Source: Calditrichota bacterium
GTDB taxonomy: Bacteria; Calditrichota; Calditrichia; Calditrichales; J004
Direction of reading: 5' to 3'
Length of the DNA: 34,922 bases
Assembly: GCA_024277115.1 (NCBI GenBank)
Contig: JAJRVW010000088.1
Span: 1 to 34,922 of the forward strand
Shown here: one piece after another, positions 1 through 34,922 of the stretch
Position numbering within the stretch: the stretch's first letter is position 1
Layout of the letters: each line of letters opens with the position of its first letter
Program-made: the position numbers and the translations under genes
The notes under the pieces: model-generated
What the model was told of the DNA's origin: nothing
Seen by the model: only the letters and a program-made list of their open reading frames with translations
Databases searched by the model: none

Positions 1-64
1 CCTTAATTAAATAAAAACCGAATAAAGGAATATCATAATAACTCAACCTAAGGAGGATTTAATC

Positions 65-832
65 ATGAAGAAATTATTGACCCAGGCATCCTGTTTACTG
101 TTTGCCGGCCTAATATTTAGTTGCAGCAGCGCTACCGATTCCGGAGATAGCAGCAGTGACAAGACCAACCAAAGCGGGCAGCCTATTCCAAGTATAAACA
201 ATATAGAAGGACTCGAATTTGGTGGTATTTTGTCCACAATTTTATTTGAATTTGAAACTGTTCCTAATTTTCCACCCGTACAATTTGCCATGGGCTATGC
301 CTGGTTTGGCAATGGTGAAAAAGCCGGGGATGTGGCGGTGAACCAACAACCTCTCTCAGCAGAATCATCTTCGGGCAGTACCTGGTATACTTCTTTTAGC
401 CAAACCAGCCCATCAACTTTAAGCAATGTTTCCTTTAATGGATCGAAACATATCTGGGGCGTGACAGGTGATGGGGACGTGCCGGCTTTTGATGTGGAAG
501 TGACAAGTCCCACCGGATTTTCATTGCTTGCGCCAAGTACAGGTGAAATAGATAAAAGCAATGGGATCGCCATTAGTTGGACAGGCGGGTATGCCGGCGC
601 GACTGATTCCATGTTGGTAATTGTTGTGGATTTGTCAAACTCCAAAACAGTAATCAAACAAGGGTTGCCTAATAATGGTTTCTATACCCTTTCCGCAGAA
701 GAGCTCTCTGATATTTCCGGCGAGGCGATGATCCAGATAGTAAAGTACCGTTATAATATTTATACTACGGATAACAAATTTTATCAGGCCATAGCCGAAA
801 TTGTAAAGCAGGTAACCGTTACAATAAATTAA
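65..832 (+). CDS. Putative lipoprotein of unknown function
   Basis: Encodes 255 residues. The start is well supported: a strong AAGGAGG ribosome site lies just upstream of the ATG. The N-terminus is a lipoprotein signal (MKKLL, a hydrophobic stretch, then LIFSC with the acylated Cys at about residue 20), followed by a Ser/Asp/Gly-rich linker typical of exported lipoproteins. The mature part is rich in Ser, Thr, Gly and aromatic residues and ends in a probable beta-strand (EIVKQVTVTIN), suggesting a compact beta-rich fold. I recognise no domain and no catalytic motif. It is followed by about 140 bases without a gene and is not obviously part of the two-component operon. The cell-envelope location is well supported; the function is unknown. 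Confidence 0.8.
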   Translation: MKKLLTQASCLLFAGLIFSCSSATDSGDSSSDKTNQSGQPIPSINNIEGLEFGGILSTILFEFETVPNFPPVQFAMGYAWFGNGEKAGDVAVNQQPLSAESSSGSTWYTSFSQTSPSTLSNVSFNGSKHIWGVTGDGDVPAFDVEVTSPTGFSLLAPSTGEIDKSNGIAISWTGGYAGATDSMLVIVVDLSNSKTVIKQGLPNNGFYTLSAEELSDISGEAMIQIVKYRYNIYTTDNKFYQAIAEIVKQVTVTIN

Positions 833-971
833 CGCATAATTACCAATATTTTAAAGGGGGGCAGAGATGATCCTTTTTTTTATGCTTAAAATGCTCAAAA
901 TAATACCTGTTTTACCCTGTTCGGATAATTTCCCGATTTGATGCTATGATATTTATTGGTTAAAATGGGGC
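833..971. other. Intergenic region upstream of the histidine kinase gene
   Basis: No gene is visible. A weak hairpin-like stretch (AAAGG, then CCTTTTTTTT near 853-880) may end the upstream transcript. An extended -10-like TGCTATGAT at 941-949 is a possible housekeeping promoter for the two-component operon. I see no -24/-12 promoter and no copy of the 16-bp dyad found elsewhere in the window, so there is no visible sign of autoregulation. Confidence 0.3.
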
Positions 972-2099
972 ATGAATTTATCGCTACTAAACAAAACAGA
1001 AAACAGGTATAAGCTACTTATCGTTCTTTTAATTGCTATTATCTCCACCCTCCATTTTGATACGGACACCATGAAATGGCAGTATCATCTTGTTTACATG
1101 CAGGCCTATTTTATACCAATAATTCTTGGTGCTTTTGTTTTCGGGAAATCTGGTGGGCTTGGCACAGCGGTTATTGTGAGCTTTGTCTATTTGCCACATA
1201 TTATGTTTCAGCATGGTGGGCTGGTTGAAAATAACTTAATGCGTTTTTTACAGATTGCTTTGTTTAACACTGTTGGCTATTTAATCGGGTTGAAAGCACA
1301 AGGTGAACGGACCGAGAAAGAAAAATATCAGAAAACCGCGACAGAGTTAGAGAGTTCACTGAAACAGTTAAAAGTGCAATCAGAAAAAGTTTCTGAGATG
1401 GAAGAGCAAGTCCGTGCTGCCGATAGGTTGTCCATTGTTGGCGAACTTACGGCAAGCCTGGCCCATGAAGTGCGCAACCCTTTAGGCTCTATCCGGGGCG
1501 CTGTAGAAATTATCCGCGATGCGGTGCCGGAGGATGTAAAAAAATTGGAATTTTTTGATATTTTAATCCAGGATACTGAACGGCTAAATCAGGTTGTGGA
1601 AACTTACCTGGGTTTTTCCAAAAAACAAGTACCGCGATTTTCCACATATAGTTTAAACGAAACAATCCAAAACATTGCCTTAATGATTGGCGCACAGGCA
1701 CGAAAATCAAATATCAAGCTTATCACCAATCTCTCCCCTCGCCAAATATCATTGACGGGAAACCCCAACCATGTCTGGCAAATTATCATGAATATCACCC
1801 TGAATTCTATACAGGCCATGCCGGATGGTGGTGAAATAATAATTGCGCTCTCGATGGATAAAACAGCAGAAAATAAAATTCTTTTAACAATCAAAGATCA
1901 GGGCAAAGGAATCCCGGAAGCGGAACTGGATAAAATATTTAAACCCTTCTACACAAGTAAAAGTGATGGGACCGGTCTTGGCCTTGCAATTGTAAAGCGG
2001 CTTATTGATGAAAATAAGTGGGAGATTTCAGTTGACACAAAAGAAGGTGTTGGCACTGAATTTGCTATAAGAATGCCCATAAATGAATCACACTCTTAA
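972..2099 (+). CDS. Membrane-bound sensor histidine kinase (NtrB/ZraS-like)
   Basis: Encodes 375 residues. The N-terminal 110 or so residues hold three to four membrane segments with short loops, so there is no large periplasmic sensor domain and the stimulus is probably read in or near the membrane. A coiled-coil linker (about 115-155) leads to the HisKA box LAHEVRNPLGS with phospho-acceptor His165. The HATPase_c domain shows the N box (NITLNSIQAMPDGG), G1 (DQGKGIP), F box (KPFYTSK) and G2 (GTGLGLAI). This HisKA type is typical of kinases that pair with NtrC-family regulators, and such a regulator starts 17 bases downstream. The start is uncertain because the only purine run (GGGG) nearly touches the ATG; no in-frame upstream ATG is available. 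The signal is unknown; metal or envelope stress is inferred from the neighbouring genes and predicted regulon. Confidence 0.9.
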   Translation: MNLSLLNKTENRYKLLIVLLIAIISTLHFDTDTMKWQYHLVYMQAYFIPIILGAFVFGKSGGLGTAVIVSFVYLPHIMFQHGGLVENNLMRFLQIALFNTVGYLIGLKAQGERTEKEKYQKTATELESSLKQLKVQSEKVSEMEEQVRAADRLSIVGELTASLAHEVRNPLGSIRGAVEIIRDAVPEDVKKLEFFDILIQDTERLNQVVETYLGFSKKQVPRFSTYSLNETIQNIALMIGAQARKSNIKLITNLSPRQISLTGNPNHVWQIIMNITLNSIQAMPDGGEIIIALSMDKTAENKILLTIKDQGKGIPEAELDKIFKPFYTSKSDGTGLGLAIVKRLIDENKWEISVDTKEGVGTEFAIRMPINESHS

Positions 2100-2116
2100 T
2101 CACATTTGGGGATGCT

Positions 2117-3469
2117 ATGCGTGTATTGCTTATCGATGACGATATTAATTTGGGCAAAGTTATAGGTTATCAACTTGAAAAATACGGCTATGAAGTTGAT
2201 AAATGTTCTAATGGTACGGATGGAATAGCTCAGTTTAAAAAAAATGCCTATGATATTGTAATTAGCGACATACAAATGCCGGATATTTCCGGGATAGATG
2301 TTCTGCAAGAAGTACGCCGGATAAACAAACAGGTCGTGGTGATTATGATTACAGCCTTTGGGAGTGTAGACAACGCCATGGAAGCCTGCCGATTGGGCGC
2401 CGATGATTATATCTCGAAGCCCTTTGGCCAGGAACAACTGTTTTTTACCATCGAAAAAGCCGTCCGTCTCCGGGCATTACAATCAGAAAACCTGGAACTG
2501 CGCAGTAAGCTGAAAGATAAGTTCCGGTTTGAAAACATGGTTGCCAATAGCGGCGCCATGCAAAATATTTTGCGGATAACACAAAAGGTGGCCGCCAGTA
2601 ATGCGTCGGTAATCATTTTGGGCGAAAGCGGTACGGGAAAAGAACTTATTGCCCGTGCCATTCATTACGGCAGCCCCCGCAAAGATAAATCCCTTATAAC
2701 GGTAAATTGTCCTTCCATTCCCGATAACTTGTTGGAGAGTGAATTGTTTGGCCATGTTAAGGGTGCCTTTACCGGTGCAATAAAAGACCGTATCGGAAAA
2801 TTTGAACAGGCCAATGGCGGCACAATCTTTTTAGATGAAATTGGTGACCTGCGGGAAGAGCTTCAGGCAAAGCTATTGCGGGTTTTGCAAGAGCAGGAGT
2901 TTGACCGGGTGGGTGGAACGAAACCTGTTAAAGTGGATGTACGGGTTATTGCGGCAACTAACCAGAACTTATTGGAGCTTGTTAAGCAAAAAAAATTCCG
3001 TGAAGATTTGTACTATCGTTTAAGTGTGGTCCCAATAAATTTGCCCGCCCTGCGAAAGCGTACTGATGATATTCCTTTTTTAATTGATTTTTTTCTAAAA
3101 CGATTTTATGGCGAGCAGGACTATACAATCTCCGGAGAGGTGATTTCGGCGTTAAAATTATATGAGTGGCCGGGCAATGTACGCGAGCTGGAAAATGTTA
3201 TCGAGCGTATGGTTACGCTTGCTACGGATAATAAAATCACGTTAAACGACCTGCCGGAATATATCGGGCTTCACGGCCATGATGCCGCTTCGTTTGCAAT
3301 AAAAATCCCCGAAGAAGGGATCTCGCTGGATTCGATTGAGCGGTTGGTTATAAAAGAAATGCTTGAACGGACGGGCAATAATCAATCGCAAACAGCGCGG
3401 ATGTTACAGATACCGAGGCACGTTTTATTATACCGAATGAAAAAATTAGGAATAGAATCTGAACATTAG
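2117..3469 (+). CDS. NtrC-family sigma54-dependent response regulator
   Basis: Encodes 450 residues with the full three-domain layout. The receiver domain (1-120) has the acidic pocket D7-D9, phospho-acceptor D51 in ISDIQMP, the T in ITAFGS and the K in SKPF. The central AAA+ domain (about 140-370) has Walker A GESGTGKE (169-176), the sigma54-contacting GAFTGA loop (216-221), Walker B GGTIFLDEIGD and the late motif YEWPGNVRELENV. The C-terminus carries a Fis-type helix-turn-helix (NNQSQTARMLQIPRHVLLYRMKKLGI). It should therefore activate only -24/-12 promoters. The window contains several such promoters with a common 16-bp dyad upstream, making this protein the best candidate activator (inference). 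It is co-transcribed with the kinase. Family assignment is secure; ligand, signal and regulon are not. Confidence 0.97.
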   Translation: MRVLLIDDDINLGKVIGYQLEKYGYEVDKCSNGTDGIAQFKKNAYDIVISDIQMPDISGIDVLQEVRRINKQVVVIMITAFGSVDNAMEACRLGADDYISKPFGQEQLFFTIEKAVRLRALQSENLELRSKLKDKFRFENMVANSGAMQNILRITQKVAASNASVIILGESGTGKELIARAIHYGSPRKDKSLITVNCPSIPDNLLESELFGHVKGAFTGAIKDRIGKFEQANGGTIFLDEIGDLREELQAKLLRVLQEQEFDRVGGTKPVKVDVRVIAATNQNLLELVKQKKFREDLYYRLSVVPINLPALRKRTDDIPFLIDFFLKRFYGEQDYTISGEVISALKLYEWPGNVRELENVIERMVTLATDNKITLNDLPEYIGLHGHDAASFAIKIPEEGISLDSIERLVIKEMLERTGNNQSQTARMLQIPRHVLLYRMKKLGIESEH

Positions 3470-3580
3470 TTGTTAGAAGTATTTACAAAACGGCAAAATG
3501 AATTTTCCCTAATATTGCTTTTTAAATTCTATAGGATTATACTTTGCCCAAAAGAAATAGCTAAATTAAACTTCCTTTGT

Positions 3581-4018
3581 ATGCATACATCTAAATATTT
3601 TAAAATTCTTTGCTGGTTCATAATTTTATTTTTTGTACAGTCTTCACTTGGTTGCCTGCTGGAAGAGCCATTGAATGACTTGGCTGGGTTGAGCCATACA
3701 GAGCATCATGCGGCTCCGGACTCCGGACATAATGACCATCATCAGGAGAAGAAAGAGCCCAAAAGCCATGACCATGAAAATGAACTGTCGGAATATTGCT
3801 GTGATAGTTCCTTGTTTCTGTTTGCCCGTAGTGAAAAACTTGTAGTTCAACATCCTGCAAAATTACTTTTTCCATCTACACAAATACAAATTGAGTATAA
3901 TGTCCAGATATATCTTTCCATAAACACAAACTATTTAATCGTTCCAAAATCAACATCACCCCGTACAAGGGATAACTACGTCCTCTCCTGTCTTTTACAC
4001 GCGCCTCCGATCATTTAA
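3581..4018 (+). CDS. His-rich exported protein, putative metal-binding
   Basis: The open frame runs back to a TTG at 3470, but that extension abuts the regulator's stop and lacks a signal peptide. The ATG at 3581 begins MHTSKYFKILC with a hydrophobic segment ending SSLGC, a plausible lipobox, giving 145 residues. The mature protein has a His-dense segment (about 40-70: SHTEHH, GHNDHHQ, KSHDHENE) followed by a Cys pair (EYCCDS), then a hydrophobic, strand-like half ending in APPII. His clusters plus a Cys pair suggest binding of a soft or borderline metal in the periplasm, perhaps as a sensor accessory or scavenger. It lies directly behind the two-component genes. I do not assign a family; small His-rich proteins beside RND efflux systems are the closest analogy. 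No ribosome site is obvious, so the start stays tentative. Confidence 0.6.
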   Translation: MHTSKYFKILCWFIILFFVQSSLGCLLEEPLNDLAGLSHTEHHAAPDSGHNDHHQEKKEPKSHDHENELSEYCCDSSLFLFARSEKLVVQHPAKLLFPSTQIQIEYNVQIYLSINTNYLIVPKSTSPRTRDNYVLSCLLHAPPII

Positions 4019-4250
4019 AAACCTCCTCTTAATATAGAATTAACCTTACCCTGACCGGCATATTACATTGGTATTAAGTATACTTTTATACAGTTAGTGA
4101 AATTGTAAAACTTAGAAATATTACGTATGCAAATTTACCAATAGCTGCCTCAACGCGTTGTTAGCCGGGCTTATGATCTTTCGTATAAAGATTAATTCTA
4201 TCATTTTTAAGTGATATAAATCCGTAAAACTAAAAAAAAGGAAAATAAAG

Positions 4251-6653
4251 ATGATTAAAAATCTAATAATTTTATTTATTGTAATGTTTAGCTGCACAAC
4301 TTTGTTTGCTCAAAAATTTACAAATATTGCAGGCTCTGCAGGCGTGGATGGTGGCGAAGACTGGCAAGGTGTATCGTTTGGCGATATTGATAATGACGGC
4401 GATGAAGATATTTTTTCTGTTAAACACGATGGGCCTCCGGGAGTGCTTTATAGAAATAATGGTGATGGTACCTTTACCGAAATTGCAGAGGCAGCCGGTT
4501 TATCAGCTTCGGCAAATGAGGGTGGTGTTTTCGGCGATTATGACAACGATGGCTTTTTAGACCTGTATGTTTCGGACGAAGGAAGCAATAACTTTTTATT
4601 TCGGAATAATGGCGATACAACCTTTACAGATGTTTCCAAAGCATCCGGTGCAAATCATTCCGGGTTGGCCATAAGTTCCCCTTTTGGTGATTATAATAAT
4701 GACGGCCTAATAGATATCTATATTGTAAACCTGAGTGGCAAAAATATCCTGTTGCGCAATAATGCGGATAATACTTTTACAGATGTAACCTTAGAGGCCG
4801 GAGTTGGCAATACAGGTTCAGGGATTACGGCAGTTTGGATTGATATTGACCTGGATGGATTGTTGGATTTATATGTAGGCAATCAGGATGGAAACGTAAT
4901 GTACCAAAATAATGGCAATGGTACCTTTACAAATATTACGGTAAGTGCGGGTGTTGGAACAGATTTAAGCAGTGAAGGCGTTGCTGCCGCCGATTTTGAC
5001 AATGATGGCGATATGGATTTATATGTTGCCAACAGTACCGAAGATATTCTTTATCAAAATAATGGCGACGGTACTTTTACAGATATATCGGCAATTGCCG
5101 GGATTACCAATCCGGGGGCAAGCCTTGGTGTTGCTTTTGGTGATTTAGATAATGATGGCTGGCAAGATATTTTTATCGCAAATGATGAAAGCGCCAATAC
5201 CCTTTACCATAATAATGGTGATGGCACTTTTTCAGATAGTTCTGCCTCCGCCGGTATCGAAGATGCCGCCGGTAAAGGACAAGGCGCCGCGCTTGCCGAT
5301 ATCGATAACGATGGCAACCTGGATATTTTTGTGGCCAACCTTAACCTGCAAAACAGATTGTACCTTAATCAGGGTAACAGTAATAATTGGTTCGTGGTTA
5401 AGCTAAAAGGAACGGCCAGTAACCGTTTCGGGATTGGTGTACGTGTCAGGTTAAAAGCCAATAATATGTGGCAAACACAAGTTGTGGACGGGGGCTCCGG
5501 TTTTAGTTCGCAAAATAGTATCCCGTTGGAATTTGGTCTTGGCAAAACAACACTTGTTGATAGTATTATTGTCTACTGGTCATCCGGTTTGGTAAGCACA
5601 GTAGCAGGGCAAGATGCCAATAATATCATTACTATCGAAGAGCCCTTACGGGTTTTTGATGTACAGGTTAACCGTGCCTTATCACCACAAACACCTATCG
5701 AAATTATAACCGGAACATCCCAGGTACCTCAAGTACATATTAGCAACAAAGGTTCTGCAAGTTTAGAAAGCTTTGAGATGCGTTGTGTGATCGATACAAA
5801 TGGCGTAACCGTATATTCCGAACATGTGACTGTCACAAATCTTGCCAGCCAGGATACATTAACAGTTTCCTTCCCTGACTGGATCCCGCCAGCGGAAGGC
5901 GTCTTCAATATTCTTTTTGCAAATTTGCTTGAGAGTGATTCAAATGCGTTAAACGATACGGTTTATTCCCAGACCGAAATAACTTTTGCAAAAACACCGT
6001 ATGTTACGCGCATTTCTCCCAAAGACAGCTCCATGGATATTAGAAGTACATTGCAAGTTATCAGGGCCCGGTTCTCAGAACCGATGGATGCTGATTACTT
6101 TGACTCGACAAGCGTAATCGTTACGGGTTCGGAAAGTGGCCCAATTCCCGGACGGGTTTTGTTCTCTGAGTTAAACAATGTTCTGAACTATTCGCGTGAT
6201 TCTGACTTTACATTTACTTTAGCCGAAACAGTTTGGGTTTCTTTAACAACCGAGTTGAGAAGTTTGCAGGGTTTAAGGCTGGATAGTAATCAAAATGGAG
6301 TGGAAGAAGGCTCGCCCACGGATGATTTTGTTTCCTTTTTTGTAATTGAACTTCCCACGGCGCTTGGCGACGAAGAGAATGGTATCGTGTCGTCTTATGA
6401 ACTCTATCAAAATTTTCCGAACCCATTTAATCCAGTCACCACAATAAAGTTTGATATTGTCGATGCCGGATTTGTTACACTTAAAGTATTTAATATGCTG
6501 GGCCAGGAAGTTGCGACATTGGTAGAAAGCCAGCTAAGTACAGGTAAGTATGGTATCCGATGGAACGCAGCAGGCCAGGCCAGTGGTGTTTATTACTACC
6601 AGCTTGATGCAGGTGGCTTTATAAAAACTAAAAAACTTATTTTGTTGAAATAA
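4251..6653 (+). CDS. Secreted FG-GAP/VCBS repeat protein with ASPIC/UnbV domain and T9SS-like tail
   Basis: Encodes 800 residues with a signal peptide ending LFAQ. Seven FG-GAP/VCBS repeats occupy about residues 40-370, each with a DxDxDG calcium loop (FGDIDNDGDEDIF, FGDYDNDGFLDLY, WIDIDLDGLLDLY and relatives) followed by LYxNNGDGTFT. They should form a calcium-stabilised beta-propeller. An ASPIC/UnbV-type domain follows (about 390-465, RFGIGVRVRL to VYWSSG), then a CARDB/Ig-like region. The C-terminus has the FCB-phylum sorting signature NFPNPFNPVTTIKFDI and ends KTKKLILLK, typical of cargo exported by type IX secretion. It is a monocistronic gene ending in a strong terminator. The role is probably surface adhesion or carbohydrate binding; no catalytic residues are seen. 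I see no link to the metal genes. Confidence 0.93.
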   Translation: MIKNLIILFIVMFSCTTLFAQKFTNIAGSAGVDGGEDWQGVSFGDIDNDGDEDIFSVKHDGPPGVLYRNNGDGTFTEIAEAAGLSASANEGGVFGDYDNDGFLDLYVSDEGSNNFLFRNNGDTTFTDVSKASGANHSGLAISSPFGDYNNDGLIDIYIVNLSGKNILLRNNADNTFTDVTLEAGVGNTGSGITAVWIDIDLDGLLDLYVGNQDGNVMYQNNGNGTFTNITVSAGVGTDLSSEGVAAADFDNDGDMDLYVANSTEDILYQNNGDGTFTDISAIAGITNPGASLGVAFGDLDNDGWQDIFIANDESANTLYHNNGDGTFSDSSASAGIEDAAGKGQGAALADIDNDGNLDIFVANLNLQNRLYLNQGNSNNWFVVKLKGTASNRFGIGVRVRLKANNMWQTQVVDGGSGFSSQNSIPLEFGLGKTTLVDSIIVYWSSGLVSTVAGQDANNIITIEEPLRVFDVQVNRALSPQTPIEIITGTSQVPQVHISNKGSASLESFEMRCVIDTNGVTVYSEHVTVTNLASQDTLTVSFPDWIPPAEGVFNILFANLLESDSNALNDTVYSQTEITFAKTPYVTRISPKDSSMDIRSTLQVIRARFSEPMDADYFDSTSVIVTGSESGPIPGRVLFSELNNVLNYSRDSDFTFTLAETVWVSLTTELRSLQGLRLDSNQNGVEEGSPTDDFVSFFVIELPTALGDEENGIVSSYELYQNFPNPFNPVTTIKFDIVDAGFVTLKVFNMLGQEVATLVESQLSTGKYGIRWNAAGQASGVYYYQLDAGGFIKTKKLILLK

Positions 6654-6696
6654 ATATTATTCCTTAACATAAGTATCACTTTATCTTTTCCAGAGA

Positions 6697-6730
6697 GCCA
6701 ATATCAAAATCCGTTTTGATATTGGCCTTT
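6697..6730 (+). terminator. Rho-independent terminator after the FG-GAP gene
   Basis: A perfect 13-bp stem (GCCAATATCAAAA pairing with TTTTGATATTGGC) with a short TCCG loop is followed by CTTTAGG. The T-run is short, but the long stem about 45 bases after the stop codon makes termination likely. Confidence 0.75.
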
Positions 6731-6819
6731 AGGTTAATATAAAGCTGTGGGAGACCACTCTTTTAAAAGCACAGTTAAAGATGGTCGGGATAAATTTACT
6801 TATGTATGGGGAGGATGAA

Positions 6820-7386
6820 ATGTTCTTTGAAAATCATGAAGCTATTTTTCCAAAATATGTTCCTGTATTATCTACAAAACGTTTAGAACTGGTAGAAATA
6901 ACGGAGGAGCATGCTGAGGATATTTATCAAATATACTCAAATGATAATGTCACAAAATATGATGATTGTTATTCCTTTACATCCTTAGACCATGCCGTTG
7001 AGGCGGTCAATTTATTTAAACAAGTCTTTACGGACAAGACAGGCATCCGCTGGGGGATTACTTTTAAAAATGAAAAAAATCTGATAGGCAATATAGGCTT
7101 CAATCAATTTCAATCGTTCCATACGGGCAAGATTGGTTTTGCGCTAAATGAACAGTTTTGGGGTATGGGAATTTGTACCGAAGCTATTGCTGAGGTTGTG
7201 CACTATGGTTTTAATACATTGAAAATACATCGTATAGAAGCAGAAACCCATCCTAAAAACACCGGCTCCGGGCTAGTATTAACTAAAAATGGTTTTAAAC
7301 GCGAAGGCACTTTACGGGATTTCGTTTTCTGGAAAGGCGTTCATCAAACGATTGTCATGTATAGCAAGATATCGGGTGATTTATAA
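6820..7386 (+). CDS. GNAT-family N-acetyltransferase (RimJ/RimL-like)
   Basis: The frame opens at 6781, but the ATG at 6820 is preferred because a GGGGAGG ribosome site sits 5 bases before it; this gives 188 residues. The sequence has the GNAT layout: an N-terminal beta-alpha unit (STKRLELVEITEEHAEDIYQ), a central strand with the acetyl-CoA loop (LNEQFWGMGICTEAI, matching Q/RxxGxG/A), and the terminal motif NTGSGLVLTKNGFKREGTLRD, as in the RimJ/RimL group. These enzymes transfer acetyl from acetyl-CoA to protein N-termini, antibiotics or small amines; the substrate cannot be read from sequence. It is a single-gene unit between two terminator/intergenic regions with no evident tie to the metal genes. 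Confidence 0.88.
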   Translation: MFFENHEAIFPKYVPVLSTKRLELVEITEEHAEDIYQIYSNDNVTKYDDCYSFTSLDHAVEAVNLFKQVFTDKTGIRWGITFKNEKNLIGNIGFNQFQSFHTGKIGFALNEQFWGMGICTEAIAEVVHYGFNTLKIHRIEAETHPKNTGSGLVLTKNGFKREGTLRDFVFWKGVHQTIVMYSKISGDL

Positions 7387-7469
7387 ACCAATTACAATTC
7401 TATTATCGTTACCAATTGGTGTGGAATAAAAGACAGTTCAGGTAAACTGTTCATAATTCTTCAGGCATC

Positions 7470-7485
7470 TGTATAATATTCTACA
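7470..7485. promoter_or_regulatory. 16-bp dyad, putative NtrC-type enhancer site (site A)
   Basis: The sequence TGTATAATATTCTACA differs at one position from the perfect palindrome TGTAGAATATTCTACA deduced by comparing the copies in this window. It lies about 300 bp upstream of the -24 element of the cus-type operon. Binding by the local NtrC-type regulator is inferred. Confidence 0.55.
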
Positions 7486-7614
7486 ATTTACCCAAGTTCC
7501 TTTATATAAAGTTCAATAGTCTTTGTATAATTCTCATATTAATCTTTTTCCATTCTAAATGGCCTTAGAAAATTATTGGCTTTTATGTAGTAATTAGGTT
7601 TTTCCTTCGGATAA

Positions 7615-7630
7615 TATAGAATTATCTGCA
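7615..7630. promoter_or_regulatory. Weak copy of the 16-bp dyad
   Basis: TATAGAATTATCTGCA matches 12 of 16 positions of TGTAGAATATTCTACA, about 157 bp upstream of the cus-type -24 element. Its T-A-G-A-A-T left half and CTGCA right end recall the site at 29478-29493. It could be chance in such AT-rich DNA. Confidence 0.3.
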
Positions 7631-7778
7631 GATGTTAAAAACAGAGAGAGGTGTTGTTTTTACTTAAGTTATATATGGAAAAGCGCTTATTCATTTTATC
7701 TCATTAAAGTCAAAATAAAAAAATACAATTATTTGGGAGCGTTATTAAGCAAGTTGTTATATCCTTAGAAATCATTCT

Positions 7779-7793
7779 TGGCATATTAATTGA
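7779..7793 (+). promoter_or_regulatory. Sigma54 (-24/-12) promoter of the cus-type operon
   Basis: TGGCATATTAATTGA keeps TGGCA at -24 and TTG at -12 with the required 10 bases between the GG and the -12 dinucleotide, but has GA where GC is usual. Start of transcription is expected near 7804, leaving a leader of about 30 bases. It is the weakest of the sigma54 promoters listed here. Confidence 0.5.
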
Positions 7794-7832
7794 TATTAGG
7801 GCAGCAAGTTTAAAAATTGGAATGAGCCAAGA

Positions 7833-8174
7833 ATGATCTTACAAAGAAAACAAATCCTAATGGCAGCACTAATATTTTTTGGTGTAGTGGGCAGTTTTAT
7901 GTTTTTCCCAATCCAGTTGGATGAAGGTTATACATGTCTCTATCATCAGGTTTTTGACAATGATCATCCAGTCTGGGATCAACAGGGTGTTGCCAATCAA
8001 ATAGGAGAGCACCATACCACAGGAATGATAAACGCTTATATTAGTGGATATGCTTTTTTTTGGTGGGGAAGCTTGGCGCTTATTGCACTTGGGGTTTATC
8101 AACTGAAGTTATATAAAAATACAAACTTAAAAAACGACACTTTAAATAAATATCCAAACGGAGGGTTAAATTAA
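7833..8174 (+). CDS. Small two-TM membrane protein at the head of the cus-type operon
   Basis: Encodes 113 residues with two hydrophobic segments (about 8-27 and 70-92). Between them lies a loop of about 45 residues with one Cys and several His/Asp (YTCLYHQVFDNDHPVWDQ, GEHHTTGM), probably facing the periplasm. Its stop overlaps the ATG of the CusC-like gene (TAATG), so the two are translationally coupled. I do not recognise a family. Position and the His/Cys/Met loop suggest a metal-related accessory of the efflux pump (inference). The start is uncertain: the ribosome site is poor, and an in-frame ATG at 7860 would remove nine residues without affecting the membrane segments. Confidence 0.75.
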   Translation: MILQRKQILMAALIFFGVVGSFMFFPIQLDEGYTCLYHQVFDNDHPVWDQQGVANQIGEHHTTGMINAYISGYAFFWWGSLALIALGVYQLKLYKNTNLKNDTLNKYPNGGLN

Positions 8175-9457
8175 TGCGAAAAAGAGTAGTATCATGGGTC
8201 TTGCCTGTGTTATTGTTGTCCATCGGGTTTGCTTTTGGGCAGGAAAACAACAAGCCCCTAATTTTAGATGACTTAATAGAAGAGGGTTTGGCAAATAACC
8301 CGCAATTACAGTCGTTTTATACTAAAACCCAGGCTGATTTGGCAAAGGTGCCACAAGCTGGTTCATTGCCCGATCCATTGGTGAGTTTAAATCTTCTTAA
8401 TCTCCCATTAGATAACTTTGTTTTTGACCAAGAACCGATGACAGGAAAACAAGTTGCCGTAAAACAGAAGTTTCCTTTTCCTGGCAAATTGGGCCTTAAA
8501 GAAAATATTGCACGAAAGGGGGCTGATGTTTCTGATGCCAATTGGCAGGAATTACGTATACAGTTGGTCCGTAATATTAAATTATCCTACTATGATCTGT
8601 ATTATGTTGATGAAGCAATCTCCACAACAGAAAAGAACCGAGATCTTTTGGTTGAATTTGTTAAAATCGCGGAGCAAAAATATGCCGTTGGTAGTGGTAT
8701 CCAGCAAGATGTGCTTAAGGCGCAAGTAGAACTTTCTAAAATGATTGACAGGCTGATAAAGTTAGAACAAAACCGAGAGTCGATTGAAGCGCGATTGAAT
8801 GCGCTGTTGAACCGTAAGGCGAGCCAGCCTTTCGCAAAAACACGTAAGATTGCCTATAACGAGTTGAAACTTGTACAGGATGATCTTGAAGCTTTAACCA
8901 CCGGAAATCGTCCTCTTTTTAAAGCATGGATTTCCCGGATAGAACAAAGCGAAGAAAGAATTGCGCTTGCTAAAAAACAATACATGCCGGATTTCTCGAT
9001 TTTTGCCGCTTACACCCAACGTGATGAATTGCAGACCGGGTTAGGTGGGGCAGATTTTTTTTCTGCCGGAATTACACTGGAAGTACCTCTTTATTTTTGG
9101 CGTAAACAACGAAAAAGAGTAGAAGAAACCCAACTGCTTCGGCAAAGTGTTGAACAAAGGTACATGGATATCAAATCTCAAACTTTTTCAAAGTTGGATG
9201 ATGCTATCACAGAGCTTTATAAAAACAATAAGCGTCTCGAGTTATATAAAACAAGTATTGTCCCTCAGGCATCACAATCGTTACAATCAGCAATGATTGG
9301 TTACCAGACGGATAAGGTTGACTTTTTAACCCTTGTTGACAACCAGATAACGCTTTTTAATTTGGAGCTAGAATATTCACGAATTTTAAGCGACTACAAT
9401 AAAGATATTGCAGACATTGAATATTTAACGGGTGGCGAGCTATCCCAAAAAGAATAA
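8174..9457 (+). CDS. cusC: Outer-membrane efflux channel, TolC/CusC family
   Basis: Encodes 427 residues with a signal peptide (about 1-22, ending FAFGQ). The mature protein has the two tandem outer-membrane efflux domains of the TolC fold: long amphipathic helices (LIEEGLANNPQLQSF, VRNIKLSYYDLYYVDEAI, SVEQRYMDIKSQTFSKLDDAITEL) separated by strand segments (DFSIFAAYTQRDE, FFSAGITLEVPLYFW). It is slightly shorter than E. coli CusC, as is common for heavy-metal RND channels of this phylum group. It overlaps the small membrane gene upstream by one base and precedes the CusB- and CusA-like genes, so it should be the outer-membrane duct of the tripartite pump. Lack of a lipobox is a difference from E. 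coli CusC. The symbol is by homology class, not proven orthology. Confidence 0.92.
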   Translation: MRKRVVSWVLPVLLLSIGFAFGQENNKPLILDDLIEEGLANNPQLQSFYTKTQADLAKVPQAGSLPDPLVSLNLLNLPLDNFVFDQEPMTGKQVAVKQKFPFPGKLGLKENIARKGADVSDANWQELRIQLVRNIKLSYYDLYYVDEAISTTEKNRDLLVEFVKIAEQKYAVGSGIQQDVLKAQVELSKMIDRLIKLEQNRESIEARLNALLNRKASQPFAKTRKIAYNELKLVQDDLEALTTGNRPLFKAWISRIEQSEERIALAKKQYMPDFSIFAAYTQRDELQTGLGGADFFSAGITLEVPLYFWRKQRKRVEETQLLRQSVEQRYMDIKSQTFSKLDDAITELYKNNKRLELYKTSIVPQASQSLQSAMIGYQTDKVDFLTLVDNQITLFNLELEYSRILSDYNKDIADIEYLTGGELSQKE

Positions 9458-9501
9458 ATAAAATTGAAGAATTAATATAGAATACTCAAATGGAGGTACA
9501 A

Positions 9502-11010
9502 ATGATATACACCCTTTTAAAACGCTCCGTGTTCATTAGCGTTGTTTTACTTACTTTTTTTATTATATCGTGTGGATCAGACGGTTCTGGGGAAAAGTCC
9601 ACAACCGATGGCACAGTGGAAAAGACTGAAAGCACAAAGAAGGAACGTAAAGTAAAATATTGGCAAGCCCCGATGAATCCAAGTGAAATCTATGACAGGC
9701 CGGGCAAATCCGCTATGGGTATGGACTTAGTACCTGTTTATGAAGGCGATGATGAAGAAACCGGCGGAACAATAAAAATTGATCCACTTACCAGCCAAAA
9801 CATGGGCGTACGTACAGCATTTGTAGAAAAAGTTGATTTTATAAGGGTATTACGAACTGTTGCGCGTGTTGACTATGATGAGGAGTCCTTGTATGCGGTA
9901 TCTCCTAAAATATCGGGCTGGGTCGAGAAATTATATGTAGAGTATGAGGGTGAAGAAGTTAAAAAAGGGCAGGCCCTGCTGGAAATATATTCTCCGGAAC
10001 TTGTAACAACTCAACAGGAATTTCTTTTGGCATTAAAAAACAAAGAACTCATTGGCTCCTCTAGTTTTAAGAGTGTGCGTGATGGAGCTGAATCCCTTCT
10101 TAAGGCCAGCCGTCTTCGCCTTACCTATTGGGATATTCCGGAATCGGAAATACTCGAACTCGAAAAAAGTGGAAAAGTCCGTAAAACACTTACGCTCGAA
10201 TCCCCGGCAAATGGCGTGATCATTAAGAAAAACGTTTTTGAAGGTTTGCATGTTAAAAGTGGTACACACTTATATCAAATTGCCGACCTTTCTAAGGTTT
10301 GGGTGTATGCAAGCATATATGATGACGAAGCTAGCTGGATAAAAGAAGGCCAGGAAGTTGAAATTGAGCTTTCTTATGCTGCAGGTAAAAAATTAAAAGG
10401 ACGCGTGACTTATATTTACCCTTATTTGAATGAAAAAGCACGGGATATTCAGGTACGCATCGAAATTGAAAACCCAAAACGGGAGCTTAAACCGGGAATG
10501 TATGCAAATATCCTGATAAAAACCTCTCCAATTAAAAATTCACTTGTTGTACCTACCGAAGCGGTAATCCGTTCCGGCCAGCGTAATGTAGTATTTATTG
10601 CCCTGGAAAAAGGCCGGTTTGAACCAAGGGATGTTGTGATTGCGGAAGAGAGTGAAGATGGTAAAATGCGCATTACGTCTGGCCTTGAAGAGCACGAAAA
10701 AATTGTTACATCTGCACAATTCCTTATTGACAGTGAGAGCCGTCTACAAGAAGCGATTCAAAAAATGCTTGCCCGGAAATCAGGGGATTCACCTATGCCT
10801 GCTAAGAAAAAAATGGATATGTCTGGTGAGAAGGATAGCAATAAGAGTGGGGTGGACTCGGACATGAAATGCGGCGATGGCATGGATATGGAAAAGAAAA
10901 GTAATACAAAGATGGAAAAAGAATCAGATATGAAATGTGGTGATGGTATGGATATGGAAAAGAAAAACCAGACGAAAATGGACCACGATAAAGATGGCCA
11001 TGATAATTAA
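9502..11010 (+). CDS. cusB: Heavy-metal RND periplasmic adaptor (CusB-like) with Met-rich tail
   Basis: The start at 9502 is chosen because GGAGGT at 9492-9497 lies 4 bases before it; an ATG at 9490 lacks a site. The 502-residue product has a lipoprotein signal (FFIISC, Cys24). It has a heavy-metal binding segment (about 50-80, YWQAPMNPS...GMDLVPVYEG), whose usual CPMHP cysteine is lost but whose methionines remain. Barrel-sandwich, alpha-hairpin and beta-barrel segments of a membrane fusion protein follow. The C-terminus (about 430-502) is an extra Met/Lys/Asp tail containing two near-identical units around DMKCGDGMDMEKK, ending DHDKDGHDN. CusB proteins collect Cu(I)/Ag(I) in the periplasm and pass it to CusA. 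No separate CusF gene is seen, so the tail may serve as a built-in metal collector (inference). Confidence 0.93.
   Translation: MIYTLLKRSVFISVVLLTFFIISCGSDGSGEKSTTDGTVEKTESTKKERKVKYWQAPMNPSEIYDRPGKSAMGMDLVPVYEGDDEETGGTIKIDPLTSQNMGVRTAFVEKVDFIRVLRTVARVDYDEESLYAVSPKISGWVEKLYVEYEGEEVKKGQALLEIYSPELVTTQQEFLLALKNKELIGSSSFKSVRDGAESLLKASRLRLTYWDIPESEILELEKSGKVRKTLTLESPANGVIIKKNVFEGLHVKSGTHLYQIADLSKVWVYASIYDDEASWIKEGQEVEIELSYAAGKKLKGRVTYIYPYLNEKARDIQVRIEIENPKRELKPGMYANILIKTSPIKNSLVVPTEAVIRSGQRNVVFIALEKGRFEPRDVVIAEESEDGKMRITSGLEEHEKIVTSAQFLIDSESRLQEAIQKMLARKSGDSPMPAKKKMDMSGEKDSNKSGVDSDMKCGDGMDMEKKSNTKMEKESDMKCGDGMDMEKKNQTKMDHDKDGHDN
10864..10968 (+). repeat. Short in-frame tandem repeat in the CusB-like tail
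   Basis: Two copies, 66 bases apart, of a segment encoding MKCGDGMDMEKK (near 10864 and 10930). They differ mostly at third positions (GCGGC versus TGGTG-type changes), so the duplication is not brand new and the residues have been conserved. Each unit holds one Cys and three Met, suited to Cu(I) or Ag(I). Confidence 0.75.
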
Positions 11011-11146
11011 TCAAAAAGCGCTTGGCCAAACAAAATGTTCATCGTTTCTGAAAGTTATGTGCTGAAAATGCTTTCACAGAAGAGTTCATAGATTAGAATA
11101 CTCAGAGTTATTGAGTGGAAAACGAGACATATTATGGAGAAAATAG
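11011..11146. other. 136-bp gap between the CusB- and CusA-like genes
   Basis: No gene and no clear terminator. It contains GCTTGGCCAAAC and a loosely palindromic stretch, but no -12 element fits. The CusA-like gene is probably read from the upstream promoter; an internal weak promoter cannot be excluded. Confidence 0.3.
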
Positions 11147-14100
11147 ATGTTAGAAAAGATAATTGAAGCTTCGGTAAATAACCGGGTTATGGTATTGATT
11201 TTTACCGCTTTTACTATTTTGGGTGGAATATATATGCTGCTGGATACGCCTGTAGACGCCATTCCTGATTTAAGTGATGTGCAGGTGATTGTCTTTACAG
11301 AATTCCCGGGACAGGCACCCCAAGTGGTTGAAGATCAGGTAACTTACCCATTAACAACAGCAATGCTTGCCGTTCCCTTTGCGAAAGTGGTACGTGGCTA
11401 TAGTTTTTTTGGGTTTTCATTTGTATACATAATTTTTGAGGATGATACGGATTTATATTGGGCACGAAGCAGGGTATTGGAATATCTGAATTATGTGTCT
11501 AGCCGCTTGCCCAACGGGGTAACACCAACATTGGGCCCTGATGCCACAGGTGTCGGTTGGGTATACGAATATATTTTAGATGGTGGTGATAAATATTCTG
11601 TACAAGAATTACGTTCGATGCAAGACTGGTTCCTCCGCTACGAGCTGACCACAGTGCCAGGTGTTGCCGAGGTAGCCAGTATAGGTGGTTATGTAAAACA
11701 ATATCAGGTAGAAGTAGACCCGAATAAACTATTGGCCTACAATATACCCATCCAAAAAGTCCGAATGGCCATAAAACGCAGTAATAATGATGTTGGCGGC
11801 AAATTAGTTGAAATGGCTGAGACCGAATTTATGGTCCGTGGGCTTGGTTATATTAAATCTGTGGAAGACATTAAAAATATACCTGTGGGTGTTGACGAAA
11901 ATGGTTCCCCAATATTAATAAATCAAATCGCCAATGTTCAAATTGGCCCGGAACTGCGCCGTGGCCTTACTGACTGGAACGGCAAAGGTGAGGTGGCCGG
12001 CGGTATTATTGTGATGCGTTTTGGCGAAAATGCATTAAAAACGATCGAGCTAGTGAAAGAAAAGCTAGAGGAGTTAAAGAAAGGTTTACCTGAAGGGGTA
12101 AAAATAGAAACAGCCTATGACCGGTCAAGTTTGATATTGCGGGCGATCGACAACCTCAAATTTAAACTTATCGAGGAAACAATTGTCGTGGCTTTGGTCT
12201 GTATAATATTCCTCTTGCACTTCCGTAGCGCCTTTGTTGCGATATTTACACTGCCCGTGGGTATTCTGATGGCTTTTATGGTGATGAACTACCAGGGGTT
12301 AAATGCAAATATAATGTCGTTAGGAGGTATCGCGATCGCTATTGGCGCGATGGTGGATGCGGCGATAGTGATGATTGAAAACGCCCACAAGCATATTGAA
12401 AGGGATGGTGGCAAAAAGGACCACTGGCAAATAATTATCGATTCGTCTAAAGAAGTGGGGCCAGCCCTTTTCTATTCGTTGTTAATTATTACACTTTCTT
12501 TCTTACCTGTTTTTACCTTGCAGGCACAAGAAGGGCGCTTGTTTAAGCCATTGGCTTTTACGAAAACATACTCAATGGCAGCCGCAGCTCTGCTTGCATT
12601 GACAGTTGTCCCTGTTTTTATGGGTTATTTTATCCGTGGCAATATCATGCCGGAAGAAAAAAATCCTGTAAACCGCTTTTTAATTAAACTTTACCGTCCT
12701 GTCATCAACTTGGTTTTACGTTTTAAGTGGAGCACGCTTGGCCTGGCTTTGGTGGTATTGGCCATCTCAATATGGCCCCTGGAGAAAATCGGTTCCGAGT
12801 TTATGCCTCCGTTAAATGAAGGCGACTTGCTCTATATGCCTACGATGGATCCCGGCATCTCTATTACCAAGGCGAAAGAGATTTTACAACAGACAGATAA
12901 AATAATCAGGACATTTCCAGAAGTACACCATGTTTTTGGTAAGATTGGCCGGGCAGAAACAGCGACTGATCCAGCACCGCTTTCGATGATAGAAACGACC
13001 ATCCGTTTGATGCCTGAAGAAGAATGGCGCGAAGGGATGACAGTAGAAAAGCTTGTGGAGGAAATGGATTCAGCCATTAAATTTGCCGGTGTGACCAATG
13101 CCTGGACAATGCCAATTAAAACCCGTATAGATATGCTTTCTACCGGTATTAAGACCCCGGTAGGTATTAAGCTTATGGGCCCCGACTTGCAGGTGCTTTC
13201 CGACTTGGGTCAGGAGATTTCCAATTTATTAATAGATATGGACGGTACGCTGAGTGCCTTTCCAGACAAAGCGGTAGGCGGAAACTATTTCGATTTTGAA
13301 ATTAATAGAAAAGAAGCAGCCCGTTATGGTTTAACCGTCGGTGATATTCAGGACGTGATCATGTCAGCTATCGGCGGGATGAATGTAACATATACGGTTG
13401 AGGGATTGGAACGCTATCCGGTAAATGTAAGGTATAGCCGTGAATTGCGCGATAACCTAAGTATGTTAAAAAGGGTTTTGGTACCCACACCAACAGGTGC
13501 GCAGATCCCCATTAGCTACGTCGCCGATATAGTGGTTAGGAAAGGCCCCCCTAGTATTAAAAGTGAAAATTCACGTCAGACATCCTGGATTTATGTAGAC
13601 CTGCGTGGTATCGATGTGGGTACCTATGTTAAGAATGCCAAGGAGTTATTAGATAAGGAATTTGAACTTCCACAGGGCTATAGCATAATGTGGTCCGGGC
13701 AATACGAATATATGGAACGTGCGGCAAAACGTTTACGTGTTGTTATCCCTGTGACACTGGTTATCATATTCATGTTGTTATTCTTCAATTTTAAAAATGT
13801 ACAGGAAAGTCTTATCGTGATGCTTTCGTTGCCATTCTCGCTGATTGGTGGCATCTGGTATCTCTATATTCTGGACTATGATTTTAGTGTTGCGGTGGGT
13901 GTCGGTTTTATTGCCCTGGCAGGTGTTGCGGCGGAAACGGGGGTCATAATGCTTATTTACCTTGACCATGCCTATCATAATATGAAAGATAAAGGTATGA
14001 TGCGTTCGCTACATGATTTGTACGACGCCATTATTGAAGGGGCTGTGGATCGTGTAAGGCCAAAAATGATGACGGTTACGGCAATCATGGCCGGTTTAAT

Positions 14101-14305
14101 ACCCATTATGTGGGGGCACGGAACAGGCTCGGAAGTTATGAAACGTATTGCAGCGCCAATGGTTGGCGGGATGGTTTCTTCCACAGTTTTAACACTGGTT
14201 GTAATCCCGGCTATTTATTTCCTTTGGAAAAGCAGGGAAGTCAATAAAATAGCAGAACAACTGGCCTTAGAGGAGGCTAATTCCTCCGGGTCTGGACAAA
14301 AGTAG
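11147..14305 (+). CDS. cusA: Heavy-metal RND efflux pump, CusA-like (Cu/Ag type)
   Basis: Encodes 1052 residues, the normal length for this family, with GGAG 8 bases before the ATG. It shows the RND layout: TM1 at the N-terminus (NNRVMVLIFTAFTILGG), a large periplasmic loop, TM2-6, TM7 (STLGLALVVLAISIWPL), a second loop and TM8-12. The TM4 signature GGIAIAIGAMVDAAIVMIENAHKHIE is that of the monovalent-cation (CusA/SilA) group; Zn/Co pumps carry DFGxxxD there. Other family marks are TPVDAIPDLSDVQV and AGVAAETGVIMLIYLDHA. The pump exports Cu(I) or Ag(I) from periplasm or cytoplasm to the outside using the proton gradient, with the upstream adaptor and channel. It is followed by a strong terminator. 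Substrate type is inferred from the signature only. Confidence 0.96.
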   Translation: MLEKIIEASVNNRVMVLIFTAFTILGGIYMLLDTPVDAIPDLSDVQVIVFTEFPGQAPQVVEDQVTYPLTTAMLAVPFAKVVRGYSFFGFSFVYIIFEDDTDLYWARSRVLEYLNYVSSRLPNGVTPTLGPDATGVGWVYEYILDGGDKYSVQELRSMQDWFLRYELTTVPGVAEVASIGGYVKQYQVEVDPNKLLAYNIPIQKVRMAIKRSNNDVGGKLVEMAETEFMVRGLGYIKSVEDIKNIPVGVDENGSPILINQIANVQIGPELRRGLTDWNGKGEVAGGIIVMRFGENALKTIELVKEKLEELKKGLPEGVKIETAYDRSSLILRAIDNLKFKLIEETIVVALVCIIFLLHFRSAFVAIFTLPVGILMAFMVMNYQGLNANIMSLGGIAIAIGAMVDAAIVMIENAHKHIERDGGKKDHWQIIIDSSKEVGPALFYSLLIITLSFLPVFTLQAQEGRLFKPLAFTKTYSMAAAALLALTVVPVFMGYFIRGNIMPEEKNPVNRFLIKLYRPVINLVLRFKWSTLGLALVVLAISIWPLEKIGSEFMPPLNEGDLLYMPTMDPGISITKAKEILQQTDKIIRTFPEVHHVFGKIGRAETATDPAPLSMIETTIRLMPEEEWREGMTVEKLVEEMDSAIKFAGVTNAWTMPIKTRIDMLSTGIKTPVGIKLMGPDLQVLSDLGQEISNLLIDMDGTLSAFPDKAVGGNYFDFEINRKEAARYGLTVGDIQDVIMSAIGGMNVTYTVEGLERYPVNVRYSRELRDNLSMLKRVLVPTPTGAQIPISYVADIVVRKGPPSIKSENSRQTSWIYVDLRGIDVGTYVKNAKELLDKEFELPQGYSIMWSGQYEYMERAAKRLRVVIPVTLVIIFMLLFFNFKNVQESLIVMLSLPFSLIGGIWYLYILDYDFSVAVGVGFIALAGVAAETGVIMLIYLDHAYHNMKDKGMMRSLHDLYDAIIEGAVDRVRPKMMTVTAIMAGLIPIMWGHGTGSEVMKRIAAPMVGGMVSSTVLTLVVIPAIYFLWKSREVNKIAEQLALEEANSSGSGQK

Positions 14306-14325
14306 TTATCAAGCCACTGTAAAAA

Positions 14326-14361
14326 TACATGGACGGATTAAAAACCGTCCATGTAGCTTTT
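14326..14361 (+). terminator. Terminator of the cus-type operon
   Basis: A perfect 11-bp stem TACATGGACGG (14326-14336) / CCGTCCATGTA (14345-14355) with an 8-base A-rich loop, followed by GCTTTTG, 20 bases after the cusA stop. The T-run is short but the stem is strong. Confidence 0.75.
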
Positions 14362-14705
14362 GATACGGTCTCAATAGGTGTTGTTGTTAAAAGTTACTTG
14401 AAAAAATAAGAAAGCGATAATGTGAAATCTTCTGGAACCCTTTGCTTACTTGATCTTGCCCCACCTCTATCAGCAGGCTCGCTCAAGCAAAAGTGGGGGG
14501 ACAGAGAGAATGCAGATAAAGAACCCCCGAAGGGGTAAAAAGGTTATTGCAAAATGATTGGAGAAAGAAGGGAAACTCTGAAGAAATGTTATATTTCACA
14601 CCTTCGGAGTTAAAAACTTTTTGATAAATTTTTCTTAATCATGACCTCCCTTAGGGATTAAACCAAAGCTTTTGGCACTATCTAATAAATAATCAGGAGT
14701 ATAAA
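14362..14705. other. Intergenic region with several hairpins, no gene seen
   Basis: About 340 bases without a supportable ORF. Three structures are visible: CCCCAC (14460s) with GTGGGG (14490s) around a C/T-rich loop; a short ACCCC-CGAA-GGGGT hairpin near 14523-14536; and AACTCTGAAG (14573-14582) pairing with CTTCGGAGTT (14602-14611), followed by TTTTTG. TGGCAC at 14673-14678 looks like a -24 element but no -12 TTGC follows. The Met-rich gene downstream has a good ribosome site (AGGAG). Confidence 0.35.
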
Positions 14706-15212
14706 ATGACAAATATTAGTATCCCCGGCAAGATAGGCCTTTTTGTGCTATCTATATTTTTTGCCACTTCCCAGGCAAGCGCCCAGGCACATGATATGAA
14801 ACAAAAAATCCAGAGTATGAATCACTCGGGTATGCAAGTTATGAACCAGCAACAAATGCAGATGAATATGGATCAAATGATGAAGCACATGAATGAAATG
14901 GTTTCTCATACGGATAAAATGCTGAAATCGCAGCATGAAGAACATGAACATAAAATGCAGGGTTCTGCGTCGGGTGCCATGCAAAATAAGGTGGCAGACA
15001 TGGGTATGAGCATAAATAAAATGACAAAAAATATGCAAAAGACTATGGAACAAATGCAAAAGATGCTCTCCGATGACGAGATCATGAATGACCCGGCCAT
15101 GAAATCATCTATGGAAGATATGCACAAAAACATGGGAGACATGTTGACGGCGATGGATGGTATGATTAAAAATTTAGATGATTTAGAATCCCCTAAAAAT
15201 GAAAAAGAATAA
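14706..15212 (+). CDS. Extremely Met-rich periplasmic protein, putative copper/silver binder
   Basis: Encodes 168 residues with AGGAG before the ATG and a signal peptide ending ASAQA. The mature part contains about 29 methionines, arranged as MxxM, MxM and MM clusters (QMQMNMDQMMKHMNEM, MSINKMTKNM, MHKNMGDM), with several His (NHSGM, HEEHEHKM) and no Cys. The pattern is predicted almost all helical, probably coiled coil. Clustered Met and His are the classic soft-metal ligand set of periplasmic Cu(I)/Ag(I) chaperones such as PcoE/SilE and CusF, though I see no homology to those. It sits between the efflux operon and a barrel gene 2 bases downstream, so a role in buffering copper or silver is likely but inferred. 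Confidence 0.85.
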   Translation: MTNISIPGKIGLFVLSIFFATSQASAQAHDMKQKIQSMNHSGMQVMNQQQMQMNMDQMMKHMNEMVSHTDKMLKSQHEEHEHKMQGSASGAMQNKVADMGMSINKMTKNMQKTMEQMQKMLSDDEIMNDPAMKSSMEDMHKNMGDMLTAMDGMIKNLDDLESPKNEKE

Positions 15213-15214
15213 TC

Positions 15215-16003
15215 ATGGCAAATTATAAATATCTTAAAACCACTGTTTTTTACAGAGGGCCCGTACCTTTGATTGTCCTAAGTCTGGTTTTAGCATTTTC
15301 TTCTTTAAGTGCAAGGGAAAAATGGTCTGTAAATACAACACTTTCGTATGGTACCGGAAAATATATCTACGAAAGTCCTGTACAAAACTATACGCTTTAT
15401 CTGGGCGGGCAATACAGTAGGGATGCTTTCAGCGTCTCTGTCACGCTTCCCTTTGTTTTACAGCGCGACAACCTCGATGGACCGCTTGAGGTGGGTAGTG
15501 GAGCCTCGCAAATGGATAAAGATCATTCGGTGACTGGTGGCGCTTCAGATGTTTACCTTTACAGTGAATATAATGTTTATCCTTCCTTTTATGTGACGGG
15601 CCAATTTAAAATCCCCACTTCGGTTGATGGCTCTTTGTTTAGTACCGGTGAATTTGATTATGGCCTTGGCTTTGCTTTTAGGCGCATGTTTGGAACTTTT
15701 AAGCTGTTTGTAGATGCGGGATATCTTGTTTTGGGGGACCCGAGCCAAATTACATACAAGGATCCGTTTGTGTACGGTGTTGGTTTGGCCAAGCATGCCC
15801 AAAATGGGAAATCCTCTGTTTCCTTTTATTATCAGGAATATAGCCAAATAATCAGCGGGCTCGATCCGCCCCGGCAAGTTTCTGTTGCTTACTACAGGCT
15901 ATTTACAAAAATACTTGGAATTTCTTTTTATGGTTCTAAGGGTTTCGGAGAGACCAGTCCAGAGTATACTCTTTCGGTTGGCATGGATGTTGTCCTTAGA
16001 TAA
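15215..16003 (+). CDS. Outer-membrane beta-barrel protein, putative transporter
   Basis: Encodes 262 residues. It has an N-terminal signal (hydrophobic stretch about 17-33, ending SLSA) and then alternating polar/aromatic strands typical of a 10-12 strand barrel (WSVNTTLSYGTGKYIYES, YTLYLGGQYSRDAFSVSVTLPF, ASDVYLYSEYNVYPSFYVTGQFKIPT, VSVAYYRLFTKILGISFYGSKGF), ending in Val-Leu-Arg. It starts 2 bases after the Met-rich gene stop and is surely co-transcribed. It resembles the loosely defined outer-membrane transporter/MetA-like barrels often seen beside metal resistance genes, and another barrel of similar size lies in the mer operon of this window (33075-33881). Function is unknown; a diffusion or metal-uptake pore is possible. 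Confidence 0.8.
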   Translation: MANYKYLKTTVFYRGPVPLIVLSLVLAFSSLSAREKWSVNTTLSYGTGKYIYESPVQNYTLYLGGQYSRDAFSVSVTLPFVLQRDNLDGPLEVGSGASQMDKDHSVTGGASDVYLYSEYNVYPSFYVTGQFKIPTSVDGSLFSTGEFDYGLGFAFRRMFGTFKLFVDAGYLVLGDPSQITYKDPFVYGVGLAKHAQNGKSSVSFYYQEYSQIISGLDPPRQVSVAYYRLFTKILGISFYGSKGFGETSPEYTLSVGMDVVLR

Positions 16004-16081
16004 TGATTACATACATGTTCCACCTCTGTTATAAAACTAATTTAATACACTGAAATTTATACCTAATTAGGAGATTTATTT

Positions 16082-16750
16082 ATGATTAAAAAAATGATTG
16101 CCACATTTGGCATAACGCTATTGTTTGTATTTACATCCTTGGCAATAACAAGCTGTGGAAAATCAGATCAAAAAGCGAAAGAAGAGGTTAAGGGGGTTGA
16201 ACAAGAACATGAACATGGCGAAGAAGGGGCCATGGAAATGGGCGAGGGCTCTGAAGAATCTGGTGAACACCAACCTGCTGGTGGCGGTGGCCATATGAAA
16301 CACATGGACGATGTTGTTGAATGGCTAAAAAAAGAATTGGGCAATAATTATGACGATCTTGTTGCGCCTGTAACTGAAACACAAATGGCCCAGGGCGAAG
16401 AAACATTTAAAAAAATATGCGTAGCTTGCCATGGTGCGGGTGGTAAAGGCGATGGCCCGGCGGCAGCGGCGTTTGAAAATAAACCTGCGGATTTTACCGA
16501 TCCGGTCCATTCAAAATATTATTCTGATGCAGGTCGGTTGCATATAATTAAAAATGGCATTCCGGGAACGCCAATGGTCGGTCTGGGCAGCATACTTAGC
16601 GATGATGATATTAAGGCTGTTTATGGTTATGTCCTCTCATTGAGAAGTACTGAAGGCGTGGAAGAAGGCGAACATATGGATGGGCACGACCACGGTGAGG
16701 CAGAAGAGCAAGAAGCCGAAAGTGATGGCCATGGGGAGCATGATCATTAA
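16082..16750 (+). CDS. Monoheme c-type cytochrome lipoprotein with His/Glu-rich ends
   Basis: Encodes 222 residues; TAGGAG precedes the ATG. The lipoprotein signal ends LAITSC (Cys25). A His/Glu/Met-rich segment follows (about 40-75, EQEHEHGEEGAMEMGEG... HMKHMDD). The cytochrome c domain has CVACH (113-117), then GAGGKGDGPAAAAF, and a likely distal Met ligand in GTPMVG. The C-terminus is again acidic and His-rich (HMDGHDHGEAEEQEAES...HGEHDH). This is a class I cytochrome of the family found in electron-transfer chains. The His/acidic arms on both sides of the haem domain are unusual and look like metal-binding extensions, so it may couple metal binding to electron transfer at the membrane surface (inference). 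It is followed by a terminator. Confidence 0.9.
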   Translation: MIKKMIATFGITLLFVFTSLAITSCGKSDQKAKEEVKGVEQEHEHGEEGAMEMGEGSEESGEHQPAGGGGHMKHMDDVVEWLKKELGNNYDDLVAPVTETQMAQGEETFKKICVACHGAGGKGDGPAAAAFENKPADFTDPVHSKYYSDAGRLHIIKNGIPGTPMVGLGSILSDDDIKAVYGYVLSLRSTEGVEEGEHMDGHDHGEAEEQEAESDGHGEHDH

Positions 16751-16760
16751 AACATTTTAA

Positions 16761-16793
16761 AGAGGTGTTACGGTAGTAGCACCTCTTTTTTTA
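16761..16793 (+). terminator. Rho-independent terminator after the His-rich cytochrome gene
   Basis: AGAGGTG (16761-16767) pairs with CACCTCT (16780-16786), with further partial pairing inside, followed directly by a run of seven T. It is 10 bases after the stop codon. Confidence 0.9.
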
Positions 16794-16852
16794 AAAATAA
16801 AAGATTTTGGCAATTAACTTATAGTACTTAAATAATACATGAGGAGAACATA

Positions 16853-17275
16853 ATGAAGAGCAAAGCATGGATAAGCATTTTTATGTGGTTTAGCGCAAGT
16901 TTATTTACCATGTCATTTATAAATATGACGGCAAGCCCACCTGAGGAAGACACAGGATGGAAAGCGCCTGCAGAAGCGGATAAGCTTGAAAACCCGTTTA
17001 AAAAAGATGCAGATGCCTGGAAGAATGTAGAAACAACCTATGCGCAGCTTTGTGCTATTTGCCATGGGGAAAGTGGTAAAGGGGATGGTATTGCAGGCAT
17101 GGCCTTAACACCACGCCCGGCAAACTTCACGCTCGACCGTGTACAAAAACAAAGTGACGGCGCGATCTTCTGGAAAATGACCAACGGCAGAACCCCAATG
17201 GCTTCGTACAAAGAATCATTAACTAAAGAACAACGCTGGCAATTAGTTAAATTCATTCGTCATCTTGCTGAATAG
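16853..17275 (+). CDS. Periplasmic monoheme cytochrome c
   Basis: Encodes 140 residues; GAGGAG lies before the ATG. A hydrophobic N-terminus (about 5-25) acts as signal peptide or anchor. One cytochrome c domain has CAICH (67-71), GESGKGDGIAG, the PRPANFT turn and a likely distal Met ligand in GRTPMASY, ending with the helix RWQLVKFIRHLAE. The spacing is that of small class I cytochromes (c6/c551-like, or the soluble partner in alternative complex III or cytochrome oxidase chains). It heads a three-gene unit with a barrel protein (33 bases downstream) and another small cytochrome, ended by a strong terminator. Function: periplasmic electron carrier; partners unknown. Confidence 0.9.
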   Translation: MKSKAWISIFMWFSASLFTMSFINMTASPPEEDTGWKAPAEADKLENPFKKDADAWKNVETTYAQLCAICHGESGKGDGIAGMALTPRPANFTLDRVQKQSDGAIFWKMTNGRTPMASYKESLTKEQRWQLVKFIRHLAE

Positions 17276-17307
17276 AACCTGGACTTAAAATAATTAGGAG
17301 TTATAAA

Positions 17308-18441
17308 ATGAAGAAAGTGTTACTGATAATGATGGTTATGGGTACCATGCTTTTTGCACAATCCAAACCAGGGCAAAGCCGGTTTTTAGTACGGGGATAT
17401 GCCCACTCAGGACTTGAGATTTATAAAGATGAATCAAGCTTTGTTGGGGGAAGTTTTAACCCAATCTTTTTATGGCAACAATCGGACAGGCTTTTATTTG
17501 AGGCCGAGTTAGAGTTTGAACTGGAAAATGGCGAAACACATCTTGCCCTGGAATATGCGAATATGTCTTATATCTTAAATGAATATGCGACTTTACGTTT
17601 AGGTAAGTTTTTGTTGCCCTTTGGTACTTTTGCAGAAAGGTTGCACCCAGCATGGATTAACCGCTTGCCATCCAGGCCACTTGGTTTTGGCCATGATGGC
17701 GTTGGTCCTGCGCGTGACCTCGGTATCGAGTTACGCGGCGGCTTGCCTTTAGGCGATGCTAAAATGAACTATTCTGTTTATGTTACAAATGGCCCAAGTT
17801 TAAACGATGGCCTTAACCCTGCTATTGAACAGGAAGAGGCCGGAATGCTTTTGTATGATAATGCCGAGGATAATAATAAAAATAAAGCAGTTGGCGGGCG
17901 TGTTGGTTTTTTACCTCTGTCAAACTCATCTATGGAGATTGGGTTTTCCGGTCAATATGCAAAACTAGGCGACAATGAATCTAAGTATGAAGACCTGGCT
18001 GCGTTGCTTTATGCTGTTGATTTTTCTTATGTAAGCAGGGTTAGTTTTCTAAACGGTGTTATTGATGTAAAGGGACAGTTGAATGGTGTAAATGTGGACA
18101 ATGCGGATTATTTTAATGTTGAGGATTCCAGCATGTATTCATTCACAAATAACAGCCAGTCTTATTATGCGCAGCTTTCGTACCGGCCAGCTTATGTAAG
18201 CAATGATTTTTTTAAGGACCTGGAATTTGTCGGGCGTTATTCTGCGCTTACATTTCCTGATGGCGCACTATGGGAATCAGACCAGACACAATATGCTTTT
18301 GGTGTAAATTATTGGATTGACTGGCGTACCGTTGTAAAACTTTCTTATCAGGTGTCGGATGCCGGTGGCCATGGTAACGAAGGTGAAGAAGCCGGGGAAT
18401 CTACGGATGCTATTCTGTTACACTGGTCTTTTGGTTTTTAA
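17308..18441 (+). CDS. Porin-like outer-membrane beta-barrel
   Basis: Encodes 377 residues; TTAGGAG precedes the ATG. The signal peptide ends LFAQ. The rest is made of alternating strands and turns (LLFEAELEFELENGETHLALEYANMSYILNE split by short turns, ATLRLGKFLLPFG, ELRGGLPLG, MNYSVYVTNGPSLND, VVKLSYQVSD) and ends LLHWSFGF with a terminal Phe, the usual signal for barrel assembly. The segment LRLGKFLLPFGTFAERLHPAW is like that in phosphate-selective or short-chain porins. It lies between two small cytochrome c genes in one transcription unit, an arrangement that recalls porin-cytochrome conduits. However, the two cytochromes here carry one haem each, so trans-outer-membrane electron transfer is only a suggestion. 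Confidence 0.82.
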   Translation: MKKVLLIMMVMGTMLFAQSKPGQSRFLVRGYAHSGLEIYKDESSFVGGSFNPIFLWQQSDRLLFEAELEFELENGETHLALEYANMSYILNEYATLRLGKFLLPFGTFAERLHPAWINRLPSRPLGFGHDGVGPARDLGIELRGGLPLGDAKMNYSVYVTNGPSLNDGLNPAIEQEEAGMLLYDNAEDNNKNKAVGGRVGFLPLSNSSMEIGFSGQYAKLGDNESKYEDLAALLYAVDFSYVSRVSFLNGVIDVKGQLNGVNVDNADYFNVEDSSMYSFTNNSQSYYAQLSYRPAYVSNDFFKDLEFVGRYSALTFPDGALWESDQTQYAFGVNYWIDWRTVVKLSYQVSDAGGHGNEGEEAGESTDAILLHWSFGF

Positions 18442-18470
18442 TTTAAGAAATAATAATCTTGGAGTTTAAA

Positions 18471-18746
18471 ATGAAATTAAAGAGAATAAGTAAATATACC
18501 ATTGTTGCCATTTTCTTTTTTGCAGCACTATTTGTTTTAGAAAGTTGCTCATCAAAAAATGCATCCGCTGCGAAACCGGGCGCTGTTTTATGGGGCGAAA
18601 ATTGTATACGTTGCCATAATGCGCCTTCACCAGCGGCTTTTAGTGACGAACAATGGGAAACAATCACTTTGCATATGCGTGTTAGGGCAAGTTTGACCGC
18701 GAACGAAACAGAGAAAGTTGTTGAATTCCTGAAGATGGCAAACTAG
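18471..18746 (+). CDS. Small monoheme cytochrome c lipoprotein
   Basis: The ATG at 18471 is preferred over an upstream TTG at 18459 because GGAG at 18461-18464 lies correctly before it; the product is 91 residues. The lipoprotein signal ends FVLESC (Cys26). The single haem site is CIRCH (45-49) in WGENCIRCHNAPSPAAFSDEQWE, followed by a helix and VVEFLKMAN. No typical distal Met loop is seen; M56-57 region methionines or the Met in ITLHMRVR could serve. It belongs with short cytochromes c of the diheme/cyt c552-like type that sense or shuttle single electrons. Third gene of the unit starting at 16853. Confidence 0.88.
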   Translation: MKLKRISKYTIVAIFFFAALFVLESCSSKNASAAKPGAVLWGENCIRCHNAPSPAAFSDEQWETITLHMRVRASLTANETEKVVEFLKMAN

Positions 18747-18771
18747 AAAAGATATAACCGGGGTTTATACA

Positions 18772-18811
18772 AAAGGCTGGCACCTTATCGTAAGGTGCCA
18801 GCCTTTTTTTG
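18772..18811 (+). terminator. Strong rho-independent terminator
   Basis: A 15-16 bp near-perfect stem (AAAGGCTGGCACCTTA, loop TCG, TAAGGTGCCAGCCTTT) followed by T7. It closes the cytochrome/porin unit. The A-run on the other side makes it able to work for the convergent minus-strand gene as well. Confidence 0.95.
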
Positions 18812-18876
18812 TCCCCCTCGTGGGTTGCTGAAGAACAAGTCTTGAATAATTAATTTGCGCCCATTTGCTTCATCAT

Positions 18877-19677
18877 TTACTTGTCTTCTTCTGTGCTGAT
18901 AATAATCGGTATACCATCTTTGCCCAATGGGACAAAGAAAAACTTTGCATTTCTACTTTTTGACAGGGCCTCTTGTACCTCGAGGGACTTAAACTGCAGG
19001 TACTTTTTTGTCAACCCTTCATCGATAATAGCCTGAGCATCTCTTTGTCCACGGGCCCTGATCCTTTGAATTTCAGCATCTTTTTCTGCGATTCCAGCAT
19101 CGTATTCCCTTTGCTCCAAAAGTTGCTTTGTAGCAAGTTTTTTGTCTGATGCTTTTGTAACTAATGGCGAATACATTATATGGTCCAAAGTTATATTATC
19201 AATTTCTATGTGTTTGCCTTCAAGTCGTTTACGCAGGGAGTTTAAAATTTCACTTTCAATTTTAGGGCTATTTTCAGGTAAATCGGTATGGATATAATTG
19301 GCCATAACATTTCTGGTTATCGTAAAAAACTCGGGTTTTACCAACCTTTCATAGTAGTCTGGGCCAACTTCTACTGCAAGGAGATATAGTTCGTTAAGTA
19401 TAGGACGGAGTATAACGGAAACCGTAACGGCCATGTGCAGGTCGTCGGAGGTTAAGATATCCACTTCCTCATCGTAATCTTTCCACTGTGTGTCGTATTC
19501 CAGGGCATCATTCCAAGGCCAATGCCACACAATGCCATCTTTATATATGGTCTCGCCATCCAGCCCGGAGCTCCATGGCCTCCACATTATACCCAGGTTT
19601 CCAGGTTGTATTGTAGAACAACCAATAATAATGGAACTGAGTATAAAAGCTACTGATAAACGCATAATTATCTTCAT
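18877..19677 (-). CDS. SPFH/prohibitin-like lipoprotein
   Basis: Encodes 266 residues; AAAGGAG lies 7 bases before the ATG. The N-terminus is a lipoprotein signal (SSIIIGC, Cys20). An SPFH-type domain follows (about 25-190: GNLGIMWRPW, a signature-like VTVSVILRPILNELYLL, YYERLVKPEFFTITRNVMANY, KHIEIDNITLDHIMYS), then a charged helix (about 190-245) of the kind that oligomerises flotillins and prohibitins. SPFH proteins form ring assemblies that organise membrane proteins or proteases. A lipid anchor instead of a TM segment is a variation. It is transcribed away from the CsgG-like/ccmF operon, and a -24/-12-like promoter is present at 19743-19757, suggesting it shares control with its divergent neighbour. 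Confidence 0.85.
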   Translation of the reverse strand: MKIIMRLSVAFILSSIIIGCSTIQPGNLGIMWRPWSSGLDGETIYKDGIVWHWPWNDALEYDTQWKDYDEEVDILTSDDLHMAVTVSVILRPILNELYLLAVEVGPDYYERLVKPEFFTITRNVMANYIHTDLPENSPKIESEILNSLRKRLEGKHIEIDNITLDHIMYSPLVTKASDKKLATKQLLEQREYDAGIAEKDAEIQRIRARGQRDAQAIIDEGLTKKYLQFKSLEVQEALSKSRNAKFFFVPLGKDGIPIIISTEEDK

Positions 19678-19742
19678 CTCGATCTCCTTTAGGCTTGTTA
19701 AACATACTAAATAGGTAAGTATTTCATTTGCTTGAACAGATC

Positions 19743-19757
19743 ACAAATAACATGCCA
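19743..19757 (-). promoter_or_regulatory. Sigma54-like promoter facing the SPFH lipoprotein gene
   Basis: On the minus strand TGGCATGTTATTTGT matches TGGCAYGNNNNTTGC except for the last base, with correct spacing. It would start transcription near 19731, about 55 bases before the ATG. The nearest dyad is 257 bp away. Confidence 0.5.
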
Positions 19758-19811
19758 GAAGAAAAAAACGGATCGTTTTGAGTATGCCGACCGCTTAGCC
19801 CCGGATTATGC

Positions 19812-19925
19812 GTGAGGGTGAAGTAAAACCACTTAACCCGTGCCGGGAACAAGCCCTATCTCTTTTATAAAACACCACTTGCATGAATCTTTAAATCGGT
19901 TAAAGATTTACGATTCTTTTTTTAA
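19812..19925 (+). ncRNA. Possible small RNA or attenuator ending in a terminator-like hairpin
   Basis: A perfect 9-bp stem AATCTTTAA (19886-19894) / TTAAAGATT (19900-19908), flanked by GAATC/GATTC, is followed by a T-run at 19915-19922. Upstream, GGGTGAAGT pairs with ACTTAACCC around 19816-19839, and CCCGTGCCGGG follows. No upstream gene reads into this plus-strand terminator because both flanking genes point away, so it may end a small RNA. No promoter was identified; confidence is low. Confidence 0.25.
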
Positions 19926-20004
19926 TTGGAATGATCTTAATTGAAAATCCCGGGTATTTAAATTTTCGGTATCGGGGCAAATAGTATGATATTCAACAAG
20001 AGCT

Positions 20005-20020
20005 TGTAGAATAGTCTACT
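20005..20020. promoter_or_regulatory. 16-bp dyad, putative NtrC-type enhancer site (site B)
   Basis: TGTAGAATAGTCTACT matches 14 of 16 positions of TGTAGAATATTCTACA. Its centre is 81.5 bp before the GG of the -24 element at 20093-20107, the same distance (80-84 bp) seen at sites C and D2. Confidence 0.7.
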
Positions 20021-20092
20021 ACTTTAAAGTATTTATGATTAGGATCATGAGATATCTCTCATAAAGACGGTGTTTATTTAGTTTGTGAAAAC

Positions 20093-20107
20093 TGGCACTT
20101 AATTTGT
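20093..20107 (+). promoter_or_regulatory. Sigma54 (-24/-12) promoter of the CsgG-like/ccmF/ABC operon
   Basis: TGGCACTTAATTTGT: a perfect TGGCAC at -24 and TTTGT at -12 with proper spacing. Start of transcription is expected near 20119, about 40 bases before the first ATG. Confidence 0.75.
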
Positions 20108-20157
20108 AAAGCAGATAGGCAAGTCTGAATTGTTATTATAAAAAGTGAAAGGTAAAA

Positions 20158-20733
20158 ATGAAAAATTTAAGCCCTATATATTCTAAAACATTCTTGAAGA
20201 TGGCAAGCCGCTTTTTAATTTTGATTGTCGGTCTGAATTTTCTTTCCTCGTGCATGATGTTTGGCATGCATGGTAAAAACAGATCTTCAAGTTTGTCGTT
20301 AAAGCAAGAGAAGCCCCAAAGCGAATCTGTAATTTTAGATGAGATGATTGATAAAGCTGTTCTTGAATTTTCCAATAAGGATGGCATTAAAATAAAAACC
20401 ATTGCAGTATGGAAACTTAAAACGCACTCTACTTCTATCGACCCGGAAAATATCCGACAAAAAATTATTACCAACCTGGTAAACAATACTTCCTATAAGG
20501 TTATATCCCGTGAACATCTGGATAAATTACTGGCAGAGCAAAGCCTGTCAATTAGTGGCACAATTGATAGTACAAGTGCCATTAGTATTGGTAAATTAAT
20601 TGGGGTAGAAGGTTTTATTACTGGCTATATTTCAAAGCAGGAAAAAAGGATAGAGTTAAGCTTAAGTTTAATTAAAACAACGACGGGTGAAGTTCTCTGG
20701 TCAAAATTTCAGAAAGAAAAAACAGCATACTAA
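20158..20733 (+). CDS. CsgG/LpoB-like lipoprotein
   Basis: Encodes 191 residues. A long N-region and hydrophobic segment end in NFLSSC (Cys32), a lipobox. The mature domain (about 60-190) reads like the CsgG/LpoB/FlgO superfamily: KIKTIAVWKLKTHSTSIDPENIRQKIITNLVNN split around a helix, KVISREHLDKLLAEQ, then SAISIGKLIGVEGFITGYISKQ and a closing strand pair (IELSLSLIKTTTGEVLWSKF). These proteins bind periplasmic or outer-membrane partners (cell-wall synthases, curli export); the partner here is unknown. It is the first gene of the sigma54-driven operon, 28 bases before the CcmF-like gene. Its task in that operon cannot be deduced. Confidence 0.82.
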   Translation: MKNLSPIYSKTFLKMASRFLILIVGLNFLSSCMMFGMHGKNRSSSLSLKQEKPQSESVILDEMIDKAVLEFSNKDGIKIKTIAVWKLKTHSTSIDPENIRQKIITNLVNNTSYKVISREHLDKLLAEQSLSISGTIDSTSAISIGKLIGVEGFITGYISKQEKRIELSLSLIKTTTGEVLWSKFQKEKTAY

Positions 20734-20761
20734 TTTAATTTTTTGATTGAAAGGAAATGAA

Positions 20762-23014
20762 ATGAAATTTGGTATTTTTAGCATTTATGCATCACTTATT
20801 GCCATGATCTATTCATCATGGTATTATTTTCAGGTTTATCAGGAAGAGAAGCATTCCAAACCTCAAAAGCTACAAAAGGATATTCTCACCTATAACATTA
20901 AACAAGCCCGTTTGGGGTATTTTGCCATGACCGGCATGATAAGTGTGGCCTCCATATATTTGTGGGTTTTAATTTTCACGCACCAGTTTCAGGTAGATTA
21001 TATTTATCGCTATACATCAAGCGATCTAAGTGCCGGCTATCTGTTTTCTGCATTCTGGGCTGGGCAGGAAGGTTCGTTTCTCTTCTGGGCCTTAATGCTT
21101 GCGTTAATGGGAACCGTTTTTATACACTATGCCCGAAAACTTGAGTCAGGTGCAATGTTAACGATAAACCTCGTCCAGATTGCATTTCTTCTTTTGTTAA
21201 TCAAAGCCGGGCCATTTGTACTTTCGGGCTCTTTTCCTGTTGAAGGCGCCGGGCTTAATCCATTATTACAAAACCCCTGGATGGTCATACATCCTCCAAT
21301 ATTGTTTTTAGGTTATGCAGCTACAACCATTCCTTTTGCAATAGTAATCGCCGCCCTATTAAACCATGAGTATAAATCTTGGATAAAAATTGCTTTTCCC
21401 TGGACATTGTTCGCGTCTATTACAATGGGGGCCGGGATAATAATTGGCGGCTATTGGGCTTACAAGGTACTTGGTTGGGGCGGTTACTGGGGATGGGACC
21501 CTGTAGAGAATTCTTCCCTGATTGCATGGCTTTCTGTTTTGGCCCTTTTTCATGGTTTGCTCATAAGCCGCTTCCGGGGTGGGTTTCAAAAAACTAATTT
21601 TGCCCTGGCTATTTTTAGTTTTGTGCTTGTACTGTATGCGACCTTCCTGACACGCAGCGGTGTACTTGCCGATTTTTCCGTGCATTCCTTTCAGGATTTA
21701 GGAATAAACGGTTACTTAACCCTTTATATAATTGGGTCGTTGTCTTTTGGTCTGGCTTTACTATATCAAAGAAAAAACGAAATTCCCTTTGTCGAAATTT
21801 CTTTTGATTCCCTCACTAAAGAAAATATTTTGGTGATTACAGTATTAATCCTGGTTACAAGCGCATTCTTTATTCTACTCGGCACGTCATCACCTCTCAT
21901 CACAAATTTATTGGGCCGCCCGGCACAGGTTGAAACAAGTTTTTATAATATCGTCAACTTACCTATTGGGATATTGATGTCGGTAGCGCTGGGTATTGCA
22001 CCGGTTTTATTATGGAAAAGTGAAGGACTAAAAAAAATAATAACTGAACTTGTTTTGTCTGTTTCTATTGCCATTGTTGCTGCCTTAATAGCAATAAGCT
22101 TTGGGATGGAAAAGATACTAAATATCTTATTTTTGGTTTCTGCTGTATTTGCGTTGGTCAGTAATTTTATGATGTTGATAAAAAATATAAGATTTGGCTG
22201 GAACCTGATTGTTGCCCCTATAGCGCATGTTGGCGTTGCTTTAATGTTTATCGGGATTATTGTTTCGGGTGTGTTTGACAAATCTGAACGGGTTATTTTA
22301 ACCCAAGACACCCTGCAAAATGTGCTTGGAAATGATTTAGTTTATAAAGGGGAGTTTCAGGAGCCGGGTGGTAAAACGGGTGTTTTAATTGAAGTCCAAA
22401 ATGGAAACTCCAAATTTATGGCTAACCCACATCTGTACCAAAATAGCTATACACAGGGCGAAATGCGCGAGCCGCATGTGGAAGAAAATTTTTTAAATGA
22501 TTTATATATCTCCCCACTACAGGTGATAGATAAAGTGGGTATAGAGCAGGCTAACCTTTTAACCCTTTCCAAGGGGCAAAAAAAGAAATTTGCCGGTTAT
22601 GATGTTCGCTTTAGCACATTTGATATGGATACGCATCAGCAGGAAAATGGCGAATTTCGAGTAGCGGCAGTAATTCAATTTACAAAAGGTTCGCAATCTT
22701 TTGAGGTAAAACCCGCCATCGTATTACGGGGCAAGGAGCAGGAGTACGAACCGGCGCAATTGCCAAAGAGGGATGAACAAGGAACACCGGGAAAAATATT
22801 ACTAAGCGGTATAAACCCGGAAAAGAAAAGTATCCAGCTTTCTTTTGACGGGTGGCTTAAAGAAGGAGATATAAAAGAAACGCCAAATCAGGTTGTTGTG
22901 GAGGTAAGCAACAAGCCGTTGATGAGCGTGCTTTGGCTTGGCACGATCTTATTGACCCTTGGCACATTACTTGCCATGAGAAGACGTACAATGGAATTAA
23001 AAACTTCAATTTAA
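20762..23014 (+). CDS. ccmF: CcmF/NrfE-like cytochrome c haem lyase subunit
   Basis: ATG at 20762 is preferred to an in-frame TTG at 20747, since AAAGGAAAT sits just before it; 750 residues. It is a polytopic membrane protein (about 14 segments). It carries the haem-handling protein signature: FWAGQEGSFLFWA near the N-terminus, HPPILFLGY, and the Trp-rich WWD motif GWGGYWGWDPVENSS at about 237-251, exposed to the periplasm. A soluble periplasmic domain lies near the C-terminus (about 520-725) before the last TM (LGTILLTLGTLLAM). CcmF attaches haem to CxxCH sites of apocytochromes together with CcmH. The next gene encodes a CcmH-like module, and three cytochromes c are made from nearby genes. 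No ccmABCDEG are in the window, so this is probably a dedicated or second haem lyase. Confidence 0.9.
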   Translation: MKFGIFSIYASLIAMIYSSWYYFQVYQEEKHSKPQKLQKDILTYNIKQARLGYFAMTGMISVASIYLWVLIFTHQFQVDYIYRYTSSDLSAGYLFSAFWAGQEGSFLFWALMLALMGTVFIHYARKLESGAMLTINLVQIAFLLLLIKAGPFVLSGSFPVEGAGLNPLLQNPWMVIHPPILFLGYAATTIPFAIVIAALLNHEYKSWIKIAFPWTLFASITMGAGIIIGGYWAYKVLGWGGYWGWDPVENSSLIAWLSVLALFHGLLISRFRGGFQKTNFALAIFSFVLVLYATFLTRSGVLADFSVHSFQDLGINGYLTLYIIGSLSFGLALLYQRKNEIPFVEISFDSLTKENILVITVLILVTSAFFILLGTSSPLITNLLGRPAQVETSFYNIVNLPIGILMSVALGIAPVLLWKSEGLKKIITELVLSVSIAIVAALIAISFGMEKILNILFLVSAVFALVSNFMMLIKNIRFGWNLIVAPIAHVGVALMFIGIIVSGVFDKSERVILTQDTLQNVLGNDLVYKGEFQEPGGKTGVLIEVQNGNSKFMANPHLYQNSYTQGEMREPHVEENFLNDLYISPLQVIDKVGIEQANLLTLSKGQKKKFAGYDVRFSTFDMDTHQQENGEFRVAAVIQFTKGSQSFEVKPAIVLRGKEQEYEPAQLPKRDEQGTPGKILLSGINPEKKSIQLSFDGWLKEGDIKETPNQVVVEVSNKPLMSVLWLGTILLTLGTLLAMRRRTMELKTSI

Positions 23015-23029
23015 GATGGGAATATAAAA

Positions 23030-23479
23030 ATGGAAAAGAACAAAATATGTCCGGCCTGTGAGGCAGCCAATAATTTATCGGCCAAATTTTGTAATGAGTG
23101 CGGGACAAACCTGCAATTAGATCAGGATAAAAAACAATGTTCAAGTTGTGGTTTTAAAAATAGTAACGATTCAAAATTTTGTTTTAACTGCGGTGAAGCA
23201 TTTGGTGAAAAAAAGATATCGCCCAAACTAAAGCAAAAACAACAGAACAGGGTACGGCGGGAAAAAAAACATACTCCCGAAACCAAATCAGTACAGCCGC
23301 TGACAATTGCAGTAATAGCCATTGCGCTAGTGGTCGTTTATTTATTTTTATCCAACGACAATAAACCGCAAGCTCTCCGCCCGGTGGTAGAAACCCCTCG
23401 GCCTTTTAATGAGCAAAAACTGGCCGACCCTGCCAAAGAAGCCATTGTTTTGGATATCGCGTCCAAGTTTATTTGTTAG
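23030..23479 (+). CDS. Double zinc-ribbon membrane protein, first part of a CcmH-like gene cut by an amber codon
   Basis: Encodes 149 residues up to TAG at 23477-23479. Two treble-clef zinc ribbons (CPACEAANNLSAKFCNECG and CSSCGFKNSNDSKFCFNCG) occupy residues 7-60. A basic linker, one TM segment (about 90-107, LTIAVIAIALVVVYLFL) and an external stretch that ends DIASKFIC follow. The same frame continues after the TAG without any other stop to 23950, and the broken motif (IC-stop-CGTC...CTC) aligns with an intact copy downstream (ACTCGQC...CNC). The two frames therefore derive from one gene of about 306 codons. The ribbons probably face the cytoplasm and the CcmH-like part the periplasm. Whether the stop is real, read through or a sequence error cannot be decided here. 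Confidence 0.8.
   Translation: MEKNKICPACEAANNLSAKFCNECGTNLQLDQDKKQCSSCGFKNSNDSKFCFNCGEAFGEKKISPKLKQKQQNRVRREKKHTPETKSVQPLTIAVIAIALVVVYLFLSNDNKPQALRPVVETPRPFNEQKLADPAKEAIVLDIASKFIC
23477..23479 (+). other. In-frame amber codon inside a Cys motif
   Basis: TAG lies between TGT and TGC, at the position equivalent to Thr in the second Cys module of the same protein (ACTC). Frame, Cys spacing and reading continue normally on both sides, so only this codon interrupts the gene. Confidence 0.85.
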
Positions 23480-23533
23480 TGCGGTACATGTGGCGAACAG
23501 CCTTTAAATACCTGCACGTGTAACGTAGCTCAA

Positions 23534-23950
23534 ATGCAGAGGGACTTTATCCGTAACGGCCTGCAAAACAATCAGGATCAGGAAACAATAATCAAAGCCG
23601 TTAACGCAAAATATGGATGGATAAAACCCGAGTTTGAAGGCAAATATGGCCCGGGCAAATTTAGGTTGGATGCAAAACAAAATAACCCGCTTGCGCCAGG
23701 GTTGGATATTTTGGGTAAAAAGAATGTAATAAAGCCAGCCTTGTTTTCGGACCGCTTATCCATTATTTCCAGTTTTGCCTGCACGTGCGGCCAATGCCAG
23801 ATCGATGAATTAAAAGATTGTAATTGTAACCACCCGGGTGGGGCAACCGAGGTGAAAAAATTTATAGACCAGAAAATAGCGGAAGCATCATACTCGAAAG
23901 AAAATATAATCCAGCTTGTAGAAGCACGCTACGGAAACAGAATAAGATAG
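23534..23950 (+). CDS. CcmH-like thiol protein, C-terminal part of the gene interrupted at 23477
   Basis: The longest frame with an ATG begins here, but the coding frame is continuous back to 23480 and, through one TAG, to 23030. It encodes the end of a first CcmH-like module (QRDFIRNGL...ETIIKAVNAKYGW), a linker, and a complete second one: FACTCGQCQIDELKDCNC followed by KKFIDQKIAEASYSKENIIQLVEARYG. CcmH/NrfF proteins have a short Cys motif, then a three-helix bundle with an A/R-rich helix, and end in xYG; they reduce apocytochrome thiols and pair with CcmF, the gene just upstream. Having two modules with four or five Cys each instead of one CxxC is unusual. No ribosome site precedes the ATG, so independent translation is doubtful. 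Confidence 0.7.
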   Translation: MQRDFIRNGLQNNQDQETIIKAVNAKYGWIKPEFEGKYGPGKFRLDAKQNNPLAPGLDILGKKNVIKPALFSDRLSIISSFACTCGQCQIDELKDCNCNHPGGATEVKKFIDQKIAEASYSKENIIQLVEARYGNRIR

Positions 23951-23961
23951 GAGGAATAGAA

Positions 23962-24642
23962 ATGGCAATATTTTGCACTTACTGCGGAAACCAACTCGAT
24001 GAAACAGCAAATTTTTGTACAAATTGTGGTAATCAGATCGGTGGTTCAACAACAGAAAAGAAACTTGATTTTTCTACAAAACGGGAAAAAGTTTTAGGTA
24101 ATAAAAAAAATACAACAGGTAATAAGGGAATGATTTATTCCATACTTGGTGTATTGGGTATACTCGGTTTTGTTGCATTTTTTAACAGCTTGCCTTCCCG
24201 GGCCAATCCAATCATAGAAAAACAACCGGTTGTTACAAAGGCATTTAATTATCCAGATGCACCTAAGCGAATGGCGCTTACAAAAGCCACCGTTCGTGAT
24301 GGTAAAATTATAATCCCTCTAGATGCCCTCAAAAAGGAAAAGTTTTTAAAATTTAACTATGCGTCAAATAATTTAAATACACCGCTCTTAGCGTACATTT
24401 CCGGTGAGGGCAAAGTTGTAACGGCCATTAGTATGTGCGAGCCGTGTAACTCCACCTCATTTCATATCCGTGGGGAGAAATTGGTTTGTAACTCCTGCGG
24501 TACAACCTGGGAGCTGGATAATTTGAGCGGGTTGGATGGTTCGTGCCAAAAATATCCACCGGATGCTCTTCCAAGCATTATTGTAGATAATGAAATCCAA
24601 ATTGATGAATCTATTGTGGCCGGATGGCAGCGCCGGATTTAA
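23962..24642 (+). CDS. Zinc-ribbon membrane protein with DUF2318-like metal domain
   Basis: Encodes 226 residues; a strong AGGAGG precedes the ATG. An N-terminal zinc ribbon (CTYCGNQLDETANFCTNCG) is followed by a TM segment (about 54-72) and an external domain (about 100-226). That domain ends with a Cys-rich region: ISMCEPCNSTSFHIRG, LVCNSCGTTWEL, then DGSCQKYPP. The Cys spacing matches the DUF2318 family (predicted Fe-S or metal-binding membrane protein). In the iron-uptake loci of Campylobacter-type bacteria, DUF2318 genes stand beside FtsX-like permeases and an ABC ATPase; here the next two genes are exactly those. It therefore probably works with the downstream ABC transporter in metal or redox traffic at the membrane. 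The zinc-ribbon head is shared with the previous gene and is not part of DUF2318. Confidence 0.82.
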   Translation: MAIFCTYCGNQLDETANFCTNCGNQIGGSTTEKKLDFSTKREKVLGNKKNTTGNKGMIYSILGVLGILGFVAFFNSLPSRANPIIEKQPVVTKAFNYPDAPKRMALTKATVRDGKIIIPLDALKKEKFLKFNYASNNLNTPLLAYISGEGKVVTAISMCEPCNSTSFHIRGEKLVCNSCGTTWELDNLSGLDGSCQKYPPDALPSIIVDNEIQIDESIVAGWQRRI

Positions 24643-24652
24643 GGAGTAAAAA

Positions 24653-25810
24653 TTGAAACTGTATAATATTTCGCTTAATAGCCTTTGGCGCCGTAAAGCA
24701 CGGATGTTGTTTTTGTTGGTGGGTTTGCTTATTGCCATCAGCACCGTGATAATTTTATTAAATATCACGCAAACTATGAACAATGATATTGCCAATAAAC
24801 TTGATGAGTTTGGGGCAAATATATTAATCGTACCACAATCGGACGAACTTTCTCTTTCGTATGGTGGTATGTCTGTTTCGGGTGTTGCCTTCGATGTAAA
24901 ACCTTTGCAAGAAAGTGATATATTAAAAATTGGCAAGATAAAAAATAAAGATAATATCAAGATTATCTCACCTAAATTATTAAATGTCGCTGAAATCCAG
25001 CAAAAAAAAGTGATGGTCGTTGGCGTGGATTTTGAACAGGAACTGGCCCTTAAAAAATGGTGGATAATAATCGGGGCTACACCAAAGGAAAAAGATGAGG
25101 CCCTTATTGGAGCCGATGTGAAGAAGAAATTAAACCTTAGCCTCGGCCAGGCCATTTTGATTAATGGTGTTCCATTTAAAATAAAAGGAATCCTGGAAGA
25201 AAACGGCTCACAGGATGATCAGCTTGTTCTAATTGACCTGGGCCGCGCACAGCAATTATTTAACAAAGGGTCCGAAATCAGCCTGATCGAAGTAGCGGCT
25301 TTGTGTTACGACTGTCCCATCGAAGATATTGTGGCGCAAACATCGGAGCAGCTACCGGGCGCTAAAGTTACGGCCATCCAGCAAACGATTAAGACAAAAA
25401 TGAAATCAATTGCGCAGTTCGAGCAATTTTCGATCGGTGTTTCGATAGTAATTTTGTTAGTGGCCGGGCTGATTGTGTTTACATCGATGAGCGCATCCGT
25501 AAACGAAAGAAAAAAAGAGATCGGTATTTTTAGGGCCATCGGTTATCGCCAGTCGCATATAATCCAGATAATTTTACAGGAGGCTTTTTTAATAAGTAGT
25601 GTCGCGGGGATTATAGGCTATTTTTTAGGATGGGTGGTTTCTATTTATGTGGCCCCAATGATCGGTGCCGATTCGGTGGCCATATCAATTAATATAAACA
25701 TGATTTCAATTTCGTTAATGATTTCGATTATCATTGGGATGAGCGCCAGTCTGTATCCCTCAATAAAAGCATCACGGTTAGACCCAACCGTGGCGTTGCA
25801 ATCGCTATAA
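24653..25810 (+). CDS. MacB/FtsX-type ABC transporter permease
   Basis: Encodes 385 residues starting at TTG; AAGGAG 5 bases before it and the immediate MKLYNISLNSLWRRKARM favour this start. TM1 (about 18-40) is followed by a large periplasmic MacB-like domain (about 45-255) and three further TM segments (about 262-285, 310-335, 350-375), the four-TM FtsX topology. The signature VNERKKEIGIFRAIGYRQSHI before TM3 is the coupling helix region. The family uses ATP in the cytoplasm to drive periplasmic work (lipoprotein release, efflux, mechanotransmission) and often does not carry substrates across the membrane. It pairs with the ATPase gene 32 bases downstream. Gene order with a DUF2318 protein recalls the Cj1660-Cj1663 type iron system; only one permease is present here. 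Confidence 0.9.
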   Translation: MKLYNISLNSLWRRKARMLFLLVGLLIAISTVIILLNITQTMNNDIANKLDEFGANILIVPQSDELSLSYGGMSVSGVAFDVKPLQESDILKIGKIKNKDNIKIISPKLLNVAEIQQKKVMVVGVDFEQELALKKWWIIIGATPKEKDEALIGADVKKKLNLSLGQAILINGVPFKIKGILEENGSQDDQLVLIDLGRAQQLFNKGSEISLIEVAALCYDCPIEDIVAQTSEQLPGAKVTAIQQTIKTKMKSIAQFEQFSIGVSIVILLVAGLIVFTSMSASVNERKKEIGIFRAIGYRQSHIIQIILQEAFLISSVAGIIGYFLGWVVSIYVAPMIGADSVAISININMISISLMISIIIGMSASLYPSIKASRLDPTVALQSL

Positions 25811-25842
25811 GAAATAATATTAAACTTGGTTTAGGATAAAAA

Positions 25843-26514
25843 ATGAATTTGATACAAATTAACGAGCTTGTAAAAACATACCAAACCGGCCATGAAAAGG
25901 TAAATGCGGTTGATGGTATTTCCCTGGATATTGAATTGGGTGAATTTGTTGCGGTAACAGGCAGTTCCGGCTCAGGGAAAAGTACGCTGCTAACCATGCT
26001 TGGCGGCTTAAGCCACCCGGCTGAAGGAACGGTTGTGATCGATGAGATTGATATTTATGGGTTATCCAAAGAACAACGCGCAGATTTTAGAAAAGAGTAC
26101 GTTGGGTTTGTTTTTCAGTCTTTCCATCTGTTGCCTTATTTGACGGTTCAGGAAAATGTGATGATACCATTGGCCATAAGTAATTTAAGTCAATCGGACA
26201 AAAATGAAATGGCGACCCGCATGTTGGAAAAAGTTGGGCTGAAAGGGAAGGCAAACCGATTACCGAATGAATTAAGTGGTGGTGAGCAAGAGCGGGTTGC
26301 CATTGCCAGGGCTTTGGTTAACGAGCCTCCCCTTATTCTTGCCGATGAGCCAACAGGCAATTTGGATACGGCCACGAGCAATGTTATCATGCAGTTGTTT
26401 AAGCAGTTAAATGAAGAAGGCCAAACCATTGTAATGGTTACCCATGATGAGCAAAATCTGGAATTTACAACGCGAAATATTCAGCTTAAAGATGGGCGTT
26501 TGTTAAAAAATTAA
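25843..26514 (+). CDS. ABC transporter ATP-binding protein (MacB/LolD type)
   Basis: Encodes 223 residues, full length for the family. It has Walker A GSSGSGKS (40-47), the Q-loop ([19 protein letters not shown]), the signature [15 protein letters not shown] (with E instead of the usual Q), Walker [13 protein letters not shown] and the switch His in MVTHDEQNL. This is the LolD/MacB/FtsE group that powers FtsX-type permeases, and its permease is the gene just upstream. It is the last gene of the operon, followed by a bidirectional terminator 10 bases after the stop. Confidence 0.94.
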
Positions 26515-26524
26515 GTAGATATAA

Positions 26525-26558
26525 AAAAAGCCCATATACACTCGGTACATGGGCTTTT
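26525..26558. terminator. Bidirectional terminator between convergent genes
   Basis: AAAAAGCCCAT (26525-26535) pairs with ATGGGCTTTT (26549-26558), with inner TAC/GTA pairing. A-run on one side and T-run on the other allow it to stop both the ABC operon (plus) and the duplicated lipoprotein gene (minus). Confidence 0.9.
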
Positions 26559-26571
26559 AGCTTTCGGCATT

Positions 26572-27830
26572 CTATTTTTGCAAAGTAACTTCTTCAAACA
26601 TTAGATGTAAAAATCCATGGCCTGTACCGGCAACGGGATCCATATTACCTGCCGTGTCCTGTGGCGGAAGGATAACGTGGGCTTCCATTTTATCCGCGCT
26701 GTGGTCTGTCTGGTCCGTACTTAAATCGGTTATTAAGGCAAGGTTCTCTGTCCTGGCGCGTGAGGCAATCATGATATGTACCAGGCGGTTGCTTGCCAAA
26801 ACATTTCCAGCGCCATCTTTTAGATCGGCAATGCCCCACAAAGTAACATAGGCCAGCATTTTTGGCATCAGGCCGGTTCCGATTCCTGTATCACCGTGCA
26901 TTTCTTTATCATAGCCAATGCCGCCAAAAAAAGTATGGTCGCCCGTTCCCTCAGCTTTATGGATAATATTGATGGCATCCATGGTAAAAACGGTTCCATC
27001 AAGCCTTTCAAAACGAAGCGCGAATTCTTCAACACTGTCTTCAGATTGCTCGGAGTCATTTTCATCCACATCATTGGTTTTAAGTGTTAAAGATCCACTG
27101 GCAAGACCAATCCTGTCAGAAAAGGGTGTTGGGCTCATCGCTGGATTAATGGCTGCAGGGCCAGGCAGTATTTCGTAAGCCAATGAGAGGTCTCGGTTAG
27201 AATCAAATAATACCACATCTTCAAACATCATGTGTAAGAAGCCATGGTTTGTACCCGGTACCGGATCCATATTGCCCTGCATATCTTGTGGTGGTAAAAT
27301 AACATGTGTTTGCGCTTTCCAAAAATTGTGATCTGACGAATCGGTTTCTGCGGAAGGGATCATACCTAAATTTTCATCACGGACATTGGTGGCCGTCATA
27401 ACATGGATAACCCGGTTGGTTGCCAAGACAGCCCCTGTGTTGGCATCTTTAAGGTCTGCAAGACCCCAAAGCGTAATGTATGCCAGCATTTTTGGCATTA
27501 AATTATTGCCAATAGACGTATTGCCATGCATCATTTTATTAAGGCCAACCCCGCCATAAAAAGTATGGTCTCCGGTACCGTTTTCCTTATGGATAATATT
27601 TATATTATCAATTTTATACTTTGTGCCATTGTTTCCGGTAAACATAATGCTTACCTCTGTTGCAGCATCTTGTGAGTTTGGCGAATCGCCTGCATCCGTA
27701 TCGCTCACTTTAAGTGTATAAGAGCCTTCTGTGGTATTTATATTGTCAGAAAAGGGGGTTGGGTTCATGGCAGGGTTCATTACCGCTGGCCCGGGTAAAA
27801 CTTCGTATACTTTTCCCGTTGTTGTGCTTT
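26572..27830 (-). repeat. Ancient tandem duplication inside the lipoprotein gene
   Basis: Two halves of about 620 bases encode the two domains. By eye roughly 60% of residues are identical, with matching DNA blocks (for instance GGATCCATATT near 26635 and 27265), so the duplication is old but still readable at DNA level. Confidence 0.75.
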
Positions 27831-27984
27831 TTGATCCGCTAAACTCAACTATATCATTATATGAAGCTGTTGTAACGCGTTCCTCGTTTGAGGTTTTAGA
27901 GCTGGTACTATCGTCCGAACAAGATAGTATAAAAGCAAGTCCAAGAAAAAGAAGACTCCCTTTTTTGATGAATGTAAAAATCAT
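26572..27984 (-). CDS. Lipoprotein with tandemly duplicated His/Met-rich domain, unknown family
   Basis: The ATG at 27984 is chosen because AGGAGG lies just before it; 470 residues. The lipoprotein signal ends FILSC (Cys22). Two copies of a domain of about 205 residues follow (about 54-260 and 265-470), with the same order of motifs: YE(V/I)LPGPA, NPAM, PTPFSD, IIHK, GTGDHTF(Y/F)GG, MHG, LMPKMLAY, TLWG(L/I)ADLKD, N(R)(V/L)(I/V)H(V/I)M, AHVILPPQD, GNMDPV, HGFLHxMFE. Many His, Met and acidic positions are kept in both, which suggests a periplasmic metal site in each domain. I recognise no known family. It converges on the ABC/DUF2318 operon and could be its periplasmic metal-binding partner, playing the part P19 has in Campylobacter-type loci, but no sequence likeness to P19 is visible. 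Confidence 0.85.
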   Translation of the reverse strand: MIFTFIKKGSLLFLGLAFILSCSDDSTSSKTSNEERVTTASYNDIVEFSGSKSTTTGKVYEVLPGPAVMNPAMNPTPFSDNINTTEGSYTLKVSDTDAGDSPNSQDAATEVSIMFTGNNGTKYKIDNINIIHKENGTGDHTFYGGVGLNKMMHGNTSIGNNLMPKMLAYITLWGLADLKDANTGAVLATNRVIHVMTATNVRDENLGMIPSAETDSSDHNFWKAQTHVILPPQDMQGNMDPVPGTNHGFLHMMFEDVVLFDSNRDLSLAYEILPGPAAINPAMSPTPFSDRIGLASGSLTLKTNDVDENDSEQSEDSVEEFALRFERLDGTVFTMDAINIIHKAEGTGDHTFFGGIGYDKEMHGDTGIGTGLMPKMLAYVTLWGIADLKDGAGNVLASNRLVHIMIASRARTENLALITDLSTDQTDHSADKMEAHVILPPQDTAGNMDPVAGTGHGFLHLMFEEVTLQK

Positions 27985-28264
27985 ATATCCTCCTAAATAT
28001 GTTTGTTGGTTGAAAACTGTGAACATCTATTAAATGTGTTTTTCTATGTGTACGTGTAAAAGTGGTCGTTTAAATGTGTGATGTGTTTGTGGTTTAAGTG
28101 ATCACTCTAATAATTATGAAATGAGTATAATGGAAAACTGTACGCATTCACTCACACGTATTTAACTATTTATGACAGAAATCTCACAATTTGATTATAG
28201 GCCTTTTCTCTCTTCATTTATTTGCAGAGAGAAAAATTTTGTCCGTTCGAATCCTGCAATTACC

Positions 28265-28280
28265 TGTATAATAATCTACA
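28265..28280. promoter_or_regulatory. 16-bp dyad, putative NtrC-type enhancer site (site C)
   Basis: TGTATAATAATCTACA matches 14 of 16 positions of TGTAGAATATTCTACA; its centre is 83.5 bp before the GG of the -24 element. Confidence 0.7.
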
Positions 28281-28354
28281 CTTTATACAAAATGAGCAAT
28301 CTGTAATTTTGTTAAGTCCTATAAAATCAACTATTTGTAAAAAATACACTTTAC

Positions 28355-28369
28355 TGGTACACCGTTTGC
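28355..28369 (+). promoter_or_regulatory. Sigma54 (-24/-12) promoter of the outer-membrane barrel gene
   Basis: TGGTACACCGTTTGC, with the invariant GG and GC exactly 10 bases apart. Transcription should begin near 28381, giving a leader of about 80 bases. Confidence 0.78.
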
Positions 28370-28461
28370 AATTTATAAAGTAGAATCAATCAGGGTTGCC
28401 AATGGGATGATCTAAAATAACGATAGTCACTTTTTGTGTGGATGGGCTTGAGATGGGTTTA

Positions 28462-29445
28462 ATGATAAAACTTTTTCTACTGATTTTTTTTATGTACTTG
28501 CCGGGCACATACGGGCAGGGAAAAGGTAGTCTCAGTTCCATTCCATCGTTGGATACATTTACACAACTTATCGGTGGCCCCAATGAAGCCCTTCCAATCG
28601 GAGCGGGGGATGTTTTTATAAACCCGGCATTAATGACTAATAATAAAAAAAGCGAAGTACTTTTTTCCAACCTGATCAACGGTTATTCACTCCGCTATTT
28701 CAGTTCCGCGCTTGTAATTCCCCTTAATGAATCACACTACCTGGGGCTTGGTGTTTTTGGGATGAATATCCCCTTAAGTGAAATTTATGATGGCGAAAGT
28801 TACAGCTTGCGCTACTCCGAAAATTATTATACAAATATTGACCTGAACTATGCCTACAAGGCAAAACGGTTTTCTTTAGGTGCCGGTTTAAAACATATCT
28901 CTTATAGCATGTTATTGGATAATTACGATAAGAAGGCCCAAAACTGGGAAATGACCCTGGGTATTTATTCTTCATTTTCAAAAAACGTGCGTTTGGGGGC
29001 TGTCTATCAGAAAATCTTAGATCGTGCGCCAAAAAGAAGACAAAATGGAATTCTGCTAAATGACCGATTGGGAGCAAGTGTTGTGTGGCAGCCGTTGGAT
29101 TTTATAGAAGATAGATTGCAGGTATTGGTCTCTGCGGAAAAAATTGGAGATGAAAATATTAATGCAAATTATGGTTTAATTTTTCAACCATTTAAAAGAC
29201 AATCTTTAATAAACATAGGTGTTGAGTCTTTTAAAATTAGGACCGGAACAGGCAATTATAATATTGGATCATTAAAGTTGCCGGGATATGACGCCCTGTT
29301 TTTTGACGAATCGAATAAGATGAAAGTTGGCGCTGGTATAAAGTTTTCACCGATCTTTAATGTAGAGTTCGGTTTTAACTTTTGCTTCCAATATAATAAC
29401 CTGTCCCAGAATATGAACTTACTAACGACGGGGCTAAAGTTTTAA
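28462..29445 (+). CDS. Outer-membrane beta-barrel protein (PorV/UPF0164-like)
   Basis: The frame is open from a GTG at 28438, but the ATG at 28462 gives a clean signal peptide (MIKLFLLIFFMYLPGTYGQ) with GAGATGG before it; an ATG at 28453 is also possible. The product is about 327 residues. After the signal comes a motif typical of the PorV/PorQ/UPF0164 barrels of the FCB group (IGGPNEALPIGAGDVFINPALM), then 12 or more alternating strands (LRYFSSALVIPL, YLGLGVFGMNIPL, FSLGAGLKHISYSM, KVGAGIKFSPIFNVEFGFNF), ending TTGLKF with a terminal Phe. Its own sigma54 promoter and dyad make it a regulon member. It may be a surface-protein shuttle or an adaptive porin; the substrate is unknown. Confidence 0.82.
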   Translation: MIKLFLLIFFMYLPGTYGQGKGSLSSIPSLDTFTQLIGGPNEALPIGAGDVFINPALMTNNKKSEVLFSNLINGYSLRYFSSALVIPLNESHYLGLGVFGMNIPLSEIYDGESYSLRYSENYYTNIDLNYAYKAKRFSLGAGLKHISYSMLLDNYDKKAQNWEMTLGIYSSFSKNVRLGAVYQKILDRAPKRRQNGILLNDRLGASVVWQPLDFIEDRLQVLVSAEKIGDENINANYGLIFQPFKRQSLINIGVESFKIRTGTGNYNIGSLKLPGYDALFFDESNKMKVGAGIKFSPIFNVEFGFNFCFQYNNLSQNMNLLTTGLKF

Positions 29446-29455
29446 TATGCAGAGG

Positions 29456-29471
29456 TATAGAATAGTCTACA
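29456..29471. promoter_or_regulatory. 16-bp dyad, putative NtrC-type enhancer site (site D1)
   Basis: TATAGAATAGTCTACA matches 14 of 16 positions of TGTAGAATATTCTACA. Centre 102 bp before the GG of the -24 element and 22 bp (about two helical turns) from the next dyad, so two dimers could bind on the same face. Confidence 0.65.
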
Positions 29472-29477
29472 CTAAAA

Positions 29478-29493
29478 TGTAGGATATTCTGCA
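29478..29493. promoter_or_regulatory. 16-bp dyad, putative NtrC-type enhancer site (site D2)
   Basis: TGTAGGATATTCTGCA matches 14 of 16 positions of TGTAGAATATTCTACA. Its centre is 80.5 bp before the GG of the -24 element, like sites B and C. Confidence 0.68.
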
Positions 29494-29564
29494 AATTGAT
29501 CGTACGTAAAAGGATTGTGGCATGGGAGGCCGGTATAAACACTGTTTTTATGTATAAATTTGTT

Positions 29565-29579
29565 TGGCATGCATCTTGC
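29565..29579 (+). promoter_or_regulatory. Sigma54 (-24/-12) promoter of the twin microprotein genes
   Basis: TGGCATGCATCTTGC followed by TTTT agrees with TGGCAYGNNNNTTGCW at every conserved position. Transcription should start near 29591, about 30 bases before the first ATG. Confidence 0.85.
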
Positions 29580-29621
29580 TTTTAATACACGTAAAGTTAA
29601 AAACAAGTCCAGGCGCATATC

Positions 29622-29789
29622 ATGGAAAACATTATAATAAATATTCTTTTTACCTCGTTGGTTTTTGTTGCATTCGGTTTTGCCCTTGTATTTGTTTACA
29701 ATAATAAAAAAAACAACCGCTGTTCGATGTGTGGTATTAAGTCCGATAAAAGTTGTATTAAAACAAGTTGCCCCTCAAAAAGCAGATGA
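29622..29789 (+). CDS. 55-residue Cys-rich single-TM microprotein
   Basis: A short ORF directly after the sigma54 promoter. The first 27 residues form one TM segment (IIINILFTSLVFVAFGFALVFVY split by no charge), followed by a Lys/Asn stretch and a Cys-rich tail: NNRCSMCGIKSDKSC, then SCPSKSR (five Cys). This topology, a TM followed by a small Cys knuckle, resembles FeoB-associated Cys-rich membrane proteins, but FeoB is not nearby. The Cys set could bind metal or serve as a thiol sensor at the membrane. The ribosome site is weak (CCAGG), so translation rests on position, coding appearance and the terminator that follows the pair. Confidence 0.65.
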   Translation: MENIIINILFTSLVFVAFGFALVFVYNNKKNNRCSMCGIKSDKSCIKTSCPSKSR

Positions 29790-29818
29790 TATAAATTTTT
29801 ACATTAAAGGTAAAAAAC

Positions 29819-29977
29819 ATGTATTCGGTTCTTGAACAAACAATAATTTTACTCACATTGCTGGCCACACTTATTTTTATTTTAAGCAAATTACGTGGCA
29901 GTATTAAAAGTTTTGGTTTTGCCGCTAAAAAACCGAATCATAAAAATGAAGAACCCAAATGTCCGCATTGTGGATGA
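29819..29977 (+). CDS. 52-residue single-TM microprotein with CxxC end
   Basis: Second small ORF of the unit, 29 bases after the first, with AAAGG before the ATG. The N-terminal TM segment (TIILLTLLATLIFIL) is followed by a basic linker and the very C-terminal knuckle PKCPHCG. Like its neighbour it places a Cys pair next to the membrane. The two proteins share plan but no clear sequence. I know no family. Co-transcription from the sigma54 promoter and a terminator 55 bases downstream support that both are real genes. Confidence 0.62.
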   Translation: MYSVLEQTIILLTLLATLIFILSKLRGSIKSFGFAAKKPNHKNEEPKCPHCG

Positions 29978-30030
29978 TTAACAATTTTTTAAAAACTTCT
30001 ATATACCTCCAGGGACCTTCCCTACACCCC

Positions 30031-30066
30031 CAGAGAGCGGAGTAGTTACCGCTCTCTTTTTTTTTT
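30031..30066 (+). terminator. Rho-independent terminator after the microprotein genes
   Basis: AGAGAGCGG (30032-30040), 8-base loop, CCGCTCTCT (30049-30057) and a run of ten T: a textbook terminator. Confidence 0.95.
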
Positions 30067-30081
30067 AAGAAGAACATATAA

Positions 30082-30111
30082 GTCTCTCATTTTACGACCT
30101 CCATGAGAGAC
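30082..30111. other. Hairpin between the microprotein and mer transcription units
   Basis: GTCTCTCAT (30082-30090) pairs perfectly with ATGAGAGAC (30103-30111). No T-run follows in either direction, so a role in termination is doubtful; it may protect a transcript end. Confidence 0.4.
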
Positions 30112-30150
30112 AAGGAAGAAAGTGGGATTAGTTGGTCCCACTCTTCCTTT
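30112..30150. terminator. Probable terminator of the mer operon (possibly bidirectional)
   Basis: AAGGAAG and AGTGGGA (30112-30127) pair with TCCCACT and CTTCCTT (30136-30149), with an AA bulge. It lies about 100 bases after the last minus-strand mer gene. The T-richness on both sides is moderate. Confidence 0.55.
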
Positions 30151-30250
30151 TAGATTTGTAGTAATTTTTCTTAGAGGGTTGTAAAAAGGTAAGATTCTTA
30201 AAATAAGCCTTTTGGATTATTTACTGCCGGAAAAGCTTAATCATGTAGAC

Positions 30251-30580
30251 TTATTTGTTCTTTGTCGCCTCAGTGTCTTTCTTCTCTTTTATTATCTCAT
30301 ACGATGTTTTCTTCAGGGCAGCTTCAATTTTATCGGCATTTGTAATTTTTGGGTCAAACTCTACAATAGCACGGTTTTCCTTGCGCTGGACGTCATAGCC
30401 GGTCACGCCCTTTACTGCTTTTAAGGTGTTTTGTACATTCTCGACGCATCCTTCACATGTCATGCCATTTACCGTAAAAGTAATCTCGTAAGATGTTTTG
30501 GCGCTCTTATTTGTATCCTGCCCAAAAAGATTTAGGGATAGGACAACCACGCTTAGCAAAATGGTTTTTAATATGTTCAT
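30251..30580 (-). CDS. Periplasmic HMA-domain metal-binding protein (MerP-like)
   Basis: Encodes 109 residues; AAGGAG is 8 bases before the ATG. A signal peptide (about 1-20, ending NLFGQ) is followed by one heavy-metal-associated domain with GMTCEGC (CxxC) and the usual beta-alpha-beta pattern (YEITFTVNG, VENVQNTLKAVKGV, RAIVEFDPK, ADKIEAALKKTSYEI), then a charged tail. MerP-type proteins bind Hg(II) in the periplasm through the Cys pair and hand it to the membrane carrier. It is the last gene of the mer operon, after merA, where MerP is usually near the front. A copper-binding role is the main alternative. Confidence 0.9.
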   Translation of the reverse strand: MNILKTILLSVVVLSLNLFGQDTNKSAKTSYEITFTVNGMTCEGCVENVQNTLKAVKGVTGYDVQRKENRAIVEFDPKITNADKIEAALKKTSYEIIKEKKDTEATKNK

Positions 30581-30630
30581 TCTATTTCTCCTTCTTTTTA
30601 TTGAATCGGTTTTTTAATCAATCTCTAAAG

Positions 30631-30693
30631 CTAAGTTGCACAACAGCTAAGTTCTTCAACGCTCTTAGTAAAAGTTATAGCTGCCAGTTTTAT
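30631..30693 (-). pseudogene. merA: Displaced C-terminal tail of MerA in the +1 frame
   Basis: Just past the frameshift, minus-strand codons read IKLAAITFTKSVEELSCCAT and then stop. This is the conserved C-terminal region of mercuric reductase, including the vicinal Cys pair that receives Hg(II) at the dimer interface. It is out of frame with the upstream part of merA by one base: GAG-GT-ATA where GAG-GGN-ATA (Glu-Gly-Ile) is expected, within a G-run. Confidence 0.88.
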
Positions 30694-32270
30694 ACCTCGC
30701 CCAATGTGAGGTAAGGATGAAAGGTTTCCTTGATTTGTGCGGTTGTGATGCCAAATTTTATGGCCAGGGTAACCTCCATTAAAAGTTCGGAACCTTCCGG
30801 GGCAAGGATGCGGGCGCCGACTAATTTATCTGTTTTTTTATCGCGGATTAGTTTTATAAAGCCACGTGTGTCTTTAGCGGCAATGGCGCGCGGTACATGG
30901 CTTAATGGCAAGGTTGTTGCCTCAGCTTCAATACCTTTTTCGGTGGCCTGATTCTCGTACAGGCCAACCCCGGCAACCTGTGGATCGGTAAAAACAACCC
31001 AGGGCAATGCCGAATAATCGCGTTCTTTTTTTATGGGATTGAACATGTTGTTGGCTGCCATTTTACCTTCGTAGGCAGCAGTGTAAACAAACATGTTTTC
31101 ACCTAAAACATCCCCGGCAGAAAAAATTGTGGGTACGGTTGTTTGCAGGTAATCATCAACTTTTATAAAACCGGACGGGTTCAACTCAACGCCCGTTTCT
31201 TCAAGCCCCATGTTTGTTGTGTTGGCTTTGCGGCCTGTTGCAATGATTAATTTTTTGGCGCTAAAGATTTGTGATTCACCATTTATAATTGAATTAACCT
31301 TTATGTTTTCATCATTTTCATTAATACTTACAAAATTATTTCCCGTTACAATTTTGATGCCCTCGTCTTCAAAATAACTGCTAAGCGCTTCTGTTAAATC
31401 GGCTGTTTCTGTTGGCAATATTCGATCTGATCTTTGTAAAACTGTAACTTTGCTGCCAAGCCGTGCAAACATCTGGGCAATTTCCAGCGCAATATAACGG
31501 CCACCTAAAACGATGATGGATTCTGGCAGTTCATCTAGCTCAAAAGCTTCTTCGTTTGTTAAAAAGGGGACATCACGCAGGCCGGGGATTTCGGGGATTA
31601 GTGGTCGCGCGCCGCTTGCCACCAAAATATGTGTGCCGGAAATCATTTCGCCATTTACCTCCACCGAGGTGCCTGATGTAATTTTTGCCCTTCCTTCAAT
31701 CTGACGGAAGTTGTCCATATCTTTGACAACATTAATATATTTTTGTTGGCGCAGATCGAGGATCAGGTCTGTTTTTTGTTTAATTAAATCTTTAAAATTT
31801 GTCAATTTCCCGTTTGATTCCACACCGGGAAAGGGATTGTTGTTGGCCTTATGTATAGCCTCTGCCGCACGGATCAGGTTTTTTGACGGGACACAACCCA
31901 CGTTTACACAGGTTCCACCGATAGGCAGCCCGTCATTGATCATGGTGACTTTAGCGCCTTGCTCCCGGGCTTCAATTGTGGCAGCAAAAGCCGCCGATCC
32001 ACCGCCGATAATAATCAGGTGATTTTCTTTCTCAGCGTTTCCTTCTGCCTCTGAAGAACCGGTCACTCTATAAGGGCCAATCCCGTTTACCAGATTTGTA
32101 ATTTCTGCGCTACTGATCTTATTTTCATCATAAGAGATTTGAGCGCCGGCATTTTTATAGCTTACGTTTTTATCGATTATGCCATCTGCTGTAAGTTTAT
32201 TTTCGATACCCGTTACGCAATGGTCACAGGTCATCCCTTTAATATCGAGCTGTAGCGTTTTTATTTTCAT
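30690..32270 (-). CDS. merA: Mercuric reductase with N-terminal HMA domain, C-terminally frameshifted
   Basis: Encodes 526 residues as read; AAGGAA is 9 bases before the ATG. The N-terminal HMA domain has GMTCDHC (C15/C18). The flavin reductase core has the FAD fold (HLIIIGGGSAAFAAT), the redox pair GGTCVNVGCVPSK (C121/C126, the MerA form), the NAD(P)H fold (IIVLGGRYIALEIAQ), the second FAD motif (TIFSAGDV) and the dimerisation domain up to FHPYLTLGEV. MerA should end LSCC plus two or three residues; that tail exists in the other frame (30631-30693), so one base is missing and the intact product would be about 546 residues. The enzyme reduces Hg(II) to Hg(0) with NADPH in the cytoplasm. Without the tail Cys pair, activity on Hg(II)-thiol complexes should be greatly reduced, if the shift is real. 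Confidence 0.93.
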   Translation of the reverse strand: MKIKTLQLDIKGMTCDHCVTGIENKLTADGIIDKNVSYKNAGAQISYDENKISSAEITNLVNGIGPYRVTGSSEAEGNAEKENHLIIIGGGSAAFAATIEAREQGAKVTMINDGLPIGGTCVNVGCVPSKNLIRAAEAIHKANNNPFPGVESNGKLTNFKDLIKQKTDLILDLRQQKYINVVKDMDNFRQIEGRAKITSGTSVEVNGEMISGTHILVASGARPLIPEIPGLRDVPFLTNEEAFELDELPESIIVLGGRYIALEIAQMFARLGSKVTVLQRSDRILPTETADLTEALSSYFEDEGIKIVTGNNFVSINENDENIKVNSIINGESQIFSAKKLIIATGRKANTTNMGLEETGVELNPSGFIKVDDYLQTTVPTIFSAGDVLGENMFVYTAAYEGKMAANNMFNPIKKERDYSALPWVVFTDPQVAGVGLYENQATEKGIEAEATTLPLSHVPRAIAAKDTRGFIKLIRDKKTDKLVGARILAPEGSELLMEVTLAIKFGITTAQIKETFHPYLTLGEV

Positions 32271-32310
32271 GATTTTATTTCCTTGTATTATTTAAGAGGT
32301 TTATCCTCTT

Positions 32311-32691
32311 TCATAAACTGTCCATCCACCGTAAAATGGGTGTTAAAAGGTAGGCAAAAAAGAGCCCGATAAAATAAATAATTAAAGAGGCATAGAGCAT
32401 GGTTTTGGAAAAACGCCCGGCAACTTCACAACCGTCACCTCCGGTAATAGCACAGGCTAATTTACTTTGTGGCCGAAGGGTAAAGACAGCGTTGATAATC
32501 AACAAAATGCCGGCAATAAGAAATATCCACTCTTTATTTTGAGAAAGAGGTACAAGCCAGGGCACGGCGCTTATTAATGAGGTAACCACCGTCCCGCCAG
32601 CGATAGCCGCCAATGTTGCCGGCAGGGCGCAACACAATAACGTGCCCGTTGATGTGAAAAGTGTAAAGAAGCTGACAATTTTTTCACGCAT
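32311..32691 (-). CDS. MerT-like mercury transport membrane protein
   Basis: Encodes 126 residues with three to four TM segments (about 5-27, 33-48, 52-70, 95-118). TM1 holds a vicinal Cys pair (LLCCALPAT), and the loop after TM3 has ACAITGGDGCE (C-x6-C). This double Cys layout is that of MerT, which takes Hg(II) from MerP, moves it across the inner membrane and passes it to MerA. The overall sequence is not plain MerT, so it may be another Mer superfamily carrier. Its ATG overlaps the stop of the upstream HMA gene by one base (TAATG), so the two are translated together as a MerP/MerT-style pair. Confidence 0.82.
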   Translation of the reverse strand: MREKIVSFFTLFTSTGTLLCCALPATLAAIAGGTVVTSLISAVPWLVPLSQNKEWIFLIAGILLIINAVFTLRPQSKLACAITGGDGCEVAGRFSKTMLYASLIIYFIGLFFAYLLTPILRWMDSL

Positions 32692-33056
32692 TATTTACTG
32701 TCGCTTTCTTGTTCATTTATCTCATATTCTTTGCCATCGACGATGAGTTTTCGTAAGGTAAACCCGGCCTCGGCAACCTTCTCTTTCACATCTTTCTGGC
32801 TTATCTCTTTGCCTTTTTTTAAGGTGATTTTTATAAGCCCTTCGTTAAGATCAATATCAAGTTGATCTATGCTGTCCAGGGCTTTTAGTTTTTTTTCCAG
32901 GCCATAGGCACAGAATGGGCAAGAAATCCCATCAACCTCAATTTGGATATTGTCGCCTTTAAGTTTTTTTGTATCGTCGTCACCCGCATAAAGCGTTGCG
33001 CCAAACAGCGTAAGTGTTAAGAAAATTAAACTTAAAACCAATTTCGGATTCTTCAT
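32691..33056 (-). CDS. Periplasmic HMA-domain protein (MerP-like)
   Basis: Encodes 121 residues; AGGAGA precedes the ATG. A signal peptide (about 1-24, ending TLYA) leads into an HMA domain with GISCPFC (CxxC), LEKKLKALDSIDQLDIDLNEG split by strands, and DVKEKVAEAGF. The Pro-Phe between the Cys is unusual for MerP (AA) but common in mercury or copper HMA proteins of this bacterial group. It is coupled to the MerT-like gene downstream and would be its periplasmic Hg(II) donor. Confidence 0.9.
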   Translation of the reverse strand: MKNPKLVLSLIFLTLTLFGATLYAGDDDTKKLKGDNIQIEVDGISCPFCAYGLEKKLKALDSIDQLDIDLNEGLIKITLKKGKEISQKDVKEKVAEAGFTLRKLIVDGKEYEINEQESDSK

Positions 33057-33074
33057 AATCAGCTCTCCTAAAAT

Positions 33075-33881
33075 TTAATAAATGGGTGGAAAATGAAACT
33101 CCAGGCCCAAAACATATTCGTTGGCTGGTAGCTTTTGTGACCCGTTTAATCCGTTAATAATGGGGATTTTTACCCCGGCTTTCAGCATAATATTCCTGTA
33201 ACTGAACAGCAGGCCGGGCGACAGGCTTATAATTGTTCCACCGCTGTTTGAGACATCCGTGTTGCTGATCGTATTTTTTGCAATTGTATCCCCGTTTAGC
33301 TCAATTAGAAATACTGGGTCCGGTTGGAGATATTCCAACAGCCAGGGCCGTATGCCGTAGGCGATGTCGTATCGGATTACATTGCCACGCTGAAGAGTGC
33401 CGATAGAATTATTAATCCGGTACAATGCCGAGGCAAAAAAATAGTGGCGACGGGATTCGTAGCCAAATGAGAGACCGCCAAAATAATCGGCCACATCAAT
33501 CAGGCCATCACTTTCCGGAAAAGAAACGCCCGCATGGAAGGCGGCTTGCTGGCTTGCCCCTTTCATATCATTGCGAAAAAAACGGTATTTTGTACGCAGA
33601 GTTATTCGGCCAAAATCACTGGCTTTGATCCGGTAGGGCTGGGCAAGTGTTATGGCCCAATCCGGAGTGATGCCATACAAAAGTTCAAGCTGGTTTACAG
33701 GATTGCCATCACTTGTTTCAAGCTCAGATTCAATTGCAAACCCGCCTTCATAAATAGTGTGTGGCCCCAACCCAAAAAGTGGCTCATGGGCTTGTGTCTG
33801 AAGCAGAAGCGATAGAACCAGGAAAACCGGATAAAGGTAATTTCCTTTTGTTGTTTTTATGGCCCATATTTTTTTGTTCAC
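33075..33881 (-). CDS. Outer-membrane barrel protein within the mer operon
   Basis: Encodes 268 residues starting at GTG; GAAAGG lies about 9 bases upstream and no better ATG exists. A signal peptide (hydrophobic 17-28, ending TQA) is followed by alternating strands of a 10-12 strand barrel (GFAIESELETSDG, QLELLYGITPDWAITLAQPYR, FGRITLRTKYRFF, RHYFFASALYRIN, YVLGLEFHFPPIY). It is close in size and style to the barrel at 15215-16003. Mer operons known from Proteobacteria lack an outer-membrane channel, so its place between merTP and the HMA gene (20 and 18 bases away) is notable. It could be an entry pore for mercury or mercurials; no binding motif is visible. Confidence 0.8.
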   Translation of the reverse strand: MNKKIWAIKTTKGNYLYPVFLVLSLLLQTQAHEPLFGLGPHTIYEGGFAIESELETSDGNPVNQLELLYGITPDWAITLAQPYRIKASDFGRITLRTKYRFFRNDMKGASQQAAFHAGVSFPESDGLIDVADYFGGLSFGYESRRHYFFASALYRINNSIGTLQRGNVIRYDIAYGIRPWLLEYLQPDPVFLIELNGDTIAKNTISNTDVSNSGGTIISLSPGLLFSYRNIMLKAGVKIPIINGLNGSQKLPANEYVLGLEFHFPPIY

Positions 33882-33901
33882 GTTAGAAAACCTTTCTTTT
33901 C

Positions 33902-34525
33902 TTATTCTTTTGTAGATGGATAGCCGGCATTTGTAGTTGCTTCGATCATTTGTTCCAAACTGACTTGTGACGGGTTATAAATAACTACGGCTTTTTTATC
34001 TTCCAAAGTTGCCTTGGCCGATACAACGCCATCCAGCTTTTTTAAACTTTTCTGAACCGTGAAAGGACAAGCCGGACAATTCATGCCGGGTACGTCCAGG
34101 GTGATCTGTTTCAAACGGGCCATTTGTTCAATCAGCCGATCTGTTTCCGCATTCTCATTGGCCACGAGTTCTTCTGCGATGTATGGCGTGGCCAACAGTC
34201 CCAGAACAAAAAGAGTACTGATCCATAATGTAACCTTGTTAATTTTATCCGATTTTGGGTTGGCGCAATAACTGCCCGGCTCGCACACTTCTGCCTTGGG
34301 CCTGTATATTTTATAAAAGGCATAGCCTAAAACGCCCAGGGTCAAAGTCATTAAATATGGACGTAATGGTTCCAACGCGGTAAGGTTTCCAACCCATGCA
34401 CCGCCAACACCCAGGCCAAGTAATACGAGTGGGCCAACACAACATACAGATGCCGCTAAAGCTGCTATAATTACGCCAACGATGGTACGCCTTTCTTTTT
34501 TTCCGGGATCGGTTGATGTGTTCAT
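33902..34525 (-). CDS. merTP: MerTP: mercuric transport carrier fused to a MerP-like HMA domain
   Basis: The ATG at 34525 (GAGGAA 9 bases before) is preferred to an upstream start at 34576; 207 residues. The MerT part (1-130) has three TM segments, the Cys pair in TM1 (ASVCCVGPLVLLG) and the cytoplasmic loop pair CEPGSYC. The C-terminal part (about 138-207) is an HMA domain with GMNCPACPFTVQKSL. The fusion links the mercury-binding domain to the carrier; MerTP fusions are known in Bacteroidota-type mer loci. It is the first gene of the minus-strand operon and is preceded by a 250-bp region with three copies of a GTACC/GGTAC dyad. Confidence 0.93.
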   Translation of the reverse strand: MNTSTDPGKKERRTIVGVIIAALAASVCCVGPLVLLGLGVGGAWVGNLTALEPLRPYLMTLTLGVLGYAFYKIYRPKAEVCEPGSYCANPKSDKINKVTLWISTLFVLGLLATPYIAEELVANENAETDRLIEQMARLKQITLDVPGMNCPACPFTVQKSLKKLDGVVSAKATLEDKKAVVIYNPSQVSLEQMIEATTNAGYPSTKE

Positions 34526-34626
34526 AATTAAGTTCCTCTTTTTGTTATTTCTAAATTCTATTAAGCATGAGACCATTAAGGTCTCTTAAATTCTATCAGT
34601 CGGGCTGTTTTAAATATTAGACTCTC

Positions 34627-34640
34627 TGTACCATGGTACA
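34627..34640. promoter_or_regulatory. 14-bp palindrome, putative mer operator
   Basis: TGTACCATGGTACA is a perfect palindrome and is very similar to the MerR operators known from Gram-positive mer operons (TGTACTATGGTACA). It overlaps the -35 of a candidate promoter for the mer genes. Confidence 0.65.
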
Positions 34641-34663
34641 AGGTTTCAAAATAATTTATTTCT

Positions 34664-34677
34664 TGTACCGTCGGTTG
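34664..34677. promoter_or_regulatory. Degenerate copy of the mer dyad
   Basis: TGTACCGTCGGTTG keeps the left half (TGTACC) and GGT of the right half. Its centre is 37 bp from the first and 43 bp from the third dyad. Confidence 0.4.
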
Positions 34678-34706
34678 TTTTAACATGTGGGTTAATATAC
34701 AAAACC

Positions 34707-34720
34707 CGTACCACGGTACA
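34707..34720. promoter_or_regulatory. Second near-palindromic mer dyad
   Basis: CGTACCACGGTACA, palindromic except for its outer and two central bases; on the minus strand it is followed by GGGTTTTGTATATT, which recalls the spacer and -10 region of MerR-controlled promoters. Confidence 0.55.
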
Positions 34721-34879
34721 GTGTTTGTAGAATGTAAAAAAAGTATCACGAAAGGTTTTTGCAGGCTAATTAATCAGCATTATCGATTGCGTCCTTAAAT
34801 TTGTGTAAAAAGGCAAATATGTGAAAAATTGCCATGTCCTTCCTAAATTTAGTTTGACCAAAAAAACAAAGGAAAAAAC

Positions 34880-34922
34880 ATGGCAAAAAGAGAAAATCAA
34901 AATATAGGATTAGTGAAAGAAA
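34880..34922 (+). CDS. Start of an unidentified gene, cut by the window end
   Basis: An ATG at 34880 with AAAGGA 6 bases before it opens a frame that reads MAKRENQNIGLVKE and runs off the window. The first 14 residues are hydrophilic and do not show a signal peptide or the helix-turn-helix start expected for MerR. It is divergent from the mer operon and could be co-regulated by the dyads between them. Too short to identify. Confidence 0.45.
   Translation, partial: MAKRENQNIGLVKE

Follow-up and report, generated by a model that had tools for sequence, protein, structure and literature searches.

Gene content of the operon

The window analysed here, a whole 34,922-nucleotide contig (JAJRVW010000088.1) of a Calditrichota draft assembly (GCA_024277115.1), carries six forward-strand genes separated by 28, 15, 11, 10 and 32 bases, in order. 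The initial annotation had described them as a closely spaced unit; their positions were confirmed and Pfam backs the assignments. The first gene (20158–20733) encodes a CsgG/LpoB-like lipoprotein (Pfam) with clear relatives in its own family only (G001, G003, G005). It is followed by a gene (20762–23014) for a CcmF/NrfE-type haem lyase, an island paralogue here termed CcmF2, which carries CcmF and CcmF_C domains (PF01578, 1.3e-30; PF16327, 2e-26), matches T. thermophilus CcmF (6zmq, E 6e-85) and has histidine and tryptophan-rich (WWD) residues that are invariant in seven relatives. By these domains and residues CcmF2 is a System I-type haem lyase, with lyase activity as a prediction. The operon ends with an FtsX/MacB-type ABC permease (24653–25810; 84% identity to the G001 homologue) and a LolD-type ABC ATPase (25843–26514), both recognised by Pfam and both scoring under the curated LolD, LolC/E and MacB cut-offs.

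The third gene (23030–23950) had been read as a single open CcmH-like gene with a zinc ribbon. Both the zinc ribbon and the CcmH assignment stand, while the frame proved to be interrupted and to encode a double zinc ribbon (DZR, 1.2e-9), a transmembrane segment and two CcmH-type domains rather than one (CcmH, 1.1e-11; PF03918, 44.6 bits against a cut-off of 25) in which the cysteine motif is present. These are the sole CcmH domains in the genome. Structure prediction for the protein gave low overall confidence (pTM 0.33), only the CcmH-like part being recognisable, and its best fold match was CcmH 2hl7, a weak one (E 0.15). The interruption is a TAG at codon 150 (23477–23479), a position at which relatives have TCT or TCC (Ser) or GCC (Ala) and none has TAG. 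Recoding of this codon can be ruled out because relatives use Ser or Ala codons and the gene itself terminates with TAG. As the frame beyond the stop is still under strong selection (pN 0.13 and pS 0.83 relative to the sister species), the TAG is either very recent or an assembly error. The stop cuts off both CcmH domains, and the operon could therefore be decaying in this genome, with the pathway broken here even if it works in relatives, a possibility compatible with every reading of its function; we regard this as rather unlikely given the selection downstream, the intact state of the remaining genes and the possibility of a single-base error in a draft assembly.

The fourth gene (23962–24642) encodes a zinc ribbon, a single membrane helix and a DUF2318/FtrD-like domain (Pfam, 6.7e-21; PF10080, 76.2 bits against a cut-off of 26.3) without YHS. 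Its cysteine motif is CxxC-x13-CxxC-x15-C (C159, C162, C176, C179, C195). The zinc-ribbon head that had been noted as common to the CcmH-like and DUF2318-like proteins was confirmed; it is conserved, with 49 of 50 full-length FtrD relatives retaining it. A search of the PDB by sequence turned up no relative of the FtrD-like domain with a solved structure. The AlphaFold model of the domain has pLDDT values mostly of 94–97, and Foldseek returned 2i7f as its best match (E 7.7e-5, TM 0.74 to the target). The DUF2318 domain is thereby predicted to adopt a Rieske-type fold that carries a Cys4 site: the CxH...CxxH ligands of Rieske [2Fe-2S] proteins are absent, and two CxxC motifs stand in their place. 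The Rieske link draws on structure prediction because the profile signal is weak; a comparison of the DUF2318 and Rieske profiles (E 0.0027, probability 11%) is suggestive only, and one of 17 background families, zinc-ribbon CcmH, gave a profile score close to it, over 12 columns only.

Metal-efflux island and putative sigma-54 control

The contig as a whole is an island of metal-efflux and mercury genes, a context that the initial annotation had overlooked. On the same strand as the operon lie genes for a sensor histidine kinase (972–2099) and an NtrC-type response regulator, a sigma-54 activator (2117–3469), the latter with its own motif at 2051 (11/11 positions), followed by TolC-like, CusB and CusA-type genes for heavy-metal RND efflux (8174–14305). 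Three c-type cytochromes with one CXXCH each (16082–16750, 16853–17275 and 18459–18746) and, among them, a porin (17308–18441) are also encoded on this strand upstream of the operon. As in CusCBA/CopA copper-silver islands, OEP–CusB–CusA, PII-like and Met/His-rich proteins flank the cassette. Haem-lyase and DUF2318/ABC genes are not known as components of the described Cus systems.

A sigma-54 (-24/-12) motif, TGGCACTTAATTTGTA, occupies 20093–20108 on the forward strand, 65 bases upstream of the first gene, and agrees at 10 of 11 positions, against a background expectation of 0.017 per 400 bases. The earlier proposal of a sigma-54 promoter before the unit is backed by conservation, as the same motif precedes the same gene in G001, G003 (11/11) and G005 and the lipoprotein gene in G024; ahead of the cassette it was not seen outside the family and G024. 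A further sigma-54-like motif lies at 7779, upstream of a small gene preceding the RND efflux genes.

Conservation of the cassette

The order ccmF–zrccmH–zrftrD–ftsX–lolD is kept within the same genus, the same family and the same class of Calditrichota, so that the genes are not scattered in these relatives, and the last four (those for zinc-ribbon CcmH, zinc-ribbon FtrD, FtsX and LolD) are also found together in Ignavibacteria. These loci are examples among the matches listed in a scan of genome contigs and not a census. Co-occurrence of CcmF, zinc-ribbon CcmH and DUF2318 is thus conserved in Calditrichota, whereas CcmF is the least constant member of the cassette: in Ignavibacteria it is often one to two genes downstream or not found, and about two thirds of the loci in that group have no CcmF inside the fetched region. 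In eight further loci (L257, L266, L268–271, L281, L282), mostly canonical ccm loci, CcmF has an FtrD relative 53–430 bases away, and the FtrD–CcmF association recurs in three arrangements. Overall, two related bacterial groups share the cassette as a conserved gene set that appears to be undescribed.

The cassette is associated with CusCBA islands in both groups, and in relatives it lies nearly always within CusCBA, CopA or mer metal-efflux islands. Among 20 fetched FtrD loci of the class of L099, CcmH was present in 19, FtsX in 20 and LolD in 19; 17 of the loci have CusA no more than 8.2 kb away, and a further two have CopA or mer. By comparison, none of 10 ccm loci sampled irrespective of FtrD had CusA or CopA nearby.

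The genome encodes a standard ccmABCEF locus elsewhere with its own CcmF, and CcmF2 is therefore not the only copy. The island CcmF forms a clade separate from the ccm-locus CcmF of the same Calditrichota (support 100/99).

Proposed function and relation to known systems

Starting from what the sequences establish (gene content, conservation, island context, CcmF clade, sole CcmH and sigma-54 motif), we tentatively posit, at somewhat less than an even chance, that the operon encodes a metal-stress-induced second haem lyase together with a thiol/redox ABC module on a CusCBA-type island, which would shield or re-establish the assembly of c-type cytochromes when these metals attack thiols in the periplasm. 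Against this reading stand the stop codon in the CcmH gene of this genome, the lack of CcmF in the fetched region of roughly two thirds of the Ignavibacteria loci and the restriction of the sigma-54 motif ahead of the cassette to the family and G024. The local two-component pair would presumably activate the operon via sigma-54 in response to a presumed metal inducer. CcmF2 and the tandem CcmH protein, with two periplasmic CxCGxC...CxC domains and cytoplasmic zinc ribbons, would form the second lyase, which may draw haem from the housekeeping CcmABCE and attach it to cytochromes when Cu, Ag or Hg poisons the normal lyase and apocytochrome thiols. Copper is reported in a review to hit the biogenesis of cytochrome c as well as thiol oxidoreductases of the periplasm (PMC7558416). 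The FtrD-like protein would be anchored in the membrane and act as a redox or metal protein with a Rieske fold; with the FtsX/LolD ABC components it could give reducing or metal-removing work to the lyase and apocytochrome thiols, reduction being presumed. This role resembles the one suggested in Campylobacter for FetA and FetBCD, with the thioredoxins FetE/F as the proteins served. Further support for a second lyase comes from the c-type cytochromes encoded on the island, although the island CcmF may simply mature these cytochromes and play no part in stress. The earlier suggestion of a stress-inducible pathway for cytochrome assembly or thiol/metal repair is partly supported, cytochrome assembly itself being something that we infer. 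More doubtful is the fuller form of the proposal, a hitherto undescribed metal-defence pathway of Calditrichota and Ignavibacteria in which an ABC-powered Rieske-fold Cys4 protein and tandem CcmH would maintain or restore haem-attachment thiols and, with a dedicated CcmF2 under sigma-54 control, allow production of cytochromes c to go on under Cu/Ag/Hg stress.

The main rival, possible but in our judgement unlikely, is a thiol- and metal-handling efflux accessory with no cytochrome role, in which the CcmH-type and Cys4 FtrD domains would bind or reduce periplasmic Cu/Ag, the MacB-like FtsX/LolD pair would hand the metal to CusCBA and CcmF would be a passenger or an addition in some lineages only. 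The four-gene core without CcmF in many Ignavibacteria islands is consistent with this, as are single-domain zinc-ribbon CcmH proteins near CopA or CusA with no adjacent CcmF (L083, L086, L101) and FtrD relatives beside CopA-type (L274, L276) and HMA-domain genes (L089). The repeated FtrD–CcmF association argues against it, as does the persistence of the island CcmF beside CusA in places that lack the core (in G006, G008 and G001 it adjoins CusA or a metal P-type ATPase, the other cassette genes being absent). The alternative that CcmF2 is a dedicated lyase of the NrfE/NrfF kind for one island cytochrome, the metal context being only that cytochrome's workplace, is improbable. The best NCBIfam match of CcmF2 is indeed NrfE (1.6e-88, under the cut-off), the CcmH-type protein matches NrfF weakly and three cytochromes c lie upstream, yet all three are plain CXXCH proteins, the window yielded no CXXCK, full-length NrfA is lacking in the carriers G000, G003–5, G024 and G036, which also makes an NrfA-specific lyase unlikely, and FtrD/FtsX/LolD would be left unexplained. 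Compared with System I and NrfEF, the cassette has in common a CcmF with intact conserved residues and CcmH-type cysteine domains; it differs in lacking CcmABCE within the operon, in the separate CcmF clade, in having a tandem CcmH with a zinc-ribbon membrane anchor and in its association with FtrD/FtsX/LolD.

The last three genes had been likened to part of the Campylobacter iron locus with FTR1 and P19 missing, and this likeness is confirmed. In fetMP–fetABCDEF, DUF2318 is represented by FetA, the permeases by FetBC, the ATPase by FetD and the thioredoxins by FetEF; the system is redox-dependent and FetA–D are each required (PMC10783030). The cassette has in common with fetABCD (PMC6083913, PMC10783030) the DUF2318 motif CxxC-x13-CxxC-x14/15-C, an FtsX-type permease, a LolD-like ATPase and a thiol partner, and could in principle derive from it and still handle iron. 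We consider this highly improbable. Neither the FTR1-type iron permease (FetM) nor P19/FetP (PF10634) was found at the locus or in any of 40 genomes of the class Calditrichia, control genomes being positive for FTR1, and in none of the fetched loci does anything near FtrD match the FTR1 reference; because of these absences the cassette is distinct from the Campylobacter iron system, and iron uptake is an unlikely function. Moreover, it has one permease instead of two, a small single-helix zinc-ribbon FtrD instead of an eight-helix YHS-containing FetA, a CcmH-type protein in place of the thioredoxins and an added CcmF, and its context is metal efflux rather than iron uptake. The LolD-like ATPase and FtsX/MacB permease also recall LolCDE and MacAB, from which the cassette differs by its one permease and DUF2318 partner.

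DUF2318 proteins have been reported almost always in FTR1/P19 iron clusters (PMC6083913), and metal-efflux islands with cytochrome-assembly genes constitute a large second home for them. The cassette unites two observations that have lacked a good explanation, copper damage to cytochrome c assembly and the thiol partners of DUF2318/FtsX/LolD, in a testable system in cultivable bacteria. The predicted Rieske-type fold offers a concrete structural idea for DUF2318 that is probably valid for FetA too.

A gene cassette within a metal-resistance island

The window is a complete 34,922-base contig within a 4.97 Mb draft genome and constitutes a metal-resistance island, encoding a histidine kinase and NtrC-type regulator (972-3469), a TolC/CusB/CusA-type RND pump (8174-14305), Met/His-rich and c-type cytochrome genes (14706-18746) and, on the minus strand, a mercury-type cluster (30251-34576) of an HMA protein, MerA with an N-terminal HMA domain and MerT-like/HMA proteins. 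Six plus-strand genes (20158-26514) form the compact operon described in the initial annotation, with gaps of 28, 15, 11, 10 and 32 bases when ccmF is started at the in-frame ATG at 20762. Domain searches identify their products as a CsgG/LpoB-like lipoprotein, a CcmF/NrfE-family haem lyase (CcmF2), a double-zinc-ribbon protein with CcmH domains (zrCcmH, 23030-23950), a zinc-ribbon protein with a DUF2318 (FtrD-like) domain (zrFtrD, 23962-24642), an FtsX/MacB permease and a LolD-type ATPase. The reading frame of the third gene is interrupted: codon 150, within the first CcmH motif, is TAG. All relatives have Ser or Ala at this position in an uninterrupted frame, and the sequence 3' of the TAG is conserved at the level of a working gene, so the stop either arose by mutation very recently or is an error of the draft assembly. 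If read through, the protein would comprise a double zinc ribbon, one membrane helix and two CcmH-type domains with the motifs CxCGxC...CxC and CxCGQC...CxC.

The motif TGGCACTTAATTTGTA lies 65 bases upstream of the operon. In three close relatives (G001, G003, G005), sigma-54 motifs that match at 10 or 11 of 11 positions lie 60-82 bases before the same lipoprotein gene, and in G024 of the same class such a motif lies 177 bases before that genome's lipoprotein gene, against a background rate of 0.017 per 400 bases. Elsewhere in the island, the regulator gene has a perfect motif upstream (2051), and the motif before the pump operon (7779) is a weaker match. Sigma-54 control, as proposed initially, is supported by sequence for the organism's own family; in G028, G017 and the Ignavibacteria, the region preceding the cassette showed no such motif.

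Among neighbouring genes, a mercury-type cluster also lies downstream of the cassette in G001 (locus L075), and a 484-aa two-repeat lipoprotein-like protein (26572-28026, minus strand), with no Pfam or NCBIfam match, has relatives of 72-74% identity flanking the cassette in G003 and G005. A DUF302-like gene, of which none was seen in the window contig, occurs near the cassette or a zinc-ribbon CcmH gene in many Calditrichota relatives (L075, L076, L078, L079, L082, L084).

Conservation and novelty of the cassette

CcmF, zinc-ribbon CcmH and DUF2318 genes co-occur in six Calditrichota relatives, with the order ccmF-zrCcmH-zrFtrD-ftsX-lolD identical in four of the same genus or family (G001, G003, G004, G005) and two of the same class (G024, G028), and the cassette is seen in G036 and G017 as far as their contigs contain it. 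Among the matches listed in a species-genome scan, tandem zinc-ribbon CcmH followed by zrFtrD, ftsX and lolD also occurs in Ignavibacteria/Melioribacteraceae MAGs. Sampling 391 genomes from the class to which one of these MAGs belongs gave 77 with a zrFtrD relative, and the best 20 loci, including a few near-copies (L253/L254, L263/L264), have adjacent ftsX (20/20), lolD (19/20) and zrCcmH (19/20). A CusA-type gene lies within 8.2 kb in 17 of the 20, and CopA or a mer gene falls in the fetched region of two more; neither CusA nor CopA was found near any of 10 ccm loci fetched irrespective of FtrD.

CcmF is the variable member, lying directly upstream in Calditrichota; some Ignavibacteria (L099, L100, L252-L254, L256, L262) have it one or two genes beyond lolD, and it was not found in the fetched regions of other Ignavibacteria zrFtrD loci. 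More distant zrFtrD genes that lack a neighbouring ftsX are spaced 53-430 bases from CcmF (L257, L266, L268-L271, L281, L282), mostly in canonical ccm loci, which such a gene, without ftsX/lolD, abuts in L281, L282, L266, L269 and L270. One DUF2318 cluster with FtsX and LolD (L089, genome G081) has HMA-domain proteins in place of CcmF/CcmH or FTR1.

Unlike the Campylobacter Fet iron system, the cassette lacks FTR1 and P19, an absence noted initially and upheld by sequence and comparison. Each module is already known; their combination, metal-island setting and two-group spread were not found in the open-access literature searched. Liu et al. stated that DUF2318 genes are almost always found within Fet clusters (PMC6083913), which is not the case in the groups covered here.

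Two CcmF lineages and a sole CcmH

Apart from the island copy, the genome has a standard ccmA-B-C-E-F locus, on contig C173, with a CcmF of its own. The tree of 44 CcmF proteins separates the Calditrichota copies of ccm loci, as one clade (96/99), from a second clade (100/99) made up of the island copies and a few from other settings. Island-type CcmF lies beside CusA or a metal P-type ATPase, with the other cassette genes absent, in G006, G008 and as a second copy in G001. CcmF-typical residues are invariant across seven relatives, and a profile match to the solved CcmF of Thermus extends over 526 positions. The operon's CcmH domains are the only ones found in the genome. CcmH domains are absent from most Calditrichia, where the majority of CcmF-bearing genomes have no recognisable CcmH, as if haem attachment needs none there.

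Putative function

Copper is reported to damage cytochrome c biogenesis and the thiol oxidoreductases of the periplasm (PMC7558416), and in the Fet system FetA-D are each reportedly required, with a redox relay proposed (PMC10783030). We posit that metals would induce the module, that CcmF2 and the tandem CcmH could act as a second haem lyase supplied by the housekeeping CcmABCE, and that the FtrD protein and FtsX/LolD transporter may keep the thiols concerned in a reduced or metal-free state. One membrane helix with a Lys/Arg-rich stretch before it suggests that the CcmH and FtrD domains are periplasmic. The main rival to a second haem lyase is a thiol/metal carrier serving the pump with no cytochrome role; Ignavibacteria islands that lack CcmF favour this reading, as do single-domain zinc-ribbon CcmH genes adjoining CopA. 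A dedicated NrfEF-like lyase is less likely, given that the cytochromes of the island carry ordinary CXXCH motifs and that full NrfA is missing from several carriers. Single-domain zinc-ribbon CcmH genes near CopA-type ATPases or CusA, with no adjacent CcmF, were observed in L083 (3067-3633), L086 (3-431) and L101 (3373-3771).

The AlphaFold model of the periplasmic domain of the FtrD-like protein (pLDDT mostly 94-97) has its best Foldseek matches among Rieske ferredoxins and Rieske dioxygenase domains (2i7f, E 7.7e-5, TM 0.74 to target). In place of the Rieske ligands CxH and CxxH, the domain has CxxC and CxxC, followed by a fifth conserved Cys, and a profile comparison aligned the same positions. 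As this profile match is weak (E 0.0027, probability 11%) and the fold comes from AlphaFold and Foldseek, the Rieske-type fold is a prediction. The site may hold [2Fe-2S], a single Fe, Zn or Cu. A redox role or Fe-S site has been proposed for Campylobacter FetA from its Cys spacing (PMC6083913, PMC10783030), with no mention of Rieske in PMC6083913. Separately, Rieske proteins are repeatedly encoded in the vicinity of the cassette, CopA or copies of CcmF in Calditrichota (L079, L080, L083, L086, L295, L298).
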